DNA of 64,000 nucleotides from the NCBI RefSeq assembly GCF_000428945.1, contig NZ_AUAX01000007.1:186001-250000 (forward strand), read 5' to 3'. The position numbers were made by a program, and so were the translations under genes. The stretch comes from Hamadaea tsunoensis DSM 44101 (GTDB taxonomy: Bacteria; Actinomycetota; Actinomycetes; Mycobacteriales; Micromonosporaceae). Below the pieces are notes generated by a model. The model was not told the origin of the DNA. It did not search any database and was given only the letters and a program-made list of their open reading frames with translations. Shown here in pieces: positions 1 through 64,000 of the stretch. Each line of letters begins with the position of its first letter. Position 1 is the stretch's first letter.

Positions 1-957
1 ACCGGGTCGGCCGCCGTCGGGACCCAGATCCGCGCCACCGGCACGGGCTGGCCGGCCGGGCAGCTGGTGCAACTGGTCACCTGCGGGCAGCTCGCCCTGG
101 CCGGCTCGGCGTCGTGCGACATGCGTACGGCGGTGGCGACCGTGGCCCGGGCGGACGGCGGGTTCACCGTCGAGCTCACCGTCGGCGACCCGCCGGTGCC
201 CTGCCCGTGCGTCGTGCACACCGCGAGCGTCGGCAGCGGCCCGGCCCTGCGGGTCGACACGCCGGTCGACCTTCCGGGGCACGCCACGGCCGCCGTGCCC
301 ACGCCCGGCGTCGCGCCTGTCGCCGCCGAGGTCGTCGAGGCCCGGCTGGCCGGCGGGAACACCCTTGCGGGCTGGTTCGGCGGCGTACGCCGTCCGGAGC
401 TCGTCTACGCCGTCCGCAACACCGGCGCCACCGACCTGACCGACCTGCCGCTGACCGTGCGGTTCGGCCGGGGCGAGGAGACGGTGCCCGTCCCGCCGAC
501 CGGCACGATCCGCCCCGGCGAGACGAAGACCTTTCGGATCCCGCTGACCGTCCCGTTCGCGGCGTTCGGCGCGTACCCGGTGACCGCCGACATCGGCGGG
601 CTCGGCCAGGCCGGTACGAGCCTGCAGGCGTACCCCTGGGGGCTGGTGGGGTTGAACCTCGCGGGCCTGGCGCTGATCGTGCTCGGCCTCGCCCGGCGCC
701 GCCGCCGTCCCCTGCCGTCGGGGGAAGGCCTGCCCGCCGTGGTACGCGTGCCCGCGCTGGACGCGTTCGTCGTGTTCGACGACGCCCCGATCGCCCGCCG
801 GCTGGCCCGGGTCAGCGGTGCCCAGCTGGCCCCCGGCGAGCTGAAGACGTTGCTGGACAAGCCCTCGGCGCCGCAGGCGATCGTCGACCTGGCGGCGCTG
901 CGCGACCACCTGGAGGCCACCGTGGCTGACGTCCATCCGGAGAGACACCGTGGCTGA
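1..957 (+). CDS. Neocarzinostatin-fold membrane-anchored surface protein (5' end outside window)
   Basis: The frame is open from base 1, so the true start lies upstream; the first in-window GTG at 67 is inside the conserved domain. The first ~80 residues have the neocarzinostatin/macromomycin pattern: a GTGWPAGQLVQ strand, a Cys pair about ten residues apart, and a PPVPCPCVV segment. A second beta-rich region follows, then one hydrophobic helix (around 600-700) with an RRRRR stop-transfer and a ~75-residue cytoplasmic tail. The family includes enediyne-binding apoproteins, but membrane-anchored relatives next to Liv-type transporters probably have a different, ligand-capturing role. The stop overlaps the lipoprotein gene by 8 bp, so the two are co-translated. 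Its function is inferred from context only. Confidence 0.75.
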   Translation, partial: TGSAAVGTQIRATGTGWPAGQLVQLVTCGQLALAGSASCDMRTAVATVARADGGFTVELTVGDPPVPCPCVVHTASVGSGPALRVDTPVDLPGHATAAVPTPGVAPVAAEVVEARLAGGNTLAGWFGGVRRPELVYAVRNTGATDLTDLPLTVRFGRGEETVPVPPTGTIRPGETKTFRIPLTVPFAAFGAYPVTADIGGLGQAGTSLQAYPWGLVGLNLAGLALIVLGLARRRRRPLPSGEGLPAVVRVPALDAFVVFDDAPIARRLARVSGAQLAPGELKTLLDKPSAPQAIVDLAALRDHLEATVADVHPERHRG

Positions 958-2305
958 CCTCGGCGTGAAAGCGCGATGGGATCGGGGGACGGTCGTCCGC
1001 GCCGCGCTCGCCGCCGCGGCCGTCCTCGTGGCGTTCAGCGGATGCGGGGCGTTGATGCCCGGCGCGCTGACCGATCGCTCCACAGCGGACGGTGCGCCCG
1101 CGCCGGGCGTGACGGCCGACGCGGTGAAGGTCGTGTTCGTCGGCGTAGACCTCGCCGCCACCAGCAAGCTGACCGGGTTCACCACGGTCCCCGCGGGCGA
1201 TCCGGCCGCGCAGGTGGCCGCGCTCGCGACCTACGTCAACGCCCACGGCGGCATCGCGGGGCGCCGTCTCGACGCGGTCTTCCGCAGCTACGAGGCGAGC
1301 GACGACTCCCCGGCGGCCGAGGAGAAGCTCTGCAACCAGATCACGCAGGACGACCGGGCGTTCGCCGTGGTGCTGACCGGGCAGTTCCAGGCCAACGCCC
1401 GGCCCTGCTACGCGCAGCGCCGCACGCTCGTGCTCGACGCGACGCTGATCGGCACCGACGAGGCGACCTACCGGCAGCTGGCGCCGTACCTGTGGGCGCC
1501 GAGCTTCCCGTCCTACGACGACTTCGTCACCGCCTTCGTCGGTTCCCTTGCCGGGCAGGGCTTCTTCGACGGCACCACGCAGGCCGGTGTCGTGGCCGCC
1601 GACACGCCGGTCAACCGGGCCGCGTACAAAGCCCTGGCGGAACCGGCGCTGGGCAAGGCGGGCGTGCGGCCGCGGGTCGCCTGGATCGACACGACCGACC
1701 TGGGCACGCTGAACGCCGGGCTCAACCAGGCGGCCGTCGACTTCCGTGCCCAGGGCATCGAACGCGTCCTGTTCCTCGGCGGCGCGCGGCTCGCGTCGTT
1801 CTTCCTCACCGCGGCCGCCGCGCAGGGCTTCACCGCCCGCTACGGCGTCTCCAGCTTCGACAACCCGAGCTTCCTGGTGAACAACCCGGCGACCATCCCG
1901 GCCGAGGCGCTGCGCGGCATGCTCGGCATCGGCTTCAACCCCAGCCAGGACGTGCCCGACAAGGCGTACGCGTTCCCGGCGACGGATGCGGAGCGTACCT
2001 GCGTGGACCTGTTCGCGGCGGCGGGGCAGAAGTTCGCCGCCCGGGAGAACGCCCGCGTCGCGTTCACCTACTGCGACGCCGCCCTGTTGCTGCAGAAGGC
2101 CGCCGCCGGGCTCACGACGCTCGACGCGGCCGGTTTCGCCCGGGCCGCCGCCGGGCTCGGCACCGGATTCCAGCCCGCCGCCGGGTTCGCCGGCCTGCTG
2201 ACCGCCGAGCGGCACGCGGCCGCCGACGGCTACCGGGTGCTCGCCTACGACGACGGCTGCGCCTGCTTCGGCTACCGCGGCCCGGAGGTGAAGTTTGCCC
2301 ACTGA
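950..2305 (+). CDS. Branched-chain amino acid-type ABC transporter substrate-binding lipoprotein
   Basis: This 451-aa protein starts at GTG 950, preceded by GGAGAG. Its N-terminus has a charged stretch, a hydrophobic core and a lipobox FSGC with Cys32 as the lipidation site, so it is exported and anchored to the outer face of the membrane. The rest reads as a type-1 periplasmic binding fold (LivK/Peripla_BP_6): an early DAVKVVFVGVD strand, a VNAHGGIAGRRL turn, and two alternating alpha/beta lobes. It should deliver a ligand to the permease encoded just downstream. LivK-like receptors in actinomycete catabolic regions often bind aromatic acids or other non-amino-acid ligands, so the substrate is open; the neighbouring tetrapyrrole-type island makes a pyrrole or acid breakdown product conceivable. 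Confidence 0.88.
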   Translation: MADLGVKARWDRGTVVRAALAAAAVLVAFSGCGALMPGALTDRSTADGAPAPGVTADAVKVVFVGVDLAATSKLTGFTTVPAGDPAAQVAALATYVNAHGGIAGRRLDAVFRSYEASDDSPAAEEKLCNQITQDDRAFAVVLTGQFQANARPCYAQRRTLVLDATLIGTDEATYRQLAPYLWAPSFPSYDDFVTAFVGSLAGQGFFDGTTQAGVVAADTPVNRAAYKALAEPALGKAGVRPRVAWIDTTDLGTLNAGLNQAAVDFRAQGIERVLFLGGARLASFFLTAAAAQGFTARYGVSSFDNPSFLVNNPATIPAEALRGMLGIGFNPSQDVPDKAYAFPATDAERTCVDLFAAAGQKFAARENARVAFTYCDAALLLQKAAAGLTTLDAAGFARAAAGLGTGFQPAAGFAGLLTAERHAAADGYRVLAYDDGCACFGYRGPEVKFAH

Positions 2306-3014
2306 CGCGCTCGCCGCCACCGGCCTCGACTGCTCCTACGGCCAGATCCAGGTGCTGTTCGGCGCCCACCTGCGGGCCGCGCCCGGCGAGATCGTCGCCG
2401 TCTGCGGCCCCAACGGCGTCGGCAAGTCCACGCTGCTGCGGGTCCTGTCCGGGCTGCAGCGGCCGTCCGCGGGAACCGTGCGCCTGCACGGCCGCGACAT
2501 CACCGGGCTGCCCGCCGCCACCCGGCCGCGGCTGGGCCTGTCCACCGTCGTGGGCCAGGCCGTCTGCGGCTCACTGTCGGTTGTGGACAATCTCCTTCTC
2601 CATGCCTACACCCTCGGGCGTACGCGTACCGCGGCCGGTGTCGAGGCCGCCCTGGCCGTGTTCCCGCGCCTGCGCCAGCGGGCCGATCAACCGGCGGCCA
2701 CGCTGTCCGGCGGGGAGCGCCAGATGCTCGCGCTCGCCAAGGCGCTCGTCCAGCGGCCGTCGGTGCTGCTCGTCGACGAGCTGTCGCTCGGGCTCGCCCC
2801 GATCGTGGTCGGCGGCCTGCTGGAGATGCTGCGGATGCTGCGCGCCACCGGGATGACGATCGTCGTCGTGGAGCAGTCCGTCCCGGCCGCGCTGTCCGTC
2901 GCCGACCGCGTCTACTTCCTGGCCAAGGGCGCGGTCGCCGCCGAGCGTACGGCCGCGGAACTGGCCGGCGATCCCGAACTCGTGCAGGACCTGATGCTGG
3001 GCGGCCACCCGTGA
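2295..3014 (+). CDS. LivF-like ABC transporter ATP-binding protein
   Basis: The start is an uncommon TTG at 2295, chosen because GGAGG lies about 8 nt upstream and no ATG or GTG fits; the gene overlaps the receptor gene by 11 bp. The 239-aa product is a complete ABC ATPase: Walker A GPNGVGKST at residues 38-46, signature LSGGERQ, Walker B VLLVDE and a switch region VVVEQS. The ELSLGLAP stretch after Walker B is typical of LivF. It energises import together with the fused LivHMG protein that starts 4 bp before its end. There is thus one stand-alone ATPase plus one fused ATPase, as expected for a LivF/LivG pair. Confidence 0.9.
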   Translation: MPTDALAATGLDCSYGQIQVLFGAHLRAAPGEIVAVCGPNGVGKSTLLRVLSGLQRPSAGTVRLHGRDITGLPAATRPRLGLSTVVGQAVCGSLSVVDNLLLHAYTLGRTRTAAGVEAALAVFPRLRQRADQPAATLSGGERQMLALAKALVQRPSVLLVDELSLGLAPIVVGGLLEMLRMLRATGMTIVVVEQSVPAALSVADRVYFLAKGAVAAERTAAELAGDPELVQDLMLGGHP

Positions 3015-5674
3015 TCGACGCGCTCGTCCTCGGACTCTTCACCGGCCTGACCTACGGGCTGCTGGCGGTCGGCCTCGTCCTCGTCTACCGGTCGAGCCGC
3101 TTCCTCAACTTCGCACACGGCTCGATCGGCGTCTTCGGCGCGGCCGTGCTCGCCGTCCTCGTCCGGACCGGCCTCGGCTACTGGGCGGCGCTTCCCGCCG
3201 CACTGCTCGCCGCGGCCGCGATCGCCGCCCTCGTCGAGGCCGGGGTCGTCCGCCGGCTCGCCGGCCGCCCGCCCGTCACCGGGATGATCGTGACCCTCGG
3301 GCTGTCGCAGTTCCTGCTCGTCGCGGCGCTGCTGATCGACGGGGGCGGGCTGTCCGGCCTGACCTATCCGAAGCCGCCGGGGCTGCCGACGATCACCGTA
3401 GGGCGTACGCCCATCGGACCGGCCTTCGTCGCCATGGCCCTGCTCACCCCGGTCGTCCTCGGCGGACTGGCCCTGTTCCTGCGGCGTACGCGCTACGGCC
3501 TCGGCATCCGGGCCGCCGCCGACGCGCCTGAGACGGCTCGGCTGAACGGCGTACCGGCGCACCGGATGGCGTCGTTCGCGTGGGGCATCGCGGGCGCGGT
3601 GGCGGCGTTCTCCGCCATCCTCGTCACCCCCACACAAGGTACGCAGTCGGTCGACACCCTCGGCCCGGACCTGTTGCTGCGCGGCCTCGCCGGTGCCGTC
3701 GCCGGGCGGATGACGTCCCTGCCGAAGGCGTTCGCCGCCTCACTCGCGATCGGGGTGGGGGAGCGGCTGCTCCTGGCGGCCGGGGCGAGTTCCGGCGTCG
3801 TGGAGGCCTGCCTGGCCGGCTTCGTCCTCGTCGTGCTGCTCTCCCAGCCGCGCCTGGGCCGCCGGGACGCGGGCGCGCCGGGCTGGCTGCGGCCGCCGGC
3901 CGCCCATCCGTGGGCCGGTCGCGCCGTCACCCTGGCCGGTCTCGCGATCGCGGCGGGGCTCGCGTACGCCGTCAGCAACGACACCGCCTCGGCGCTCACC
4001 TCGATCGCCGGGTTCGCCGTGGCCGGGCTCTCGGTCCTCATCGTCACCGGTCTCGCCGGGGAGCTGTCGCTCGGCCAGTTCGCGTACGCCGGCATCGGCG
4101 CGGCGGTCAGCCTGCACGTGGCCGCCGCGACCGGACGGTTCGTCCCGGCGCTCGCGGCCGGATGCGCCGCCGGAGCGCTCGCGGCGGTGCTCGTCGGCCT
4201 GCCCGCGCTGCGGCTGCGGGGGCTGCCGCTGGCCGCCACCACCCTCGCGTTCGCCCTGGCGACCAGCGCCTGGCTGCTGCGCCTGCCGATCCTCCTCGGC
4301 GACGGCGTGACCGCGGCCAAGCCGTCGTGGGGCGGCTACCCGCTCGACCTCGCCAAGGACTACTACCTGTACGCCGTCGGCGTCCTCGGCCTCGCGTTGT
4401 GGCTGACGTACAACGTGCGGCGCAGCGGCTTCGGCCGGGTCCTGATCGCCCTGCGGGAGAACGAGGACGCCGCCCGGGCGTTCACCGTCGGCGTACCGCT
4501 GCGGCGCCTGCAGGCGTACGCGCTGGCCGGTGCGCTCGCGGGGCTGGGCGGCGCGGTCATCGGCCACGGGCAGACGCAGGTCACCGTCAACAGCTTCCCC
4601 GCGTCGGCCGGCATCGACGTGGTGGCCCTGGTGGTCGTCGGCGGACTCGGCCTGCTCGGCGGGCCCGTGCTCGGCGCGATCCTGCTGATCGGCCTGCCCG
4701 CCCTGCTCGACCTCGGCATCGCCGGGCAGGCGGCGCTGACGCTCGGCTGGCTGGCCGTGATCGTGTTCCTGCCGGACGGGCTCGGCGGAACCCTGGCCCG
4801 CCTCGGCCGCCGGCTGCTGCCCCGCCGGACACCGCCGCCGCCGGAGGTGCCCGCCGAACCCGTGCTGCCCGCCCGGACCCTGCCTGTGCCGCCCGCCGAT
4901 GCGGCCCTCCTGCGCGTACGCGGCGTCGCCCGGTCCTTCGGCGGCGTCCAAGCGGTGTCCGGAGTGGACCTGGACGTCCGGCCGGGCGAGATCGTCGGGA
5001 TCATCGGACCCAACGGTGCCGGCAAGACCACGTTCTTCGAGATCGTCGCGGGTTTCACCCGGCCCGCCAGCGGCACGGTGACGTTCGCCGGTCGCGACGT
5101 GACCACCTGGAGTCCGCAGCGCCGAGCCCGGCTGGGCCTCGCCCGGTCCTTTCAGGACGCCCGCCTCTTCGCCACCCTGAGCGTACGCGAGGCGCTGATG
5201 GTCGCCGGTGAGCGCCGCCATCCCAGCGGCCTGGTCTCGGCCGTGCTGGGCGCGCCCGGCCCGGACCGCCGCAAGGCCGCAGGCGCCGACCGCCTGATCG
5301 CGCTGCTCGGCCTGGGCACGGTCGCCGACCAGCCGATCGGTCAGCTGTCCACCGGCACCCGCCGCTTCGTCGAGCTGGCCTGCCTGCTCGCCCTCGAACC
5401 GGCCCTGCTGCTGCTCGACGAACCCTCGTCGGGCGTCGCCCAGGCCGACGGGGCCGCGCTGGCCGATCTGCTGCTGCGGATCAACGCCGAACTCGGCGTC
5501 GCCCTCGTCGTCATCGAGCACGACCTGCACCTGCTCGCCCGCCTCGCCGACCGCCTGGTCGCGATGGAATCCGGCCGGGTGATCGCCGACGGTCCCGCCG
5601 GCGAGATCCGCGCCCATCCCGAGGTCGTCGCCGCCTACCTGGGCGGCGTACCCCTCGGAAAGGAGACCGTGTGA
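3011..5674 (+). CDS. LivH-LivM-LivG triple-fusion ABC transporter (two permeases plus ATPase)
   Basis: One 887-aa polypeptide carries three subunits that are normally separate. Residues ~1-280 are a LivH-type permease (LNFAHGS motif near the start, multiple hydrophobic helices). Residues ~295-600 are a LivM-type permease (GELSLGQFAYAG, then helices ending in FLPDGLGG). Residues ~630-887 are a LivG-type ATPase with GPNGAGKTT, a degenerate signature LSTGTRRFVE in place of LSGG, and Walker B LLLLDEPSSG. The start GTG overlaps the upstream stop by 4 bp. With the neighbouring ATPase this supplies every part of a Liv importer in two genes. The altered signature sequence is normal for LivG-type proteins fused this way as far as I know, but I could not check it. 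Confidence 0.88.
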   Translation: MIDALVLGLFTGLTYGLLAVGLVLVYRSSRFLNFAHGSIGVFGAAVLAVLVRTGLGYWAALPAALLAAAAIAALVEAGVVRRLAGRPPVTGMIVTLGLSQFLLVAALLIDGGGLSGLTYPKPPGLPTITVGRTPIGPAFVAMALLTPVVLGGLALFLRRTRYGLGIRAAADAPETARLNGVPAHRMASFAWGIAGAVAAFSAILVTPTQGTQSVDTLGPDLLLRGLAGAVAGRMTSLPKAFAASLAIGVGERLLLAAGASSGVVEACLAGFVLVVLLSQPRLGRRDAGAPGWLRPPAAHPWAGRAVTLAGLAIAAGLAYAVSNDTASALTSIAGFAVAGLSVLIVTGLAGELSLGQFAYAGIGAAVSLHVAAATGRFVPALAAGCAAGALAAVLVGLPALRLRGLPLAATTLAFALATSAWLLRLPILLGDGVTAAKPSWGGYPLDLAKDYYLYAVGVLGLALWLTYNVRRSGFGRVLIALRENEDAARAFTVGVPLRRLQAYALAGALAGLGGAVIGHGQTQVTVNSFPASAGIDVVALVVVGGLGLLGGPVLGAILLIGLPALLDLGIAGQAALTLGWLAVIVFLPDGLGGTLARLGRRLLPRRTPPPPEVPAEPVLPARTLPVPPADAALLRVRGVARSFGGVQAVSGVDLDVRPGEIVGIIGPNGAGKTTFFEIVAGFTRPASGTVTFAGRDVTTWSPQRRARLGLARSFQDARLFATLSVREALMVAGERRHPSGLVSAVLGAPGPDRRKAAGADRLIALLGLGTVADQPIGQLSTGTRRFVELACLLALEPALLLLDEPSSGVAQADGAALADLLLRINAELGVALVVIEHDLHLLARLADRLVAMESGRVIADGPAGEIRAHPEVVAAYLGGVPLGKETV

Positions 5675-6291
5675 ACTGGACTCGCCGGGCCGCCGCGGCG
5701 CTGGCCGCCGCGCTGCTGGCCGTGTTCGTCCTCCCGCCGCCCGCGTGGTCGGCGCCCGTGCTGACCCTCAGCAAGTCCAGCGGCCTGGCCGACGGCGAGC
5801 GGATCACCGTGAGCGGCCGGGGCTTCACCGCGAACCTCAAGCAGATCGCCATCGGCGAGTGCATCGCCGAGGTGAAGGGACCGACCGACTGCAACCTCGC
5901 GGGCGGCGCCCAGTTCGTCAACGCGGACGCCACGGGCAAGATCCCGACGATCACCCTCAAGCTCGCGAAGAAGTTCGCCACGTTCGACTGCACGAAGCGC
6001 CAGTGCGTGATCGCCGCCCAGCTCATCCCATCGGCGGCCACGCCCGCGGAGGTCGCGGCCAACAAGGCGGCCACCCGTATCTCCTTCGGTACGCCGGCCG
6101 CCTCGAAGTCGCCCACCCCCGCGACTTCCCGAGTTGCTTCCCCGACCACCTCCAGCAGCGCTGGACTGGCCAAGACCGGGCCGGGCGACGAGCGGTGGGT
6201 GCTCATCCTGGCTGGGACGGCCCTCGCCCTCCCCGGCATCGGCCTCCTCCTGCTGTTGCCGCGCCGCCGCCGCACCGCGACCGCCCGCTAG
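5671..6291 (+). CDS. Secreted neocarzinostatin-like protein with LAKTG cell-wall sorting signal
   Basis: The 206-aa protein starts at GTG 5671 (AAAGGAG upstream; 4-bp overlap with the transporter gene). It has a signal peptide ending in the ALAxx/AWSAP region. A beta-rich domain follows, opening with LTLSKSSGLADGERITVSGRGF and carrying paired Cys, as in neocarzinostatin-family domains. Then come a Thr/Ser/Pro spacer, the motif LAKTG, a hydrophobic helix and a C-terminal RRRR tail. LAXTG followed by a helix and basic tail is the class E sortase signal of high-GC actinobacteria, so the protein is probably covalently attached to the wall. It likely works with the Liv importer, perhaps presenting or retaining ligand outside the membrane. 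Confidence 0.8.
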   Translation: MNWTRRAAAALAAALLAVFVLPPPAWSAPVLTLSKSSGLADGERITVSGRGFTANLKQIAIGECIAEVKGPTDCNLAGGAQFVNADATGKIPTITLKLAKKFATFDCTKRQCVIAAQLIPSAATPAEVAANKAATRISFGTPAASKSPTPATSRVASPTTSSSAGLAKTGPGDERWVLILAGTALALPGIGLLLLLPRRRRTATAR

Positions 6292-6842
6292 GTGGGTCTC
6301 CGGTCGTGGGGCGAAGACCGAGGTGGCTTCCTGGCTGTCCCGTTGGCCGGAAGCCCGTCCCGATCTTCGTGCCGCGACCGGAAATCCACCTCGATCATGC
6401 AGGTGGTTGCGCCTTTCCCGATTCGGACGATCGCCGCAGGAGTCGCCCACGCATACGGGCGGAGAGCCTCATCCTGGGCCAAGATCCGATGCGATGGGTC
6501 GGGGGCGGCCTGATCCCCTTGCGAATCAGGCCCGGTTTGCCGATATGGCGGTAGTTGATCGCCGGCCGCCGCGCGGGCGGCGCGATCGCGGTCCGGAAAG
6601 CATGATCAAGTACCCGGATGCAGTCAAAACCCCGCCGTTTTTGCAGATCCCCGGCTCTTGATCAAGCAGGGGACATCAACTACTACAGCTTTCGGGTACT
6701 CGATCACGGCGCCCGTCGCGGCGGGCTCGGCCGCTGCGGACGATCCGGGCAAGGTGCCGACGATCGCATGATCGAGGCGGTTTCCGGCTGTGCCGCGAAG
6801 ATCCAGGCGGTTCGCCGGCTGCTCCGGCGACGGGCGGGGCGG
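6292..6842. other. 551-bp region between convergent genes, no credible gene
   Basis: This gap lies between the sorted surface protein (plus strand) and the maleate-isomerase-like gene (minus strand). Open frames here are short, lack good ribosome binding sites and show no recognisable protein. It contains several imperfect inverted repeats: one pairs TCCGGTCGTGGGGCGAAGAC with a matching arm about 70 bp on, one is listed separately at 6603-6706, and one is a perfect CTTGATCAAG palindrome at 6657-6666. Its likely role is transcription termination for both flanking operons. Confidence 0.6.
6603..6706. repeat. Inverted repeat with TGATCAAG core between convergent operons
   Basis: The left arm TGATCAAGTACCCG (6603-6616) pairs with CGGGTACTCGATCA (6693-6706) at 13 of 14 positions. 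A perfect CTTGATCAAG sits in the loop. The same CTTGATCA-type ends appear in the palindromes at 23963-24049 and 35419-35485, each also between convergent genes, suggesting a related family of elements or terminators. Confidence 0.6.
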
Positions 6843-7586
6843 TCAGTGGTCGCGCAGGAGGGCGCCGGCGCCGTACACCTTGTCGGTGATGCCGTTGTCG
6901 CGCAAAGCCATCCACCAGGTCGCCGCGTTGATCGCGATGACCGGCTTGCCGAGCCAGCGCTCCGCCTCGTCGGCCAATCGGACCATGGAAAGGTTCGTTC
7001 CACACTGGACGATCGCGTCGACGTCGTCGGCGTTCACAGCCAGGATGGCGCGGCGCAGCTCGTCCTCGGTCACGTGGGCGATCGCGACGGCCGTCGGGCA
7101 GCGCAGCCCTTCGATGGCGGCGACGTCGAAGCCGATCTCGTTGAAGAAGCGGACGACGTTCTGGTCGCCGACCGGCTGGTAGGGCGTGACGATGCCGATG
7201 CGGCGGGCGCCGAACAGCTGCAAGGCCCGTTCGCACGCCTCCGCGCCGGTGGCCACCTGCAGGCCGGTGATGTCGTGGATCTGGCGTACGAACTCGCGGT
7301 TGCCTTCGACGCCGCCCCAGAAGGTCTCCGCCGACATGCCCATGACCATGTAGTCCGGTTCGCAGGTCAGTACGCGTTCACAGGCCGCGCCGATCTCGGC
7401 CCGGATCTGCACGAGCAGGTTCTCGAAGTTGGCGTCGTCGGACAGATCCTGGTTGCGGATGTGGATGCGGGAGAAGTGCGCGGTCACGCCGGGCACGGTC
7501 ATCGCGTAGAAGTCGGGTTCGACGATCGTGTTCGTGGAGGGGGCGATGACGCCGAACTTGCGGCGCCAGCCGAGAGCGTCGGTCAT
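6843..7586 (-). CDS. Maleate isomerase / arylmalonate decarboxylase-family (Asp/Glu racemase fold) enzyme
   Basis: The 247-aa protein starts at ATG 7586, overlapping the upstream membrane-protein gene by 4 bp. It has the family hallmarks: GVIAPSTNTIVEPDF near the N-terminus, MGMSAETFWGG about one third in, a GIVTPY strand, and VQCGTNLS two thirds in. The Cys of QCGTN matches the C-terminal catalytic Cys of the family (Cys188 in Bordetella arylmalonate decarboxylase). The first catalytic position seems to be Gly in VMGMS, as in the decarboxylase, whereas maleate isomerases and racemases carry a second Cys there. It is the last gene of the tetrapyrrole-type operon and could act on a substituted maleate or malonate. 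The fold is sure; the reaction is not. Confidence 0.8.
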   Translation of the reverse strand: MTDALGWRRKFGVIAPSTNTIVEPDFYAMTVPGVTAHFSRIHIRNQDLSDDANFENLLVQIRAEIGAACERVLTCEPDYMVMGMSAETFWGGVEGNREFVRQIHDITGLQVATGAEACERALQLFGARRIGIVTPYQPVGDQNVVRFFNEIGFDVAAIEGLRCPTAVAIAHVTEDELRRAILAVNADDVDAIVQCGTNLSMVRLADEAERWLGKPVIAINAATWWMALRDNGITDKVYGAGALLRDH

Positions 7587-8203
7587 GCGATCACCTCGGA
7601 TGCGGAAGGCCGGTACGCGCGGACGGTCAGCCAGGCGGCCAGCAGCAGCGCGCCCTGCGCCACCGTGTTGACCGACTGCTCGATCCACTGGAACGTCAGA
7701 GTCGAATGGGAAGCGCTGTGCCGCAAGGGAACCAGGCCGAGGACGGCCAGGACGCCGACGGCGTACAGGGCGACGGCGGGCCATCGCCCGCGGCGGGCGG
7801 CGTAGATCGCCCCGGCCACGCTGAGCGCGGTGACCGCAGCGGTCGCCAGAACGAACACAGGCTGCATCGACATCGAAAGAAGAGCGCCGCCCAAGACAAG
7901 GAGAGCAAGAGCGGCGAAGGGCCACCACGGCCACCGGAACAGCGCCCACAGGAGCAGGAGCGCACCCAGCGCCATCAGCGGGAAGAGGGCGGCTTCGAGC
8001 CACGGCACGTCGGTCGAGGCGGCCGAGACCAGCAGCTTCCACAGGCACTTGGCCAGGCCGCCGGCCACGATGCAGATCGCGCCGAGCCGCCCCGCGCGTA
8101 CCCGGAAAGGGGTGGGGGAAAGGCCGGCGAGCAGGAAGAAGGCGGCGAAGGCCAGGAGGGTCGGGACGAGGTCTTCCAGGGCGAGGGCGACGGGGTAGTT
8201 CAT
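7583..8203 (-). CDS. Polytopic membrane protein of unknown function
   Basis: This 206-aa, almost entirely hydrophobic protein has about six or seven helices (for example LVPTLLAFAAFFLLAG, LGAICIVAGGLAKCLW, FPLMALGALLLLWALF, FAALALLVLGGALLSM). I do not recognise the family, and there is no signal peptide or soluble domain. It starts at ATG 8203, overlapping the reductase gene by 4 bp, and its stop overlaps the next gene by 4 bp, so it is locked into the tetrapyrrole-type operon. A transporter or a membrane anchor for a lipophilic substrate are possible roles, from context only. Confidence 0.75.
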   Translation of the reverse strand: MNYPVALALEDLVPTLLAFAAFFLLAGLSPTPFRVRAGRLGAICIVAGGLAKCLWKLLVSAASTDVPWLEAALFPLMALGALLLLWALFRWPWWPFAALALLVLGGALLSMSMQPVFVLATAAVTALSVAGAIYAARRGRWPAVALYAVGVLAVLGLVPLRHSASHSTLTFQWIEQSVNTVAQGALLLAAWLTVRAYRPSASEVIA

Positions 8204-8961
8204 GACAGGACGTCGCGGGACCGGAAGGGCGCGGTCAGGAAGCGGCCGGTGGCCTTGCCGCGGGTGAGCCAGGCGACGCGGCTGCCGTTGGGGCCGCCGC
8301 GCAGGACGCGCTCGGCGAGCCAGGGGGTCACGGTCTCGACCCGGTCGGCGAGGATGTTGAAGATCTTCCGCACCTTCGCCAGTTCCTCGGGCGTGTAGTC
8401 GTGGGTGAGCAGATCGGTGACGACCATGCCGGGGGAGAGGTGGTGCACGGTGACGCCGGTGCCCGCGACCTCCTTGGCGAGGCTGTCGGTGACGTAGGTG
8501 ACGGCCCGCTTGGTCGCGCCGTAGACGGTGAGGCCGGGCTGGCGCATGCCGTTGGAGCCGAAGCCTTCCATGTTCCACAGCGCCCCGGAGCCCTGCGCGG
8601 TCATGCCGCCCAGCACCACGGCGCTGGTGTGCAGCAGGCCGGTCAGGTTGAGCCCGACGGTGGCGTCGATCGCCGCCGGGTCGAGTTCCCACAGTGGACG
8701 CCGGGCGGGGGACATGCCCGCGTTGTTGACCCACACATCGACCCGGTCGAACCGCTCGATCGCCGTGTCCCACAGGGACTGCACGGCGGCACGGTCGGTC
8801 ACGTCGGCGACGACGCCGACGCTGCCCGGCACGAGCTTCTGCGCCTCGGCGACCTCGCGGCGGCCGCAGAAGACCACCTGCGCGCCGCGGGCGGCGAACT
8901 CGCGTACCAGGCCGAGACCGATGCCGCGGGTGCCGCCGGTCACCACCACGACCTTGTTCAT
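8200..8961 (-). CDS. Short-chain dehydrogenase closely resembling chlorophyll b reductase (NOL/NYC1)
   Basis: The 253-aa protein starts at ATG 8961. A Rossmann TGGTRGIG lies at residues 8-15, NNAG at 79-82, and the catalytic pair Tyr147/Lys151 in YGATKRAV. What sets it apart from generic SDRs is NMEGFGSNG before the Tyr, with Ser136 eleven residues upstream, then HHLSPGMVVTDLL, then KIFNILAD. As I recall them, plant NOL proteins read NIDGAGSDG, YGATKRSV, HNLSPGMVTTDLL and FFINVLAE at the same places. NOL/NYC1 reduce the 7-formyl of chlorophyll b to hydroxymethyl, the first step of its breakdown. Its position beside the Rieske and bilin-reductase-like genes supports a tetrapyrrole substrate. 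The substrate itself is inferred. Confidence 0.85.
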   Translation of the reverse strand: MNKVVVVTGGTRGIGLGLVREFAARGAQVVFCGRREVAEAQKLVPGSVGVVADVTDRAAVQSLWDTAIERFDRVDVWVNNAGMSPARRPLWELDPAAIDATVGLNLTGLLHTSAVVLGGMTAQGSGALWNMEGFGSNGMRQPGLTVYGATKRAVTYVTDSLAKEVAGTGVTVHHLSPGMVVTDLLTHDYTPEELAKVRKIFNILADRVETVTPWLAERVLRGGPNGSRVAWLTRGKATGRFLTAPFRSRDVLS

Positions 8962-9929
8962 CGCGCCTCCCAGTCGAGCACTCCGTGCAGGACGCGGTCC
9001 AGGACGTTGCCCTGGAACACCTCGTAGACCACGGCCAGCCGGCCGCCCGCCGACATGCCGGGCTCGCTGTCGATCGCGAACTCGCGCGTCTTCACCTTCA
9101 CCGCGTCGGTGAAATGCCACCAGCCGAACACCGCGCGCCCGAATCCGGCCGCGTTGCCCCAGATCTCGGGCCCCTCGTAGAAGTGCCGGTTGCCGTCGCG
9201 CCGCGCGACGCACGAGGCCGTCCGCTCGATCGCGCCGCGCCAGCTCACCGTCCGCCGCGTGTGCAGCAGGTCGACGGGCTCCACCCCCAGCTCCACCTGT
9301 ACGCTGCCCCGCTTCTCCTGGTCGGCGCCCCAGGCTTCCAGCGTCCCGGCGTACGCGCCGCGCTGCTTGGTCGGCAGGATGAACGGGACCGGCCCCCGGC
9401 GGGACTCCCCGTCCAGGAAGGCGCGTACGCGTTCCCTCGTGGCCGGGTTCTCGCCGTGGTCGGTCGTGCGGGTGTAGACGCCGTTGAAGCAGCCGACGAC
9501 GGCCCAGCCCTGGTAGAGCGTGGACGAGTAGACCTGGGTCTCGCCGTCGGGCAGCACCTGGTTCCAGGTGTTGAGGTCGACCTGCCAGCCCGGACCGTAG
9601 TAGTGGGAGTCCACGAAGGACCCGTAGGGCTGGCCGGTGCCGTAGAAGTCCGGCCCGGTGTAGACGCGGTCGGCGTCGGAGTCGACGACCCCGAAGGCGA
9701 ACGGCGCGCCCAGCCGGAACTGTCCGGCCAGCGGGCCGCCGCCGATGAGGCCGCCGTCCATGTAGTAGGTCGTCACGCCGTCGGCGAAGACCGACGAGCG
9801 GCGGATCTCCTCGAAACCGCACCAGGTCCCGGTCGCGTCGAACAGCGACGGGCGGCCGTGCCACTCGCCCGCGATCCGCTTCTGCCACTCGCTGGGCCCG
9901 TTCGTGTTCTCGACAGCCCTCTCACTCAT
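8958..9929 (-). CDS. Unknown 323-aa beta-rich protein of the tetrapyrrole-type operon
   Basis: I cannot assign a family. The protein is soluble, with no signal peptide or membrane helix, and unusually rich in Trp, Tyr, Phe and Gly in an alternating pattern that suggests antiparallel beta sheet. It seems to have two similar halves: EWHGRPSLFDATGTWCGFEE opens one and GAYAGTLEAWGADQEKRGSV opens the other. Each is followed by Arg/Thr/Val-rich strands, which would fit a double beta-barrel such as a calycin/lipocalin, a common fold for tetrapyrrole binders. That is a guess. It overlaps the bilin-reductase-like gene by 8 bp and the NOL-like gene by 4 bp, so it is made together with the other enzymes. 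Confidence 0.7.
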   Translation of the reverse strand: MSERAVENTNGPSEWQKRIAGEWHGRPSLFDATGTWCGFEEIRRSSVFADGVTTYYMDGGLIGGGPLAGQFRLGAPFAFGVVDSDADRVYTGPDFYGTGQPYGSFVDSHYYGPGWQVDLNTWNQVLPDGETQVYSSTLYQGWAVVGCFNGVYTRTTDHGENPATRERVRAFLDGESRRGPVPFILPTKQRGAYAGTLEAWGADQEKRGSVQVELGVEPVDLLHTRRTVSWRGAIERTASCVARRDGNRHFYEGPEIWGNAAGFGRAVFGWWHFTDAVKVKTREFAIDSEPGMSAGGRLAVVYEVFQGNVLDRVLHGVLDWEAR

Positions 9930-10626
9930 CGGCCAGCAGCTCCCGCCGGATCGCGTCGGTGGTGTCGTCGCCGAGCAGCCGGGACACCTGGGCCCAGACC
10001 GGGTCGACGTCGCGGCTGAAGATGTTGGCGCGGACGGCCGCGTCCCGGGCGGCGAGATCCGTCCCGGCCGGCGCGGGCAGCCCCTTCTCCACCAGGTCGC
10101 CCCAATGGCCGGCGTACGCGTCTACGGCCGCCCGGATCTGCCCGAACGCCTCCTCGGTGGCGCGGTGCACCAGCATCCAGGGCGACATGACCGCCCGCTG
10201 CCGGGGCCCGACCGCCGCCGGGGTCAGCCCATCCAATGTGGACGTCCGCTCGAACGTCTCGGTCAGCGGCCGGTACGCGGCGTCCAGGTACTCCAGGTTG
10301 GTCGCCAGGTCGGCCCGGGAGATCAGGTCGAGGTGGAACGCGTGGTACGAGCCGCCGTAGACGGAGTCGAGCGTGAAATGCGGCACGGCCGAGTCCGCCG
10401 GCGTGAACGCGAAGATCATGTGGCTGTCCAGCTGGATCGGCGGCACGACCAGCCCGACGTAGACCAGCTTGGCCACGGCGTCACCCCGGAAGATCCGGGT
10501 GTGCCCGACCGGGTGCGGCGACATCGGGCTCACCAGATCGGCCAGCGGCGTCTCGACCTCCGTGAGGCCGTGGCGCGAGACGATCGCGCGCAGGGTCTGG
10601 TCGCACAGGTCGAACGGCAGGCTCAT
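9922..10626 (-). CDS. Red chlorophyll catabolite reductase-like protein (bilin reductase superfamily), copy 1
   Basis: The 234-aa protein starts at ATG 10626. The segment VPHFTLDSVYGGSYHAFHLDL (81-101), then ISRADLATNLEYLDAAY, matches from memory the core of plant RCCR, which has NFVVELIQ...LVLILDLPHRKDLVLNPDYLKEYY. A later MSPWMLVHRATEEAF block and an ARDAAVRANIFSRDVDPVW block align with the RCCR C-terminal half. RCCR reduces the linear tetrapyrrole made by pheophorbide a oxygenase, with electrons from ferredoxin. Its gene overlaps the Rieske oxygenase gene by 4 bp, exactly the enzyme pair coupled in plants. No ferredoxin gene is visible in the window. The superfamily call is good; the exact substrate is inferred. 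Confidence 0.78.
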   Translation of the reverse strand: MSLPFDLCDQTLRAIVSRHGLTEVETPLADLVSPMSPHPVGHTRIFRGDAVAKLVYVGLVVPPIQLDSHMIFAFTPADSAVPHFTLDSVYGGSYHAFHLDLISRADLATNLEYLDAAYRPLTETFERTSTLDGLTPAAVGPRQRAVMSPWMLVHRATEEAFGQIRAAVDAYAGHWGDLVEKGLPAPAGTDLAARDAAVRANIFSRDVDPVWAQVSRLLGDDTTDAIRRELLADE

Positions 10627-11822
10627 GCGGACTCCTCGGCAAGGGGTGCGGTGTCGGCGGACGCCCAGGCGTCGGCCACGCTGGGGTGCTCGCCCCGGGC
10701 CTTGTGCACCCAGGCGCGGGCGAGTTCGGGGTTCTCCCGGCGGGCCGGGCTCGGGATGACCGTCGCCGTACGCTTCGGCACGTCACCGGTGATCGTGTCC
10801 TCGTCGGACAGCAGCCAGCCCTGCGCCGCCAGCTCCTGCCGCCGCCGCCGGTACGCGACCGCGATCAGGTCGCTCTTGATGTGCAGTTCGGCGCCGAGGT
10901 CGAACGGGAGCAGCTCGGGGCGCACCTTGTCGACGACGGCCGCGTCCTGATAGAAGATCTTGAGCGTACGCTGGACCGCGTTCTTGTCGGCCCACTTGCC
11001 GGTGAAGAACGTCCGCAGCGCCACCCACTTCACGAGCGTGTGCGTGTCGTCGATCGGGATGTTCGTGTCGTAGATGACGAGGTCGCCGATGGGCAGCCGG
11101 ACGTGTAGCTTGATCATGTTCGGCAGCATCCACCCCGCCGACGTGCGCACCGGCGGCCGGTTGGCCAGCTTGGCCTTGTCCCGGTTGAGGGCCGCCCAGA
11201 GGCCGCGCGGGCGTGGCGGGTGCAGGTCGACCGTGGCGAACGCCGACCATTCGTCGGGCTGGTCGAGCTCGTACTCGGGCACCTCGGGGCGCTCGGGGTT
11301 GCCGAACGCGCCCGCGTGGACGAACGGCGCGTGCGCGATGTCGCAGCCGTTCTCCAGGATGCGCTCGTAGTTGGCGTTCCAGAGGAACTCGCCGGTGACC
11401 GCGCGGAACCTGCCGCCGTTCTCGACGAGGTCGTCGAATTCCGGCCAGACCGGCATCGGCGGCCGCTCGGCCTCGGGCAGGTCGCCGAGGTAGACCCAGA
11501 CGAAGCCGTACTTCTCCTGCACCGGGTACGAGTCGACGCGGGCCTTACGCGGGATCGGCCGGCCGGGCAGGTTCGCGGGGATCTTGGTGCACTGGCCGTC
11601 CGGCTCGTACTCCCAGCCGTGATACGGGCACACGATGCAGTCGTCCTTGACCGTCCCGCCCGACAGCGCCGCCCCCCGGTGTACGCAGAGGTCCGACAGC
11701 GCCACCGGCCGCCCCTTCGGCGTGCGGTAGAGCGCGAGGTGCTGGCCGAGGGCGGTGACGCGTACCGGCTTGGTGGTGACGCGGTCGGCGAATTCGACCG
11801 CGTACCAGAAGTTCTTCAACAT
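10623..11822 (-). CDS. Pheophorbide a oxygenase-like Rieske non-heme iron oxygenase
   Basis: The 399-aa protein starts at ATG 11822 with GGAGG upstream. The Rieske centre is complete: Cys46-x-His48 in CVHRG and Cys65-x2-His68 in CPYHGW. The mononuclear iron site lies in NYERILENGCDIAHAPFVH, with His164 and His169 as ligands. The context CTKIPANLPGR after the Rieske motif and ERILEN before the iron site resemble the PaO/TIC55/chlorophyllide a oxygenase group more than the bacterial aromatic-ring dioxygenases. PaO opens the chlorin ring of pheophorbide a. It is single-component here, so a reductase must be supplied from elsewhere. Related bacterial Rieske enzymes attack steroids and aromatics; the neighbours favour a tetrapyrrole. 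Confidence 0.82.
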   Translation of the reverse strand: MLKNFWYAVEFADRVTTKPVRVTALGQHLALYRTPKGRPVALSDLCVHRGAALSGGTVKDDCIVCPYHGWEYEPDGQCTKIPANLPGRPIPRKARVDSYPVQEKYGFVWVYLGDLPEAERPPMPVWPEFDDLVENGGRFRAVTGEFLWNANYERILENGCDIAHAPFVHAGAFGNPERPEVPEYELDQPDEWSAFATVDLHPPRPRGLWAALNRDKAKLANRPPVRTSAGWMLPNMIKLHVRLPIGDLVIYDTNIPIDDTHTLVKWVALRTFFTGKWADKNAVQRTLKIFYQDAAVVDKVRPELLPFDLGAELHIKSDLIAVAYRRRRQELAAQGWLLSDEDTITGDVPKRTATVIPSPARRENPELARAWVHKARGEHPSVADAWASADTAPLAEESA

Positions 11823-11825
11823 GGC

Positions 11826-12803
11826 TTACCTCCGCTGCAGTGCTGCGACGCCGGGGGCGGCGAGGAGCGGGTCGAGAGCGTCGGCGGCCCCGCCGAGATG
11901 GCGGGCGCAGAACGCCGTGACGAGGTCGCCGAGCAGGTCGCGGATCGCCTCCGGGTCGCCTTCGGCGTCGCGGTCCAGGAAGGCGCGCGCCGCGGTGTGG
12001 TCGACCGGGTCCGCGATCGCGAAGTGGTTGGCCCCGGCCAGGTGGACGAGCAGGTTCGCGCCGTCCCGGTCCGGCAGGGCCTCGTCGAACGTCCGCGCGA
12101 TCGGGTCGCGCCGGGTCGCCGCGTCCTCGCCGTAGCGGTCGGCCGAGCCGAGGATGACGCCGTCGCGCGTACCGGCGGCGAGCAGGACCGGGCAGTCGGC
12201 CTGGGCGGGCAGCACGGTTCCGGCCGGCCAGCCGAGCATCGTGGCGACCATCGTGTGCGCGCCGTACGTAGCGACGGCCTTCACCTCGGGGAAGTACCGC
12301 GCCGACTGCAACGCGACCGTCCCGCCCGCGGAGTGCCCGATGAGGGCCACCCGGCTCAGGTCGAGGACGCCGTCCAGCGGCTCGCCGAGCTTCGCCACCG
12401 CGTCCAGCACCGGCCGCAGTGACGGCGTCGTCGGGCGGGTGCCGTAGCCGGCCGGGCGGGCGGCGTCGAGGTCCACGCCGGGGGTGATGCCGTTGAGGCC
12501 GCCGAAGAGCGTACCGACCCAGTCGTAGGTGACCGCGGCGATCCCGGCGGCGGCCAGGCGGCAGGCCAGCCACCGGTACGCCTCCTGCCCGACGTTGACG
12601 CCGGACACGATGACCGCCACCGGATAGGGCGCGCCGGACCGGTCGGCGGCCATCACGCCCGACAGCCGCTCGCGGTCGCTGCCGTCGGGCGCGGCCGGGT
12701 AGAACACTCGCAAGTGGACGGTGTCGTAGGGCGGCTCGTGCCCGGGCACCGCGGCCGCCGCCCAGATCGAGCGGATCACCGGGCTCGGCGTCTCTGAGTT
12801 CAC
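11826..12803 (-). CDS. Chlorophyllase-like alpha/beta hydrolase, cytoplasmic
   Basis: The 325-aa protein starts at GTG 12803 (4-bp overlap with the upstream gene). It has an alpha/beta hydrolase fold with nucleophile Ser158 in GHSAGG, Asp214 in GTRDG and His260 in GANHF. The oxyanion region reads VSGVNVGQEAYRWLACRLA followed by GIAAVTYDW, the arrangement of chlorophyllases (plant form roughly HGF...YSxLL...GFIVVAPQ) rather than that of standard lipases. There is no signal peptide. It shares the unusual GxNVG and GANH(F/Y) signatures with the secreted hydrolase at 24078. Chlorophyllase removes phytol from chlorophyll. A dienelactone-hydrolase-type ester or lactone substrate is the main alternative. 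Confidence 0.75.
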   Translation of the reverse strand: MNSETPSPVIRSIWAAAAVPGHEPPYDTVHLRVFYPAAPDGSDRERLSGVMAADRSGAPYPVAVIVSGVNVGQEAYRWLACRLAAAGIAAVTYDWVGTLFGGLNGITPGVDLDAARPAGYGTRPTTPSLRPVLDAVAKLGEPLDGVLDLSRVALIGHSAGGTVALQSARYFPEVKAVATYGAHTMVATMLGWPAGTVLPAQADCPVLLAAGTRDGVILGSADRYGEDAATRRDPIARTFDEALPDRDGANLLVHLAGANHFAIADPVDHTAARAFLDRDAEGDPEAIRDLLGDLVTAFCARHLGGAADALDPLLAAPGVAALQRR

Positions 12804-13603
12804 AGCGGCCGCGCCAGCTGCCGGTCGCCGCCCCAGAGGCCGCGTACCAGCTTGTCGGTGGTCTCCTGGCCGAAGAAGCGTACGCCCATCACGTTGGCCG
12901 GGTCCCGCTCGGCGATGTTGCGCCGCACGCGCAGGTCGGTCTCGGCCAGCGCGGCCCGCTCGGCGGCCGGGACCGGTTCGGCGGCGTCGACCCAGCCCAG
13001 CCACCGGTCGACGTGGGCGTGCAGGCGCGCGGCGACGATGTCGAGGTTGCGCTCGCTGCGCTCGAACGAATAGCAGTACGCCGTCGGGCTCAGGCTGGCC
13101 CGGATGAACCCGGCCCGGCTGACGAAGTACTCGAACTGGGGGTCGCCGCGCAGCTCCAGCCATTCGGCGTCGAGCGGGGCGTAGTAGCGGTCGTAGTAGT
13201 CGCCGTCCACCATGAGGTTCGTGCGCGGCACCGAGTCGAGATAGAACCAGCCCTGCGGCCAGACGAGCAGGGCGATGCCCAGGTGCGGCACCTTGATCTG
13301 CGGCCCGAGCCAGCAGGTCAGGTGGAGGTTGGCGAAGCTGGCGGCGGGATTGCCCAGCCACGAGTGCACCATCCAGTCCACCTCCGGCCCCGCGTACGCG
13401 GCCAGCGAACCGCCCGGCCCGTCCGGATAGCCGCCGTAGCTCTCCAGTTCCAATGTGGATGGATCGCGGGCCGTCTCGAACCGGGCGTCGATCTTCGCCT
13501 TCAGCTCGGCCAGCAGCTGCTGGTACCGGTGGAACGTGTCGTGCACGTCGACCACGGGCGACGAGTCGACCATGTCCTCGACGTGCTGGAGGGTCTCGGC
13601 CAC
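12800..13603 (-). CDS. Bilin reductase/RCCR superfamily protein, copy 2
   Basis: The 267-aa protein starts at GTG 13603. The central block VPHLGIALLVWPQGWFYLDS (105-124), then VPRTNLMVDGDYYDRYYAPL, has the ferredoxin-dependent bilin reductase pattern: PH(L/F)G, alternating strands, then a run ending in YY. The downstream AGFIRASLSPTAYCYSFERSERN block and the ETDLRVRRNIAERDPANV block parallel the same regions of copy 1 and of plant RCCR. Overall identity between the two copies is clearly low, so they probably do different reductions or one serves a scaffolding role. It lies between the nitrilase (6-bp gap) and the chlorophyllase-like gene (4-bp overlap). Confidence 0.72.
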   Translation of the reverse strand: MAETLQHVEDMVDSSPVVDVHDTFHRYQQLLAELKAKIDARFETARDPSTLELESYGGYPDGPGGSLAAYAGPEVDWMVHSWLGNPAASFANLHLTCWLGPQIKVPHLGIALLVWPQGWFYLDSVPRTNLMVDGDYYDRYYAPLDAEWLELRGDPQFEYFVSRAGFIRASLSPTAYCYSFERSERNLDIVAARLHAHVDRWLGWVDAAEPVPAAERAALAETDLRVRRNIAERDPANVMGVRFFGQETTDKLVRGLWGGDRQLARPL

Positions 13604-13609
13604 CGTGGC

Positions 13610-15205
13610 CTACCTTTCGAGGAGGGCGCCGACGAGCCGCCAGGGACGGCCGTCGACGAGGTTGGTCTGCCGGGAAACGTTGCGGTTGGCCGCCTGCGCG
13701 GGCGCGACGGTCGCGCGTACGGCGCTCGCGTCCGGTGGCACCGGCGTGACGAGGGGGTGGCTGATCCGCCCGGTGAACGGGTTCGCCCAGGCGGTCCAGA
13801 GGGTGAAGTCGGGGGAGAGGGCGTAGATCGCGCCGGGCTTCCCGGCGGGCGCCGCGGCGATCACGTTCAGCCGGTTCTCGGCCGCCCGCTCCGGCAGCCC
13901 GTACGCGAGTTCCCAGTCCTCCTGCGGGTCGACCGCGGCCACGACCACGTCCGCGTCGGCGATCGCGGCCAGCCGGAACGTCTCGGGGTAGATGGTGTCG
14001 TCGCCCGCCAGCAGGATCAACCGGCCCCACGGCAGATCGAAAGTGGACAGCTGGCTGTCCGTCCAGTCCGGTGCCCCCGCCCGCTCGTCCGCCCGGCGGT
14101 GCAAGGGCGCCTGCGCGCCCAGCACGCCCGTCGCGTCGACGAGAACCGTGTGCGCCCCGCCGGTCGCGACGCCGTGGGCGGCGCTCCCCGCCAGCGCGGC
14201 TACCAGATCCACCGGGGCCAGGCCGTCGGCCACCACCAGTTCCACGCCGTCCAGTGCCGCGCTGCGCGCCTCGGCGGCTGCTGCGGGTCCGCGTACGAGC
14301 GCGACTCGCAGGCGCTCGACGCCCGCCGGGCGCAGCCGGCCGGTCGGCTGTTCGGCGAGCGGTCCGTAGAGGTCGGGGCGGCGGGACGCGTACACGTGGG
14401 TGCCGTCGGGGCGCTGCTTCGCGTCGGCCAGCGCCGGGTCGATGTCCGCGATCACGACCGCCTCGCCCGTGCGCGGTCCCCGCGCGACCACCGTGCCGTC
14501 CGGCGCCACGATCTGGCTCTCGCCCGCGCCGTGCAGCCATTCCGGGGGTACGCCGAGCGCGGCGCTGATGCGCGGCAGGTGCTCCTCGGGCAGCAGCGGG
14601 CCGACCTTGTTGGCCGCGACGACCCACACCTTGTTCTCGGCCGCGCGGACCGGCACGTGCAGGCTCGCCTCGTCCGTGGCGAACGAGTTCAGGCTGTTGA
14701 GCAGCAGCTGCGCCCCGCGCAACGCCAGTCCCCGGGTCACCTCGGAGATGACGCCTTCCATGCAGGCGTACATGCCGATGCGGCCGAGCGGGGTGTCGAT
14801 CACCGGGCCGGTCTCGACCGCGGGATCGAGATGGTCGTTCTCGGCGCCCATCAACGTCTGCTTGTCGCACCGGCCGAGCACCGTGCCGTCCGGTCCGAAC
14901 AGGAAGTTCGTGCCGCCCGTGCGCCCGTCCGCGTACGCGTGCGTGACGTTGATCTTCACGTGTAACCGGTGCCGGGCGGCCCGTTCGGCGACGGCGGACA
15001 GGAAGTCGTCACCGTCCCGGGTGGCCAGCTCGTGCGCCTGCTCGCGGGACGCGTACCAGGAGAGGTGGTTGCAGAACTCCGGGAGCACGACGAGCTGCGC
15101 GCCCTGCGCGGCGGCGGCGTCGATCAGGCGCAGGCAGGCGGCGAGGTTGGCCGCGATGTCCTGACCGGCTTGCAGTTGGACCGCCGCGACGCGGATGGCT
15201 GCCAT
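13610..15205 (-). CDS. Tandem nitrilase-superfamily hydrolase (second domain degenerate)
   Basis: The 531-aa product is about twice the usual nitrilase length. Residues 1-275 form a complete carbon-nitrogen hydrolase domain with the Glu of PEFCN, the Lys of CDKQTLMG and the nucleophile Cys of YACMEG. Residues ~300-510 repeat the fold (LRVALVRG, WGRLILLAGDD, AAENRLNVIAAA) but lack a recognisable Cys at the nucleophile position, so this half is probably structural. It hydrolyses a non-peptide C-N bond, an amide or nitrile. ATG 15205 follows GGAGG. It is the first gene of the nine-gene operon, directly behind the palindromic operator at 15230. Confidence 0.82.
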   Translation of the reverse strand: MAAIRVAAVQLQAGQDIAANLAACLRLIDAAAAQGAQLVVLPEFCNHLSWYASREQAHELATRDGDDFLSAVAERAARHRLHVKINVTHAYADGRTGGTNFLFGPDGTVLGRCDKQTLMGAENDHLDPAVETGPVIDTPLGRIGMYACMEGVISEVTRGLALRGAQLLLNSLNSFATDEASLHVPVRAAENKVWVVAANKVGPLLPEEHLPRISAALGVPPEWLHGAGESQIVAPDGTVVARGPRTGEAVVIADIDPALADAKQRPDGTHVYASRRPDLYGPLAEQPTGRLRPAGVERLRVALVRGPAAAAEARSAALDGVELVVADGLAPVDLVAALAGSAAHGVATGGAHTVLVDATGVLGAQAPLHRRADERAGAPDWTDSQLSTFDLPWGRLILLAGDDTIYPETFRLAAIADADVVVAAVDPQEDWELAYGLPERAAENRLNVIAAAPAGKPGAIYALSPDFTLWTAWANPFTGRISHPLVTPVPPDASAVRATVAPAQAANRNVSRQTNLVDGRPWRLVGALLER

Positions 15206-15229
15206 TCTCGGGCCTCCGGTTCCCCTAGC

Positions 15230-15242
15230 GAAACGCTGTTTC
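15230..15242. promoter_or_regulatory. Island operator A, GAAAC-GCT-GTTTC
   Basis: This perfect 5+3+5 palindrome (with a further C after it) lies in the 89-bp divergent region between the nitrilase operon and the Dabb gene. It is one of seven matching sites in the island. The leader after it on the minus strand (GTTTCGCTAGGGGAACCGGAGG) is nearly the same as that after operator G, suggesting a shared promoter layout. The best candidate binder is the IclR-family protein at 23036. Confidence 0.75.
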
Positions 15243-15294
15243 CAGAAACTACACTCCGAACAACTTTTGCAACAGGGGTCCGACGGAGGTTGCC

Positions 15295-15603
15295 GTGCTT
15301 GTTCACGTGGTCGTGATGAAGTTCGCCGACGCGGCCGACGCCGCCGGGGCGAAGGCGCGGCTGGAGGCGCTGATCGGGGTGGTGCCGTCGATCCGGTCGC
15401 TGCGCGTGCACCTCGACGAGCTGCGGACCGAGGTGTCCGGCGACCTGGTCATGGTCAGCGAGCACGACGACGCGGACGGGCTGCGCGCGTACCAGGCGCA
15501 TCCCGCGCACCTGGAGGTCGGCGCGTGGCTGCGGACGCGCCTGTCCGCCCGGACGGCCGTCGACTACACGGCGGCCCCGGCAACAGCTTCGATGACCGAA
15601 TAG
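15295..15603 (+). CDS. Dabb-family (stress-responsive A/B barrel) small protein
   Basis: The 102-aa protein starts at GTG 15295. The N-terminal VHVVVMKFADAADAAGAKARLEAL and central SIRSLRVHLDEL are typical of ferredoxin-like alpha/beta barrel (Dabb) domains, which dimerise and either bind small hydrophobic ligands or catalyse cyclisation and hydrolysis. The partially conserved YxxHPxH motif (YQAHPAHLEV) is present. It is divergent from the nitrilase operon and shares operator A with it, so it belongs to the same regulon. Its reaction is unknown. Confidence 0.8.
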   Translation: MLVHVVVMKFADAADAAGAKARLEALIGVVPSIRSLRVHLDELRTEVSGDLVMVSEHDDADGLRAYQAHPAHLEVGAWLRTRLSARTAVDYTAAPATASMTE

Positions 15604-15624
15604 TTCGACCATCGAAGTAGTCTG

Positions 15625-15676
15625 CCGCCGGCCGGCGGGTACCGCAACCCCTCTCGGTCAGCTCCCCGGCCGGCGG
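15625..15676. terminator. GC-rich inverted repeat between convergent genes
   Basis: CCGCCGGCCGG (15625-15635) pairs perfectly with CCGGCCGGCGG (15666-15676) across a 30-nt loop. It lies exactly between the ends of the Dabb gene and the aldehyde dehydrogenase gene, so it probably ends transcription in both directions. No U-tract is seen, as is usual in actinomycetes. Confidence 0.5.
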
Positions 15677-15677
15677 A

Positions 15678-17117
15678 TCACGACGGATAGGCGGTGGGCG
15701 AGGCGGAACCGGCCGCCCCCGGCCGGAACGAGGCCGGGGCGTGCAGCACGCGCGTCTGGGCGTACTCGGTGATGCCCTCGTCGCCGTACTCCCGGCCGTA
15801 GCCCGACCGCTTCACCCCGCCGAACGGTGCCCGCAGGGCCATGCCCGTCCGGTTGTGCGTGTTGACGAAGACGAAGCCGGCCTCGATCCGTCCGGCCAGC
15901 GCGAACGCGCGCTCCTCGTCGGCGGACCAGACGGAGGCGCCGAGCCCGAGATCGCCGGCGTTGGCCCGCGCGACGAGGTCGTCCTCGGCGGTGTAGGCCA
16001 GCACCGGCAGGGCCGGCCCGAACTGCTCCTCGGCCACCAGCGGCGCGTCGTCGGGCAGGCCGGCGACGAGCACGGGCCGCACGAAATGGCCGCCGTCCCA
16101 GTCGGTGTCCGGGGCGACCGTCCCGACGGGATGGACCCGGCCGCCCCGCTCGACGGCATCCTCCACAAGGGACTCGACACGGGCGGCGGCCTGCTCCGTG
16201 ATCACCGGGCCCATCGTGACGCCCTCGGCGAGCGGATCGCCGACCCGCAGCAGACCGGCCGCCGCCTCGGTGAAGGCGGCGACGAACTCCTCGTGCCGGG
16301 CGGCCGGCACGTAGACCCGCTTGGCGGCCATGCAGACCTGCCCGCTGGTCGCGTACGCGGCCATGACGAGGCGGCGCATCGGCTCCGCGGACAGGTCGGC
16401 GTCGGGCAGCAGCAGCACCGGATCGTTGCCGCCGAGTTCCAGCACGCACGGCGTCGTCTGCCCGGCCGCCGCCGCCGCGACCAGCCGGCCCGCCGCCGAA
16501 CCGCCGGTGAAGGCGACCTTGTGCACGCCCCGGTGGCCGACCAGCGCGGCCCCCGTGTCCCCGTCGCCCTGCACCACCTGCAGCACGCCTTCGGGCAGCC
16601 CCGACGCCATGATCTTCATGACCGCCTCGACGGCGAAGGGCGCCAGCGGCGACGGCTTCACGACGATCGCGTTCCCGGCGGCCAGGGCGGGGCCGACCTT
16701 GAGCATCGTGAGGATCACCGGGGCGTTCCACGGGGTGATGGCGGCCACCACCCCGTAGGGCGAGCGCCGCAGCAGCAGCCGGCCGAGGTCGTCGTCGGTC
16801 ACCCGGTCGGCGAGGACGGCCGGCGCGCGCCCGGCGACCCAGCGCAGGAACGTGAGCGCGAAGCCGATCTCGCCCGCGCAGTCGGCGCGTACCTTGCCGG
16901 TCTCGCGGGCCATCAGGGTGGCCAGTTCGGCGATCTTCGGCTGGACCAGGTCGGCGGCGGTGGACAGCAGGGCGCACCGCTCCGCGGTCGCCGTCGCGGT
17001 CCAGGCCCGCTGCGCGTACCCGGCGAAATGGACGATGCGCTCGATCGCGGCCGGCGGCGTCACGCGGACGGTGCCCACGAGCTCGCGGGTCCGGGCGGGA
17101 TTGAAGCGCGAGATCAC
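15678..17117 (-). CDS. Aldehyde dehydrogenase family protein
   Basis: The 479-aa NAD(P)-dependent aldehyde dehydrogenase has PWNAP (Asn), KPSPLAP (cofactor Lys), FTGG, LELGGNDP (general-base Glu) and SGQVCMAAKR with the nucleophile Cys. GTG 17117 was chosen because it overlaps the upstream stop as GTGA, like its neighbours; longer starts run into that gene. It oxidises an aldehyde to an acid. It is the last gene of the six-gene operon 22881-15678. Oxidation of a side-chain or phytol-derived aldehyde would suit the island, but the substrate cannot be read from the sequence. Confidence 0.88.
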   Translation of the reverse strand: MISRFNPARTRELVGTVRVTPPAAIERIVHFAGYAQRAWTATATAERCALLSTAADLVQPKIAELATLMARETGKVRADCAGEIGFALTFLRWVAGRAPAVLADRVTDDDLGRLLLRRSPYGVVAAITPWNAPVILTMLKVGPALAAGNAIVVKPSPLAPFAVEAVMKIMASGLPEGVLQVVQGDGDTGAALVGHRGVHKVAFTGGSAAGRLVAAAAAGQTTPCVLELGGNDPVLLLPDADLSAEPMRRLVMAAYATSGQVCMAAKRVYVPAARHEEFVAAFTEAAAGLLRVGDPLAEGVTMGPVITEQAAARVESLVEDAVERGGRVHPVGTVAPDTDWDGGHFVRPVLVAGLPDDAPLVAEEQFGPALPVLAYTAEDDLVARANAGDLGLGASVWSADEERAFALAGRIEAGFVFVNTHNRTGMALRAPFGGVKRSGYGREYGDEGITEYAQTRVLHAPASFRPGAAGSASPTAYPS

Positions 17118-18253
17118 GACGCCGCCGGCATCGAGGCAAGCATCGACGAGCGCAGCAGGGACGCGCGGGCGCGCACCGGGTCCGCCGCGACCGCCCGCCA
17201 CTCGTCGAGGTACGCGCGCCGCTGCCCGGGATCGGCGGCGGACAGCCGCTGGTAGTTCTGGTGCGAGACGGTCTGGACGTAGTCCAGCGCGGTCTTCCTG
17301 CGGCGGTCGGCGGCGGCGAAGACGTCGTCCCCGCAGGCGCCCGGATCGGCGATCGCGCGGGCGTACGCCATCGCGTCGTGGATGCCGGAGTTCATGCCGA
17401 GCCCGCCGAGCGGGTTGTTGACGTGCGCGGCGTCCCCGGCCAGCAGCACCCGGCCGGCCCGGAAGTCCGCCGCGACCCGCTGGTGCACGCGGTAGATCGT
17501 GGTGTGCGCGATCCGCCAGGGCCGCCCGGGATCGGCGATGGACCGCAGCCGTCCGTCCATCCGGGACAGTTCGGCGTCGTCCTCGGTATCGCCCGGGGTC
17601 GGCAGCAGCACCCGCCAGTGGTCCGGCGTGCGCAGCAGCACCGACCAGTCCACCGGATCGAAGACGTAGTTCACGGCGGCCAGGTCCGGCAGCATCTCCG
17701 TCAGGTCTTCGTCGGTCGACGCGACCAGGAAGCGCTCGGCGTACGTCATGCCCTCGAAGGGGAGGCCCAGGCTCCGTCGGACGGCCGAGTGCGCTCCGTC
17801 GGCGGCGACGACCCAGTCCGCGTGATGCGTGCCCGTTCCGGTGTGGACGGTACCGGTGGTTTCAACGGCGGTGACCGGGCGGCCGAAGCGTACGTCGCCG
17901 CCGGCCTGGAGGATCGCGCCGAGCAGGATCGGGGTGAGCTTCGACTGCTCCAGCTGTACGCGGAACGGATAACGGGTGTCGCCCGCCAGCAGCCCGAGAT
18001 CCAGGGTCGCCACGTGCCCCTCGGCCCGGTCCCGGTACGCGAACGTCGGCGCCCGCAGCCCGCGCCGCAGCACGTCCTCGATGACGCCGAGCTCGTCGAG
18101 GATCTCCAGGGTCGGCGGGTGCAATGTCGACGCGCGGGACTCGGCGGCCAGGGACTCGCCGGCCTCCAGGACGAGGACGTCCACGCCCCGGCGCAGCAGG
18201 GCCAGGGCGGCGGCGAGCCCGACCGGCCCGGCCCCGACGACGATCACCTTCAT
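17114..18253 (-). CDS. FAD-dependent aromatic hydroxylase-type monooxygenase
   Basis: The 379-aa class A flavoprotein monooxygenase starts at ATG 18253 (4-bp overlap upstream). The N-terminal VVGAGPVGLAAALALLRRG binds ADP; VVAADGAHSAVR carries the DG motif; and LLAGDAAHVNNPLGGLGMNS is the FAD ribityl motif. It lacks the C-terminal thioredoxin-like domain of phenol hydroxylases and is close to p-hydroxybenzoate hydroxylase in length. It inserts one oxygen from O2 using NAD(P)H, usually on an aromatic or conjugated ring. A pyrrole or pyrrolinone fragment is a plausible substrate in this context, but that is inference. Confidence 0.85.
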   Translation of the reverse strand: MKVIVVGAGPVGLAAALALLRRGVDVLVLEAGESLAAESRASTLHPPTLEILDELGVIEDVLRRGLRAPTFAYRDRAEGHVATLDLGLLAGDTRYPFRVQLEQSKLTPILLGAILQAGGDVRFGRPVTAVETTGTVHTGTGTHHADWVVAADGAHSAVRRSLGLPFEGMTYAERFLVASTDEDLTEMLPDLAAVNYVFDPVDWSVLLRTPDHWRVLLPTPGDTEDDAELSRMDGRLRSIADPGRPWRIAHTTIYRVHQRVAADFRAGRVLLAGDAAHVNNPLGGLGMNSGIHDAMAYARAIADPGACGDDVFAAADRRRKTALDYVQTVSHQNYQRLSAADPGQRRAYLDEWRAVAADPVRARASLLRSSMLASMPAAS

Positions 18254-19107
18254 GATCTGCCTGCCTCGGTCGCGTAGCGGGCGTCGAGAGCCAGCGCCTC
18301 GTCCTGCCCGACGAGATCCGTGAAGTCCCGCCACGGCAGGCGTTCCCGCGTGACGCGGCCGGTCGCGGCCAGGCTCTCGTAGACGTCGCGGGCCGCGGCC
18401 AACGCAGCGAGCAGCGGCGCGACCGGATGCAGGATCAGGCGTACGCCCGCCGCGGCCAGTTCGGCGTCCCCGGCGACCGGGCGCGGGCCCGCCGCCTCGG
18501 AGCGGTTGACGACGAGGGGGGCACCGGTCGCCTCGTGCGCCCGGGCCAGGTCGGCGGGATCGTCGACGCCTTCGAGGAACACTGCGTCCGCCCCCGCCGC
18601 CGTGTACGCGACCGCGCGCTCGATCGCCTCGGCCAGCCCGTGCTCGGAGTAGGCGTCCGTGCGCGCCACGATGACGAGACCCGTACCGGCCTCGGCGACC
18701 GCTCTGATCTTGCGGGCGGCCGCCACGACCCCGATCAGCTCCTTGCCGGCGAGGTGCCCGCAGCGCTTCGGCTGCACCTGGTCCTCCAGATGCAGACCGG
18801 AAACACCGGCGGCGGCGTACCGGCGGGCGGTCCAGACGGCCTGCAACGCGTCGCCGTAACCGGTGTCGGCGTCCGCCAGCAGCGGCCGCTTCCGCAGGTG
18901 GGGCACGATCGCCGCGGCCCGGGCGGCGATGTGCGTGCCGTGGACGTAGCCGAGATCGGGCAGGCCGAGGTCGAGGGCCGCGCAGGCCGCCCCGGACAGG
19001 TGCGCCGCGTGGTGACCGGCCCGCACCGCGAGCGCCGCCGTCGGCGGGTCGTACACCCCGGGCAGGTGGGTGACCGTATCGGCGGCCAGCAGCGTACGCA
19101 GGCTCAT
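18250..19107 (-). CDS. Isocitrate lyase/PEP mutase superfamily (methylisocitrate lyase-like) enzyme
   Basis: The 285-aa protein has the superfamily pattern: PGVYDPPTAALAVRAG at the N-terminus, DADTGYGD for the metal site, LEDQVQPKRCGHL (the KRCGH loop with catalytic Cys found in isocitrate and methylisocitrate lyases) and IVARTDA. It should break or make a C-C bond next to a carboxylate, for instance splitting an alkyl-malate/isocitrate-type acid to pyruvate or glyoxylate plus an acid. It starts at ATG 19107, overlapping the aldehyde dehydrogenase gene by 4 bp. Oxaloacetate hydrolases and carboxyPEP mutases of the same fold are alternatives. Confidence 0.85.
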   Translation of the reverse strand: MSLRTLLAADTVTHLPGVYDPPTAALAVRAGHHAAHLSGAACAALDLGLPDLGYVHGTHIAARAAAIVPHLRKRPLLADADTGYGDALQAVWTARRYAAAGVSGLHLEDQVQPKRCGHLAGKELIGVVAAARKIRAVAEAGTGLVIVARTDAYSEHGLAEAIERAVAYTAAGADAVFLEGVDDPADLARAHEATGAPLVVNRSEAAGPRPVAGDAELAAAGVRLILHPVAPLLAALAAARDVYESLAATGRVTRERLPWRDFTDLVGQDEALALDARYATEAGRS

Positions 19108-20600
19108 GCGGACCGCCCGTGCAGCGCGAAGCCGCCCTCCACCCCGATCACCCGCGCGTTGGTGAAGAAGCGCAGCGTCTCCGCCGTACCCTCCTCCGAC
19201 AGGCCGGACAGTCCCCAGGCCGGTCGCGGCGTGAACAGGTGCAGGCTCATGATGCTGGAACCGTTGACCTTCACCTCGCCCGCGCGTACGCGTCGCGCGA
19301 CGGCCAGCGCCGCGTCCTCGTCGGTGCCGAGCACGTACGCCTCCAGCCCGTAGGGCGTGCCGTTGGCGAGGGCCACGGCTTCGTCGACGGTCGCGTACGC
19401 GTGCACGGCGGCCACCGGTCCGAAGATCTCCTCGGTCGTCGCGGCCGGATCCGCCCCCGTCACCAGGGCCGGACTGAGATAGTTGCCCGCCGCCGGTACG
19501 CGTACCGGCGCCAGCACGGTCCCGCCGAGCCGGTCGCGGGCGGCCGCCACGGCCGCCCTGTGTCCGGAGTGGACGAGCGGCCCGAAGTCGGTGGCGGGGT
19601 CGAGGGGATCGCCGACGGCCAGGCCGCCCAGCCGGTCGAGCACGGCCGCCACGATCTCGTCGTGCCGGTCGGCGGGCACGATCAGCCGGCCGAGCGCCCG
19701 GCACCACTGGCCGTTCAGCGTCGTCAGGAGGTCGGCGGCGGCCCGCGCGGCCGCGCCGGTGTCCGCGTCCGGCAGCACGATGAGCGGATTGTTGCCGCCG
19801 AGTTCCAGCTGCACCGGCTTCATCCCGGCGGCGCAGGCCGCGGCGACCGCCCGGCCGCCCGCGAGGCCGCCGGTGAACGAGACGGCGCGGACGCGGTCGT
19901 CACCCACCAGCCGGGCGCCGGTCGCCGCCGCGCCGTGGACGAACTGGAACACCCCGGCCGGTACGCCGCATCCGCGCAGCCCCTCGTCGATCGCGGTCGC
20001 CAGGAGTTGACTGCCGTAGGGCGCGTACTCGGACGGCTTGAGGATCGCCGGGCAGCCCGCGGCGAGCGCGTTGGCCACCTTGTGCGCCGCCATCGGCGCC
20101 GGGGCGTTCCAGGGCACCAGGCAAACCGCCGGGCCCCAGGGCAACCGTTCGATGTGGACGGTGCGGCCGTCTTCGCGTACCGCGGTGGTGGCCGTCCAGC
20201 CCTCCCGCAGCTGGGCGGCCGCGAGCCGGAAGGCGCCGCCGAGGATCACCGAGAGGATCGCGGTCTGCCGGACCGGGACCCCCGTCGCGTACGCCTCCCA
20301 GGTGGTGATCCGCTCGGCCGCGGCCTCGACGGCGACGGCGACCGCGTCCAGGACCTCGGCCCGCTCGGCGGCCGGTGTGCCCGCCCAGGTCTGAACCGCT
20401 GCGGCCTGGGCGAGCGCGGCCTCGACGCGGTCGTCCGGGGTCACGGCGATGGGCCGCAGCGGCTCGCCGGTGGCGGGGTTCTCGAGGATCGGGCCGTCCC
20501 CGGCGGGCGCCTCCCGCCACACGCCGGCGACGAGATCGGCGGCGGGATCCGGCACCATCACCCCGGCCACCGGATCGGCGGCGGGATCCGGCGAGGTCAT
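19104..20600 (-). CDS. Aldehyde dehydrogenase family protein with duplicated N-terminal segment
   Basis: The 498-aa protein has VPWNAPAP, LKPSEYAPYG, SFTGG, LELGGNNP and LNGQWCRALGR, with the Cys at the usual nucleophile position but in an unusual WCR setting instead of GQxC. The first 30 residues contain the sequence PDPAAD(P/L)VAGV twice, a direct 36-bp DNA repeat that may be a recent duplication. It overlaps the acyl-CoA dehydrogenase-like gene by 4 bp upstream and the lyase gene downstream. It oxidises an aldehyde produced within the same pathway; the substrate is unknown. Confidence 0.87.
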   Translation of the reverse strand: MTSPDPAADPVAGVMVPDPAADLVAGVWREAPAGDGPILENPATGEPLRPIAVTPDDRVEAALAQAAAVQTWAGTPAAERAEVLDAVAVAVEAAAERITTWEAYATGVPVRQTAILSVILGGAFRLAAAQLREGWTATTAVREDGRTVHIERLPWGPAVCLVPWNAPAPMAAHKVANALAAGCPAILKPSEYAPYGSQLLATAIDEGLRGCGVPAGVFQFVHGAAATGARLVGDDRVRAVSFTGGLAGGRAVAAACAAGMKPVQLELGGNNPLIVLPDADTGAAARAAADLLTTLNGQWCRALGRLIVPADRHDEIVAAVLDRLGGLAVGDPLDPATDFGPLVHSGHRAAVAAARDRLGGTVLAPVRVPAAGNYLSPALVTGADPAATTEEIFGPVAAVHAYATVDEAVALANGTPYGLEAYVLGTDEDAALAVARRVRAGEVKVNGSSIMSLHLFTPRPAWGLSGLSEEGTAETLRFFTNARVIGVEGGFALHGRSA

Positions 20601-21883
20601 CGAGCCACGCTCGCGAACAGGTCGTTGGCCCGGTCGGCGGTGACCATCGCCGCGACCTCCAGCCGGCCGCGCTCGGGCGGGAACGTCATGACGAGCCCCA
20701 TGGCGAGGTCGCGCAGCGCCCGGCCCATCGTGCCGTGCATGGTCGCCCCGGACGTGCCCGACGCCTTGAACGCGCCCATCGCGACGGCGAAGGCGTTCTC
20801 GCAGATGGACCCCTTCGCCATCCGCCACTGCTGGTAGACCTCGTTCTTGGGTACGAGCGGCGGCTCGGACGTCTCCAGTTCCAGCTGCCGGCGCAGCCAC
20901 AGGTACGCCGTCTGCAGGTTCTCGGTCATGTCGCCGATGATGACCTGGTGCATCGGGCTCTCGGCGATCGGGCGGCCGGTGTCGGCGAACGTCTTGGCGG
21001 TGAGCCGCTGCAGGGTCTCGTCGTAGACGCCCTGCGCGCAGCCGACGTAGACGGCGGTGATCGCGAGCTGGTTGCCGACGAAGCTGCCCCGGCTGCACTG
21101 GAGCATCTTCACGAACGCCCCCGGCACGGTCAGCGCGTCGGCCGCCGGCACCCAGACCTGGTCGAGCGTGATGCCGTGGTTGGCCGAGCCGCGCATGCCG
21201 AGCCCGTCCCAGGCCGGTCGGGCGGCCACGCCGGGCGCCTGCCGCGGCACCAGGAACAGGGCCAGGCCCTCGGCGGTCGTGGTGCCGTCGACGCGGGCGG
21301 TGACCAGGTAGGTGTCGGCGACGCCGGTGGCGCAGCCGAACGACTTCTCGCCGGTGATCAGCCAGCCCTCGGCACCGTCGCGTGTGGACGGCGTGGCGGT
21401 GGTCGCGATGGCGATGTTCGCGCTCGCGCTCTTGACCGCCTCGCTCGCGAAGTTCGCCAGCCACGTACCGCCGGCCATCGTCGTGAGGACCTTTTCGGCG
21501 AACGCGCGCACCGTCGGCACGTCGGCCGGGTCGAACAGGCCCGCGTCGATCGCCTCCAGCGGCAGCAGCCCGCGCGAGGCGCTCGTGTTGTGGAAGAAGT
21601 ACGCCAGCGCGGTGGACGGGCACGCGGTGCCCATCGCGTACGTGGCGGCGGCCAGGTCGCGCAGGGTACCGCCGAGACCGCCGAACTCCTGCGGCACCAC
21701 CAGCCCCAGCAGCCCGGCGTCGCGCAGCAGCGCCACGTGCTCCACCGGGAAGACCCCGTCCGCGTCGGCCCGCTCGGCCGCCGCGCGCAGCGCGGGCAGC
21801 ACCTGCTCGACGCGCCGGGCCCGGTCGCGCTCGGCGTCGGTCATGTCCCCGACGAGACGTTCGCCGGTCAGCCGGTCACTCAT
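20597..21883 (-). CDS. Acyl-CoA dehydrogenase-fold flavoprotein, possibly a two-component monooxygenase
   Basis: The 428-aa protein starts at ATG 21883 and overlaps the flavin reductase gene by 4 bp. The fold is plain: LLGLVVPQEFGGLGG, an N-terminal helical domain, GEKSFGCATGVADTYLVTA in the beta domain and a C-terminal helical bundle. The usual catalytic EGT(x)xxQ segment is absent. Direct coupling to a flavin reductase is the arrangement of FMN-dependent monooxygenases of this fold (DszC/HpaB/indole-oxygenase type). It may therefore hydroxylate or epoxidise rather than desaturate a CoA ester. Both readings are open; the fold is secure. Confidence 0.82.
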   Translation of the reverse strand: MSDRLTGERLVGDMTDAERDRARRVEQVLPALRAAAERADADGVFPVEHVALLRDAGLLGLVVPQEFGGLGGTLRDLAAATYAMGTACPSTALAYFFHNTSASRGLLPLEAIDAGLFDPADVPTVRAFAEKVLTTMAGGTWLANFASEAVKSASANIAIATTATPSTRDGAEGWLITGEKSFGCATGVADTYLVTARVDGTTTAEGLALFLVPRQAPGVAARPAWDGLGMRGSANHGITLDQVWVPAADALTVPGAFVKMLQCSRGSFVGNQLAITAVYVGCAQGVYDETLQRLTAKTFADTGRPIAESPMHQVIIGDMTENLQTAYLWLRRQLELETSEPPLVPKNEVYQQWRMAKGSICENAFAVAMGAFKASGTSGATMHGTMGRALRDLAMGLVMTFPPERGRLEVAAMVTADRANDLFASVAR

Positions 21884-22881
21884 CGTCGCCCACTCTCCGT
21901 TCGGCTTTCCAACTCTGGGTTTTCGGCGTCTGGGGTTTCCACGCAGGCCACACCGAGCTGGCGCGCCAGGTGGGCCAGGTCCGCGGCGGCGAGCAGGCCA
22001 CCGCCCGCGTCCCGGGCCGCGTCGAACCGGCTGACCCCGCTCTTCATCGCCACGAGCGCGTTCACCAGGCCGAGACGGTGGTGACCGTGCAGGCGTACGC
22101 GCAACTCGTGCGGGCGTACGCGGACGACGGCGTCCTGCAGGACTCGGCGTACCTGCAAGGGGGAGGCGGGAGTCTCCTCGGCGCAGCCGATGCGCACACC
22201 GGGGACGGCCGCCAGCGCGTCCAGCGTGGCGAGCACGTCGGCTTCGCGATCGGGGTGGAACGCGTCGGCCACGTAGACCGTGCGGCCGGCCGCTGCGGCG
22301 GCGGCGGCGGCCGCCTCGCCCGGCGCGTACACCTGCAGGAGCGGTGGATCGGCGAGGGTGAGCACGATCTCGCCCGGCAGCGGGTCGGCGAGCTGCCCCC
22401 AGGACCGCGAGTGGAACAGCAGCGGCGCGGTGACGCGCGGTATCCCGGCGTCCAGCACGCGGCCGACGAAGATGGTGTGGTCGCCGCCCGGGTACGCGTG
22501 CTCGACCGTGCACTCCAGCCAGCCGGTGGCGTCGGCGAGGACCGGGCAGCCGGTCGGGCCGGTCAGCCAGGACAGGCCGGCGAACCGGTCGGTGCCGGCG
22601 GGGTGCTGGCCGGCGAAGCGGCGGCCGACCTCGGCCTGGTCCTTGCCGAGGAAGCTGACGGCGAAGGCGCCGCGCGCGGCGATGAGCCCGCGGGTCGGCA
22701 GGTGGTTGCCGAGGCACACGGAGACCAGCGGCGGATCGAGGCTCACCGAGGAGAAGGAGCTGGCGGTCATGCCGTGCGGGCGCGGCCCGGCGGGCTCGTT
22801 CGCTACGGTGGTGACCACGGCGACGCCGCTCGGCCACTGGCTGAGCACGGTACGCAGGTGCGTGCCGTCCACCCGGATCAC
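21880..22881 (-). CDS. Flavin reductase fused to an HMG-CoA-lyase-like C-terminal segment
   Basis: The 333-aa protein starts at GTG 22881; no ATG lies upstream before the operator. Residues 1-165 are a flavin reductase domain (LSQWPSGVAVVTT, GMTASSFSSVSLDPPLVSVCLG, and a FLGKDQ strand). Residues ~200-310 read as the end of a TIM-barrel lyase: RVRLHGHHRLGLVNALVAMK then GVSRFDAARDAGGG, resembling the HFHNT-GYANAL and GxxxxDAS-GG motifs of the HMG-CoA lyase encoded at 42785. Only that end of the barrel is present, so this half is probably structural or a regulatory remnant. The reductase half should supply reduced FMN to the flavoprotein encoded next. Confidence 0.78.
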   Translation of the reverse strand: MIRVDGTHLRTVLSQWPSGVAVVTTVANEPAGPRPHGMTASSFSSVSLDPPLVSVCLGNHLPTRGLIAARGAFAVSFLGKDQAEVGRRFAGQHPAGTDRFAGLSWLTGPTGCPVLADATGWLECTVEHAYPGGDHTIFVGRVLDAGIPRVTAPLLFHSRSWGQLADPLPGEIVLTLADPPLLQVYAPGEAAAAAAAAAGRTVYVADAFHPDREADVLATLDALAAVPGVRIGCAEETPASPLQVRRVLQDAVVRVRPHELRVRLHGHHRLGLVNALVAMKSGVSRFDAARDAGGGLLAAADLAHLARQLGVACVETPDAENPELESRTESGRR

Positions 22882-22918
22882 CCGCCGCTCGCCGGTTCGG
22901 AGTATCGTTTCGCATAAG

Positions 22919-22931
22919 GAAACACTGTTAC
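22919..22931. promoter_or_regulatory. Island operator B, GAAAC-ACT-GTTAC
   Basis: This palindrome, with one mismatch in the right arm, lies 38 bp upstream of the flavin reductase start and about 105 bp upstream of the IclR-family gene on the other strand. It is therefore placed to control the six-gene operon and to autoregulate the regulator. A second GTTTCGC half-site lies close by at 22907-22913. Confidence 0.7.
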
Positions 22932-23035
22932 CGTGAAGGTAACGACATCGGCCGCGCCGTGTCAACGCCCCCGAGGGTCGCGTACGCGCGCCGGTGCGGG
23001 CTCTAGACTGGCGCGAAGTCAGCTGAGGAGGGGAC

Positions 23036-23911
23036 GTGGCGAGCACTACAACCGCCAGGACGGCGTCCGGCGGCCGGGCCGCGAAGGCGACCGCAGCCCG
23101 GGACGCGTCCGGTCGGCCGGCGGCCGCGGAGGACGACGGGGACAGCGGATCGCGCTCGATCGCGGCCGTCGAACGGGCGATGGACGTGCTGCTGCTGTTC
23201 GGCCGCAGCGGCCAGCCCGACCTCGGCGTCACCGAGATCGCCACCGCGCTCGACCTCACGAAGGCCGCGGTTCACCGCATCCTCACCGCCCTGCGCAGCC
23301 GCGACCTGATCACGGTCGACCCCAACACCCGCCGGTACGCGCTCGGCCACGCGGCGATCGCGCTCGGCCGGGCGTACCTGGCCCGGACCGACCTGCGGGC
23401 CATGGCCGCGCCGGAGCTGCGGCAGCTGTCGGCGACGACCGGCGAGACGGCCACGCTGTCGCTGCGCCGGGGCGACACCCGGCTCTACGTCGACCAGGTG
23501 GTGCCGGACCAGGAACTGCGCATGGAGGTCGCGCTCGGCATTCCGTACCCGCTGCACGCGGGCGGCTCGTCCAAGGTGTTCCTCGCCTTCGGCACGGAGT
23601 CCGATGTGGACGCGTACCTCGAACGGCATCCGCTGACCGCGGTGACCGAGAAGACCGTGACCGACCCCGCCAAGCTGCGCAGGCAGCTGGCCGCCATCCG
23701 CAAGCGCGGCTACGCGACCTCGGCCGGCGAGCGGCAGATCGGCGCGGCGTCGATCGCGGCGCCCGTCTTCGACCACGACGGGCACGTGGTGGCGGTCCTG
23801 TCGGTGGCCGGCCCCGCCATGCGCTTCCAGCACGAGGACGACACCCTGGCCGAAGCCGTCGTCGCGGCGGCCGGCCGGGTCTCGGCCCAGCTGGGCCACA
23901 TCCCGGCCTGA
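23036..23911 (+). CDS. IclR-family transcriptional regulator, probable master regulator of the island
   Basis: The 291-aa protein starts at GTG 23036 behind GAGGAGGGG. After a ~38-residue Ala/Thr-rich tail come the winged helix (SIAAVERAMDVLLLF, LGVTEIATALDLTKAAVHRILTAL, then RYALG) and the IclR effector domain (YVDQV, MEVALGIPYPLHAGGSSKVFLA, GYATSAGERQIGAASIAAPVFD). IclR proteins bind short palindromes of the GGAA-N-TTCC kind as dimers or tetramers and respond to small carboxylic or aromatic ligands. It is the only regulator encoded between 6.8 and 45.5 kb, and seven matching palindromes flank its own gene and the operons around it. Control of those sites is inferred. Confidence 0.9.
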   Translation: MASTTTARTASGGRAAKATAARDASGRPAAAEDDGDSGSRSIAAVERAMDVLLLFGRSGQPDLGVTEIATALDLTKAAVHRILTALRSRDLITVDPNTRRYALGHAAIALGRAYLARTDLRAMAAPELRQLSATTGETATLSLRRGDTRLYVDQVVPDQELRMEVALGIPYPLHAGGSSKVFLAFGTESDVDAYLERHPLTAVTEKTVTDPAKLRRQLAAIRKRGYATSAGERQIGAASIAAPVFDHDGHVVAVLSVAGPAMRFQHEDDTLAEAVVAAAGRVSAQLGHIPA

Positions 23912-23962
23912 TCTTCCCGCCACCAGCACCAGCACCGGCACCCGCACCGGCACCCGCACCCG

Positions 23963-24049
23963 CGCCAAGATCCCGCTTGGATCAGGTTTTCGCACGTAAT
24001 CTTGGTCCAAGATTCGGGTGATTTCCCTGATCCAAACGGGATCTTGGCG
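23963..24049. terminator. Long nested inverted repeat between convergent genes
   Basis: The left arm 23963-23986 (starting CGCCAAGATCCC) pairs with 24026-24049 (ending GGGATCTTGGCG) at 23 of 24 positions. In the loop, AATCTTGG-T-CCAAGATT forms a second perfect hairpin. It lies between the ends of the IclR gene and the chlorophyllase-like gene. It is flanked on one side by short GCACCGGCACC-type repeats (about 23920-23960) and on the other by a G-rich run, suggesting a bidirectional terminator or palindromic repeat element. Confidence 0.65.
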
Positions 24050-24077
24050 GGGGCGGGGGCGGGGCGGGCCGCTGGGC

Positions 24078-25013
24078 TCAGTGGGCGGCGAAGACCGTGG
24101 TGACGTCGGTGTCGAGGGCGTCGCCGAGACCGTAGACCCAGGCCTGGCCGACGACGTCGCCGAGCTGCGCCCGCAGCCAGTACGCGCTCCACCGGGCGAC
24201 GGTCTCCACGGAGACCGCCTGGTCGAGCGTCTGCGCCGACAGGTCCGGCCGGGCGCCCGCCGGATTCTGGGTGTTCGTGATCCCGTAGTGGTTCGCCCCG
24301 CCGACGAGGACGTAGAGCTTGGGCGGAGCCTGCACGCTCTGGTACGCGGCGAGCCCGGCGGCCGGGGCCGCGATCCCGTCGGCGTCGCCCTGGACCAGCG
24401 CGACGGGGACGGTGTTGGCGATGACCGGCGCGCCTCCCGCGTTGGCGCCGTAGAACGCCGCGCCCTTCAGCTGGACCGGGGCCGGGGTCGGGACGGCGCA
24501 GAACGGCGGGGTGCACAGGCCGGTCGCCAGGCTGAGCCCGGCGGCCCCGCCGAACGAGTGGCCGAGCAGCAGCAGCCGGCCCGCGTCGAGCTGCCCGAAG
24601 AGCGGCGAGCCGGTCCGGGTGTTCTCGGCACCCGCCCAGGCCACCGTCCACGCGGCCTCGTCGCCGGTGGCGTACAGGCCGGGCTGGCCGTAGAGCACCT
24701 GGAAGTGGTCCGGCACCACGACCGCGAAGCCGTAGCCGGCGACCTTGGCCGCGAACTGGGCGTACTGCGCTCGGCCGACGTTGGCGCCCTGCAGGAGCAG
24801 CACCACCGGCCACGGGTCGTGGGCGACCGAGGTCTGCGGTGCGTAGACGTCGGCGGCGTCGCCGTTGACGCTCGTCGTGTACGTCTGCACCGAGTGGTAC
24901 GCCGCCTGCGCCGGGGCCGGGACCGCGATCGTTCCCGCGACGACGGCGGCCAGTGCGGCGACGGCCACCAGAATGCGCCTGGACGTTTCCTTCAGTGAAA
25001 CACTGTTTCTCAT
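24078..25013 (-). CDS. Secreted chlorophyllase-like alpha/beta hydrolase
   Basis: The 311-aa protein starts at ATG 25013. Residues 1-38 form a signal peptide (KETSRRI, a hydrophobic core, then PAPAQA-A), with twin Arg but no full Tat motif. The mature enzyme has VVLLLQGANVGRAQYAQF and GYGFAVVVPDHF, then nucleophile Ser153 in GHSFGG, an Asp in VQGDADG and His242 in GGANHYGI. Bacterial chlorophyllase-family proteins share the LQGANV...Y...GF.VVVP layout as I remember it; plant ones have GHSRGG. It would cleave the phytyl ester outside the cell. Operator C covers codons 2-6 of this frame, so transcription may start at or just before the ATG; a later start would spoil the signal peptide. Confidence 0.8.
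   Translation of the reverse strand: MRNSVSLKETSRRILVAVAALAAVVAGTIAVPAPAQAAYHSVQTYTTSVNGDAADVYAPQTSVAHDPWPVVLLLQGANVGRAQYAQFAAKVAGYGFAVVVPDHFQVLYGQPGLYATGDEAAWTVAWAGAENTRTGSPLFGQLDAGRLLLLGHSFGGAAGLSLATGLCTPPFCAVPTPAPVQLKGAAFYGANAGGAPVIANTVPVALVQGDADGIAAPAAGLAAYQSVQAPPKLYVLVGGANHYGITNTQNPAGARPDLSAQTLDQAVSVETVARWSAYWLRAQLGDVVGQAWVYGLGDALDTDVTTVFAAH
24997..25009. promoter_or_regulatory. Island operator C, GAAAC-ACT-GTTTC
   Basis: A perfect palindrome located directly on the start region of the secreted hydrolase gene, inside its first codons, with the membrane-protein gene ending 46 bp upstream. An internal operator here would let the hydrolase respond on its own. The position implies repression by blocking a promoter at the start codon. 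Confidence 0.7.
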
Positions 25014-25054
25014 AGCGAGACATCATGAGAGTCGATGTGGACGGTAGTCAATGC

Positions 25055-25762
25055 CTACAGGTGTGCGAAGGGCTTCAGGACGCCCAGCGCGGCGGCGGCC
25101 AGGACGCTGATCCAGATGCCCCACACGTACGGCAGGCAGCCGTCGATGGCGCGTTTCATCGCCCGCTCGCCGTCCGGTGTGGAGCCCGAGGTCATCAGGG
25201 CGCCGAACGCCGCGCCGAACGGCCGCAGGGTCAGCCGGATGCCGAGGCCGCAGGCGATCGCCACGGTGTAGAGCAGGAGCTTGGCGCCGAGCCAGCGCGG
25301 ATTCGTGTCCACCCCGAACGGCCGCGCGGCGGCGAGGGTGTACACCGCGGTGGCGCCGAGGGCGGCGACCAGCGTGATGCGGATCGTCCAGTCGGCCCGG
25401 CGTACCCAGGGGCGGCGGCCGGGGTGGTGGTGATCGGAGATCGTCGCCGCGAGCCACGCTCCGGCGAACAGCCATACCGCCACGACGACCGGCCACGCGA
25501 ACGGGTCGAGGCCGAAGGCCCGGGCGCCGTGCGGGTCGAGGGACATCAGGGTGATGCCGCTCGGCAGGAACAGGACGAGGCAGATCTTCGGGCCGAGGTC
25601 CAGCCCGCCCATGATCTTCAAGGCCGTCGCGCGGGCCGCCGGCGGCAGGTCCGGCTTGAGCACGAACCGGCTCGACCAGAACACGCCGAGGTCGCCGCCG
25701 AGCCAGAAGACGAACAGGACGAGGTGCAGCAGAATCCACCAGCCGTGCGCGTGAGGTCCCAT
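25055..25762 (-). CDS. Polytopic membrane protein, family not recognised
   Basis: The 235-aa protein starts at ATG 25762, chosen over an upstream ATG because the latter would place operator D inside the gene. It has about six helices, starting HGWWILLHLVLFVFWLGGD, with several His residues near helix ends (HxHGWW, SDHHHPG) and a long cytoplasmic or external loop after helix 2. The His-rich helix pattern resembles CopD/DUF2269-type membrane proteins that bind haem or copper, but I cannot confirm this. It lies 41 bp upstream of the secreted chlorophyllase-like gene on the same strand. A part in uptake or electron supply is speculation. Confidence 0.75.
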   Translation of the reverse strand: MGPHAHGWWILLHLVLFVFWLGGDLGVFWSSRFVLKPDLPPAARATALKIMGGLDLGPKICLVLFLPSGITLMSLDPHGARAFGLDPFAWPVVVAVWLFAGAWLAATISDHHHPGRRPWVRRADWTIRITLVAALGATAVYTLAAARPFGVDTNPRWLGAKLLLYTVAIACGLGIRLTLRPFGAAFGALMTSGSTPDGERAMKRAIDGCLPYVWGIWISVLAAAALGVLKPFAHL

Positions 25763-25771
25763 CGCGTAATG

Positions 25772-25784
25772 GAAACATCGGTTC
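25772..25784. promoter_or_regulatory. Island operator D, GAAAC-ATC-GGTTC
   Basis: An imperfect copy of the island palindrome, 10 bp upstream of the membrane-protein start and 54 bp upstream of the MaoC gene on the other strand. On the minus strand the sequence from the operator to the start codon, TGTTTCCATTACGCG, is identical to that at operator F. A further GAAAC half-site lies at 25792-25796. Confidence 0.65.
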
Positions 25785-25838
25785 GCTGTGAGAAACAAGC
25801 TCTTGACGGGCGGTCTCGCCGGTGGCTAGCGTCGCCGC

Positions 25839-26354
25839 ATGGCCGGCCGCTACTTCGAGGACTTCGCCGTCGGCGACGTGTACCAGCATCCGCTCGGCCG
25901 CACGGTCAGCGAGGCCGACAACACCTGGTTCACGCTGCTGACGATGAACACCAACCAGAACCACTTCAACGCCCCGTACGCGCAGCGCGCCCCCTATGGC
26001 CGCCTCATCGTGAACTCGGGCCTGTCGGTGGCGATCGTGCTCGGACTGTCCGTGTCGGACATGAGTCAGAACGCGATCATGAACCTGGGCTGGGAGCAGA
26101 TCACGCTGACCCATCCGGTGTTCGTCGGCGACACGTTGTTCGCCGAGTCCATCGTGACCGCGGCCCGCCCGTCGGCCAGCCGCCCGTACGCGGGGATCGT
26201 CGGCTGCCGTACGCGCGGGCTGAACCAGGACGGCGACGAGGTCATGTCGTGGACGCGGACGGTGATGGTCTACCGGCGGGACGCCCCGCACGACAAGGGC
26301 GTGTTCCCCGTGGCGAAGACCGGTCCGCTGGAACTCCCGCCGGTCCGGGGCTGA
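25839..26354 (+). CDS. MaoC-family (R)-specific enoyl/mesaconyl-CoA hydratase-like protein
   Basis: The 171-aa hotdog-fold protein starts at ATG 25839. The N-terminal RYFEDFAVGDVYQHPLGRTVSEADN is the standard opening of actinobacterial MaoC dehydratases. NQNHFNAPYAQRAPYGRLIVNS carries the N-x-HF/H-x6-G hydratase motif, where the usual catalytic Asp appears as Asn (TMNTNQNHFN). It adds water across the double bond of an enoyl-CoA; mesaconyl-CoA hydratases have a similar opening. It is the first gene of the long plus-strand operon 25839-35423, and the next gene starts 2 bp after its stop. Confidence 0.85.
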   Translation: MAGRYFEDFAVGDVYQHPLGRTVSEADNTWFTLLTMNTNQNHFNAPYAQRAPYGRLIVNSGLSVAIVLGLSVSDMSQNAIMNLGWEQITLTHPVFVGDTLFAESIVTAARPSASRPYAGIVGCRTRGLNQDGDEVMSWTRTVMVYRRDAPHDKGVFPVAKTGPLELPPVRG

Positions 26355-26356
26355 CC

Positions 26357-27358
26357 GTGCGCCTGGACTTCCAGCCGTGGGGCGAGACGCTCGCCGAGCT
26401 GTCCGACGCCGCCCGGCGCGCGGAGGCGGCCGGCGCCGGTGTCGTGTGGGTGCCCGAACTGCACCGCAGCGCGATCGTCGCCGCGGCCGCCATCGCCGTC
26501 GCGACGACCTCCGTCGGGATCGGCACCGGGATCGCCCTCGCCTTCGCCCGCAGCCCGATGGTGACCGCCCTGAGCGCGCTCGACCTCGACGAGCTGAGCG
26601 GCGGCCGGTTCCGCCTCGGCCTCGGCGCGGGCGTACGCCGCCTCAACGAGTCCTGGCACGACGCCGTCTTCGAGCCGCCGCTGACCCGGATGCGCGATAC
26701 GGTCGAGATCGTCCGGCGGGTCGTGGCGCTGGCCCACACCGGCGACCCGATCGTCCATAGTGGATCGCGATCGATCTCCGTACGCGGCTGGCGGCGACCC
26801 TACTCACCGGCGCGGCCCGCGATCCCGGTGTACCTCGCCGGAGTCGGACCGGCCATGACCGCGCTCGCGGGCGAGGTCGGCGACGGCTGGCTGTCCCACG
26901 AGCTGTGCCCGCCCGACGTCCTGCGTACGCGCATCCTGCCGAGGCTGTCGGCGGGGGCGGCCCGCTCGGGCAACCGGCCCGAGGTCGTGGTGTCCGCGTG
27001 CTGCTCGGTCGACCCCGATCCCGGCCGGGCGCTCGACCGGGCCCGGTCCACCGTCGGCTTCTACGCCGGGGTGCAGAGCTACGCGGAGCTGTTCGCCGCG
27101 TACCCGGACGAGCACGCGGCAGCCGTGACGGCCCTGCGGTCGGGTACGCCCGCGGAGGCCCTCGGTCACCTGGTGTCCCGCGAAATGGCGGCGGCCTTCA
27201 CCCTCAGCGGTACGCCGGACGAGGTGGCCGCGCGGCTGTCCGCGTACGAAGGAATCGCCGACGCCGTGAAGCTCTCGCCGCCCACCTACGGTCTGCCACC
27301 CGAGGAGATCCGGGCCGCGCAGGACCGGCTGATAGAACTGCTGGGAGGACTGTCGTGA
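26357..27358 (+). CDS. LLM-class (F420- or FMN-dependent) oxidoreductase
   Basis: The 333-aa protein starts at GTG 26357. The TIM-barrel luciferase-like signature is clear: WVPELHRSAIVAAAAIAVAT, IGTGIALAFARSPMVTALSALDLDELSGGRFRLGLGAG, then AIPVYLAGVGPAM and GEVGDGW. Actinomycete members of this group usually use F420 rather than FMN. It would reduce or oxidise a pathway intermediate, for example a conjugated double bond. It is tightly linked to the MaoC gene (2 bp) and to the CoA-transferase gene (4-bp overlap). The cofactor and substrate cannot be settled from sequence alone. Confidence 0.85.
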   Translation: MRLDFQPWGETLAELSDAARRAEAAGAGVVWVPELHRSAIVAAAAIAVATTSVGIGTGIALAFARSPMVTALSALDLDELSGGRFRLGLGAGVRRLNESWHDAVFEPPLTRMRDTVEIVRRVVALAHTGDPIVHSGSRSISVRGWRRPYSPARPAIPVYLAGVGPAMTALAGEVGDGWLSHELCPPDVLRTRILPRLSAGAARSGNRPEVVVSACCSVDPDPGRALDRARSTVGFYAGVQSYAELFAAYPDEHAAAVTALRSGTPAEALGHLVSREMAAAFTLSGTPDEVAARLSAYEGIADAVKLSPPTYGLPPEEIRAAQDRLIELLGGLS

Positions 27359-28554
27359 GACCGCTGGCCGATGTCCGCGTGGTCGCCGTCGAGCAGTACG
27401 GCGCCGGGCCGTTCGGCAGCCTGCACCTGGCCGACCTCGGCGCCGACATCATCAAGATCGAGGACCCGGCGTCCGGCGGGGACGTCGGCCGCTACGTGCC
27501 GCCGTACGCCGACCGGGACGCCGACGGCGAGGACTCGCTGTTCTTCGAGACCTTCAACCGCAACAAGCGCTCGCTGAGCCTCGACCTGACGACGGCGGCC
27601 GGCCGGGAGGTGTTCGGCGACCTCGTCCGCACCGCCGACGCGGTCTACTCGAACCTGCGCGGCGACGTGCCGGCCAAGATGGGCCTCGCGTACGCCGACC
27701 TCGCGCCGCTCAACCCGCGCATCGTGTGCTGCTCGCTGACCGGGTTCGGGATGACCGGGCCGCGTTCGGCCCAGCCCGGCTACGACTACATCCTGCAGGG
27801 CATCGCGGGGTGGATGGACCTGACCGGTGAACCGGACGGGCCGCCCGCGAAGTCCGGACTGTCCCTCGTGGACTACTGCGGCGGCCTGGTCGCGGCGATC
27901 GCCCTGCTCGCCGGGGTGCACGCGGCCCGGCGCGACGGAGTCGGGCTCGACTGCGACCTCAGCCTCTTCGACACCGCGATCGGCCTGCTCACCTACCCGG
28001 CGACGTGGCACCTGAGCGCGGGGTTCACGCCGGTGCGTACCGCGCGGTCGGCGCATCCGTCGCTCGTCCCCTTCCAGGTGTTCCCGACGGCCGACGGCTG
28101 GCTGGTGGTGGGCTGCGCCAAGGAGAAGTTCTGGCGGCGCCTCGCGGACGTCCTCGACCTCCCCGACGACCCCCGGTACGCGACCTTCGCCGGCCGCCGC
28201 GAACACGCCGCCGAACTGCTGGCCGGGCTCGAAGAACGGTTCCTCACCGGCACCTCGGCCCAATGGCTGGACCTGCTGACGGCCGCCGGCGTCCCGTGCG
28301 GACCCGTGAACGACGTCGCCGCCGCGCTCGCCGATCCGCACACGGCCGCCCGGGGCATGATCGTCGAGACCGAACACCCCCGCTACGGCCGCGTACGCCA
28401 GGTCGCCTCGCCGGTCCGCGTCGGCGGCCAGGCACCCGAGTACCGCCGGGCGCCCCGGCGCAACGAGGACTTCGCCGCGATCACCGGGGACCTGCTCGGC
28501 TACGACAGCGCCCGGATCGCCCGGCTGACCGGCGAGGGGGCCTTCGGTGCCTGA
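27355..28554 (+). CDS. CaiB/BaiF family (class III) CoA-transferase
   Basis: The 399-aa protein starts at GTG 27355 (GTGA overlap with the previous stop); longer versions of the frame run through the LLM gene. Family features are VVAVEQYGAGPFGSLHLADLGADIIKIEDP, the NRNKRSLSLDL motif, FGMTGPRSAQPGYD and a catalytic Asp in SLVDYCGG. These enzymes move CoA from one acyl-CoA to another acid through an aspartyl-CoA thioester. It is one of three paralogues in the island (also 37653 and 43735), so several different acids are probably activated. Confidence 0.9.
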   Translation: MRPLADVRVVAVEQYGAGPFGSLHLADLGADIIKIEDPASGGDVGRYVPPYADRDADGEDSLFFETFNRNKRSLSLDLTTAAGREVFGDLVRTADAVYSNLRGDVPAKMGLAYADLAPLNPRIVCCSLTGFGMTGPRSAQPGYDYILQGIAGWMDLTGEPDGPPAKSGLSLVDYCGGLVAAIALLAGVHAARRDGVGLDCDLSLFDTAIGLLTYPATWHLSAGFTPVRTARSAHPSLVPFQVFPTADGWLVVGCAKEKFWRRLADVLDLPDDPRYATFAGRREHAAELLAGLEERFLTGTSAQWLDLLTAAGVPCGPVNDVAAALADPHTAARGMIVETEHPRYGRVRQVASPVRVGGQAPEYRRAPRRNEDFAAITGDLLGYDSARIARLTGEGAFGA

Positions 28555-29974
28555 CCTGCCTGAAGCGCCTGACCGGTCTGAACCGCCTGACCGGCCTGGA
28601 CCGCCCGACCGGCCGGACCCGGCCGCCGCGCTCGCCGCCTGGGCGGCCGGGCTGACCTACGCCGATCTCCCGGCCGAGGTCCGGGCGGCGGCTTCGCGGC
28701 ATCTGCTCGACGGACTGTCCTGCTGGGCGGCCGGGCGTACCACCCCGGCGGCGTCGGCCGCGCGGCAGGTGGCGGATGGTCTCGGCGGGCCACCCGAGGC
28801 GACCCTCCTCGGCTCGGGCACGCCGGAAGCCCTCGCGTCGCCGGATGGGCGCGGGCAGCCGAGACGGGTGGGGGCGCCGGCCGCCGCGTTCGCCACCGCC
28901 GTCGCCATGCACGCCCTCGACTTCGACGACACCCACGCGGGCGGCCTCGTGCACGCGACCGTCGCCGTCGCCCCGGCCGCGCTGGCCGTCGCCGAGCAGT
29001 TCTCGGCATCGCGTACGGAGTTCGTGGCCGCGTACGTGGCGGGAGTGGAGGTGGTCTGCCGGCTCGGGGCCGCGGCGCCGCACGCGTTCCACAGCCGCGG
29101 AGTGCATGCCACGTCCGCCTGCGGGACGATCGCGGCCGCCGTCGCCGCGGGCAGGCTCGCCGGGCTCGACGCCGCCGGGCTGACCGCCGCCATCGGCATC
29201 GCCGCCAGTGGCTCCAGCGGCCTGCTCGAATTCCTCCACTCGGGATCGTCGACCAAGCAGCTGCACCCGGGGTTCAGCGCGTACTCGGGGATCCTCGCGG
29301 CCCGGCTCGCGGCCGCCGGGTGCACCGGCCCGGCCGCGCCGCTGACCGGGCGGGCCGGGCTCTTCGCCGCGCTCGCCGGGGCCACTGCGGATGAGGATCG
29401 GCTCGCGGGTGGCCTGGGCACGCGATGGGAGGCGGCCCGCATCACGATCAAGCCCTACGCCGCCTGCCAGCTGAGCCACGCCGCCGTCGACGCCGCGTAC
29501 CGGCTGCGCGGTCGGATCGCCGTCGCCGACCTGGCGAGCCTGTCGATCGCCCTGCACCCGGACGCGCTGCCGATCGTGGGCGGCACCGCGGCGCCCGCGG
29601 ACGCGTACGCCGCCAAGTTCTCCGCCGCCTGGTGCGTCGCCGCGATGCTCCTCGACGGAACACTCGAACCCGACTGCTTCGCGGCCCACGACCGTCCCGA
29701 CGTCCTCGCGCTCCTTTCCCGCGTACGCGTGGAGCCGCGACCGGCACCGACGGTGGCCGCCGACGCGCCCGGCCGGATCGTCGCCACGCTGACCGACGGC
29801 CGGACCGTCACCACCGAAGTCGATCGCAGCGGCGGCGGGCCGGACGATCCCGGCGCCGCCGACCTGGTGCGCCGTAAAGCGATCGGTGCCTTCGGGCCCG
29901 GCCGGGCCGCCCGGCTGTCGGACGCGCTGGACACCGCCGCCACGGTGGCGGAGATCGTGAGGAGCCTCGGATGA
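28547..29974 (+). CDS. MmgE/PrpD family protein (2-methylcitrate dehydratase-like), copy 1
   Basis: The 475-aa protein starts at GTG 28547 (8-bp overlap). The first 25 residues are a charged, proline-rich tail with PPDRP repeats. The MmgE/PrpD fold then follows: HLLDGLSCWAAGR, HALDFDDTHAGG (catalytic Asp/His region), GVHATSACGTIAAA, KQLHPGFSAYSG and an ITIKPYAAC block near the middle. Relatives dehydrate 2-methylcitrate or act as cis-aconitate decarboxylases, that is, on branched tricarboxylates or related alkyl-substituted acids. With the methylisocitrate-lyase-like enzyme at 18250, it suggests handling of alkylated dicarboxylic acids. The exact reaction is not known. Confidence 0.85.
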   Translation: MPDLPEAPDRSEPPDRPGPPDRPDPAAALAAWAAGLTYADLPAEVRAAASRHLLDGLSCWAAGRTTPAASAARQVADGLGGPPEATLLGSGTPEALASPDGRGQPRRVGAPAAAFATAVAMHALDFDDTHAGGLVHATVAVAPAALAVAEQFSASRTEFVAAYVAGVEVVCRLGAAAPHAFHSRGVHATSACGTIAAAVAAGRLAGLDAAGLTAAIGIAASGSSGLLEFLHSGSSTKQLHPGFSAYSGILAARLAAAGCTGPAAPLTGRAGLFAALAGATADEDRLAGGLGTRWEAARITIKPYAACQLSHAAVDAAYRLRGRIAVADLASLSIALHPDALPIVGGTAAPADAYAAKFSAAWCVAAMLLDGTLEPDCFAAHDRPDVLALLSRVRVEPRPAPTVAADAPGRIVATLTDGRTVTTEVDRSGGGPDDPGAADLVRRKAIGAFGPGRAARLSDALDTAATVAEIVRSLG

Positions 29975-30930
29975 CCTTCGCCCATCACCCGGCGACCGGC
30001 GGCTATGCGCAGCTGAGCGGTGTCGCTGTTGCGGACGTCGTGCATGTCGCCGAATACGTCACGCCCGCGGCCGACCCCGCCGCCGTGGCCGCCGACCGGG
30101 TCGCGTTCCTCGGCGGCCACCGGGTGCCCGTGTCCCGCATCCCCGTACGCGGCTTCCCCGGCAGCGCTGAGGCGTATCGAGTCGGGCTCTCGGCGTACGC
30201 CGGCGGTGGTCTTCTGATCGACGTGGACGGTGAGATTCTCCGCGAGGCCGGTGGGATCGTGCATCTGCCTTCGCTGTGGACGGCGGCGGGGGAGTTCCGC
30301 GACCAGTACCGGTGGTGCCTGGAGCGGGCCGGACAGCTGCTCGCGGGAGCGGGCCTCGACCTGCGCTCGTTGGTCTCCACTGTGGACTACACGGCGACCG
30401 CCACCCGCGGCGAGTACGCGCGCTGCGGCCGACCGCGCCGCGACCTGCTCGGCGACGGGCCGGTGCATCCGGGGGCCGCCGGGATCCTCGCCGACCATCC
30501 GCTGGCACCGGGCGCGCACGTGGCGCTCGACGTGCTCGCGGCGCGGGGCGACCTGCGGGCCGTGAACCCGGGCTGGGACCGGTACGACACGCTCACCTAC
30601 AAACCCGCGGTGGTGGCCGGGCGGGAGGTCTTCGGTTCCGGCTTCGGCGCGCTCGACCCGGGTACGCAGCTGGCCGTGCACGCGGGCGACCTGCTCGCGC
30701 AGGCGCGGTTCGTCTACGACAACATCGCGGCGGTCCTCGCGGCGGCGGGCGGAGCACGGGCGGTGGCGCTCGTCGAGTACGTGACCCCCGCCGGCGCCCC
30801 GGATTACGGCGGCCTAGCGGCGCTGCGCCGGGAACGCTTCCCGGACGCGGCCGTGACGTCGGTGGTCTGCGACGGGCTGCTGCGCCCGGAGTTCCTGATC
30901 GAGGTCGTTCCCCGGGCGGTGCTGCCGTGA
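29971..30930 (+). CDS. Tandem RidA-like (YjgF/YER057c) domain protein
   Basis: The 319-aa protein starts at ATG 29971. The C-terminal ~120 residues are a RidA domain (YKPAVVAGREVFGSGFGAL, a LAQARFVYDNIAAVLAAAGG helix, VEYVTPAG and a terminal FLIEV). The N-terminal part (VVHVAEYVTPAADP...VPVSRIPVRGF, then a RDQYRWCLERAGQLLAGAG helix and VSTVDYTA) looks like a diverged or circularly rearranged second copy. RidA proteins deaminate reactive enamines and imines. An enamine or imine-type intermediate from pyrroline breakdown would be a fitting substrate here. Both ends overlap the neighbouring genes by 4 bp. Confidence 0.75.
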   Translation: MTFAHHPATGGYAQLSGVAVADVVHVAEYVTPAADPAAVAADRVAFLGGHRVPVSRIPVRGFPGSAEAYRVGLSAYAGGGLLIDVDGEILREAGGIVHLPSLWTAAGEFRDQYRWCLERAGQLLAGAGLDLRSLVSTVDYTATATRGEYARCGRPRRDLLGDGPVHPGAAGILADHPLAPGAHVALDVLAARGDLRAVNPGWDRYDTLTYKPAVVAGREVFGSGFGALDPGTQLAVHAGDLLAQARFVYDNIAAVLAAAGGARAVALVEYVTPAGAPDYGGLAALRRERFPDAAVTSVVCDGLLRPEFLIEVVPRAVLP

Positions 30931-31394
30931 AGCTGCTGACGGAAGAGCTGCGGGCCGAGATCGGCCGGGAACTCGTCTACACCGCGCCGGAGGAGCTCGG
31001 CGCGGCGTCGATCCGCTACTTCGCGCTGGCCGTGGGCTCGACCCGGCCCGAGTACGCCGGACCGGACCCGATCGCGCCGCCGACCCTGATCTGCGAGACC
31101 AACCAGTACGCCGGCCGGACCCCCGACGCCGACGGGTACGCCGGCCACGGCTGGGACCTCGACGTGCCCGGCACCCGCCTGGTCCGGGGCGGCAACCGGT
31201 ACGAGTTCCATCAGCCCGCCCGCGCCTCGGACGTCCTCACGGTGACGTGGCGGCTGTCCGGCATGGACGAGCGCGTCACCGGCGCCGGGCAGGCGATGCT
31301 GGTCGTCACGTCGACCGCGACCTACCGGAACCAGCACGGCGACCTCCTCGCGGTGAACACCGAGACGCTGCTGTACGTGGCGGTGGCCGCATGA
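30927..31394 (+). CDS. MaoC-like hydratase subunit (FAS1-type dehydratase, N-terminal type)
   Basis: The 155-aa protein starts at GTG 30927. It has the hotdog N-terminal type domain: RELVYTAPEELGAASIRYFALAVGST then PTLICETNQY and the RGGNRYEFHQPARASDVL strand. It lacks the catalytic D-x4-H motif. Such halves pair with a catalytic MaoC protein to form a heteromeric hydratase, as ChsH1/ChsH2 do in steroid side-chain breakdown; the catalytic half is the next gene (31391, overlapping by 4 bp). Confidence 0.82.
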   Translation: MKLLTEELRAEIGRELVYTAPEELGAASIRYFALAVGSTRPEYAGPDPIAPPTLICETNQYAGRTPDADGYAGHGWDLDVPGTRLVRGGNRYEFHQPARASDVLTVTWRLSGMDERVTGAGQAMLVVTSTATYRNQHGDLLAVNTETLLYVAVAA

Positions 31395-31825
31395 TGGCCT
31401 TCACCCGGGACTGGGCGCTGACCCCCTCGACTCTCGTGGCCTACGCCGGGGCGACCTGGGACTGGCACCGCCTGCACCACGACGCGGCGTACGCGGCCGG
31501 GCGCGGGCTGCCCGCCCCGATCGTGGACGGCCAGATGTTCGGCGCGCTCCTGGCCGAGCTGGTCCTCGGCTGGGCCGGGCCCGGCGCCGTGCTGCGCTCG
31601 CTGCACCTGCGCTTCGCCGCCCCCGTGTACGCCGGCGAGACGGTCCGCTGTACCGGCCAGGTCACCGCGGTGAACCTGGACGTGGTGTCGGTGGACCTCC
31701 GCGTGGAGGTACCCGCCGACGGCCGGATCGCCGTCCGCCCCGCCGGTGCCGAGGTCGGGCTCGCGTCGGCGGACCGGCTCGCCCGGCTGCGCCTGCTGAC
31801 CTCGACCGGGGAGATCCTCGGGTGA
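31391..31825 (+). CDS. MaoC-like hydratase, catalytic subunit
   Basis: The 144-aa protein starts at ATG 31391. The hydratase motif DWHRLHHDAAYA carries the Asp and His acid-base pair, followed by GLPAPIVDGQMFGALLAEL and the FAAPVYAGETVRCTGQV strand typical of the family. It should hydrate an enoyl-CoA as a dimer with the preceding protein. The downstream 82-bp gap (31826-31907) contains no gene or obvious signal; the thiolase-fold gene then starts. Confidence 0.85.
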   Translation: MMAFTRDWALTPSTLVAYAGATWDWHRLHHDAAYAAGRGLPAPIVDGQMFGALLAELVLGWAGPGAVLRSLHLRFAAPVYAGETVRCTGQVTAVNLDVVSVDLRVEVPADGRIAVRPAGAEVGLASADRLARLRLLTSTGEILG

Positions 31826-31907
31826 GCGCGGCCGTCGTCTCCACGGCCGGGCGGATCTGCCCGCGGACCCGCCTGCGGACCTGTTCGCGGGGACGGGAGC
31901 TGGCGGT

Positions 31908-33023
31908 ATGAGCGTCGCCGTCGTGGGGGCCGCCGAGTGCGACCTCGGGCGGACCGGCCGGTCGGCGCAGCACCTGCTGGCCCAGGGGGTCGGCCGGGCG
32001 CTCGACGACGCCGGGCTGTCGCCGTGCGACGTCGACGGCCTGGCGACCACCGGGCTCGGCCGCTTCCCGGCCACGCAGCTCGCCGACCAGCTCGGCATCC
32101 GTCCCGCGTGGACGGACTCGACCGCCGCCGGCGGGGCGGTGTTCGAGATGTACGTCGCCCGGGCCGCGCAGGCGATCGAGGCCGGCCAGTGCTCGGTCGT
32201 CGTGATCGCGTACGCGTCGAACCAGCGGTCGGCCCGGTCGCGGTCGATCGGCGGCGCCTACGATCCCGCCACGCCGGAAGCCCAGTTCGAGCAGCCGTAC
32301 CAGCCGCTCTGGCCGCTGTCCTACTACGCGCTGCTGGCTCAGCGGTACCTGCACACCTACGCCCTCGACCGGTCCGACCTGGCGTCGATCGCCGTGCGGG
32401 CGCGCGCGTACGCCCGGCTCAATCCGGCCGCCTTCCGGTACGCCGAGCCGCCGCTGACCGTCGACGACGTGCTGGGCGCGCCGATGGTGTCGTCGCCGCT
32501 GGGCGTCCTGGACTGCTGTCTCGTCACCGACGGCGGCGGGGCGATCGTGCTGACCTCGGCCGCCCGCGCCCGGCATCTGCGCCGGGAGCCGGTGCTCGTC
32601 CTCGGCTACGGGGAGGCTGTGACGCACAGCGCGATGGCGAGTCCCGACGACCTGCTCGCGACCGGGGCGGCCGAGGCGGGCGCCCGCGCGTACGCCCGGG
32701 CGGCCCTCGGACCGGCGGACGTGGACGTCGCGCAGATCTACGACGCGGCGACCGTCAGCGTGCCGCTCGCCCTGGAGCAGCTCGGCTTCTGCGCGCCCGG
32801 CGAGGGGACCGCGTTCACCGGCGTCCCCGTCAACACCACCGGCGGCGGGCTGTCCTACTGCCATCCCGGCCAGCTCGGCGTCCTCCTGCTCGTCGAGGCG
32901 GTACGCCAGCTGCGCGGGGAGTGCGGGGCGCGGCAGGTCGCCGGGGCGCGTACCGCGCTGGTGCACGGGATCGGCGGCATCGGGTCCAGCCACGCGACCG
33001 TCCTGTTGGGAGTCCGCCCGTGA
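31908..33023 (+). CDS. Thiolase-fold protein lacking the nucleophilic Cys, probable Ltp2-type retro-aldolase
   Basis: The 371-aa protein starts at ATG 31908. It has the SCP-x/lipid-transfer thiolase fold: VAVVGAAECDLGRTGRSA, SYYALLAQRY, and near the end TTGGGLSYCHPGQLG. Where thiolases have the acylated Cys, this protein reads DSTAAGGAVFEM (Ser71-Thr72). Loss of that Cys is the mark of Ltp2-like steroid side-chain aldolases, which cleave a beta-hydroxyacyl-CoA without CoA. It is followed by a DUF35 partner, needed by Ltp2, and preceded by a MaoC pair, which is exactly the hydratase-aldolase layout of cholesterol side-chain removal. A different branched acyl-CoA is the probable substrate here. 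Confidence 0.82.
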   Translation: MSVAVVGAAECDLGRTGRSAQHLLAQGVGRALDDAGLSPCDVDGLATTGLGRFPATQLADQLGIRPAWTDSTAAGGAVFEMYVARAAQAIEAGQCSVVVIAYASNQRSARSRSIGGAYDPATPEAQFEQPYQPLWPLSYYALLAQRYLHTYALDRSDLASIAVRARAYARLNPAAFRYAEPPLTVDDVLGAPMVSSPLGVLDCCLVTDGGGAIVLTSAARARHLRREPVLVLGYGEAVTHSAMASPDDLLATGAAEAGARAYARAALGPADVDVAQIYDAATVSVPLALEQLGFCAPGEGTAFTGVPVNTTGGGLSYCHPGQLGVLLLVEAVRQLRGECGARQVAGARTALVHGIGGIGSSHATVLLGVRP

Positions 33024-33430
33024 CCGAAGACGAGATCCCGGTGGACGAGGTCACCGCACCCTGGTGGGACGCGACCCGCGACGGCCGCCTCCTCCTCCAG
33101 CGCTGTACGCGCTGCGCCTGCGCCCAGCACCCGCCCCGCCTGTTGTGCACCGCCTGCGGCGCGGGCGACCTGTCGTTCGAGGAGGCGACCGGCACCGGCA
33201 TCGTCGACTCCTTCACCGTCGTCCATCGTGCTGCCGTACCGGGGACCGCCGTTCCGTATGTGCTCGCGCGCGTACGCCTCGCCGAAGGCCCGATCCTGCT
33301 GACCCACCTGACCGGCACCGCCGAGCCGCACTGCGACCAGCCGGTACGCCTCGCCTGGCGACCGCTGCCCGACGGCCGGCGCCTGCCGGTCTTCCACCCC
33401 GACCCGGAGAGCCCATGGACTTCGAGCTGA
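33020..33430 (+). CDS. DUF35 OB-fold zinc protein, partner of the thiolase-fold enzyme
   Basis: The 136-aa protein starts at GTG 33020 (GTGA overlap). A rubredoxin-like zinc knuckle (CTRC then CTAC, 13 residues apart) leads into an OB-fold (SFTVVHRAAV, VLARVRL, ILLTHLTG). DUF35 proteins form complexes with thiolase-fold enzymes such as Ltp2 or HMG-CoA synthase relatives and help bind CoA. Its stop lies inside the following acyl-CoA dehydrogenase gene (16-bp overlap). Confidence 0.88.
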   Translation: MTEDEIPVDEVTAPWWDATRDGRLLLQRCTRCACAQHPPRLLCTACGAGDLSFEEATGTGIVDSFTVVHRAAVPGTAVPYVLARVRLAEGPILLTHLTGTAEPHCDQPVRLAWRPLPDGRRLPVFHPDPESPWTSS

Positions 33431-34578
33431 CCGAGGAACAGAAGCTGTTCCGCGACACGATGCGCGTGTTCGTCGACCGGGAGATCCGGCCGGTCGCCGC
33501 GGAGTGGGAGGCGTCCGGCCGCTATCCCGAGGAGATCGTCGCGACCATGCGCGAGCTCGGCCTGTTCGGGCTGACCGTGCCGGAGCGGTTCGGCGGGCTC
33601 GCCGTCGACCTCGTCTCGTTCGCGATCGTCTTCGAGGAGATCTCGAAGGCGTGGATGGGCATCGCCGGCATCCTCGGCAGCCACTCGCTGTCGTGCTGGC
33701 TGCTGGCCCGGCACGGCACCCCGGAGCAGCAGGAGCGTTACCTGCCCGACCTCGCCGCCGGCCGCCGCCGGACCGGGATCGCGCTGACCGAGCCGGACGC
33801 CGGCACCGACCTGCAGGGCATCCGCGCGACCGCCCGCCGCGACGGCGACGACTACATCCTCGACGGCCGCAAGACCTGGATCACCAACGCCCGGCACGCC
33901 GACCCGCTGCCCGTGCTCTGCAAGACCGACCCCGCCGCCACCCCGGCGCACAAGGGCATGTCCGTCCTGCTCGTCGAGGCCGGCACGCCGGGCTTCGAGG
34001 TGCTGCGGGACCTGCCCAAGCTCGGCTACAAGGGCACCGAGTCCTGCGAGATCGTCTTCGACGGCGTACGCGTACCGGCCGCGAACCTGCTCGGCGGCGT
34101 CGAGGGCCGGGGCATGCAGCAGGTGCTCTCCGGACTGGAGATCGGCCGGATCAACGTGGCCGCCCGCGCGCTCGGCATCGCCCAGGCCGCCTACGACGCC
34201 GCCCTCGCGTACGCCGGCCAGCGCGAAGCGTTCGGCCAGAAGATCGGCGAGTTCCAGGCGATCCAGTTGAAACTGGCCGACATGGCGATGCGGGTGCAGT
34301 CCTCCCGCCTGCTGGTGCACTGGGCGGCGAGTCGCGCGGACGCCGGTCACCGCGTCGACCTCGAAGCCGGCATGGCCAAGGCGTACGCGTCCGAGGCGGC
34401 GGTCGAGTGCGCCCTGCTGTCGATGCAGGTGCACGGCGGCTACGGCTACTCGCCGGAGTTCGGGGTCGAGCGGCTCTACCGCGACGCCCCGCTGATGATG
34501 ATCGGCGAAGGCACCAACGACATCCAGCGCATCGTGATCGCCCGGGCGCTGCTCGGCGGAAAGGGCCGGATCGGATGA
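33415..34578 (+). CDS. Acyl-CoA dehydrogenase
   Basis: The 387-aa protein starts at ATG 33415. It is a standard member: DFELTEEQKLFRDTMRVFVD, ALTEPDAGTD, KTWITNARHAD, REAFGQKIGEFQAIQLKLADM, VHGGYGYSPEFGVERLYRD, and IGEGTNDIQR with the catalytic Glu at the medium-chain position. It makes a 2,3-enoyl-CoA with FAD and passes electrons to ETF. It fits just before the MaoC hydratase and retro-aldolase steps encoded in the same operon. Confidence 0.92.
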   Translation: MDFELTEEQKLFRDTMRVFVDREIRPVAAEWEASGRYPEEIVATMRELGLFGLTVPERFGGLAVDLVSFAIVFEEISKAWMGIAGILGSHSLSCWLLARHGTPEQQERYLPDLAAGRRRTGIALTEPDAGTDLQGIRATARRDGDDYILDGRKTWITNARHADPLPVLCKTDPAATPAHKGMSVLLVEAGTPGFEVLRDLPKLGYKGTESCEIVFDGVRVPAANLLGGVEGRGMQQVLSGLEIGRINVAARALGIAQAAYDAALAYAGQREAFGQKIGEFQAIQLKLADMAMRVQSSRLLVHWAASRADAGHRVDLEAGMAKAYASEAAVECALLSMQVHGGYGYSPEFGVERLYRDAPLMMIGEGTNDIQRIVIARALLGGKGRIG

Positions 34579-35423
34579 GGTCGGCGCTCTACGTACCGGG
34601 CGACGCCCCGGCGAAACTGGCCAAGGCCCTCGCCTCCGGAGCCGACAGCCTGATCATCGACCTGGAGGACGCCGTCCCTCCCGCAGCCAAGCAAGACGCC
34701 CGGTACGCGGTCGCCGCCTTCCTCGCCACCGTCACCGACCCCGCCCCCCGCCTCTGGGTACGCGTCAACCCCGGCCCCGCCGGACTCGCCGACGCCGAGG
34801 CGGTCGCGGGACCGTGGCTTTCCGGCATCTGCCTGGCGAAGACGGAGACCGCCGACGAACTCCGCGCTCTGAACGAGGTGCTGACCCGGGCCGAGGAACT
34901 CGTCGGTCTGACCCCCGGCCACGTCAAGGTCTCGCCACTGATCGAGTCCGCCGCTGCCTTGCTGCGGGCGTTGGATTTGGCCGGGGCGCCTCGCGTACAC
35001 CGGATGCAGTTGGGGGAGGCGGATCTCGCGGCGGATCTCGGCGTGACGCCCGGCCCGGACGAACTGCTCTACGCCCGGAGCCACGTGGTGGCGGTGAGCG
35101 CCGCGGCGGGCCTGGCGCCGCCGCTCGGGCCGGTGTCGACCGACTTCCGCGACCTCGACCGGCTGCGAGAGTCTTCCGAATCCCTGCGCCGCTTGGGTTT
35201 CCAGGGGCGGGCCTGCATCCACCCGGCGCAGCTGCCGGCAGTCCACGAGGTGTTCACGCCTTCCGCGGAGCAGGTCGCGGCAGCCCAGGACGTCTTGGAC
35301 CGGCTCGCGGCGGCGGGCGGAGGAGTGGCGGTGGACGCCCACGGCCGCTTCATCGACGAGGCCGTGGCCCGGTCGGCCCGCCGCCTCCTCGCCCTGGCCC
35401 CACCCACGCCCCTCGCCCCTTGA
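34575..35423 (+). CDS. HpcH/HpaI (CitE-like) aldolase/lyase, malyl-CoA or citramalyl-CoA lyase type
   Basis: The 282-aa protein starts at ATG 34575. The CitE fold is clear: RSALYVPGDAPAKLAKALASGAD, IIDLEDAVPPAAK with the metal-binding acids, LWVRVNPG with the carboxylate-binding Arg, PLIESAAAL and MQLGEADLAADLG. Enzymes of this kind split malyl-CoA, citramalyl-CoA or methylmalyl-CoA into a 2-oxo acid (glyoxylate or pyruvate) and an acyl-CoA. It is the last gene of the operon and would follow a MaoC-type hydration of a mesaconyl-CoA-like intermediate. Confidence 0.87.
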   Translation: MRSALYVPGDAPAKLAKALASGADSLIIDLEDAVPPAAKQDARYAVAAFLATVTDPAPRLWVRVNPGPAGLADAEAVAGPWLSGICLAKTETADELRALNEVLTRAEELVGLTPGHVKVSPLIESAAALLRALDLAGAPRVHRMQLGEADLAADLGVTPGPDELLYARSHVVAVSAAAGLAPPLGPVSTDFRDLDRLRESSESLRRLGFQGRACIHPAQLPAVHEVFTPSAEQVAAAQDVLDRLAAAGGGVAVDAHGRFIDEAVARSARRLLALAPPTPLAP

Positions 35424-35485
35424 TCAGGTGATGCGTATACGTCGAAAACGGCCTTCTGGCGACGTATACGCATCACATGATCAAG
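35419..35485. terminator. Near-perfect long hairpin between convergent operons
   Basis: The arms 35419-35444 (CTTGATCAGGTGATGCGTATACGTCG runs across it) and 35460-35485 pair over 26 positions with only one mismatch, leaving a 15-nt loop. It starts inside the stop region of the lyase gene and ends 9 bp before the end of the convergent MmgE/PrpD gene, so it should stop transcription from both sides. Its CTTGATCA ends match those of the other two convergent-gene palindromes in this window. Confidence 0.75.
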
Positions 35486-35494
35486 GAAAGCCGA

Positions 35495-36865
35495 TCAAGC
35501 TGCCACGGTGAGCCGGGCGATGTCCCCAGCGCTGCCCCCGCCCAGTGTCAGCGACGCCAAGGCCGCCGCCTGCTCGTCGGACAGGGCGGCCGCGTTGGCG
35601 CGGAACTTCCGTGTGAGCTCCGCGGCGCTCAACGGATAGCCCGCACTGCCCCGCGAAGCGTCCACCCGATGCTCGAAGACCGCGCCCGAGAACGTCCGGA
35701 CCCGCAGCACCCCCGCGAACGCGGTCGGAAAGAGCGAGGTCGCGACCGGGTCCGCGTAACACCGCACCCGTTGCGCGAGCGTCACCGCGGCCGGGTTCAA
35801 CTCCGCGAAGTCGCTGGAGGAGACCCCCAGCCCGCCCCCGCCGAGCAGGGCGACGGCGACCGTGTAGGGCCCGGAGAACTTCCCGTGGTACCCGCTGCGC
35901 GGCGACGCCTTCTCCGCGGCTGGTTCCGCGATGGTCCGCAGCACCGGCTCGGCCACGCCCAGCTCTATGGAGTCCACATCGGATGCCGAGAGTCCCCGAG
36001 CCCGGAGGGCGAGCGCGCAGTCGATCCCCGGGTGGGTGAAGTGGTTGGCCGGATACGGCTTGAACACCGTCCGCTCGACCTCCCAGCGCGTACCGAGGTC
36101 GCCGAGCAGGGCGTCCTCGTCGTACCAGCCACCGGTGTAGGCGGCGAAGAAGCCGAAGCGCCCTTCGAGGACGGTCGGCGGTCCGGTGAGCCCCTCGGCC
36201 GCCAGGAGGGCCGCGGTGACCGCCGCGTGCGCCGCCCAGCCGCAGTGCGCCTTCTTGATCAGCCCGCCGGTCCGGTTGGCTTCGATCAGCCCCGCTCCCA
36301 TGCTCGCGGCCACGCCCATCGCGTCCGCGACGCCGTCCGCGCCGAGGCCGTACAGCAGCGCCGCGGCGGCCGCCCCGCCGATCGTGCCGCAGATCGAGGT
36401 GGCGTGCAGGCCGCGGTCGAAGTAGATCGAGTTGCGCTGTTCCGGGTCGTATCCGGCCAGGCCCAGCCGGTTGCAGATCTCGATGCCCGCCGTGGCCGCC
36501 GCGATCAGGTCCGCGCCGCTCGCCCCGGTCGCCTCGGCGGCGGCCAGCGCGGCCGGGACCACGCCCGCGCTGGGGTGCAGCACCGACGGCAGGTGCGTGT
36601 CGTCGAAGTCGAGCGCGTGCGCGAGCACTCCGTTCACCAGCGCCGCGCTCGGTGCGGGCAGCCGGTCGCCGAACCCGACCACGGTCGCTTCCGGCGTACC
36701 GGCCAGGCGGCGGGTCGCGCGCAGGGTGGCGAGGGCGGCCGGGTCGTCGGCGGCCGCCAGGCACAGCCCCAGGATGTCCAGGATCCTCCCGGGTACGCCG
36801 AGCGCCGGCACCCCGTCGTCCCGGCAGCCGACGGCGAACGCGGCCAGGTCCTCGACGGCCGTCAC
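35495..36865 (-). CDS. MmgE/PrpD family protein, copy 2
   Basis: The 456-aa protein starts at GTG 36865 (GTGA overlap with the cyclase gene). Signature segments are LAHALDFDDTHLPSVLHPSAG, RGLHATSICGTIGGAA, IKKAHCGWAAHAAV and FKPYPANHFTHPGIDCA. It differs from copy 1 at 28547 in most positions, so the two probably work on different acids. Likely reactions are dehydration or decarboxylation of a branched polycarboxylate. It is the last gene of the operon that begins with the CoA-transferase at 38843. Confidence 0.87.
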   Translation of the reverse strand: MTAVEDLAAFAVGCRDDGVPALGVPGRILDILGLCLAAADDPAALATLRATRRLAGTPEATVVGFGDRLPAPSAALVNGVLAHALDFDDTHLPSVLHPSAGVVPAALAAAEATGASGADLIAAATAGIEICNRLGLAGYDPEQRNSIYFDRGLHATSICGTIGGAAAAALLYGLGADGVADAMGVAASMGAGLIEANRTGGLIKKAHCGWAAHAAVTAALLAAEGLTGPPTVLEGRFGFFAAYTGGWYDEDALLGDLGTRWEVERTVFKPYPANHFTHPGIDCALALRARGLSASDVDSIELGVAEPVLRTIAEPAAEKASPRSGYHGKFSGPYTVAVALLGGGGLGVSSSDFAELNPAAVTLAQRVRCYADPVATSLFPTAFAGVLRVRTFSGAVFEHRVDASRGSAGYPLSAAELTRKFRANAAALSDEQAAALASLTLGGGSAGDIARLTVAA

Positions 36866-37653
36866 GGCAGGACCGCCAGCGGGCGTACCGGGGAGCCGGT
36901 CGCGCCGACGATGGGCAGCGGGTTCAGCACCAGCAGCAGCTCCCGGGCGCCGGAATCGAGCAGGGGAGCGAGGTTCATGGTCTCGACGATGTTGATCCCC
37001 GCCTCCACGAGCAGTACGCGGTGCGCCGGCAGCAGCGCGTGCCCCTTCCCGGCCGGGATGCACTCGAACGCGATGGTCTCCCCGCCGACGGCGACCGGCC
37101 GGTGGGCGGCCAGCCAGCGGGCGCCCGCCTCGCCGGGGCCGGGCGTACCGTCGCGCTGGCCGATGAACGCGTCGTGCTCCGACCAGCGCCGCGACCAGCC
37201 GGTGCCGATCAGCAGGACGACGCCGGGCTCGATGTCCACACCGGCCGCCGCCGCGTCGAGGTCGGCGGGCGTGATCTCGTAGCCCGCGGGCAGGACGTCG
37301 ACCCCGCGCGCGGCGGCGACGTCGAGCAGGACCGCCCGGCCGACGTAGGGCGGGAAGGTGTCGATGCCGAGGTCGCTGAAGCCGAGGTGGCTCTGCAGCC
37401 CGGCCGCCGCCACCCCGCCGTACAGCAGTCCCTCGTGCGACACGTGGGCGAGCGCGTCGACGTGCGTACCGACGTGGCCGCCGGTGACCACGATCTCGTT
37501 CGCGGCCGATCCGCCGTCGGGCCGGCTCAGGTCGCCGTGCCGCCGTTCGAGCGCCATCCGGAACGGCGGATGGTTCGGCGACTGCGGCATCCCTCTGCGC
37601 ATCGGCTGGGCGAGGTCGAGGATCGTCTTGCCGCGCAAGGCTTCCCAGAGCAT
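36862..37653 (-). CDS. Cyclase family (kynurenine formamidase-like) metal-dependent hydrolase
   Basis: The 263-aa protein starts at ATG 37653. The family motif HVGTHVDALAH supplies metal ligands, and the opening TILDLAQPMRRGMPQSPNHPPF and the later LLIGTGW strand are typical. Members hydrolyse an amide, formamide or lactone: kynurenine formamidase and isatin hydrolase belong here. Isatin hydrolase opens a cyclic amide, so ring opening of a lactam or imide from a pyrrole is conceivable. It overlaps the CoA-transferase by one base (TGATG). Confidence 0.85.
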   Translation of the reverse strand: MLWEALRGKTILDLAQPMRRGMPQSPNHPPFRMALERRHGDLSRPDGGSAANEIVVTGGHVGTHVDALAHVSHEGLLYGGVAAAGLQSHLGFSDLGIDTFPPYVGRAVLLDVAAARGVDVLPAGYEITPADLDAAAAGVDIEPGVVLLIGTGWSRRWSEHDAFIGQRDGTPGPGEAGARWLAAHRPVAVGGETIAFECIPAGKGHALLPAHRVLLVEAGINIVETMNLAPLLDSGARELLLVLNPLPIVGATGSPVRPLAVLP

Positions 37654-38843
37654 CAGATCACTCCCCGCGTACGCAGCCGGTCGAGGTCCTCGCCGGACAG
37701 CCCGAGCGCGCCGAACACGGCTTCGTTGTCGGCCCCTCGCGGCCGGCCGGTCCAGCGGATCCCGCCCGGCGTACGCGACATCCGGTAGAGCAGGTTGGGC
37801 ATGCGTACCGGCCCGAGCACGGGATCGTCCACGGTGGTGATCGAGTCCCGGTACGCGAAGTGCGGGTCGGCGAACACGTCGGCGATGTCGTAGATCGGGG
37901 CGACGGCCGCCTGGGCCTCGTCGAAGGCGGCGAGCACCGGTCCGAGGTCCCGCTCGGCGACCCAGGCGGCGACGTGGCCGTCGAGCAGGTCGGCGTGCTC
38001 GGCGCGGCCGGCTCCGGTGGCGAACCACGGCTCGGCGACGACTTCGGGGTGCCCGACGAGCCGCAGTACCCGTTCCGCGATGGCCTGGGCGCTGGTGGAG
38101 ACCGCCACCCAGCGCCCGTCCCGGGTGCGGTAGGTGTTGCGGGGAGCGTTGTTGACCGACCGGTTGCCGGTACGCCGCTGCACGCGCCCGAGCTGGTCGT
38201 AGACCATCGCCTGCTGGCCGAGGACGCTGAGCATCGGCTCGACGATGGCGAGGTCGATCACCTGGCCGGTCCCGCCGCGGGCGTCCCGGTGATAGAGGGC
38301 GGTGACGATCGCCTGGGCGGCGGTCAGTGCGCTGATCCCGTCGGCGAGGCCGAACGGCGGCAGGGTCGGCGGCCCGTCCGGCGCACCGGTGATAGCGGCG
38401 AATCCGCTCATCGCCTCGGCCAGCGTGCCGAAGCCGGGCCGGTGCGCGTACGGGCCGGACTGGCCGAACGCGGTGATCCGCGCGACGATCAGGCGGGGGT
38501 TGGCCGCCAGCAGCACGTCCGGGCCGAGACCCCAGCGCTCCAGGGTGCCCGGCCGGAAGTTCTCGATGAGGACGTCGGCGCCGGACAGCAGGCGCCGCAA
38601 CAACTGCGCACCGTCCGGATCGGACAGGTTCAGCGTGACGGTCTTCTTGTTGCGGGCCAGCGACGTCCACCACAGCGGTACGCCGTCCTTCGCCGGACCG
38701 TGCCCGCGCGCGGGATCGCCCTTCGCCGGATGCTCCACCTTGATCACGTCCGCGCCGTAGTCGCCGAGGATCGTGGCGGCGAGGGGCCCGGCGAACAGCG
38801 TGGCGGCGTCGACGACGGTGATGCCGGAGAGCGGGGCGGGCAT
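37653..38843 (-). CDS. CaiB/BaiF family (class III) CoA-transferase
   Basis: The 396-aa protein starts at ATG 38843. Features are GITVVDAATLFAGPLAATILGDYGADVIKVEHP, ARNKKTVTLNL, ENFRPGTLERWGLGPDVLL, FGQSGPYAHRPGFG and the catalytic Asp in LADGIS. It is clearly closer to the copy at 43735 than to the one at 27355, judging by these blocks. It activates an organic acid as its CoA ester using another CoA thioester as donor. Operator E lies 33 bp upstream. Confidence 0.9.
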   Translation of the reverse strand: MPAPLSGITVVDAATLFAGPLAATILGDYGADVIKVEHPAKGDPARGHGPAKDGVPLWWTSLARNKKTVTLNLSDPDGAQLLRRLLSGADVLIENFRPGTLERWGLGPDVLLAANPRLIVARITAFGQSGPYAHRPGFGTLAEAMSGFAAITGAPDGPPTLPPFGLADGISALTAAQAIVTALYHRDARGGTGQVIDLAIVEPMLSVLGQQAMVYDQLGRVQRRTGNRSVNNAPRNTYRTRDGRWVAVSTSAQAIAERVLRLVGHPEVVAEPWFATGAGRAEHADLLDGHVAAWVAERDLGPVLAAFDEAQAAVAPIYDIADVFADPHFAYRDSITTVDDPVLGPVRMPNLLYRMSRTPGGIRWTGRPRGADNEAVFGALGLSGEDLDRLRTRGVI

Positions 38844-38875
38844 GCGGGAAGGGTAACGGGTCTGTCGGCAAAATG

Positions 38876-38888
38876 GAAACCCCGTTAC
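38876..38888. promoter_or_regulatory. Island operator E, GAAAC-CCC-GTTAC
   Basis: A palindrome with one mismatch in the 78-bp divergent region between the CoA-transferase and the dihydropyrimidinase-type gene. An extra GCGAAACGCTG half-site follows at 38894-38904. Both flanking operons should respond to the same regulator as the other island operators. Confidence 0.7.
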
Positions 38889-38921
38889 AGTGTGCGAAAC
38901 GCTGACCCTGGGAGGTGCGCC

Positions 38922-40349
38922 GTGGCGCGGTATGAGCTGCTGGTGAAGAACGGGACGCTGGTCCTGCCCTACGTCGGCGAGGTGCGCGGCGACCTCGCCA
39001 CCCGCGACGGCCGCATCGCCGCCCTGGCCGACGACCTCGATCCGGCCGAGGCGGACGAGGTCCTCGACGCGACCGGGAAGCTGGTCTTCCCGGCGGCTGT
39101 GGACGCCCACTACCACCTGGGCATCTACCGGCCGCTCGCGGTGGACGCCGCCGAGGAGACCCGCTCGTCGCTGGTCGGCGGGGTCGGCACGGTGCTGTCC
39201 TACTTCCGCACCGGGCAGCACTACCTCAACAGGACCGGCCCGTACGCCGAGATCCTGCCCGAGGTGCGCGCCGCGGTCGCCGGGCACGCGTGGACCGACT
39301 ACGGCTTCCACCTCGCGCCCATGGACACCGCCCAGGTCGGCGAGATCCCCGCGCTCGTCGGCGCGGCCGGGATCAGCTCCTTCAAGTACTACATGTTCTA
39401 CAAAGGCTTCAACCTGTCGGCCGATTCGCGCGACGCCAAGGCGTTCACGATGAGCGACGAGTACGACCTCGGCCACCTCTACCAGATCATGGAGGCGGTC
39501 GCGGCGAACCAGCCCGGCGACCGCCGTGTGTCCCTGTCGCTGCACTGCGAGCAGGCCGAGCTGATGCGGCTGTTCATCGACCGCGTACGCGCGAACGGCG
39601 ACCCGCAGACGCTGAAGGCCTACTCGGACGCGCGGCCGCCGCTGACCGAACGGGTGGCGATCGGCGAGGCGACCACGCTGGCGAAGGCGACGGGGTGCCC
39701 GGTCAACCTGCTGCACCTGTCGTCGGCCGAAGCCCTCGACGCGGCCGCGACCGCGAAGGCGGCCCTCGGTCTGGACATGCGTCTCGAAGTCACGCTGCAC
39801 CACCTCTGCCTCGACCACGAGACCCTCGATCAGCGGGGCGGTCTGGGCGCCAAGGTGAACCCGCCCATCCGCGCGGTCGCCGACACCGAGGCGCTGTGGG
39901 AAGGCGTACGCAGCGGTGCGATCGACTGGGTGGCCAGCGATCACGCGTGCTGCCTGGAGGAGAACAAGGGCAACGCGCTGTGGCCGGCGCTGCCCGGCTT
40001 CGGCGGCACGGGACTGCTCTATCCCGTCCTGCTGAGCGAGGGCATGCACAAGCGTGGGCTGAGTCCGCGCCGGATCGCCGAACTGGCGGCGGCCAACCCC
40101 GCGGCCGCGTACGGGCTGGCGGGGCGCAAGGGCAGTCTCATGCTCGGGGCCGACGCCGACCTGACCGTCGTGGACCCGGAACTGGAGCAGGCCGTCACGA
40201 CGGAGCTGCTGCAGTCCGGCCAGGACCACTGCCCGTTCGAGGGCCGGGTGGTTCGGGGCTGGCCGATCGCCACCGTCCTGCGCGGCCGAGTCGCGTACCG
40301 GGAAGGGAAGGTCGTGGGGGCGCCACGCGGTGAGTTCCTCGCCCGGTGA
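38922..40349 (+). CDS. Dihydropyrimidinase/hydantoinase-type cyclic amidohydrolase (candidate cyclic imidase)
   Basis: The 475-aa protein starts at GTG 38922 behind GGGAGG. All metal-site elements are there: DAHYHLG for the first two His, Lys in SSFKYYM (carboxylated bridge), His in SLHCEQAEL, His in LLHLSS, and Asp in WVASDHACC. The amidohydrolase ends with the usual LMLGADADLTVVDP and GRVVRGWPIATVLRGRVAY. Enzymes of this type open hydantoins, dihydropyrimidines and also cyclic imides such as maleimide and succinimide. In this island a maleimide from a pyrrole ring is a sensible substrate; allantoin or pyrimidine breakdown is less likely since no other genes for it are seen. Confidence 0.88.
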   Translation: MARYELLVKNGTLVLPYVGEVRGDLATRDGRIAALADDLDPAEADEVLDATGKLVFPAAVDAHYHLGIYRPLAVDAAEETRSSLVGGVGTVLSYFRTGQHYLNRTGPYAEILPEVRAAVAGHAWTDYGFHLAPMDTAQVGEIPALVGAAGISSFKYYMFYKGFNLSADSRDAKAFTMSDEYDLGHLYQIMEAVAANQPGDRRVSLSLHCEQAELMRLFIDRVRANGDPQTLKAYSDARPPLTERVAIGEATTLAKATGCPVNLLHLSSAEALDAAATAKAALGLDMRLEVTLHHLCLDHETLDQRGGLGAKVNPPIRAVADTEALWEGVRSGAIDWVASDHACCLEENKGNALWPALPGFGGTGLLYPVLLSEGMHKRGLSPRRIAELAAANPAAAYGLAGRKGSLMLGADADLTVVDPELEQAVTTELLQSGQDHCPFEGRVVRGWPIATVLRGRVAYREGKVVGAPRGEFLAR

Positions 40350-40360
40350 GGGAAACGACG

Positions 40361-40390
40361 GCCCGGCGCCCAACCGGAGGGGCGCCGGGC
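40361..40390. terminator. Strong GC hairpin between convergent genes
   Basis: GCCCGGCGCCC (40361-40371) pairs perfectly with GGGCGCCGGGC (40380-40390) across an 8-nt loop. It sits between the ends of the amidohydrolase gene and the cupin-type gene and is the clearest hairpin terminator in the window. Confidence 0.8.
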
Positions 40391-40408
40391 CGGGAGCACG
40401 GCGAGGGA

Positions 40409-41254
40409 TCACATGCCGTCGCCGGACCAGGGACCGCGCGAGCGCGACCGGACCGGCAGCGTCGAGACGACCGGGGCGTGGTCGTGCTCGTCGTAGTTCT
40501 CGGGGTGGCCGCCCCACTTGATCCATTCCTCGGTGGTGTACCAGTTGATCAGCTCGCCGTCCGACCGGATGATCCAGTCGATGGTGGTCTCGGCGACGAA
40601 GTGGCCGTGCTTGACCCCGGCGGGCCGGAAGCAGTAGGTCCCGTCGTCGATGTCGCCGAAGTTGTAGGCCATCTTGCCGCCGAGCGTGTAGAACTCCTCG
40701 TAGCACGGGTGGTGGGCGAGCCGGTGGTCGCTCCAGCCCTGCTCGGCGCGGATCAGCCGGGTGTAGAAGCCGGTCTTCGGGTCCCGGTGCAGCAGCTTGA
40801 TGTACAGCGGCGTGATCGGGCCGACGGTCGGCGCGGCCGTCCACTGCATCGCGTCGGCGTCGACCACGCTCACCTCGCCCACCGCGTCGGCGTGCCGGGC
40901 CGCGTCCGGATCGAAGCCGCAGTCGCCGTACTCGCGCCAGTGCAGGACGTGGCTGCCCTCGCGTACCTTGATCCAGTCCATCGGTACGCCCTTCGGCACC
41001 TGCACGTACCCGCCCGGACCCAGTTCCCGGCCGCCGTACAGCAGCGACCCGGACACCACGTAGAACTCGGTGTCCGCGTGCGGTACGCCGCCCGCGCGTC
41101 CCCAGTCGGCGGGGAAGCTGAGCGACAGCGAGGACGAGCCGTCCTCCTCGTCGACCGACAGCCGCCGCTCCAGGGCCCTGCCCTCGCCGAACGGCAGCTC
41201 GCCGGCGTGCCAGATGTAGTCGTCCTCGTGGATCAGTTCGACGTGCGCTCTCAC
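40409..41254 (-). CDS. Double-cupin (DUF4437-like) protein
   Basis: The 281-aa protein starts at GTG 41254 (GTGA overlap with the synthetase gene). Two cupin halves are visible. The first has ADTEFYVVSGSLLYGGREL and GGYVQVPKGVPMDW; the second has HHPCYEEFYTLGGKMAYNFG and GTYCFRPAGVKHGHF, with His and Glu that could hold a metal. A long Trp/Tyr-rich C-terminus follows (WIIRSDGELINWYTTEEW). Such bicupins may be dioxygenases, isomerases or simple binders. Its reaction is unknown; the link to the acyl-CoA synthetase suggests it acts on an acid before or after CoA activation. Confidence 0.78.
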   Translation of the reverse strand: MRAHVELIHEDDYIWHAGELPFGEGRALERRLSVDEEDGSSSLSLSFPADWGRAGGVPHADTEFYVVSGSLLYGGRELGPGGYVQVPKGVPMDWIKVREGSHVLHWREYGDCGFDPDAARHADAVGEVSVVDADAMQWTAAPTVGPITPLYIKLLHRDPKTGFYTRLIRAEQGWSDHRLAHHPCYEEFYTLGGKMAYNFGDIDDGTYCFRPAGVKHGHFVAETTIDWIIRSDGELINWYTTEEWIKWGGHPENYDEHDHAPVVSTLPVRSRSRGPWSGDGM

Positions 41255-42738
41255 AGTCCGCCGCTCCTCAGCTGTCGTTTCAACACTTTGCCGGCCGCGT
41301 TGCGGGGCAGCGAGCCGGTGAACAGGTACGCCTTCGGCAGCTTGAAGCCGGCCAGCCGGGTACGCAGATGGGCGTCGAGGTCCGCGGGTGCGATCTCGGC
41401 CCGGCACACGACGTGCGCCACGATCCGCTCGCCCCAGCGGTCGTCGGGTTCGCCGACGACCGCCGCCTCCACGACCGCGGGGTGGGTGGCCAGCGCCTCC
41501 TCGACCTCGCGCGGGTAGACGTTGACCCCGCCGGTGATGATCAGGTCCTTCGTGCGGTCGACGATCGTGATGAACCCCTCGTCGTCCACCACCACGACGT
41601 CGCCCGAGGTGAGGAACCCGTCCGGGGTCGTGCACGCCGCGGTCGCCTCGTCGTTGCGCAGGTAGCCGTTCATCAGGTACGGCGACCGGCTGTACAGCTC
41701 GCCCGGTTCGCCCGGCGGCACTGGATGTCCGTCGGCGTCGACGACGCGTACCTCGGTGGCGAACCACGGATGCCCGACGCTGCCGGCCTTGCGCCGCGCG
41801 TCCGGCGGCCGCAGGTTCGTGACGACACCCGCCTCGGTCGACCCGTACAGCTCGTGCACGCCGACCCCGGGAAGGGCGTCGAGCACCCACTCCTTCAGCG
41901 CTTTCGGCAGGGCCGCCGCGTTGAAGAACAGAGTGTCCAGACTGGACAGATCGGCGGCCGCGGCCGGGTCCTCGGTCAGATTGCGGATCAGCTGCGCGTG
42001 CGTCGGGACGAGGAACACCGACTGTGCGCGCTCGCGGGCGATCATCTCCAGCGCCCCGCCCGCGTCGAACGAGCGCAGCATGCTCACCGTGCCGCCGCAG
42101 AACACCGCCGCGTACGCGAAGGCGAACCCGGCACCGTGGTACATCGGCGCCACGGCGATCGTCCGGCGCCCGGGCCCGAGCCCGTATTCGAGGGCGGTCG
42201 CGTAGAACGTGAGGACCCGCGACCGGTGCGAGATCTGCACGCCTTTGGGGTCCCCGGTCGTCCCCGACGTGTACGCCACGCAGAACGGCGCGTACTCGTC
42301 GACGGGGACCGCGGGGTCGGCCGCGTCCGCGCGCCGCAGCGCGTCCTCATAGGCGTCCCCGGTCGCCAGCACCTCGACATCGGGGGCGAGGACGGCCAGG
42401 GCCTCGTCGGCGATCACCGACCGGCAGCCGGCGTGCTCGACGATGAAGGCGATCTCGGCGGCGGTCAGCCGGGGGTTGAGCGGGACCATGACCAGGCCCG
42501 CCTTGGCCAGCCCGGCCGCGATCTCCGGGTACTCCAGCCGGTTGCCGAGCAGCACCGCGACGGCGTCGCCGGGCCGGTGCCCCCGGGCCAGCAGCGCCTG
42601 GGCGAACCGGCTCGACCGGTCGCCGAGTTCAGCGTAGGTGAGGCGGCGGTCGCCGTCGACCACAGCGACCGCCTGCGGGGTGGCGCGGGCGAACTCGCGT
42701 ACGCCACCCGCGATGGACAGGCCGGCGGGGAGGACCAT
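41251..42738 (-). CDS. Acyl-CoA synthetase (AMP-dependent ligase)
   Basis: The 495-aa ANL-family ligase starts at ATG 42738. Core motifs are YTSGTTGDPKGVQISHR, ELYGSTEAGVVTNL, SPYLMNGYLRN, FLTSGDVVVVDDEGFITIVDRTKDLIITGG and the C-terminal Lys of PRNAAGKVLKRQ. It forms an acyl-AMP and then an acyl-CoA. The fairly open motif set fits medium- or long-chain, branched or aromatic acids, so a phytol- or propionate-derived acid is possible. Operator F lies 10 bp upstream of the start. Confidence 0.9.
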   Translation of the reverse strand: MVLPAGLSIAGGVREFARATPQAVAVVDGDRRLTYAELGDRSSRFAQALLARGHRPGDAVAVLLGNRLEYPEIAAGLAKAGLVMVPLNPRLTAAEIAFIVEHAGCRSVIADEALAVLAPDVEVLATGDAYEDALRRADAADPAVPVDEYAPFCVAYTSGTTGDPKGVQISHRSRVLTFYATALEYGLGPGRRTIAVAPMYHGAGFAFAYAAVFCGGTVSMLRSFDAGGALEMIARERAQSVFLVPTHAQLIRNLTEDPAAAADLSSLDTLFFNAAALPKALKEWVLDALPGVGVHELYGSTEAGVVTNLRPPDARRKAGSVGHPWFATEVRVVDADGHPVPPGEPGELYSRSPYLMNGYLRNDEATAACTTPDGFLTSGDVVVVDDEGFITIVDRTKDLIITGGVNVYPREVEEALATHPAVVEAAVVGEPDDRWGERIVAHVVCRAEIAPADLDAHLRTRLAGFKLPKAYLFTGSLPRNAAGKVLKRQLRSGGL

Positions 42739-42747
42739 GCGCGTAAT

Positions 42748-42762
42748 GGAAACACCGTTTCC
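42748..42762. promoter_or_regulatory. Island operator F, GGAAAC-ACC-GTTTCC
   Basis: The most perfect copy, a full 6+3+6 palindrome, between the end of the HMG-CoA lyase gene and the acyl-CoA synthetase start. The operator is followed on the minus strand by CATTACGCG and then the ATG, so there is scarcely room for a leader. This suggests a leaderless or very short-leader transcript. Confidence 0.8.
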
Positions 42763-42784
42763 ATCCGGTGCGCAAGAGTCGCTC

Positions 42785-43681
42785 TCACATCGCCGGCGGG
42801 AACCCGCCCGCCCGGCCGAGGAGGGCCGGCGTGTCGATGCCGAGCCGCGCGCCTATCCACGTGCCGGTGTCCGCCAGGCCCGCGACGTCGATCCCGGCCA
42901 GCAGTCCCGACCGCGTCAGCAGGTACGCCAGATCCTCCGACGCGATGTTGCCGGTGGCCGCCGGGGCGAACGGGCAGCCGCCGATCCCGCCCGTACTCGC
43001 ATCCAGCGCGGTGACCCCGGCCGCGACGGCCGCCATCGCGTTCGCGTACCCGGTGTTGCGGGTGTTGTGGAAATGGGCCCGCAGCGCGGCGTCCGGTGCG
43101 GCCTGCCGGACGGCCGCGACCAGCTCCGTCACCTGCCCCGGTACGCCGACCCCGATCGTGTCGGCCACGCAGATCTCGTCCGGCGACCCGGCCGCGGCGA
43201 CGAGTCCGGCGACCCGCTCGACGGGAACCTCTCCCGTGAACGGGCAGCCGAACGCGGCCGCGACGGTCAGCGTGGTCCGCAACCCGGCCGCCGCCGCGCG
43301 TACGCGGATCCGCTCCCACTGCGCCAGCGACTCCTGAGTGGACATACCCTGGTTGCGCCGGGAGAACTCGTCCGTGGCCACCAGTACGTAGTTGATCTCG
43401 TGCAGCCGGCCGGCGACGGTGTCGGCCAGCGCCCGGTCCAGACCGCGCTCGTTGAGGACGAGGCCGATGTAGGAGACGCCCTCGACGGCCGGGAGCCCCG
43501 CCACGACCGCCTCGGCGTCGGCCATCTGCGGGACCCGGGCGGGATGCGCGAAGGCGACCGCCTCGACCCTGCGTACGCCCGCCGCGAGCGCGCGGCGCAC
43601 GTAGGCCAGCTTCACCTCGGTGCTCAGCACGGTCTTCTCGTTCTGCAGCCCGTCGCGCGGGCCGACCTCGACGATCTCCAC
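42785..43681 (-). CDS. HMG-CoA lyase family protein
   Basis: The 298-aa protein starts at GTG 43681, chosen because GGAGG lies 5 nt upstream; a longer frame would cross operator G. Motifs are VEVGPRDGLQNEK, VAFAHPARVPQMADAE, CVADTIGVGVPGQV, LRAHFHNTRNTGYANAM, DASTGGIGGCPFAP (catalytic Cys) and NIASEDLAYLL. It cleaves 3-hydroxy-3-methylglutaryl-CoA or a related 3-hydroxy-3-alkyl-acyl-CoA into an acetyl-CoA-like unit and a 2-oxo acid or acetoacetate. In the island it could finish breakdown of a methyl-branched diacid. Confidence 0.9.
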   Translation of the reverse strand: MEIVEVGPRDGLQNEKTVLSTEVKLAYVRRALAAGVRRVEAVAFAHPARVPQMADAEAVVAGLPAVEGVSYIGLVLNERGLDRALADTVAGRLHEINYVLVATDEFSRRNQGMSTQESLAQWERIRVRAAAAGLRTTLTVAAAFGCPFTGEVPVERVAGLVAAAGSPDEICVADTIGVGVPGQVTELVAAVRQAAPDAALRAHFHNTRNTGYANAMAAVAAGVTALDASTGGIGGCPFAPAATGNIASEDLAYLLTRSGLLAGIDVAGLADTGTWIGARLGIDTPALLGRAGGFPPAM

Positions 43682-43702
43682 GACACCTCCGGTTCCTCTG
43701 GC

Positions 43703-43715
43703 GAAACACTGTTTC
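43703..43715. promoter_or_regulatory. Island operator G, GAAAC-ACT-GTTTC
   Basis: A perfect palindrome in the 53-bp divergent region between the HMG-CoA lyase gene and the CoA-transferase gene at 43735. On the minus strand it is followed by GTTTCGCCAGAGGAACCGGAGG, matching the leader behind operator A at 19 of 22 positions, so these two promoters are probably built the same way. Confidence 0.78.
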
Positions 43716-43734
43716 CAAAGCATACGATGCGCGC

Positions 43735-44922
43735 ATGACGGCACTCTCCGACGTTCGCGTGATCGAGACCGGCACCCTGCTGGCCGGGCCCTTCTGCGGC
43801 CAGTTGCTGGGCGACTTCGGCGCGGAGGTCGTCAAGGTCGAGGACCCCGGCAAAGGCGACCCGATGCGCCAATGGGGTCGCGAGAAACCCCACGGGCAGT
43901 CGCTGTGGTGGCCGGTCGTCGCGCGCAACAAGAAGTCCGTCACCTGCGACCTGCGTACCGAGGCGGGCCAGGACCTGCTCCGCCGCCTGGTGACCGGCGC
44001 CGACATCCTGCTGGAGAACTTCCGCCCCGGCACCCTGGAACGCTGGGGCCTCGGCTACGACCGGCTGCGGGAGCTCAATCCACGGCTGATCCTCGTCCGC
44101 GTCACCGGCTACGGCCAGACCGGCCCGTACTCCCCGCGCGCCGGCTTCGGTTCGATCGGCGAGGCGATGGGCGGCCTGCGTTACGTCACCGGGGAAGCCG
44201 ACCGGCCCCCGTCCCGTTCCGGCATCTCCCTCGGCGACTCGCTGGCCGCCACGTTCGCCGCGTACGGAGCCGTGGCCGCGCTGCACGCGCGGGAGCGTAC
44301 CGGCGTCGGGCAGGTCGTCGACTCGGCCATCTACGAGGCCGTCCTCGCGATGATGGAGTCCCTCCTTCCCGAGTGGACGGTGGCGGGCTACCAGCGCGAA
44401 CGCACCGGCGCGATCCTGCCGAACGTCGCGCCGAGCAACGCGTACCCGACCGCCGACGGCACCGACATCCTCATCGCGGCCAACCAGGACACCGTCTTCC
44501 GCCGGCTCTGCGAGGTCATGGGCACGCCCAGCCTCGGAACAGATCCGCGCTACGCGACGCACGGCGCCCGCGGCGAGCACCAGGAGGAACTCGACCGGCT
44601 GATCGCCGCGTGGACCGCCGAGCAGCCGGCCGGCCCGCTGCTCGACCGGCTGCACGAGGCCGGCGTCCCGGCGGGCGGCATCTACACCGCGGCCGACATC
44701 CTCGCCGATCCCCACGTCGCCGCGCGCGAGGCGGTGGTGCGCGTACCGCACCCCGAGTTCGGCGAGCTGCCCATGCAGAACGTCGCGCCGCGGCTGTCCG
44801 CCACGCCGGGTTCCGTCCGCTGGGCCGGGCCGGCCCTCGGCGAGCACAACGACGAGATCTACGGCCGGCTCGGCCTGTCCACGTCGGATCTCGCCGACCT
44901 CCGTCAGCGCGGGATCATCTGA
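43735..44922 (+). CDS. CaiB/BaiF family (class III) CoA-transferase
   Basis: The 395-aa protein starts at ATG 43735. Segments RVIETGTLLAGPFCGQLLGDFGAEVVKVEDPGKGDP, ARNKKSVTCDL, ENFRPGTLERWGLGYDRLR and YGQTGPYSPRAGFGSIGEAMGG, with the catalytic Asp in SLGDSLAA, place it with mesaconate/succinate-type transferases as well as carnitine-type ones. It shares a 1-bp stop/start overlap (TGATG) with the isochorismatase-type gene. Pairing with an amidase suggests that the acid released by the amidase is the one activated. Confidence 0.9.
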   Translation: MTALSDVRVIETGTLLAGPFCGQLLGDFGAEVVKVEDPGKGDPMRQWGREKPHGQSLWWPVVARNKKSVTCDLRTEAGQDLLRRLVTGADILLENFRPGTLERWGLGYDRLRELNPRLILVRVTGYGQTGPYSPRAGFGSIGEAMGGLRYVTGEADRPPSRSGISLGDSLAATFAAYGAVAALHARERTGVGQVVDSAIYEAVLAMMESLLPEWTVAGYQRERTGAILPNVAPSNAYPTADGTDILIAANQDTVFRRLCEVMGTPSLGTDPRYATHGARGEHQEELDRLIAAWTAEQPAGPLLDRLHEAGVPAGGIYTAADILADPHVAAREAVVRVPHPEFGELPMQNVAPRLSATPGSVRWAGPALGEHNDEIYGRLGLSTSDLADLRQRGII

Positions 44923-45545
44923 TGGACATCACCGAGGACTACGCCGCCGCCGGTTTCGCCCGGCGGCTCGGCTGGGGCGAGCGGCCCGCCCTGCTGCTCG
45001 TGGACCCCGTCACCGCGTACACCGACCCCGCGTCGCCCCTGCACTGCGCCACCGCGCCCGCCGCCCTCGAAGCGATGTCCGCGCTGCTGGCCGCCGTCCG
45101 CCGCCGCGGCCTCCCGATCGCCTTCACCACCGTCGAGTACGCCGACAGCACGTGCCCGGAAGCGCCGCTGTTCGCCGCGAAGGTCCCGGCCCTGTCCGCC
45201 TTCGCCGCAGGCAGCCCGTACGCGCGCATCCCCGCCCCGATCGCCCCCCGTCCCGGTGAACCGGTGTTCCGCAAGCACCACGCCAGCGCGTACGCCGGCA
45301 CGTCCGTAGCGGCCTGGTTGACCGCCCACCGCGTGGACACGGTCGTCCTCGGCGGCTACTCGACCAGCGGCTGCGTCCGGGCGAGCGCCGTCGACACCCT
45401 GCAGAACGGCTTCCGGCCCATGGTCGTCCGCGAAGCCTGCGCCGACCGGGCCGCCGGTCCGCACGAGGCCAACCTCTTCGACCTCGACGCCAAGTACGCC
45501 GACGTCATCCCGCTGTCCGAGGCGCTCGCCCGCATGACGCAATGA
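44922..45545 (+). CDS. Isochorismatase-family amidohydrolase (maleamate amidase-like)
   Basis: The 207-aa cysteine hydrolase starts at ATG 44922. The catalytic triad is complete: Asp in LLVDPVTAYTDP, Lys in VFRKHHASAYAGTS, and Cys in YSTSGCVRASAVD. The family includes nicotinamidase, N-carbamoylsarcosine amidase and maleamate amidohydrolase (NicF); the RKHHASAF/Y and TSGCVRAS(A/V)VD blocks are typical of the last two. A maleamate released by the imidase at 38922 would be a natural substrate. It is the last gene of the island on this side. Confidence 0.87.
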   Translation: MDITEDYAAAGFARRLGWGERPALLLVDPVTAYTDPASPLHCATAPAALEAMSALLAAVRRRGLPIAFTTVEYADSTCPEAPLFAAKVPALSAFAAGSPYARIPAPIAPRPGEPVFRKHHASAYAGTSVAAWLTAHRVDTVVLGGYSTSGCVRASAVDTLQNGFRPMVVREACADRAAGPHEANLFDLDAKYADVIPLSEALARMTQ

Positions 45546-45667
45546 CGGCATTCCACGACAGTCAATGATCGAAAGTGCGCTCGGCGGCAGGCGCACGGCA
45601 GCGTCGCGCCGTTCCGTCGCGCGGGCTTGTTCCCGGTCGGCTGGCAGACCGCCTGACTTTCACTCGT

Positions 45668-46042
45668 TCAGGGTCGCTGGATCGTGATGTGCTGTACGCC
45701 GTGGTCGCCGATGATGACACCGGTGGCGTGCGAGGCGTCGACCACGAACTTGCCGCCCCGGTCGAGGAGGTCCAGCAACCGCTGCGCGGCGTCGATCACC
45801 GGCTGGTCCAGGTCCGCGCTGGTCAGCGCCTCGGACAGGGCGGCCTTGGTGCCGTCGGACTCGCCGACCCGCTCGACCAGGCGCGTACCGTCGGGTTCGG
45901 TTGTTCCCGAGCGGTGCAGACGGTCGACGACCAGCCTTTTCAGCGCTTGGTAGGCCTCGACGGCCGCCGACTCGCCGACCTTGGCCACGCCCGCCTTGAC
46001 CGCCGCGACTAGGGCGGTCACCACCAGCGTGATCGGTTCCAT
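45668..46042 (-). CDS. Small partner protein of the STAND ATPase
   Basis: The 124-aa protein starts at ATG 46042 (MEPITLVVTALVAAVKAGVAK). The N-terminal half is a helix-rich Ala/Val segment that could insert into or associate with membrane. The C-terminal part ends with HATGVIIGDHGVQHITIQ. The motif GVxIGDxxQxxIT recurs at the N-terminus of the divergent STAND protein (GVVIGDGNQVSITV), so the two share a short adapter-type element and probably function together. I do not know a name for the family. The 91-bp divergent region should hold both promoters. Confidence 0.7.
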   Translation of the reverse strand: MEPITLVVTALVAAVKAGVAKVGESAAVEAYQALKRLVVDRLHRSGTTEPDGTRLVERVGESDGTKAALSEALTSADLDQPVIDAAQRLLDLLDRGGKFVVDASHATGVIIGDHGVQHITIQRP

Positions 46043-46133
46043 CCGGTCCACCTCGTCCTTTGATCCATTCCGCATGCTCCACACTAGAGAGTGCCATCCA
46101 TGGAAGTCGATCTTGAAGCGAGGGTCCGAGCCG

Positions 46134-48443
46134 ATGCCGTCCCGCCGACAACCGTCTCAACCTGTGACTCACGTCGATGCGGCGTACGCGCAGGGTGTCG
46201 TGATCGGCGACGGCAACCAGGTCTCCATCACCGTGAACCAGGCGCCGGTGCAGTGGCCGGTCCGGGTGAATCTCGGCGCACCGGTGGCCGACTGCTGGCA
46301 GCAGCGGTCCGAGGAGGCATCGCTCACCGAAGCGCAGCGCCGGGGCGGCACGGTCGTGCTGTCCGGCCTCGGCGGTGTGGGCAAGACCCAACTCGCGGCG
46401 GCGCACGCGCAGCGGACGTGGCGTGCCGGGCAGGTGCAGCTGCTGGTGTGGGCGAGCGCCGGCATGCCGGACCAGATCGTGGCCGTGTACGCCGACGCCG
46501 CGGCCCGGGTCGGTGTACACCGGGGGGAGTCTGGTGAGGTGGCGGCGCGGCGGTTCCTGGAGTTCCTGGCCGAGACCGATCGGCCGTGGCTGGTCGTGCT
46601 CGACGATCTGAGTACGCCGGACGTGCTGGCCGGCTGGTGGCCGCCGGTCGCGCGGGCCGGGCAGCTGACCGTGGTGACGACCCGGCTCGACGATCCCGCG
46701 CTCCACGGCCATGATCGCGAGGTCGTACGCGTCGGCTGGTACACCGAGCAGCAGGCCCGTGACTATGTGGGCCGGCGGTTGCGCGACCGGGCCGAGCTGG
46801 CGGACGAGGTCGACGAGTTGGCCGAGGACCTGGGACGGCTGCCGATCGCCTTGGCGCAGGCGACCGCGTACCAGGTTGCCTTGGGCTGGAGCTGCTCGCG
46901 GTATCGGCAGGAGCTGGCGACGCGGCCGCTGGCGGGACTCACGCCGGGGCACCGGTTTCTCCCCGACGGGCAGCAGGCCACGGTGGACGCCACCTGGTCC
47001 ATCTCGGTCGAGACCGCCGACGGGTTGACCCGCGGACTGGCCCGGCCGCTGATGCAGCTGCTGAGTCTGCTCGACCCGAACGGTATCCCGCAGCGGATTC
47101 TCACCTCAACGGCTGCCCGGCATCAGCTCGTCCTGGCGCAGAACCCCGGCTGGATGCGCCGATGGGGTGCGTTCGGGCTCCCGTGGGGGTTCACCCGGGC
47201 GCCGATCCTGGTCATCGCGCCGGCTCAGGAGGTCGAGGAGGCGGTGGCCTGCCTGCGCCGGTTCAGCCTGATCACGGTCAAGGAAGGGCGAATCCGGATG
47301 CACTCGCTGGTGCAGCGGGCCATCCGCGAGCACACACCGCGCCATGATCTCGCCCTGTCGGCCCGGACAGCAGCCGACGCCCTGTACGCGGCCTGGCCCG
47401 ACGGTCCGCAGAACGGCGAACTCGCCCAGGCCTCCCGCGCGTGCACGGTCATCCTGCACCGCCACCATCCCGGACCACTGTGGACAAAGAAGGACGGCGT
47501 CCATCCTGTCCTGGTCAAGGCAGGATTCACGCTCGGCGAGGCCGGACAGGTGGTGGCTGCGCGCGCGTACTTCGACGATCTTCTCGGCAGCGCCCGGCGG
47601 CACCTCCGCTCCGACCACAAGGCCACCTTCGTCATCCGCTGCGATGCCGCGCTGTGGCAGGGCCAGGCGGGCGACTACACGGGAGCGGCGGCCGCGCTGG
47701 AGCAACTGGTCGCCGTTCAGGTACGCGTTCTCGGCCGGCGGCATCCGCAGACACTCGACGTCCGGCACAATCTCGCGTACTGGCGGGGTGCCGCGGGCGA
47801 CCCGGCGGGCGCGGCCGAGGCGTGCGAGCAGCTGCTGGCCGACAAGCTGCGGGTTCTCGGCCCCGATCATCCCAGCACGCTCTACACGAAAGCGGACCTG
47901 GCCTCGTGGCGAGGGCGGGTGAGCAGCCCCGGCGGCGCGGCCGAAGCGTTCGACGAGCTGCTGCCGGCGGTCGTCCGGGTGCTCGGCGCCGACCACGTGT
48001 TCACCCTCAACACCCGCCACAACGTCGCCTACTGGCGGGGCCGGGCGGGTGACCCGGCCGGCGCGGTGGCCGCGTTCCGCACGTTGCTGCCCGATCAGGT
48101 ACGCGTACTCGGGCGCGACCACTCCGACACCCTCAACACCCGACTCGAGCTGGCCCGCAGCCGGGGCGATGCCGGTGACCCGGCGGGGGCGGCGGCAGCG
48201 CTCGGCAAGCTGCTCGCCGACCAGCGCCGGGCGCTCGGTCCCGACCACCCGCACACCCTGCTGACCCGGCACGAGCTGGCCCGGTTGCGGGGTGAGGCGG
48301 GAGATCCCGCCGCCGCGGCCGCCGGGCTGGCGAAGCTGCTGCCGGACCGGGAGCGGGTGCTCGGCGCCGACCATGTGCACACCCGCGAGACCCTGCAGCA
48401 GCTCGCCCACTGGCGACAGCAGGTGCCGTCCGCCGACGGATGA
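46134..48443 (+). CDS. STAND (NB-ARC-type) ATPase with C-terminal TPR array
   Basis: The 769-aa protein starts at ATG 46134. Residues ~19-36 carry a GVVIGDGNQVSITV motif shared with the small divergent protein. The NB-ARC core has the P-loop GLGGVGKT (78-85), Walker B WLVVLDDLS, a VVTTR sensor and LGRLPIALAQATAYQ (GLPL-like). A winged-helix-like segment follows (SLITVKEGRIRMHSLVQRAIREH), then six 42-residue TPR units to the C-terminus. Such proteins act as signalling hubs, and many related ones are antiphage sensors. No toxic effector domain is visible in this chain, so the small neighbour may be the effector. It stands alone, with no other defence genes in view. Confidence 0.85.
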   Translation: MPSRRQPSQPVTHVDAAYAQGVVIGDGNQVSITVNQAPVQWPVRVNLGAPVADCWQQRSEEASLTEAQRRGGTVVLSGLGGVGKTQLAAAHAQRTWRAGQVQLLVWASAGMPDQIVAVYADAAARVGVHRGESGEVAARRFLEFLAETDRPWLVVLDDLSTPDVLAGWWPPVARAGQLTVVTTRLDDPALHGHDREVVRVGWYTEQQARDYVGRRLRDRAELADEVDELAEDLGRLPIALAQATAYQVALGWSCSRYRQELATRPLAGLTPGHRFLPDGQQATVDATWSISVETADGLTRGLARPLMQLLSLLDPNGIPQRILTSTAARHQLVLAQNPGWMRRWGAFGLPWGFTRAPILVIAPAQEVEEAVACLRRFSLITVKEGRIRMHSLVQRAIREHTPRHDLALSARTAADALYAAWPDGPQNGELAQASRACTVILHRHHPGPLWTKKDGVHPVLVKAGFTLGEAGQVVAARAYFDDLLGSARRHLRSDHKATFVIRCDAALWQGQAGDYTGAAAALEQLVAVQVRVLGRRHPQTLDVRHNLAYWRGAAGDPAGAAEACEQLLADKLRVLGPDHPSTLYTKADLASWRGRVSSPGGAAEAFDELLPAVVRVLGADHVFTLNTRHNVAYWRGRAGDPAGAVAAFRTLLPDQVRVLGRDHSDTLNTRLELARSRGDAGDPAGAAAALGKLLADQRRALGPDHPHTLLTRHELARLRGEAGDPAAAAAGLAKLLPDRERVLGADHVHTRETLQQLAHWRQQVPSADG
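47641..48423 (+). repeat. Six tandem 126-bp units encoding 42-residue TPRs
   Basis: Each unit encodes about 42 residues of the form (H)NxAYWRGxAGDPAGAxxAxxxLLxDxxRVLGxDHxxTLxTR. The first is least conserved, and the middle ones (around 47760-48250) are most alike at DNA level. The type is the kinesin-light-chain/TPR_10-like repeat common in actinobacterial STAND proteins. High unit similarity suggests recent expansion or gene conversion. Confidence 0.8.
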
Positions 48444-48480
48444 CCGCCTTCTCGGGCTATGGAAGGCACACGCTGCGGCG

Positions 48481-49932
48481 TCAGCGGAACGACCACAGGG
48501 CGACTCCGGTGTCGTCGAGGCAGGCCAGAAGATCGTCCGTGGCTGAGCAGAAGCCGCCGGCGCTGATCTGGCCCAGCGAGGCTGTCGCACCGTCGCGGGT
48601 CACGACCGAGATCGGCAGCGGCTGGCTGCGGGCGTAGCCGCCGTTGGGGCCGAGGAGCACTCCATCGTGCAGACTGTCGAGGTGCGGTGCCCGGGTTACC
48701 GGGAGCCGGCGCACGATCCGGCCGTCTCGGTCGAGCAGGACGTAGGGCTCGTCGTCGCCGAACGAGGGGCCGACGAGAATGAAGCCCGCGCCGACCTGGC
48801 CCAGGACGCCGGTGGGTGCGAAACTCAGCGCGCTTCGCCAGGCGACGACCGGCTGCTGCGGGCTCGGGTCGACCGCCACCAGCGACTGTCCCTCCGGGAA
48901 ACACAGCAAGGTGTCGAAGCACGCGGTGACGGCGAGGTACTGGTCGCTCGTCGCCTGTCCGCTGTAGACGGTCCGACCGCCGTGCGCGTTGACGCCCTGG
49001 ATCGTCAACGGCTTGCCCGGAGGCGAGGCGACATACACCTCCGCGCGTATTCCGCCCACGAGCCGGCTGCCAGGCGCGAATCCCCGGGTTCCGGCCAGAC
49101 CGATGCTTCCCTTGTGCGCGTCGAAGACGTCAAGTACGCCTTCCTCGTCGAGGGTGGCGATGTCACCCGCACTGAGGACGCGCGGGCCGCCGGCGATCGA
49201 CGGCTGTTCGGTGGCGGAAGCGGCCGTCACGGCGAGGCGCTGCGGAACAGTCTGCTGCCAGAGCCGGCGGCCGGTACGCAGATCCCGGCCGACGAGCCGG
49301 CTGCCCTCCTTGGCGACCAGCACGTCACCGGTGATGAAGTACGTCGTCGCCGCGCCGGTGTGCCACAGCGGCCGCCCCGAGGAGGCGTCGAAGAGATACT
49401 GGCGCTCCGGATGCGCCACGCCTTCATTGGCCAGCACGGTGGCCACCAGAACGTCGGCGTCGGGCGCCAGGGCGAGCCCTTGCCATTCACCGACCATCGA
49501 TATCTTCTGAGGACCCCAGCGCTTCGCGGCGTCAGCCCGCAGATCCGTGCGGGCCAGCAGCAGACTGTCCTGGTTGCGGGTCTGCCACGCGGCGTACACG
49601 GAATCGCCGTATGCCAGCGTGAGCCCGGTGCTGGCCCGCCCGGCCGAACCGAAGTCCAGGGCCGTGCCGACCCGGTGCAGGGGCGCGAAGCCGGACGGGA
49701 ACGCGGCGGGTGACGGCGAGGTGGCCGGGGTCGGATGGCTGTGGTGGCGAGTGGTCAGCGTGACGGTGCCCAGGGTCGCGGCGACGAGCGCGAACACGGC
49801 GACGGCGACCAGCGCCATCCTGCGGTGGCGGCGTTGATCGCCGCGGCGGCGGGCCTGCGCGGCCAGGGGAGCGTCGAGGGAGTCAGCCGCAGCCCGGGCG
49901 CGGGCGAAGAACTCGTCCAGGTCAGCGGACAT
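48481..49932 (-). CDS. Membrane-anchored beta-propeller (PQQ-like) protein, partner of the ECF sigma factor
   Basis: The 483-aa protein starts at ATG 49932 and overlaps the sigma gene by 11 bp. The N-terminal ~35 residues are cytoplasmic (SADLDEFFARARAAADSL), followed by one membrane helix (MALVAVAVFALVAATLG) and a large extracytoplasmic domain of repeated beta strands (DASSGRPLWHTG, DLRTGRRLWQQTV, LLDRDGRIVRRL), as in PQQ/YVTN-type propellers. Proteins with this layout next to SigE-type sigma factors may act as anti-sigma-like sensors, although no zinc anti-sigma motif is visible here. Confidence 0.8.
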   Translation of the reverse strand: MSADLDEFFARARAAADSLDAPLAAQARRRGDQRRHRRMALVAVAVFALVAATLGTVTLTTRHHSHPTPATSPSPAAFPSGFAPLHRVGTALDFGSAGRASTGLTLAYGDSVYAAWQTRNQDSLLLARTDLRADAAKRWGPQKISMVGEWQGLALAPDADVLVATVLANEGVAHPERQYLFDASSGRPLWHTGAATTYFITGDVLVAKEGSRLVGRDLRTGRRLWQQTVPQRLAVTAASATEQPSIAGGPRVLSAGDIATLDEEGVLDVFDAHKGSIGLAGTRGFAPGSRLVGGIRAEVYVASPPGKPLTIQGVNAHGGRTVYSGQATSDQYLAVTACFDTLLCFPEGQSLVAVDPSPQQPVVAWRSALSFAPTGVLGQVGAGFILVGPSFGDDEPYVLLDRDGRIVRRLPVTRAPHLDSLHDGVLLGPNGGYARSQPLPISVVTRDGATASLGQISAGGFCSATDDLLACLDDTGVALWSFR

Positions 49933-50410
49933 CGGTCTCCCCCTGTTCGGTGAGCCGGGCGGCGAGCGCGGTACGTCCGCGCGACAGCCAGGACTTGACG
50001 GTGTTCAGGTTGGCCCCCATCTCCGCAGCAACCTGCTCCACCGACAGGTCCACCAGGTAATGCAGCGTCAGCGCCCGGCGCTGATCGAGGGGAAGACCGG
50101 CCAGCAGTCCCGCGACGAACAGGCGGTCGTCGCCGGGCGGCGGTTGCGATGCCGGCGGCTGCGGCGGACGTTTCCAGCGGATGCTGATCTGCCGCCAGCG
50201 GTCGGTGGCCAGCCGCGTCACAACGGTGCGCAGCCACGCCTCCGGCGCGTCGTACGCCCGGACACGCGACCAGTGCTGCCAGGCCCGGGCATACGCCTCA
50301 TGCGCGAGATCCTGCGCCTCGACCAGATCGGCGGTCAGTCCGAAGGCGTACCGCACGAGGCGCCGGACCGTGGCCCGATAGAACTCGTCGAACTCGTCAG
50401 TGCCGCCCAT
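49922..50410 (-). CDS. ECF RNA polymerase sigma factor (SigE family)
   Basis: The 162-aa protein starts at ATG 50410. Region 2 reads FDEFYRATVRRLVRYAFGLTADLVEAQDLAHEAYARAW, then the short linker, and region 4 LPLDQRRALTLHYLVDLSVEQVAAEMGANLNTVKSWLSRGRTAL. This size and the RRLVRYAFGLTAD opening are typical of the actinobacterial SigE-type ECF group. It probably directs transcription of its own two-gene operon and of surface-related genes. Upstream (50411-50696) there is 286 bp without a convincing gene. Confidence 0.9.
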   Translation of the reverse strand: MGGTDEFDEFYRATVRRLVRYAFGLTADLVEAQDLAHEAYARAWQHWSRVRAYDAPEAWLRTVVTRLATDRWRQISIRWKRPPQPPASQPPPGDDRLFVAGLLAGLPLDQRRALTLHYLVDLSVEQVAAEMGANLNTVKSWLSRGRTALAARLTEQGETDVR

Positions 50411-50696
50411 CGTCTCCCCGTCAGCCGAACCACTGGCGCGCCGGTGTCCCGCGCGTACCCGTGCAGGACGGGGCCGGTCGCGTCAGTAAACACGGATGGC
50501 ACCGCGCTTCGGTTGCGGAGCACGCAAGATCGTTCCGCCGGACGTGTCGGGCGTTCCATGCGGTGCGAGACCGCGGTCAGGATGGTCGGGAACCTCGAAG
50601 TGGTGTCGGAGGGGCACTGGCGGCTGTTGTAGCCATCGGCGAAGGGCGGGCCCTGCCGCGCACGGTCAGGGCCCGGCCTCGTTCACTCGCCGGCTG

Positions 50697-51515
50697 TCAC
50701 CACCACTTGTTCTCGTGGGCCTGCTCGGTACCGCCGGTCTCGTCCAGCCCGTCCAGGACCGCCATGTCCTCGTCGGACAGGGCGAAGTCGAAGATCTGCG
50801 CGTTGGCGGCGATGCGGTCCTGGTGCGTCGACTTCGGCAGGACCACGAGACCGTGCTGCACCGCCCAGCGCAGCAGGACCTGCGCCGTCGTGCGGCCCAG
50901 CGCTCCGGCGATCTTCGACACCGTCGGGTCGTCCAGGTAGCGGCCGGTTCCCAGCGGGCTGTACGCCTCCACCACCACGTCGTGCCGGGCGCACGCCTCG
51001 ACCAGCCGCGTACGCCGGTGCCACGGGTTGAACAGCACCTGGTTGACGGCGGGAACCACCGAACCGGCGGCGATCACCGTGTCGAGCTCGGCGGCGCTGA
51101 AGTTCGACACCCCGATCGAACGCGCCAAGCCGCGCTCCAGGGCCCGTTCCATCCCCGCCCACGCCCGGGTGGGACCGCCCGCGGGCCAGTGCACCAGGTA
51201 CAGATCCACCTGGTCCACACCCAGCCGGCGCAGGCTCTTCTCCGCCTCCGCGACCGGGTCGCCGCCCTCGGGGTAGAACTTCGTCGTGATGAACACCTCC
51301 TCGCGCGGCACCCCGCTGTCACGCAGCGCCCGCCCGACACTCTCCTCATTGCCGTACGCCTGCGCGGTGTCGATGTGCCGGTAGCCCGCGTCCAGTGCCC
51401 AGCGCACCGAGTCGACGCAGGTACGCCCGTCCTGCACCTGCCACACGCCCAGGCCCAGAACCGGCAACTCGTTCCCGTCAGCCAGCTCGCGTACGCCGGC
51501 GGCGTTCTCGCTCAT
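50697..51515 (-). CDS. Aldo/keto reductase
   Basis: The 272-aa protein starts at ATG 51515. The catalytic tetrad of the family is present: Asp49, Tyr54, Lys79 and His109 (HIDTAQAYGNEE, ITTKF, YLVHWP). GVSNF, NQVLFNPWH and the C-terminal LPKSTHQDRIAANAQIFDF for NADPH binding follow. It is close to the 2,5-diketo-gluconate reductase-type AKR5 enzymes. It is a monocistronic housekeeping or detoxification reductase, unrelated to its neighbours. Confidence 0.93.
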   Translation of the reverse strand: MSENAAGVRELADGNELPVLGLGVWQVQDGRTCVDSVRWALDAGYRHIDTAQAYGNEESVGRALRDSGVPREEVFITTKFYPEGGDPVAEAEKSLRRLGVDQVDLYLVHWPAGGPTRAWAGMERALERGLARSIGVSNFSAAELDTVIAAGSVVPAVNQVLFNPWHRRTRLVEACARHDVVVEAYSPLGTGRYLDDPTVSKIAGALGRTTAQVLLRWAVQHGLVVLPKSTHQDRIAANAQIFDFALSDEDMAVLDGLDETGGTEQAHENKWW

Positions 51516-51639
51516 GAATCCACCTTCCTGCTGTGCTCACCGACCAGGCTATCCGCATCGGGGAGGTCGGGGTGCGGGAGTAGGAGTGGGAGCCTGCGCC
51601 CGCCGTGCGAACGGGTCCGACTCAGGCGTCGCCGGGTGC

Positions 51640-52278
51640 TCAGCCTGGATCTCCGCGATACGCCGAGGCCACGCGTGGTTTCGATGGCCCGTTCAACCAT
51701 TCCCAGCGAGCCGCTCCGGGCGTTGTTAGCACACAGAGATCTCGATACCGCTCCCGCGTCAGCTCGCTGAAGTCACTGCGCCGGCTGGCTCCCCAGTCGG
51801 AGAGGTGGACACGCCGGTCCATGCCGGCGCAGGCATGCTCATTCACCGCCATGGCGAGACTGTGGAGTGCTTCACGGATCTTGCGGTTGTCATAGGCGAT
51901 GCCGATGTCGAACCACGCGGCATGCCTACCGATGAGCTCCGTCAGGAGCTCACGGTTGACGGAACCGGCAAGCCGTGCTGCTTCTACTCGCTCGAAGTAG
52001 CTCAAGAGGTGAGCAAGATCCCTTCGCGCCGAGCTGTCCAGCTCGTCTCGACGTAATGGCTCGCCACGGCCGGGACCTTCGCGGCGAACACGCTCCGACA
52101 ACCGCAGGCGCACCTCGCCCAGGTCGCCCGCAACCAACTCCTGGTGGAGGGCCAATACTCGATCGACCTGCCGGTCGTTGCGTTCTCCCCGCAGGGCGGC
52201 CGTGGCCACGATCAGCGCCGGTGCGACAGCTGCCGCCTGCACCACGGCCGCCCACGCAGCCCATTGATCTGCTTCCAT
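51640..52278 (-). CDS. Hypothetical protein with N-terminal membrane helix
   Basis: The 212-aa protein starts at ATG 52278, with a TATAG -10-like sequence immediately upstream that would give a very short leader. One membrane helix near the N-terminus (WAAWAAVVQAAAVAPALIVATAALRG) is followed by a charged, helical soluble domain with ARRDLAHLLSYFERVEAARLAG and ELIGRHAAWFDIGIAYDN. The layout resembles DUF4760-type proteins. Base usage is less extreme than in the neighbours. Function unknown. Confidence 0.65.
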   Translation of the reverse strand: MEADQWAAWAAVVQAAAVAPALIVATAALRGERNDRQVDRVLALHQELVAGDLGEVRLRLSERVRREGPGRGEPLRRDELDSSARRDLAHLLSYFERVEAARLAGSVNRELLTELIGRHAAWFDIGIAYDNRKIREALHSLAMAVNEHACAGMDRRVHLSDWGASRRSDFSELTRERYRDLCVLTTPGAARWEWLNGPSKPRVASAYRGDPG

Positions 52279-52444
52279 CCCTATAGTTTGTCGGCGGCCG
52301 CAAACTTCCGGGACCGCCGATGCGTGGCCAGTCGTCTACCCGGCTGCTGTCAGCGTTAACACCTTGCCCAACACTTTCAAGCGTTCGCCGCGATCACGTG
52401 CCTCCTCATCTGTCACCGTCGCTGCGAAGCCAACTGAGCACGGC

Positions 52445-53359
52445 TCAAGCGGGTAGCCAGTCTCGGCGCGGGTCGTATTCGAGCCATCGACGGTCGCGCC
52501 CGTACGCGGCGAACGCCTCCAGCAGCCTGTCGAGTCCGGGTGGCCGCTCGATCCAGGCCAGCGACCATGGATACAGCGGGGTCGGTTCGACCAGCGGAAT
52601 CGATCGCAGTCCAGGCGGTAGCGGCGCGTCCGCAGGGAACAGCGAGAAGCACAGCGGATCGGTACGCAGGTGCTCGACGAAGTGTTCGAGGCCGAGGTTC
52701 GGGCCGCCGAGCCGCGCGGCGATGCCGAACTCGTCGGCGAAGCGGCTCAGGTAGTCCACCCGGTCCGGTGGAGCGGGGAACCACATCGTCGAGCCGGCGA
52801 GTTCCCGGGGTCGCAGCGTGTCGGCGCCGGCGAGCGGGTGGCGTTCGCTGAGGACGGCGTCGACGGGCTCCAGGCGGACCAGGCGGTGCCGCAGCCCGGC
52901 CGGGGCCTGGGCAGGAACGCGCCCGAAACCCGCGTCCGTCTCGCCTCGACCCAGCGCGGCCAGCAGGGCCGGGAGATCCCGGATCGGGCCGACCTGCACC
53001 CGCAGCCCAGGGTCCGCGGCGAGCACGTCAGCGACCGATCGCGTCGGACTGTAGAGATGACCCCAGACATCCAGACGCAGCGGGCGGTCCTGGCCGCGCA
53101 CGGCGGCGACCGCTTCCCGCCCCGCCGCGAGTACGCGCTGAGCGGGTTCCAGGAAGAGCCGACCGCCCTCGGTCAGCTCCACCGCGCCGTGCCCGCGTAC
53201 CAGCAGCGGCACCCCGAGGAGCTGTTCCAGGCGGGCGATGCGTTTGGACAGCGCCTGCTGGCTGATCGACAGCTCGGCGGCGGCCTGACCGAAATGCAGT
53301 GTGCGCGCGGTGACCGCGAACGCAGCGACCTGGGCGAGATCCAACGCGAGCTCTTCCAC
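52445..53359 (-). CDS. LysR-family transcriptional regulator
   Basis: The 304-aa protein starts at GTG 53359. The N-terminal winged helix (FAVTARTLHFGQAAAELSISQQALSKRIARLEQLLGVPLL) is followed by the periplasmic-binding-like effector domain (LRLDVWGHLYSPTR, FPAPPDRVDYLSR). It is divergent from a quinone-reductase-like gene. Two GTTGT-based inverted repeats lie in the 115-bp region between them, the usual arrangement for LysR control of the divergent gene and of itself. Confidence 0.9.
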   Translation of the reverse strand: MEELALDLAQVAAFAVTARTLHFGQAAAELSISQQALSKRIARLEQLLGVPLLVRGHGAVELTEGGRLFLEPAQRVLAAGREAVAAVRGQDRPLRLDVWGHLYSPTRSVADVLAADPGLRVQVGPIRDLPALLAALGRGETDAGFGRVPAQAPAGLRHRLVRLEPVDAVLSERHPLAGADTLRPRELAGSTMWFPAPPDRVDYLSRFADEFGIAARLGGPNLGLEHFVEHLRTDPLCFSLFPADAPLPPGLRSIPLVEPTPLYPWSLAWIERPPGLDRLLEAFAAYGRDRRWLEYDPRRDWLPA

Positions 53360-53376
53360 CGGCCCCAGGCTGCTTC

Positions 53377-53429
53377 GACAACGATCGGTTGTCAAGCCGA
53401 GGTCGCGGTTGTTGGCCGCACCACAACCG
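53377..53429. promoter_or_regulatory. Two LysR-type inverted repeats in the divergent promoter region
   Basis: GACAAC-GATCG-GTTGTC (53377-53393) is a perfect palindrome. CGGTTGT-N10-ACAACCG (53406-53429) is a second one with the same GTTGT core and LysR-like spacing. Both lie between the LysR gene start and the reductase start and probably form its recognition and activation sites. Confidence 0.6.
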
Positions 53430-53474
53430 GACGCGATCAACTGGTTCCCGTACGGGGCAACCGAAAGGAACGAC

Positions 53475-54389
53475 ATGAAAGCGCTGATCGCCACCGGCCG
53501 CCAGGACGAACTGGTCGCCTTCGCCGAGCGGGACGAACCACGACCCGCACCGGATGAGGCGTTGATCCGGGTAGCGGCCTTCTCTCCCAATCGCGGCGAG
53601 ATCTTCCAGCTCGGCTGGAATCCGCAGTTGCCGCCAGGCAAGGACGTCGCAGGGCTCGTGGTCCAGCCGGCCGCCGACGGCACCGGCCCGGCCGCCGGCA
53701 CCCGGGTCGTCGGTCACACGGCCGGTGCCGGCTGGGCCGAGTACGCCGCGATCGGCACCGACGCGCTCGTCGCGCTGCCGGACACCGTGCCGACCGTCAC
53801 CGCCGCGGCGCTGCCGCTGGCCGGGCTGACGGCGCTGCGGCTGCTACGGCAGGCGGGACCGTTGACGGGCTGGCGCGTACTACTCACCGGCGCCTCCGGC
53901 GGGGTGGGCCACTACTTCACCGAACTGGCCGTGTCGGCGGGCGCCGACCTCACGGCCGTCTCGACCCGCGGCGACCGCCTGCGCGAACTCGGCGCGACCG
54001 TGGTCGCCGACGTCGGCGCGGCAGTCGGGCCCTTCGACGTCGTCCTCGAATCGACCGGCGGCGACGCCTTCCCGGCCGCCCTGGCCAAGCTCGCCCGGCG
54101 CGGCACCCTCATCTGGTTCGGGCAGGCGTCGCAGCAGCCGGTGACCGTCAACTTCTTCGACCTGTTCGCCGGGCCGACGTCGGCCACCATCCAGCATTTC
54201 CACTACGCCGATCACGACGGCCCGGACGGACCCGACCTGCTCACCCTCGTCCGCCTCGTCGAAGCCGGGCGGCTGCACCCGGAGATCGGGCGAGTGGCCG
54301 ACTGGGCCGACACCGCCACCGTCCTCGCCGCCCTGCGCGACCGCCAGCTGCGCGGCAACGCCGTACTCACCCTGGAGCACAACCGATGA
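53475..54389 (+). CDS. NADPH:quinone reductase-like medium-chain dehydrogenase
   Basis: The 304-aa protein starts at ATG 53475 with AAAGGAA upstream. The zinc-free MDR fold is indicated by SPNRGEIFQLGW, GKDVAGLVVQ, ALPLAGLTALRLL and the Rossmann LLTGASGGVGHYFTELAVSAGA; no zinc Cys cluster is present. It reduces quinones or alpha,beta-enones with NADPH, often for detoxification. It overlaps the SnoaL-like gene by 4 bp and is presumably controlled by the divergent LysR protein. Confidence 0.9.
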   Translation: MKALIATGRQDELVAFAERDEPRPAPDEALIRVAAFSPNRGEIFQLGWNPQLPPGKDVAGLVVQPAADGTGPAAGTRVVGHTAGAGWAEYAAIGTDALVALPDTVPTVTAAALPLAGLTALRLLRQAGPLTGWRVLLTGASGGVGHYFTELAVSAGADLTAVSTRGDRLRELGATVVADVGAAVGPFDVVLESTGGDAFPAALAKLARRGTLIWFGQASQQPVTVNFFDLFAGPTSATIQHFHYADHDGPDGPDLLTLVRLVEAGRLHPEIGRVADWADTATVLAALRDRQLRGNAVLTLEHNR

Positions 54390-54790
54390 GCGCCCTGACC
54401 GCCCGCGAAACCGTCATCCGCTACGTCGAAGCCGTCGCCAACGGCGACCTGGCGACGATCGAAGCAAGCTTCACCGACGACGCCACCTGGACCTACCCCG
54501 GCGACCTGCCGCTGAGCGGGACCTGGGTCGGGCGGACCGCGATCCTCGATGACTTCCTCGGCGGGATCGGTAGCGGTTTCTTCCGCACCGCGCCCGCCAT
54601 CGTGCTGACCAACGTCATCGCCGAAGGTGACACCGTCGTCGCCGAATGGACCGCGAAAGCCACCACCGCGACCGGACTGGAATACGACAACCAGTGCCTC
54701 GGTGTCTTCACCGTACGCGACGGGCAGATCGCCACCGTGAAGGAGTACACCGACACCGCGCACGCCGGACGGGTGCTGTTCGGCAGGTGA
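54386..54790 (+). CDS. SnoaL-like/NTF2-fold protein
   Basis: The 134-aa protein starts at ATG 54386. It has the NTF2-like pattern: VIRYVEAVANGDLATIEASFTDDATW, LSGTWVGRTAILDDFLG, VVAEWTAKATTATGLEYDNQCLGVF and a final VKEYTDTAHAGRVLF. Related proteins are ketosteroid-isomerase-like small-molecule binders or isomerases. It forms a two-gene operon with the quinone-reductase-like gene and may process or bind the same compound. Confidence 0.85.
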   Translation: MSALTARETVIRYVEAVANGDLATIEASFTDDATWTYPGDLPLSGTWVGRTAILDDFLGGIGSGFFRTAPAIVLTNVIAEGDTVVAEWTAKATTATGLEYDNQCLGVFTVRDGQIATVKEYTDTAHAGRVLFGR

Positions 54791-54798
54791 CCACCACC

Positions 54799-54840
54799 GA
54801 CGGCCTCTCCCTAGCCTTACACGGCCGAGGAGAGGCCGTC
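54799..54840 (+). terminator. Hairpin terminator after the reductase/SnoaL operon
   Basis: GACGGCCTCTCC (54799-54810) pairs perfectly with GGAGAGGCCGTC (54829-54840) across an 18-nt loop, 9 bp after the stop codon of the SnoaL-like gene. Confidence 0.8.
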
Positions 54841-55112
54841 GCACCACTCCCAGGTCCCCGAGCGCATCGCGAACGGGGAGATCGTCGGGGCGGGTTCCCA
54901 CGTCGGACTGCTCGCCAGGGCCGCAGCTCGCGCAGCAGACGAGACCATGCGCGATCGAGGCCCTCACCGCCACCGTGCCGCTGTTCATGCTCCTGTACGC
55001 GCCGCGGTCCCACGCGGAGGCAAATGAGGCCAATCCTGATTCCCGGCGGCCGGTGCTGCGGTAGCGTCCCTACGACGAGTGTTCCGTTTTGCCTTTCTTA
55101 TGAGGAGTTGTC
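54841..55112. other. Non-coding stretch, possible gene remnant
   Basis: No intact gene is seen in these 272 bp after the terminator. The plus-strand translation contains VPERIANGEIVGAGSHVGLLAR, then Ala/Arg-rich residues, which looks like a piece of a decayed reading frame, but I cannot tie it to a family. A purine-rich GAGGAG site just before 55113 serves the next gene. Confidence 0.35.
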
Positions 55113-55439
55113 ATGCCTGAGATGAGTGCGTCCGATGGCCAGATGCCGGTGCTCGACCAGGTGCTGCGGATGACCCTCGACAGCGCGGAGCGCTCCGGGC
55201 TCGACGACCGCACCTACCTGATGGTCCGGGTCGCAGCGCTCGCGGCGTCCGACGCCGGCCCCGCCTCCTGGATGGCGAACCTGGGCGTGGCGGCCGAGTC
55301 CGGCGTGACCGCCGAGGACATCCAGTCGGTGCTGGTGGCCGTCGCCCCGGTGATCGGCACGGCGCGTACCGTGGCCGCCGCCGGAAACGCCCTGCGTGGT
55401 ATCGGCCTGGCGGCCGCCGCCGCCGAATCCATGAACTGA
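55113..55439 (+). CDS. Carboxymuconolactone decarboxylase/AhpD-like small protein
   Basis: The 108-aa protein starts at ATG 55113 behind GAGGAG. The helical pattern LDDRTYLMVRVAALAASDAGPASWMANLGVAAESGVTAEDIQSVLVAVAPVIGTARTVAAAG is that of the CMD/AhpD fold. The redox CxxC motif of AhpD is absent, so peroxidase activity is unlikely. Its stop is followed within 50 bp by the convergent ABC permease gene. Function unknown. Confidence 0.8.
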   Translation: MPEMSASDGQMPVLDQVLRMTLDSAERSGLDDRTYLMVRVAALAASDAGPASWMANLGVAAESGVTAEDIQSVLVAVAPVIGTARTVAAAGNALRGIGLAAAAAESMN

Positions 55440-55487
55440 GCTCGGAGCATCCGGCTCGCCCCGGTCGCGACCCGGGCGAGCCGTCGG

Positions 55488-57788
55488 TCATTCGCCGTGC
55501 AGAACCTCCGCGATCGACAGGTAGGCCGCCCGGCGCGCGGGAAGAAACGCTCCCAGTGCGGCGATCGCGGTTCCGGCCAGAGCCGGCAGGGCGAGCGTCG
55601 GTACGCCCCACACGTCCATCAGTGACGGCGGGACGTCGATGTGCCCGGCTTGGGAGACGAGCGGCATGACCAGCCGGTGCGTCACGATGCCGAGCGGTAC
55701 GCCCAGCAGCCCGCCGAGGAATCCGAGCGCGGCCATGGAGGTCACCATCATGGTGGTCACCTGTCCGGGGGTCATGCCGATGGACTTGAGCATGCCCAGG
55801 TCACGGCGCCGTTCGCGGGTGTCGAGGATGACCGTGTTGAAGACGCCGAGCGCCGTGACGACGCTCAGCAGCAGCGTGAACAGCGCCGCGAAACCGATGA
55901 CGATCGCGTTGAAGGATCCGGTGCTGGGGGTGTATCCCCGGCGTAGATCGGGATCCAGCGCGTGTGCCTCGTTCACGTAGGCGGCGATGTCCGTGCCGTC
56001 GACGAGGAACACGTGATAGGCGTCCACGGGTACGGCGGTGGCCGGGGTCAGCGCGCGCAGCGTCGCCCAGTCGCCGTAGATCTCGTCGGCGCCACCGGTC
56101 ATGACCTCGCCGACGACGACGACGCGTCGCTGCTCGCCGTTGGCGGCCAGCACGGCCGAGTCGCCCAGCTTCATCTGGTGCTCGTGCAGGAACCGCGATG
56201 AGATCACGACCTCCTGCGGCGAGGTGTACCACCGGCCCTGGACGATCTGATAGCCGAGCAGGGACGGCGGCCCCCGAAACGCGTCCAGGATGACCCGGCG
56301 GGTGTCGCCGACGGTGTTCAGCGCGATGCTGCCTTCCGTGATCACCTGCCGGGTGTGCGGCAGCGACCGCAGGAGCGACTCGATCTGCTCGTCGGTGCGT
56401 CCCGACGCGGGTGGCCGGCCGTCGACTCCGGCGACGACGGTGACTTGCGTACCCTCGACGTGGTGTTGCGGGTCGGCGGCCTGGAACCTCGTCAAGGAGC
56501 TGGTGAGGCCGATCGCGAAGGTGACGGCCGTGACGCCGAGCACGACCGAGGCCATCGTCAGGAGGCTGCGCCCCGGCCGCACGAACGGCAGGCCGAGCCC
56601 GAGGCTGACCGAACGCCGCAGCCGGGTGCCGCTCAGCCGCCGCTGCACCGTCGAGACACGGCCGCGTCGCGGCGCGCTGCCGGCACTGAGCGCCTCCACG
56701 GTGGACACCCGTCGCGTACGCAGAGCCGGAACGATCGCCGCGACGCCGACGATCGCGGGCATCCCGACGACCGTCACGAACTCGATCCACGGCGGCGTCG
56801 TCACCGTGCCGCCCAGGCTCGCGAACGCGCTGGTCAGCAGGGGCGCCGAGAGGGCACCGCCGGCGATGGTGCCGACGACGGAGCCGATGACCGCCGGGAC
56901 CGAGATCATCAGCAGGTAGATCGCCACCACCTGGGTGGTGGTGAACCCCAACCCTCTCAGTACCCCGATGTGCCGGAATCCGGAGACGACCGCGCCGCTG
57001 ACCACGTTGATGACGATCATGATGCCGACGACGAGCCCCAGCACGCCGAACGCCACGAGGAACGGAACGAACGCGGTGAGCCGGCCCTGCACGGAATCCC
57101 TGACGGCCAGGTAGGACTGCGAGCCGAGTACCGCGTCGCCGGGCAGGCCCGAGGTGGTCGCGCGGAGCCCGGCACTCACCTGATCGCTGGTCGCGGCGTC
57201 GCGCAACCGGTACAACATCTCGGTTCCCGTCGGATGCAGCGCGGCCATCTGTTCCGGTGTCACCCAGGCGTTGGCGCTCTCGGTGACGCTGGTGGCATGC
57301 CCGACGACGGTCAGCGGGGCGAGGCCGGGGGCATTCAGCGTCGTCCCCAGCGCCAGTGGCCCGTCGACCACGATCTCGCCCGGACCGTTCGCCCAGCGGC
57401 CGTCGTCCAGCGTGAGCCGATCCACCGCCCCGTCCGGCGTCGCCCGGCCGACCACGACCAGATGCAGCGCCGCCGACAGTTCCGGCATGTCCGGGGTGGA
57501 GAAGTTCAGGGCCGCCTCGGCGTACGGGCCGGCGGCGGCCGTCACCGCCGGGTTCTGAGCGGTGGCCGCCAGCTCGGTGTCGGTCACCTTCGTACCGTCG
57601 AAGTTGACGGTGAGGTGCGCGCCGTTCTGCTGCGCGAAAGCGTGCTCGAATGGAGCGGAGGAGGCCACGAGCAGGCCGGCGGCCAGTGCCACGGTGGCGC
57701 TCGAGATCGTCAATACCAGCCCGATGACCAGCGCCTGCGCCTTGCGGCGGCGGAGGGTCGCGCGGGTGACCGTCCACACCGCGCTCAT
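55488..57788 (-). CDS. MacB/FtsX-type ABC transporter permease
   Basis: The 766-aa protein starts at ATG 57788 (4-bp overlap with the ATPase gene). An N-terminal helix (AQALVIGLVLTISSATVALAAGL) is followed by a large extracytoplasmic domain, three helices around residues 265-380 (FtsX domain 1), a second helix at ~430, another extracytoplasmic domain and a final three-helix FtsX domain ending in ALPALAGTAIAALGAFLPARRAA. This two-FtsX layout is typical of actinobacterial permeases for antimicrobial peptides, lipids or lipoproteins. It forms a complete exporter with the preceding ATPase. Confidence 0.9.
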   Translation of the reverse strand: MSAVWTVTRATLRRRKAQALVIGLVLTISSATVALAAGLLVASSAPFEHAFAQQNGAHLTVNFDGTKVTDTELAATAQNPAVTAAAGPYAEAALNFSTPDMPELSAALHLVVVGRATPDGAVDRLTLDDGRWANGPGEIVVDGPLALGTTLNAPGLAPLTVVGHATSVTESANAWVTPEQMAALHPTGTEMLYRLRDAATSDQVSAGLRATTSGLPGDAVLGSQSYLAVRDSVQGRLTAFVPFLVAFGVLGLVVGIMIVINVVSGAVVSGFRHIGVLRGLGFTTTQVVAIYLLMISVPAVIGSVVGTIAGGALSAPLLTSAFASLGGTVTTPPWIEFVTVVGMPAIVGVAAIVPALRTRRVSTVEALSAGSAPRRGRVSTVQRRLSGTRLRRSVSLGLGLPFVRPGRSLLTMASVVLGVTAVTFAIGLTSSLTRFQAADPQHHVEGTQVTVVAGVDGRPPASGRTDEQIESLLRSLPHTRQVITEGSIALNTVGDTRRVILDAFRGPPSLLGYQIVQGRWYTSPQEVVISSRFLHEHQMKLGDSAVLAANGEQRRVVVVGEVMTGGADEIYGDWATLRALTPATAVPVDAYHVFLVDGTDIAAYVNEAHALDPDLRRGYTPSTGSFNAIVIGFAALFTLLLSVVTALGVFNTVILDTRERRRDLGMLKSIGMTPGQVTTMMVTSMAALGFLGGLLGVPLGIVTHRLVMPLVSQAGHIDVPPSLMDVWGVPTLALPALAGTAIAALGAFLPARRAAYLSIAEVLHGE

Positions 57789-58504
57789 CGGACGGACTCC
57801 ATGTCCCGCTCGCCGACGATCCTGCCGTCGGCGAACTCGACCACGCGGCTGGCGCACCGTTCGGCGAGGCGCTGATCGTGCGTCACGAGCAGGAGCGTCT
57901 GGCCGATCTGGTTGAGGTCGAGCAGGAGGTCCATCACCTGCTCGCCGGCCCGGCTGTCCAGCGCTCCGGTCGGCTCGTCCGCGAGGAGGATCGTCGGGCG
58001 GTTCATCAACGCCCGCGCCACCGCGACGCGCTGCCGCTCGCCCCCGCTGAGCACGGCGGGATAGTTGTCCGCCCGGTCGGCGATGCCCAGCTCGTCGAAC
58101 AGCTCGGCCGCCCGGCGCCGGGCCTGCGCCGCCGGTACGCCGGTCAGCTGCGCGGCCAACGCGACGTTGTCGAGCGCGGGCAGGTCGTCCAGCAGGTTGA
58201 AGAACTGGAAGATCATGCCGATCCGCCGGCGCCGGAACAGCGCGAGTCCCCGCTCGCTGAGCGCACCCAGGTCCTCGCCGTGGACGACGACCGACCCGCT
58301 GACCGGGCGGTCCAGGCCGGCCACCATGTTGAGCAACGTCGACTTCCCGCTGCCCGAGGGACCCATCACCGCCACCGCTTCGCCCGCCCGGATCCGCAGC
58401 GAAACGTTGTCGAGCGCCACGGAGTCCCCGTACTCCTTGCGTACATCCGTCAGTTGCACCACCACGGCGGGCGTGGCGGCGGCGTCAGTGCTGTCGCTGG
58501 TCAT
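57785..58504 (-). CDS. MacB/LolD-type ABC transporter ATP-binding protein
   Basis: The 239-aa protein starts at ATG 58504. Motifs are MGPSGSGKSTLLNMVAGLDRPVSGSV (Walker A), FQFFNLLDDLPALDNVALAAQLTG, LSGGERQRVAVARALMNRPTILLADEPTGALD (signature and Walker B) and LLVTHDQ. It is a complete MacB/LolD-type ATPase working with the permease encoded next. It is divergent from a NarL-type two-component system that probably controls it. Confidence 0.93.
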   Translation of the reverse strand: MTSDSTDAAATPAVVVQLTDVRKEYGDSVALDNVSLRIRAGEAVAVMGPSGSGKSTLLNMVAGLDRPVSGSVVVHGEDLGALSERGLALFRRRRIGMIFQFFNLLDDLPALDNVALAAQLTGVPAAQARRRAAELFDELGIADRADNYPAVLSGGERQRVAVARALMNRPTILLADEPTGALDSRAGEQVMDLLLDLNQIGQTLLLVTHDQRLAERCASRVVEFADGRIVGERDMESVR

Positions 58505-58589
58505 GAAGGGAACTCTCCGACGTCGACGCGGATCGGTCATCAGCCCGGGGACGTAGTGGACGCGCCGCGTCATCCCGTGGATGTAGGGG

Positions 58590-59477
58590 GTGGTCCTGCC
58601 GATGGATGCGACGGTGGCCGCAACCTGCCAAGGTTGCTCCGTGTGGAGATCCACCTTGGGGTTGGCGGCGCTGGCGGCGGCCGGGGGCGCCGTCGTCGTC
58701 GCCACGTGGCTCGGCGTCCTGCTCGCCCGTACGCGGCGCCGGTTTCGTGCGGCCCTCGCCGAGCGCGGCTGGCTGCTGGAACGTGAGCGGGAGACGGCGG
58801 CGGCGGCCGCGGTGGACGCCGAGCGGGCGCGGATCGCCCGCGAGTTGCACGACATCGTCAGCCACAACGTGAGCGTCATGGTGATCCAGGCCGGGGCCGC
58901 GCGGGAGCTGCTCGGCGTTCGGGCCGACGCCGCCGACCCGGATGTCGTCGCCGCCCTCGGCGCGGTCGAGACCGCCGGCCGCGACACGATGAGGGAACTG
59001 CGTCATCTGCTGGGGGTGCTGGCGCCGCCGGCGGCCGGTGACGAGGAATCGGCCCTCGCCCCGCCGCCCAGCCTGAGCCGGCTCAGCCCGCTGATCGACC
59101 GGCTGGCCTTCGCCGGGATGCCGGTCGAAGTCCGCATCATCGGCGAGCCGCGGCCGTTGCCGACGGGCATCGACCTCACCGCGTACCGGGTCATCCAGGA
59201 GGCGCTGACCAACGCGCTGAAACACGGCGGCGGGACGCGGGCCGAGGTGACCGTGCGCTACGCGGATCATCAGCTGAGAGTAGAGGTGCTCAACTCGGGA
59301 CCCAGCGTCCTGTCGGAAGGCAACGCCCCCGCACCACCGTCCCGGAGCGACGCCCAAGGGCGCGGACTCATCGGGCTCAAGGAGCGGGTGACCGTCTACG
59401 GTGGCGAACTCGACGCCCGCCGGCGGCTCGGCGGTGGTTTCCGCGTACGCGCCAAGCTTCCGCTGGATCGCGGATGA
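58590..59477 (+). CDS. NarL-family sensor histidine kinase
   Basis: The 295-aa protein starts at GTG 58590 (ATG 58602 is an alternative). One membrane helix (LGLAALAAAGGAVVVATWLGVLLA) is followed by a coiled linker, the HisKA_3 dimerisation box ARELHDIVSHNVSVM and an HATPase_c domain (YRVIQEALTNALKHG, GRGLIGLKERV). It has practically no extracytoplasmic sensor region, so it may sense membrane state or use the ABC transporter as its sensor. It overlaps the response regulator gene by 4 bp. Two GGGG/GTGGAYGTAG direct repeats lie in the 85-bp divergent region before it and may be regulator sites. Confidence 0.9.
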   Translation: MVLPMDATVAATCQGCSVWRSTLGLAALAAAGGAVVVATWLGVLLARTRRRFRAALAERGWLLERERETAAAAAVDAERARIARELHDIVSHNVSVMVIQAGAARELLGVRADAADPDVVAALGAVETAGRDTMRELRHLLGVLAPPAAGDEESALAPPPSLSRLSPLIDRLAFAGMPVEVRIIGEPRPLPTGIDLTAYRVIQEALTNALKHGGGTRAEVTVRYADHQLRVEVLNSGPSVLSEGNAPAPPSRSDAQGRGLIGLKERVTVYGGELDARRRLGGGFRVRAKLPLDRG

Positions 59478-60172
59478 CCGAGCAACGGCGGCTGCGCGTA
59501 CTGATCGTCGACGATCAAACTCTGATCCGCACGGGTTTCCGCCTGATCCTCACCGCACGGGGTCTGACCGTCGTCGGCGAGGCGGCCGACGGGGTCGAAG
59601 CCCTGGCCGCCGTGCGCGAACACCGTCCCGACGTGGTGCTGCTGGACATCCGGATGCCGAACATGGACGGGCTGGAGGCGGCCAAACGCATCCTGGCCGC
59701 CCACCCGCAGTGCCGGGTCCTCATGCTGACCACGTTCGACCTGGACCAATACGTCTACGCCGCGCTCGCCGCCGGGGCCAGCGGCTTCCTCCTCAAGGAC
59801 GTCACGCCCGAGCATCTCGTGGCGGCCGTCCGGCTCGTCAGCACGGGCGACGCGCTCCTCGCGCCGTCGATCACCCGCCGACTCGTCGCCCGCTACGCGA
59901 CCGGCCAGCACACTCCACACTCGACCCCGCCGGTCCGGCCCGCACCGCACCGGGATCTCGCGGCGCTGACCCCACGCGAGGTCGAGGTGCTCACCCTGAT
60001 CGGCCGGGGCCTGTCCAACGCCGAACTCGCCGACACCCTGCACCTCAGCGAAGCCACGGTGAAGACCCACGTGGCGCGGATCTTCTCGAAGCTCGCGCTG
60101 CGCGACCGCGTACAAGCGGTGATCGTCGCGTACGAGACAGGGCTGGTCGCGCCGGGAGACAACGACGCCTGA
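59474..60172 (+). CDS. NarL/LuxR-family response regulator
   Basis: The 232-aa protein starts at ATG 59474. The receiver domain has the acidic pair (IVDDQ), phosphorylation Asp58 in VVLLDIRMPNMDG, and LTTF plus Lys in FLLKDVTPE. The C-terminal LuxR helix-turn-helix is LTPREVEVLTLIGRGLSNAELADTLHLSEATVKTHVARIFSKL. It is activated by the preceding kinase and probably induces the divergent MacB-type transporter genes. Confidence 0.95.
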   Translation: MTEQRRLRVLIVDDQTLIRTGFRLILTARGLTVVGEAADGVEALAAVREHRPDVVLLDIRMPNMDGLEAAKRILAAHPQCRVLMLTTFDLDQYVYAALAAGASGFLLKDVTPEHLVAAVRLVSTGDALLAPSITRRLVARYATGQHTPHSTPPVRPAPHRDLAALTPREVEVLTLIGRGLSNAELADTLHLSEATVKTHVARIFSKLALRDRVQAVIVAYETGLVAPGDNDA

Positions 60173-60359
60173 ACACGCCTGCGGACGCGGTCCGGAGGCG
60201 ATCGGCGACTACGCTTCGTAACTTCCCCTCAGTGACAACGTAGCCTAAGTAATTGATAGTGGTAAATGTAAATTGATTCAAAAGATCTATGAGTTTCACT
60301 TGATGGAAACATGTTCATGTTGGTAGCTTCTCTCCGGTAGCTGACACGGGGAGGCTGTC
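60173..60359. other. AT-rich promoter region of the biosynthetic cluster
   Basis: Between about 60225 and 60330 the composition drops to far more A/T than anywhere else in the window, with TAAGTAATTGATAGTGG, TAAATGTAAATTG and CAAAAGATC stretches. A GATGGAAACATGTTCATG segment contains a short CATG-centred palindrome. No gene is present. It probably holds the promoter and regulator sites for the genes from 60360 on, and marks a boundary with the two-component system. Confidence 0.6.
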
Positions 60360-60437
60360 ATGAACGACGTTTCCGCTTGCCGGAAAACGTATCCGGGCGT
60401 CGATCGCTGCTCCGCTGCGGCGGTGAGTCGTCGATGA
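60360..60437 (+). CDS. Predicted 25-residue leader peptide, translationally coupled
   Basis: ATG 60360 follows a strong GGGGAGG site at 6-nt spacing. The frame encodes MNDVSACRKTYPGVDRCSAA then AVSRR and stops with TGA overlapping the next start as ATGA. The adenylation gene itself has only a weak ribosome site (GCGGCGGTGAG), so its translation probably depends on ribosomes arriving through this short frame. It may be a regulatory leader, or a real small product with two Cys. It was not found by similarity, only by this layout. Confidence 0.5.
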   Translation: MNDVSACRKTYPGVDRCSAAAVSRR

Positions 60438-61819
60438 CGATCGATTCCATTGTCACGGGCTTCGGTGATCACGCACGGCGTACGCCGGACGCGCCGGCTC
60501 TCGCGGACCGGGCGTCGACGGTCACCTACGGTGAACTTGACCGGCTCGTGGCCGCGGCTGCCGATCGGCTCGCCGGCCATTCCGCGGGCCCGGTCGCCGT
60601 GCCGGCGGTGAAGTCCCCGCGCACCGTCGCGACCGTCCTGGCCGGACTGCGTACGCGTCGGCCGGTCCTGCTGTTGTCGCCGACGCTGCCCGAGCCGACC
60701 ATCGCCGAGATCGTCGAGCGCGCCGGCTGTGCCGTGATCGCCGACGGCGACGGGTGGCGGGCCGGGCCGGGAGGCGGCACGGAGGTGGCGCCGGGGCTGC
60801 TGCTGACCACGTCGGGCTCGACCGGCGTACCGAAGATCGTGCCGCTGGCCGATCAGGCCACGTACGCCTTCGCCCGCTGGGCCGACGAGACGTTCGGGCT
60901 CGGTCCCGGGCGGCGGGTGCTCAACTATGCGCCGCTCAACTTCGACCTGTGCCTGCTGGACGTGTGGGGCACCCTCGCCGCGGGCGGCTGCTGCGTACTC
61001 GTCGACGAGCGGCAGGCGACCAATCCGCGGCAGCTGGCCGGGCTGGTGGGCGACGTGCAGGTGGTGCAGGGCGTGCCGTTGCTGTTCGAGCTGCTCGCCA
61101 CGGCCGGCACGGTCGCCCCCGGCGTCGAGCACGTGATCGTGACCGGGGACGCGATCCGGGCCGAGTGCCTGGCGCGGCTGCCGGAGATGTTCCCGAACGC
61201 CGCCCGGTACAACGTGTACGGCTGTACGGAGACCAACGACAGCTTCATCGGCCCGCTGGATCCCGGTGTGCCGATCGTGCTCGGATCGACCCTTCCCGGC
61301 GTACAGGCGCTGGTGATGACGGACGGCGGGGCGCTTGCGGGCGACGGCGAGGGCGAGCTGTGGGTGTCGACGCCGTTCCAGACGGCGGGTTACCTGCACG
61401 GGGCGCTGGCCGAGAAGTTCGCCGTCCGCGACGGCGTGCGCTACTTCCGCTCCGGTGACCTCGTGCGGCGGTCCGGGGCCGAGCTGAGTCTGGTGGGGCG
61501 CACGGACTTCCAGGTGAAGGTGGCCGGTCAGCGGGTGAACCTGCAGGAGGTGGAGGCGTGCCTGCTGGCGCATCCCGAGGTGACCGAAGCCGCGGTCGTG
61601 GCCGTGCGCGACGAGCGGTACGGCCACCGGCTGTACGCGGCGGTCCGCCGGCGCCCGGGCGGCCTGGACAGCCTGGAGCTGCGCCGGCACTGCGCGCAGC
61701 GGCTGCCGGGCGCCGCCATTCCCGGCTGGTTCTCGATCGGCGACGCGGCGCTGCCCCGGACCTCGACCGGCAAGGTCGACCGCAACCAGATCCGCACCGA
61801 CCTGTCCGTACCGCGTTGA
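60434..61819 (+). CDS. Stand-alone NRPS-type adenylation enzyme (amino-acyl-AMP ligase)
   Basis: The 461-aa protein starts at ATG 60434. Motifs are LLTTSGSTGVPKIVPL (A3), LNFDLCLLDVWGTL (A4), NVYGCTETND (A5), GYLHGALAEKF, YFRSGDLVRR (A7), GRTDFQVKVAGQRVNLQEVE (A8) and RTSTGKVDRNQI (A10 Lys). The Asp of NFDL fits an alpha-amino acid substrate, and the positions I can align (235, 236, 239) read D-L-L, as I recall for proline-activating PltF/RedM. It would load an amino acid onto the carrier protein encoded 10 bp later. Proline is a tentative call. Confidence 0.88.
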   Translation: MTIDSIVTGFGDHARRTPDAPALADRASTVTYGELDRLVAAAADRLAGHSAGPVAVPAVKSPRTVATVLAGLRTRRPVLLLSPTLPEPTIAEIVERAGCAVIADGDGWRAGPGGGTEVAPGLLLTTSGSTGVPKIVPLADQATYAFARWADETFGLGPGRRVLNYAPLNFDLCLLDVWGTLAAGGCCVLVDERQATNPRQLAGLVGDVQVVQGVPLLFELLATAGTVAPGVEHVIVTGDAIRAECLARLPEMFPNAARYNVYGCTETNDSFIGPLDPGVPIVLGSTLPGVQALVMTDGGALAGDGEGELWVSTPFQTAGYLHGALAEKFAVRDGVRYFRSGDLVRRSGAELSLVGRTDFQVKVAGQRVNLQEVEACLLAHPEVTEAAVVAVRDERYGHRLYAAVRRRPGGLDSLELRRHCAQRLPGAAIPGWFSIGDAALPRTSTGKVDRNQIRTDLSVPR

Positions 61820-61829
61820 AGGAGGCCGT

Positions 61830-62096
61830 GTGAGCCGCGTGGACGTCATCAGGAAGTACATCGTGGGCGAGTTCGCCCCGGACATCGCGCCCGACCGGCT
61901 GGCCGGCGACTACGACCTGCTCGCCGGGGGCGTGGTGGACAGCCTGGGCCTGCTGAAGGTCATCAGCTTCCTGGAACGCGAGTTCGGGCTGCCGGTCGAC
62001 GACCTCGACCTGTCGCCCGACGACTTCCGCTCGATCGACGAGATCGACGCTTTCGTCGCGCGCCACACCTCAGGCGCGCCGCAAGGAGAGGTGTAA
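61830..62096 (+). CDS. Acyl/peptidyl carrier protein
   Basis: The 88-aa protein starts at GTG 61830 behind AAGGAGG. The phosphopantetheine site is GGVVDSLGLLK with the modified Ser, preceded by the LAGDYDLLAGG helix and followed by FLEREFGLPVDDLDL. It carries the substrate for the adenylation enzyme before it and the dehydrogenase and cupin after it. Confidence 0.93.
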   Translation: MSRVDVIRKYIVGEFAPDIAPDRLAGDYDLLAGGVVDSLGLLKVISFLEREFGLPVDDLDLSPDDFRSIDEIDAFVARHTSGAPQGEV

Positions 62097-62100
62097 CGCC

Positions 62101-62472
62101 GTGATCATCCGCAACCTCGACGAGGTGAAGACCGTGCACTGGGGCAACGGCCTCAGCCGCCGCTTCCTGCTGGCCGCCGACGGCATGGGCTACACGGTCA
62201 CCGACACCATCGTGTCCGCCGGCACCCGGTCCTATCTGGAGTACGCGAACCATCTGGAGGCGTGCTACTGCATCGAAGGCCGGGGGGAGGTGGTGGACCT
62301 CGACGGCAAGGTGCACGAGATCACGCCCGGCACCCTGTACGCGCTGGACAACCACGACGCCCACTACCTGTGCGCCGCGGCCGACGAGGATCTGCGGCTG
62401 GTCTGCGTCTTCGCGCCGGCGTTGCAGGGCGACGAGAGCCACAGCCTCGGCGAGGCGTCGTCGGCCTACTGA
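62101..62472 (+). CDS. Ectoine synthase (EctC)-like cupin
   Basis: The 123-aa protein starts at GTG 62101. It matches ectoine synthase throughout: MIIRNLDEVKT opening, YLEYANHLEACYCIEGRGEV, HEITPGTLYALDNHDAHYL and LVCVFAPALQGDE. The iron ligands of EctC (Glu in HLEA, Tyr in TLYAL, His in DAHYL) are all present with the same Tyr-His spacing. No ectA, ectB or ectD is nearby. In this cluster it may cyclise a carrier-bound or released amino-acid derivative by the same water-eliminating ring closure. EctC is also known to act on glutamine-type substrates in vitro. Confidence 0.85.
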   Translation: MIIRNLDEVKTVHWGNGLSRRFLLAADGMGYTVTDTIVSAGTRSYLEYANHLEACYCIEGRGEVVDLDGKVHEITPGTLYALDNHDAHYLCAAADEDLRLVCVFAPALQGDESHSLGEASSAY

Positions 62473-62498
62473 ACGGCCGCGGGGGAGGGGATGCGACC

Positions 62499-63635
62499 AT
62501 GCGATGGAGCGAGGAGCAGCAGGCGCTGCGCGAAGGCGTCGCCCGGTACGGCGAGGCGCTCTCCGACGGGCACCGCGAACGCGACCGCGACGCGCGGTTC
62601 GACCCGGACAAGTGGAAGCTCATCGCCGGCAGCGGCCTGTTCGGACTGCCGTTCGGCGAGGAGCACGGCGGCCTCGGCCAGAGCCTGCTCACCACCATGT
62701 ACGTCCTGGAAGGACTCGGCGAGGCGTGCCGCGACGGCGGCCTCAGTTTCAGCATCACCTCCCACATGGTCAGCACGGGCGTACCGGTGCAGCGGTTCGG
62801 CTCGGCGGCGCTGAAGGAGCGCTACCTGCCCGGTGTCTGCACCGGCGCCACGATCGGCGCGCACGCCATCTCCGAACCCGAGGCGGGCTCGGACGCGCTC
62901 GCGATGACCACCACCGCCACCCGCGACGGCGACGTGTTCCGGCTGCGCGGATCGAAGAGCTTCGTCAGCAACGCCCCGATCGCCGACCTGATCGTGGTGT
63001 ACGCGCGTACGCACCCCGGTGGCGGGCCGCTCGGGATCACCGCGTTCCTCGTCGAGCGGGGTACGCCCGGGCTGACGGTCGGCCCGTCGATCCCGAAGCT
63101 GGGCCTGCGCAGCTCGCCGTTCGCGGAGGTGTTCCTCGACGACTGCGAGGTGCCCGCCGACCGGGTCATCGGCCGGGTCGGCGGCGGCTTCCGGGTCCTC
63201 GACCACGTGATGAAACGCGAGATCCTCTGCTCGTTCATCGTCAACATCGGGGAGGCCGAGCACCGGCTGGCCCGCGTCGTCGAGTACGCGCGGACGCGCC
63301 GGCAGTTCGGCCAGCCGATCGGCAAGTTCCAGAGCGTCGCCAACCGGATCGTCGACCTGCGCATCGCGGTCGACACCGCCCGGATGTGGCTCTACCGGGC
63401 CGGTGAGCTGCTCGACGCCGGCCAGGAGGCCACGACCGAGGTGGCCGTCGCCAAGCTGCTGGCCAGCGAGGCGAACCTGGCCGCGGCCCTCGGCGCGGTG
63501 CAGATCTTCGGCGGCAACGGCTACACCGCCGAGTACGGGCTGGAGGCCGAGCTGCGCAACGCGGTCGGCGGCACCATCTACTCCGGCACCTCCGACATCC
63601 AGCGGACGCGCATCGCCTCGATGCTCGGACTGTGA
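62499..63635 (+). CDS. Acyl-CoA dehydrogenase-like, carrier-protein-type dehydrogenase (PltE/RedW-like)
   Basis: The 378-aa protein starts at ATG 62499 behind GGGGGAGGGG. Segments AHAISEPEAGSD, GSKSFVSNAPIADLIVVYA, LRSSPFAEVFLDDCEVPADR and RRQFGQPIGKFQSVANRIVDL give the fold. The C-terminal TIYSGTSDIQR has Ser where medium-chain enzymes carry the catalytic Glu; a Glu in VMKREILCSF fits the isovaleryl-CoA dehydrogenase/PltE position instead. PltE-type enzymes oxidise prolyl-carrier protein to pyrrolyl-carrier protein. It is therefore expected to desaturate the carrier-bound amino acid made by the preceding proteins. Confidence 0.87.
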   Translation: MRWSEEQQALREGVARYGEALSDGHRERDRDARFDPDKWKLIAGSGLFGLPFGEEHGGLGQSLLTTMYVLEGLGEACRDGGLSFSITSHMVSTGVPVQRFGSAALKERYLPGVCTGATIGAHAISEPEAGSDALAMTTTATRDGDVFRLRGSKSFVSNAPIADLIVVYARTHPGGGPLGITAFLVERGTPGLTVGPSIPKLGLRSSPFAEVFLDDCEVPADRVIGRVGGGFRVLDHVMKREILCSFIVNIGEAEHRLARVVEYARTRRQFGQPIGKFQSVANRIVDLRIAVDTARMWLYRAGELLDAGQEATTEVAVAKLLASEANLAAALGAVQIFGGNGYTAEYGLEAELRNAVGGTIYSGTSDIQRTRIASMLGL

Positions 63636-63645
63636 GGAGCCCACC

Positions 63646-64000
63646 ATGTCCACTCCGGACGAACTGGCCGCCACCGAGTTCCTCGACCACGACTCCGACG
63701 AGGTCGCAGCCTTCGTCGACAAGACCGTCGACCCCGGCGACGACCCCCGCGAGCGTGCGGTCAAGCTCTACTACGCCGTCCGCGACGGCCTGCACTACGA
63801 GGTCTACGGCGCCGACCTGTCCCGCGAGGGCATGAAGGCCAGCGCCATCCTGCGCGCCGGCACCGGCTTCTGCATCCACAAATCCCTCGTGTACGCCGCC
63901 GTGCTGCGCCGGGCGGGCGTACCGAGCCGGCTGTTCTACGGCGACGTCGTCAACCACCTCGCCTCGGACCGGCTGCGCGACCTGGTCGGCGGCAACCTGT
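63646..64000 (+). CDS. Transglutaminase-like domain protein (3' end outside window)
   Basis: The protein starts at ATG 63646 behind GAGGAG, and 118 residues are visible before the window ends. RAVKLYYAVRDGLHYEVYG then ILRAGTGFCIHKSLVYAAVLRRAGVPSRL is the papain-like transglutaminase core, with the nucleophile Cys in GFCIHKS and a following VVNHL that could supply the His. Transglutaminase homologues such as AdmF join carrier-bound acyl groups to amines, so this one may release or condense the cluster product. Bacterial proteases of the same fold are the alternative. Confidence 0.83.
   Translation, partial: MSTPDELAATEFLDHDSDEVAAFVDKTVDPGDDPRERAVKLYYAVRDGLHYEVYGADLSREGMKASAILRAGTGFCIHKSLVYAAVLRRAGVPSRLFYGDVVNHLASDRLRDLVGGNL

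Follow-up and report, generated by a model that had tools for sequence, protein, structure and literature searches.

A co-regulated actinomycete gene set that looks suited to uptake and digestion of green-pigment-type tetrapyrroles

Chlorophyll is made and degraded yearly on a scale of 10^12 kg (PMC7318184), and phyllobilins are the end point of the plant pathway (PMC4950323). The operon g1-g9 of Hamadaea tsunoensis DSM 44101 raises the question of what relatives of the plant enzymes do in a soil-type actinomycete. The original prediction, made from the window (the whole analysed stretch of 64,000 nucleotides), was that four families of the plant pathway are gathered in this operon. Here, we examined the products of the operon, its conservation, and the genes around it. 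The operon belongs to a co-regulated gene set that looks like one for the uptake and digestion of a green-pigment-type tetrapyrrole.

Layout and conservation of the operon

The ORFs of the window include nine minus-strand genes at 15205-6843 (Table 1), which match the earlier description and form a real operon. Six of the eight junctions are overlaps of 4-8 bp, and at the remaining two the genes are separated by 3 and 6 bp. The larger surrounding regulon had been overlooked and is marked by shared operator sites. A g2 match is present in 37 other genomes of the family, 29 of which yielded a wide locus; in 28 of these loci, the order and strand of all nine genes were the same. This conservation puts the grouping far beyond chance, as had been claimed. 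From 166 named relatives, the best 80 were compared with tblastn at a threshold of at least 80 bits, which detected g1 in 78, g2 in 80, g3 in 76, g4 in 78, g5 in 78, g6 in 77, g7 in 78, g8 in 28, and g9 in 77 loci; some genomes are common to the 29-locus and 80-locus sets. Since the ORF calls also contained antisense frames, clusters that have no member in the window were relied on only after re-examination of the protein. In loci L065 and L066, no tblastn match was obtained for g3, g7 and g8. The g2 gene is absent from three of the four genomes of the window's own genus.

The pairwise distances of the operon genes (73 loci) showed only moderate correlation (Spearman 0.25-0.80), with g4 and g5 correlating least with some partner genes; therefore, genes may have been exchanged. 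Neither g2 nor g5 had a tblastn match among 72,556 plasmid records, and viral_contigs contained no relative of g2, so these collections give no indication that the genes are carried by plasmids or viruses. L059/L097 (Actinoplanes couchii) represents a decayed copy with fragments of g1 and g4, and in locus L116 g2 is present without the operon.

Table 1. Features of the window, with profile scores against cut-offs where available.
Feature	Position	Strand	Evidence or remark
Putative uptake operon	1..6291	+	runs on left of window
Neocarzinostatin-like membrane protein, uptake operon	ends 957	+	
Substrate-binding protein	950-2305	+	by eye, no Pfam match
ABC ATPase	2295-3014	+	
Permease-ATPase fusion	3011-5674	+	
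Anchored-looking neocarzinostatin-family protein	5671-6291	+	PF00960 74.5 vs 25 bits
g9, AMDase/EutA/maleate-isomerase-type enzyme	6843..7586	-	PF17645 73.4 vs 25.9 bits
g8, small membrane protein (by eye), dispensable	7583..8203	-	28/80 named loci
g7, SDR, NOL/NYC1-like (lead)	8200..8961	-	PF00106
g6, tandem calycin beta-barrel protein	8958..9929	-	
g5, bilin-reductase/RCCR-fold protein, two catalytic-type aspartates	9922..10626	-	fold comparison, conserved residues
g4, VanA-type Rieske oxygenase	10623..11822	-	PF00355 79.1, PF19112 94.6 bits
g3, intracellular alpha/beta hydrolase	11826..12803	-	weak generic matches
g2, RCC-reductase-family protein	12800..13603	-	PF06405 60.8 vs 24.9 bits
g1, nitrilase-superfamily hydrolase, 531 aa	13610..15205	-	two CN_hydrolase stretches; PF00795 141.6 bits
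Operator palindrome, before g1/Dabb gene	15230..15243		
Dabb-domain gene, divergent	15307..15603	+	PF07876 55.6 bits; 50/80 named loci
Second catabolic operon	15678..22881	-	also neighbours in relatives
ALDH, second catabolic operon	15678-17117	-	
FAD monooxygenase, same operon	17114-18253	-	
PrpB/PEP-mutase-type lyase, same operon	18250-19107	-	
ALDH, same operon	19104-20570	-	
Acyl-CoA-dehydrogenase-type flavoprotein, same operon	20597-21883	-	
Flavin reductase, same operon	21880-22881	-	
Operator-like site	22918..22931		one core mismatch
IclR-family regulator, candidate operator reader	23180..23911	+	PF01614 159.7 bits; 32/80 named loci
Secreted-looking alpha/beta hydrolase, chlorophyllase/PETase-type	24078..24968	-	PF12740 35.7 vs 28 bits
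Operator palindrome	24996..25010		
Operator-like site	25771..25784		one mismatch
Catabolic gene block	25839..36865		
RipB-like hydratase	25839-26354		
Luciferase-like monooxygenase	26357-27358		
CoA transferase	27379-28554		
MmgE/PrpD	28868-29974		
Ribonuc_L-PSP	29971-30930		
MaoC	31391-31825		
Thiolase-like	31908-33023		
ChsH2-like OB	33020-33430		
Acyl-CoA dehydrogenase	33415-34578		
RipC-like lyase	34575-35423		
MmgE/PrpD	35495-36865	-	
Cyclase-family protein	36862-37653	-	PF04199 92.8 bits
CoA transferase	37653-38843	-	
Operator-like site	38875..38888		one mismatch
Dihydropyrimidinase/allantoinase-like cyclic amidase	38922..40349	+	
DUF4437 cupin	40409-41254	-	
Acyl-CoA synthetase	41251-42738	-	
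Operator palindrome	42748..42762		
HMG-CoA-lyase-like	42785-43681	-	
Operator palindrome	43702..43716		
CoA transferase	43759-44922	+	
Isochorismatase-type hydrolase	44922-45545	+	

Products of the operon

Failure of the two reductase candidates to reach the RCCR/bilin-reductase superfamily, set beforehand as grounds for rejection, did not occur. Both were confirmed as members, g2 by PF06405 and g5 by its predicted fold, which is the FDBR/RCCR/CPO fold of the ferredoxin-dependent bilin reductase superfamily. The g2 profile recovers Arabidopsis RCCR at 2.3e-14, and PF06405 on g5 gives 13.7 bits, which is under the cut-off. The g5 residues D87 and D208, present in 79/79 sequences, occupy the positions of the catalytic aspartates Asp-99 and Asp-219 of GtPEBB. 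Only the second of the two is kept in g2 (D234 in 81/81), where the position of the RCCR acid is taken by Ala in 80/81 sequences and by Thr in one. In AtRCCR, the acidic residues at these positions are E154 and D291. The two proteins are 23% identical to each other. A sequence-profile search of the PDB with g5 returned chance-type matches only, with designed repeat proteins on top. Reduction of RCC to pFCC would be expected of an RCC reductase, and ferredoxin dependence of a bilin reductase. Near the active sites, an invariant His (g5 H69, g2 H94) lies one column apart in hhalign, and we therefore assign it no role.

By fold, g5 is as close to PebB, PebA, HY2 and PcyA as it is to RCCR, the Z scores of the rows differing by no more than 1-2. 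With these enzymes it shares both catalytic aspartate positions, and the adjacent reductase pair resembles PebA/PebB; the differences are an identity of 13-18% in the fold alignments and the missing central acid of g2. This likeness, together with the fact that g4 is not PaO, would fit a regulon that imports and degrades an already open-chain bilin, such as a plant phyllobilin, a phycobilin, or heme-derived biliverdin/bilirubin, with the Rieske enzyme altering a ring or methine bridge instead of opening a macrocycle. Biliverdin and bilirubin are products of Streptomyces atratus (PMC10060970). However, the secreted esterases of the regulon and the NOL-like SDR suit chlorins better, and the heme oxygenase model that was searched, PF01126, has no match in the genome. 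We consider an open-chain substrate rather improbable.

The third protein of this group, g6, has the predicted tandem beta-barrel fold of a DUF3598/BFA1-like calycin, and its sequence-profile search of the PDB gave zero matches. The calycin rows for g6 include an anti-sigma factor, designed barrels, and many fatty-acid-binding proteins, which counts against use of a tetrapyrrole.

The g4 protein had been described as a PaO-like Rieske oxygenase. It is a VanA-type Rieske enzyme, with a VanA_C domain and with the Rieske-centre and mononuclear-iron residues C46, H48, C65, H68, D161, H164 and H169 in 79/79 sequences, but its identity as PaO is ruled out by the missing PF08417 domain, which had no match in g4 at E<=1 or anywhere in the genome and did match in two control genomes. 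The C-terminal CxxC motif of PaO is not present in the window g4, where Cys occurs only at positions 46, 62, 65, 78 and 160 of 399. Saxitoxin precursors, methylxanthines and dicamba are the substrates of the Rieske enzymes that come closest to g4 among solved structures, and the best NCBIfam match is 4beta-methylsterol monooxygenase, far under its cut-off. These relatives, and the frequency of Rieske, FMO, ALDH, nitrilase, AMDase-type and CoA gene families in catabolic clusters, speak for degradation of a non-tetrapyrrole aromatic or N-heterocycle, for which the bilin-reductase fold would have been recruited. To our knowledge, all bilin-reductase/RCCR superfamily enzymes of known activity act on tetrapyrroles. 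Since both catalytic aspartates are kept in g5, and the two reductase-type proteins and the calycin stay together across classes, this alternative is clearly unlikely.

The nitrilase label of g1 was confirmed (E43, K115 and C148 in 77/77), and so was the maleate isomerase/AMDase-type label of g9. In g9, C195 is present in 78/78 sequences, and the first-half motif M82-T88 contains no Cys. Isomerases of this family have two catalytic Cys and AMDases one; with its Cys-free motif, g9 leans towards AMDase rather than maleate isomerase. For g7, the SDR assignment stood, and the NOL/NYC1 likeness is a lead. With a NOL stretch as the query, g7 was the best of 15 matches in the genome (79.1 vs 43.7 bits) and the only one reaching beyond query residue 124 of 186; the proposed likeness depends on this single query. 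No NOL/NYC1 entry was among the best 60 of 138 PDB matches of g7. The proposed membrane protein g8 is recognisable as such by eye and has no Pfam family. The g3 hydrolase was rejected as a chlorophyllase, with a PF07224 score of 15.5 bits at a cut-off of 26.

Shared operator and surrounding genes

The palindrome GAAACNNNGTTTC occurs in seven copies in the 9.48-Mb genome, six of them within 47 kb around the operon, and it is located upstream of the putative uptake operon, the secreted hydrolases, and the CoA/dicarboxylate genes. It was found again in 73/80 relatives, with 0 for the reversed control; the seven loci without it are six of the seven Streptomyces loci and Yinghuangia. One above-control matrix site, at 45257, sits within a gene. 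Conservation and the shared operator support that these genes act together.

In the uptake operon, a second PF00960 domain was marginal (24.3/25.3 bits, and 22.2 on the full ORF, at a cut-off of 25), and binding of a chromophore would be expected of a neocarzinostatin-family protein. The hydrolase at 24078-24968 exceeds the PF07224 chlorophyllase cut-off (29.9 vs 26 bits), but PF12740 scores above it, and the nearest PDB chains are PETases and cutinases. PF07224 and PF12740 grade into generic esterases. The downstream enzymes score under most equivalog cut-offs, and the RipB-like gene and those at 26357, 33415 and 35495 each occur in only 1/80 relatives (loci <=10 kb). The genes at 60.5-63.6 kb, outside the gene set, look biosynthetic by eye.

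Rieske, SDR and neocarzinostatin-fold genes are known from biosynthetic clusters too, and the host is an actinomycete, so one may think of a cluster producing a modified pigment or antibiotic. We regard this as highly improbable: g1-g9 and the 15.7-22.9 kb operon contain no carrier-protein, ligase or PKS/NRPS gene, and the operator is common to the importer, the IclR regulator, and the CoA/dicarboxylate lyases.

Proposed route and known systems

Our preferred explanation, which we hold with slightly better than even confidence, is a regulon through which a chlorophyll-derived tetrapyrrole from outside the cell would serve as a nutrient, by uptake, ring opening, reduction and mineralisation. 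Secreted hydrolases, such as those at 24078-24968 and at 10029-11009 of L149, would cleave an ester bond, perhaps that of the phytyl group. The pigment would then be captured by surface proteins of the neocarzinostatin fold and imported with an ABC transporter of the branched-chain-amino-acid type, as suggested by family, genomic uniqueness and the shared operator. Inside the cell, g7 may trim a ring substituent, g4 may hydroxylate or open the macrocycle, and g5 with g2 would reduce the linear product, with g6 as a putative binding or handing-over protein. FAD/flavin-dependent oxygenases and aldehyde dehydrogenases would then cut the chain into pyrrole pieces, and lactams or imides could be opened by the nitrilase, cyclic-amidase and isochorismatase-type hydrolases. 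Finally, g9, the CoA transferases, the RipB-like hydratase, and the RipC/HMG-CoA-lyase-like lyases would lead branched dicarboxylates to central metabolism.

Of the four plant-pathway families originally seen in the operon, the RCCR-superfamily pair and the Rieske enzyme stood, as did the SDR, whose NOL likeness is a lead; PaO and the g3 chlorophyllase fell. The system may be plant-pathway-like in part, yet not the plant enzyme set. It shares with the PaO/phyllobilin pathway a Rieske oxygenase with an RCCR-superfamily reductase, a putatively NOL-like SDR, and, within the regulon, one hydrolase over the chlorophyllase cut-off. It differs in the VanA-type oxygenase, in having two reductase-fold proteins, and in being a bacterial operon with an importer and downstream mineralisation genes. 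The lack of 7-hydroxymethyl-chlorophyll reductase, noted for the window, held genome-wide for the HCAR-type domain model; for SGR, the lack of a match is uninformative because the control genomes also gave none.

No description of such a bacterial pathway, or of microbial completion of chlorophyll breakdown, was found in open-licence PubMed Central text, and a literature search for dimethylmaleate-type catabolism gave nothing useful. We propose tentatively, at rather less than even confidence, that this is the first complete bacterial chlorophyll-mineralising route, including secreted hydrolases that dephytylate, surface pigment receptors of the neocarzinostatin fold, a dedicated importer, and a Rieske enzyme that opens the macrocycle. 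Two reductases would carry out the bilin step with the calycin as carrier, and the freed pyrroles would reach central metabolism by way of lactams or maleimides and then branched dicarboxylyl-CoA esters, everything being governed by one operator conserved across many actinomycetes. The conserved, co-regulated set in named, culturable strains makes the microbial end of chlorophyll breakdown testable. If the proposal is true, the set would supply new bilin reductases as well as a tetrapyrrole-acting Rieske enzyme, and the neocarzinostatin fold would prove to have a use beyond antibiotic chromoproteins.

FDBR-superfamily enzymes also occur in conserved clusters of non-photosynthetic bacteria, the pre-PcyA/BBAG clusters; those described in PMC10151467 contain globins, V4R and Fe-S proteins, whereas here Rieske, calycin, nitrilase, SDR and AMDase-type genes are found. 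Two RCCR-family genes lie close together in Nostoc punctiforme (Npun_R3277/R3279, PMC2716323), but these are described as highly similar to each other, unlike g2 and g5. With the itaconate system RipA/RipB/RipC, the island shares a RipB-like hydratase, a RipC-like lyase, and family III CoA transferases. The Rip-like genes are not equivalogs because their scores are 182.6 vs 340 bits for RipB and 169.3 vs 375 bits for RipC, and here operator sites tie the genes to the Rieske/RCCR operon.

Operon structure and distribution

The genome of H. tsunoensis comprises 9.48 Mb in 68 contigs, with the window at C7:186001-250000 (contig NZ_AUAX01000007.1). The nine minus-strand genes of the original prediction were all found at their positions. 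They are g1 (nitrilase superfamily), g2 (RCC-reductase family), g3 (alpha/beta hydrolase), g4 (VanA-type Rieske oxygenase), g5 (bilin-reductase/RCCR fold), g6 (tandem calycin beta-barrel), g7 (SDR, tentatively NOL/NYC1-like), g8 (small putative membrane protein), and g9 (AMDase/maleate-isomerase type). Six of the eight junctions overlap by 4-8 bp, and the other two are gaps of 6 and 3 bp. The proposed likeness to the plant chlorophyll breakdown pathway held in outline for the reductases; it failed for g3 and for PaO membership of g4, and its scope was too small. No description of such a bacterial gene set was found in open-licence PubMed Central text. FDBR-superfamily clusters are known from heterotrophic bacteria (PMC10151467), and Nostoc has two adjacent RCCR-like genes (PMC2716323), but both differ from the present set in the passages that describe them.

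A g2 match was present in 38 of 300 family genomes, the own one counted, and in 0 of the 3 other genomes of the genus among the family genomes listed. Wide loci were taken from 29 of the 37 other carriers; order and strand of all nine genes are kept in 28. The remaining locus, L059, holds a decayed operon: in L059/L097 (Actinoplanes couchii), fragments of g1 and g4 flank an open g2, and the upstream operator block is retained.

A species-genome scan gave 166 relatives, of which the best 80 (L067-L146) were used, some sharing genomes with the 29. They include loci from Nocardia (24), Actinomadura (11), Catellatospora (8), Streptomyces (7), Actinoplanes/Paractinoplanes (7), and Nonomuraea (6). 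Matches of at least 80 bits in these 80 numbered 78 for g1, 80 for g2, 76 for g3, 78 each for g4, g5, and g7, 77 each for g6 and g9, and 28 for g8; g1-g7 and g9 occur together in 74. L116 (Nonomuraea corallina) has a g2 homologue (67%) without the remaining operon genes. The g4 gene may have been exchanged or may track another substrate, because its identity is only 57-62% in Actinomadura, Nocardia, and Streptosporangium-type loci (L086-L146) where that of g9 is 76-85%.

Among 396 sampled phylum genomes, three carry an RCCR-family gene: the own one, G550, and G592, the latter two listed only as same phylum and therefore of other classes. Their loci (L065 and L066) both hold contiguous g2-g4-g5-g6 (40-51% identity) with a g1 homologue nearby (45 and 40%), and neither has a match to g3, g7, or g8. 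L066 additionally carries g9 (55%) and the FAD monooxygenase (51%). Clustering placed members of the CoA-transferase and RipC-like families in both loci, and of the HMG-CoA-lyase family in L066; MmgE/PrpD and HyuA/HyuB-like genes were seen by eye in L065.

Coordinates of the features (window positions unless a contig or locus is named; L149 is the own-genome locus extending left of the window)
Feature	Coordinates	Score or remark
g1-g9	15205-6843	minus strand
First PF00960 protein	5671-6291	74.5 bits, strong
Second PF00960 place	L149 13920-14957 (window start to 957)	marginal, 24.3/25.3 bits; full ORF 22.2, below cut-off
Presumed binding protein	950-2305	no Pfam match
WxLIP-domain protein	L149 12985-13923	39.1 vs 27.3 bits
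IclR protein	23180-23911	
Six exact cores	C7:183041-229715	
Seventh exact core	C30:6698-6710 (L150)	
Additional matrix site	60361-60374	14.8
Genes after this site	60548-63635	
Additional matrix site	45257	13.1, inside a gene

Shared operator palindrome

When the sequences upstream of g1 were aligned across the family, a conserved block emerged that contains the palindrome GGAAAC-NNN-GTTTC. Within the window, GGAAACNNCGTTTC with at most one mismatch gave 6 matches at 5 places (0.06 expected), and the 22-base pattern gave 2 (0.00 expected). Genome-wide, 7 places carry the exact core GAAACNNNGTTTC, and none carries its reversed control. The seventh, possibly due to chance, lies just upstream of a 731-aa protein that by eye is secreted and amylase-like.

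A matrix scan of C7:172001-250000 is descriptive, since the matrix was made from the nine sites at the following positions. Within the window, the ranked sites precede g1/Dabb, the 24078 hydrolase, the RipB-like gene, and the acyl-CoA synthetase, or fall between the flavin reductase and IclR genes, between the CoA transferase and cyclic amidase, and between the HMG-CoA-lyase-like gene and a CoA transferase. To the left of the window, the scan ranks the interval that separates a secreted hydrolase from the putative uptake operon. Two others exceeded the best control score (12.9); the higher-scoring one precedes ligase/carrier/dehydrogenase-looking genes outside the gene island.

Among the best 80 of 166 relatives, 73 loci carry the exact core, with 144 occurrences in all (control, 0): 91 are no more than 450 bp from the start of g1, 21 adjoin an L149/L120-type secreted hydrolase, and 14 adjoin none of the queried genes. 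The core is absent from 7 loci (six of the seven from Streptomyces, and Yinghuangia), some of which are truncated at contig ends. We infer that the IclR protein reads the site.

Neighbour counts in the same 80 loci, with overlaps resolved first, were: aldehyde dehydrogenase 71, FAD monooxygenase 65, second dehydrogenase 64, flavoprotein 52, Dabb 50, flavin reductase 32, IclR 32, DUF4437 cupin 21, PrpB-like 19, RipC-like 16, secreted hydrolase 12, HMG-CoA-lyase-like 9, acyl-CoA synthetase 9, and one each for the RipB-like, 26357, 33415, and 35495 genes.

Probable substrate and proposed route

The data comprise the genes, their conservation, predicted folds (g5, g6), catalytic-type residues, and the shared operator; we infer the substrate and every reaction. 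A tetrapyrrole would be the most economical substrate in view of the bilin-reductase fold, the RCCR family, and the calycin, and is quite likely. The absence of a PF01126 heme oxygenase from the genome, together with the NOL-like SDR and the ester hydrolases, slightly favours a chlorophyll derivative. Both maleimides and hematinic acid have been reported from senescent leaves and sediments in earlier work; another study (PMC7318184) detected hematinic acid but not maleimides. In the proposed route, hydrolysis of these imides would give branched maleates, which g9 and the RipB/RipC/CoA-transferase-like genes could convert further.

The 24078 hydrolase scores above the PF12740 and PF07224 cut-offs, is homologous to g3 (28%, E=1e-10), and has relatives of 45-53% in 12 of the best 80 loci; PF07224 is the best family of its Yinghuangia relative. 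Dephytylation by this enzyme is a guess, because its solved relatives are PETases. The L149 hydrolase (PF07224, 19.4 bits, below cut-off) has its family beside the operon in 35 of these 80.

Putative uptake operon and neocarzinostatin-family proteins

PF00960 occurs at two places only in the genome; both touch the window and flank a transporter with branched-chain-amino-acid-type permease and ATPase domains. By eye, the first protein starts like a signal peptide and is hydrophobic at its C-terminus. Its relatives occur in 49 of 111 scanned loci (30 among the best 80 relatives and 19 among the 29 family loci; genomes partly shared). Both domains sit on membrane-type proteins beside the ABC importer. 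The first genes of the putative uptake operon lie outside the window, to its left: they encode a 549-aa protein that looks secreted and a protein with the peptidoglycan-binding WxLIP domain, here found in an actinomycete.
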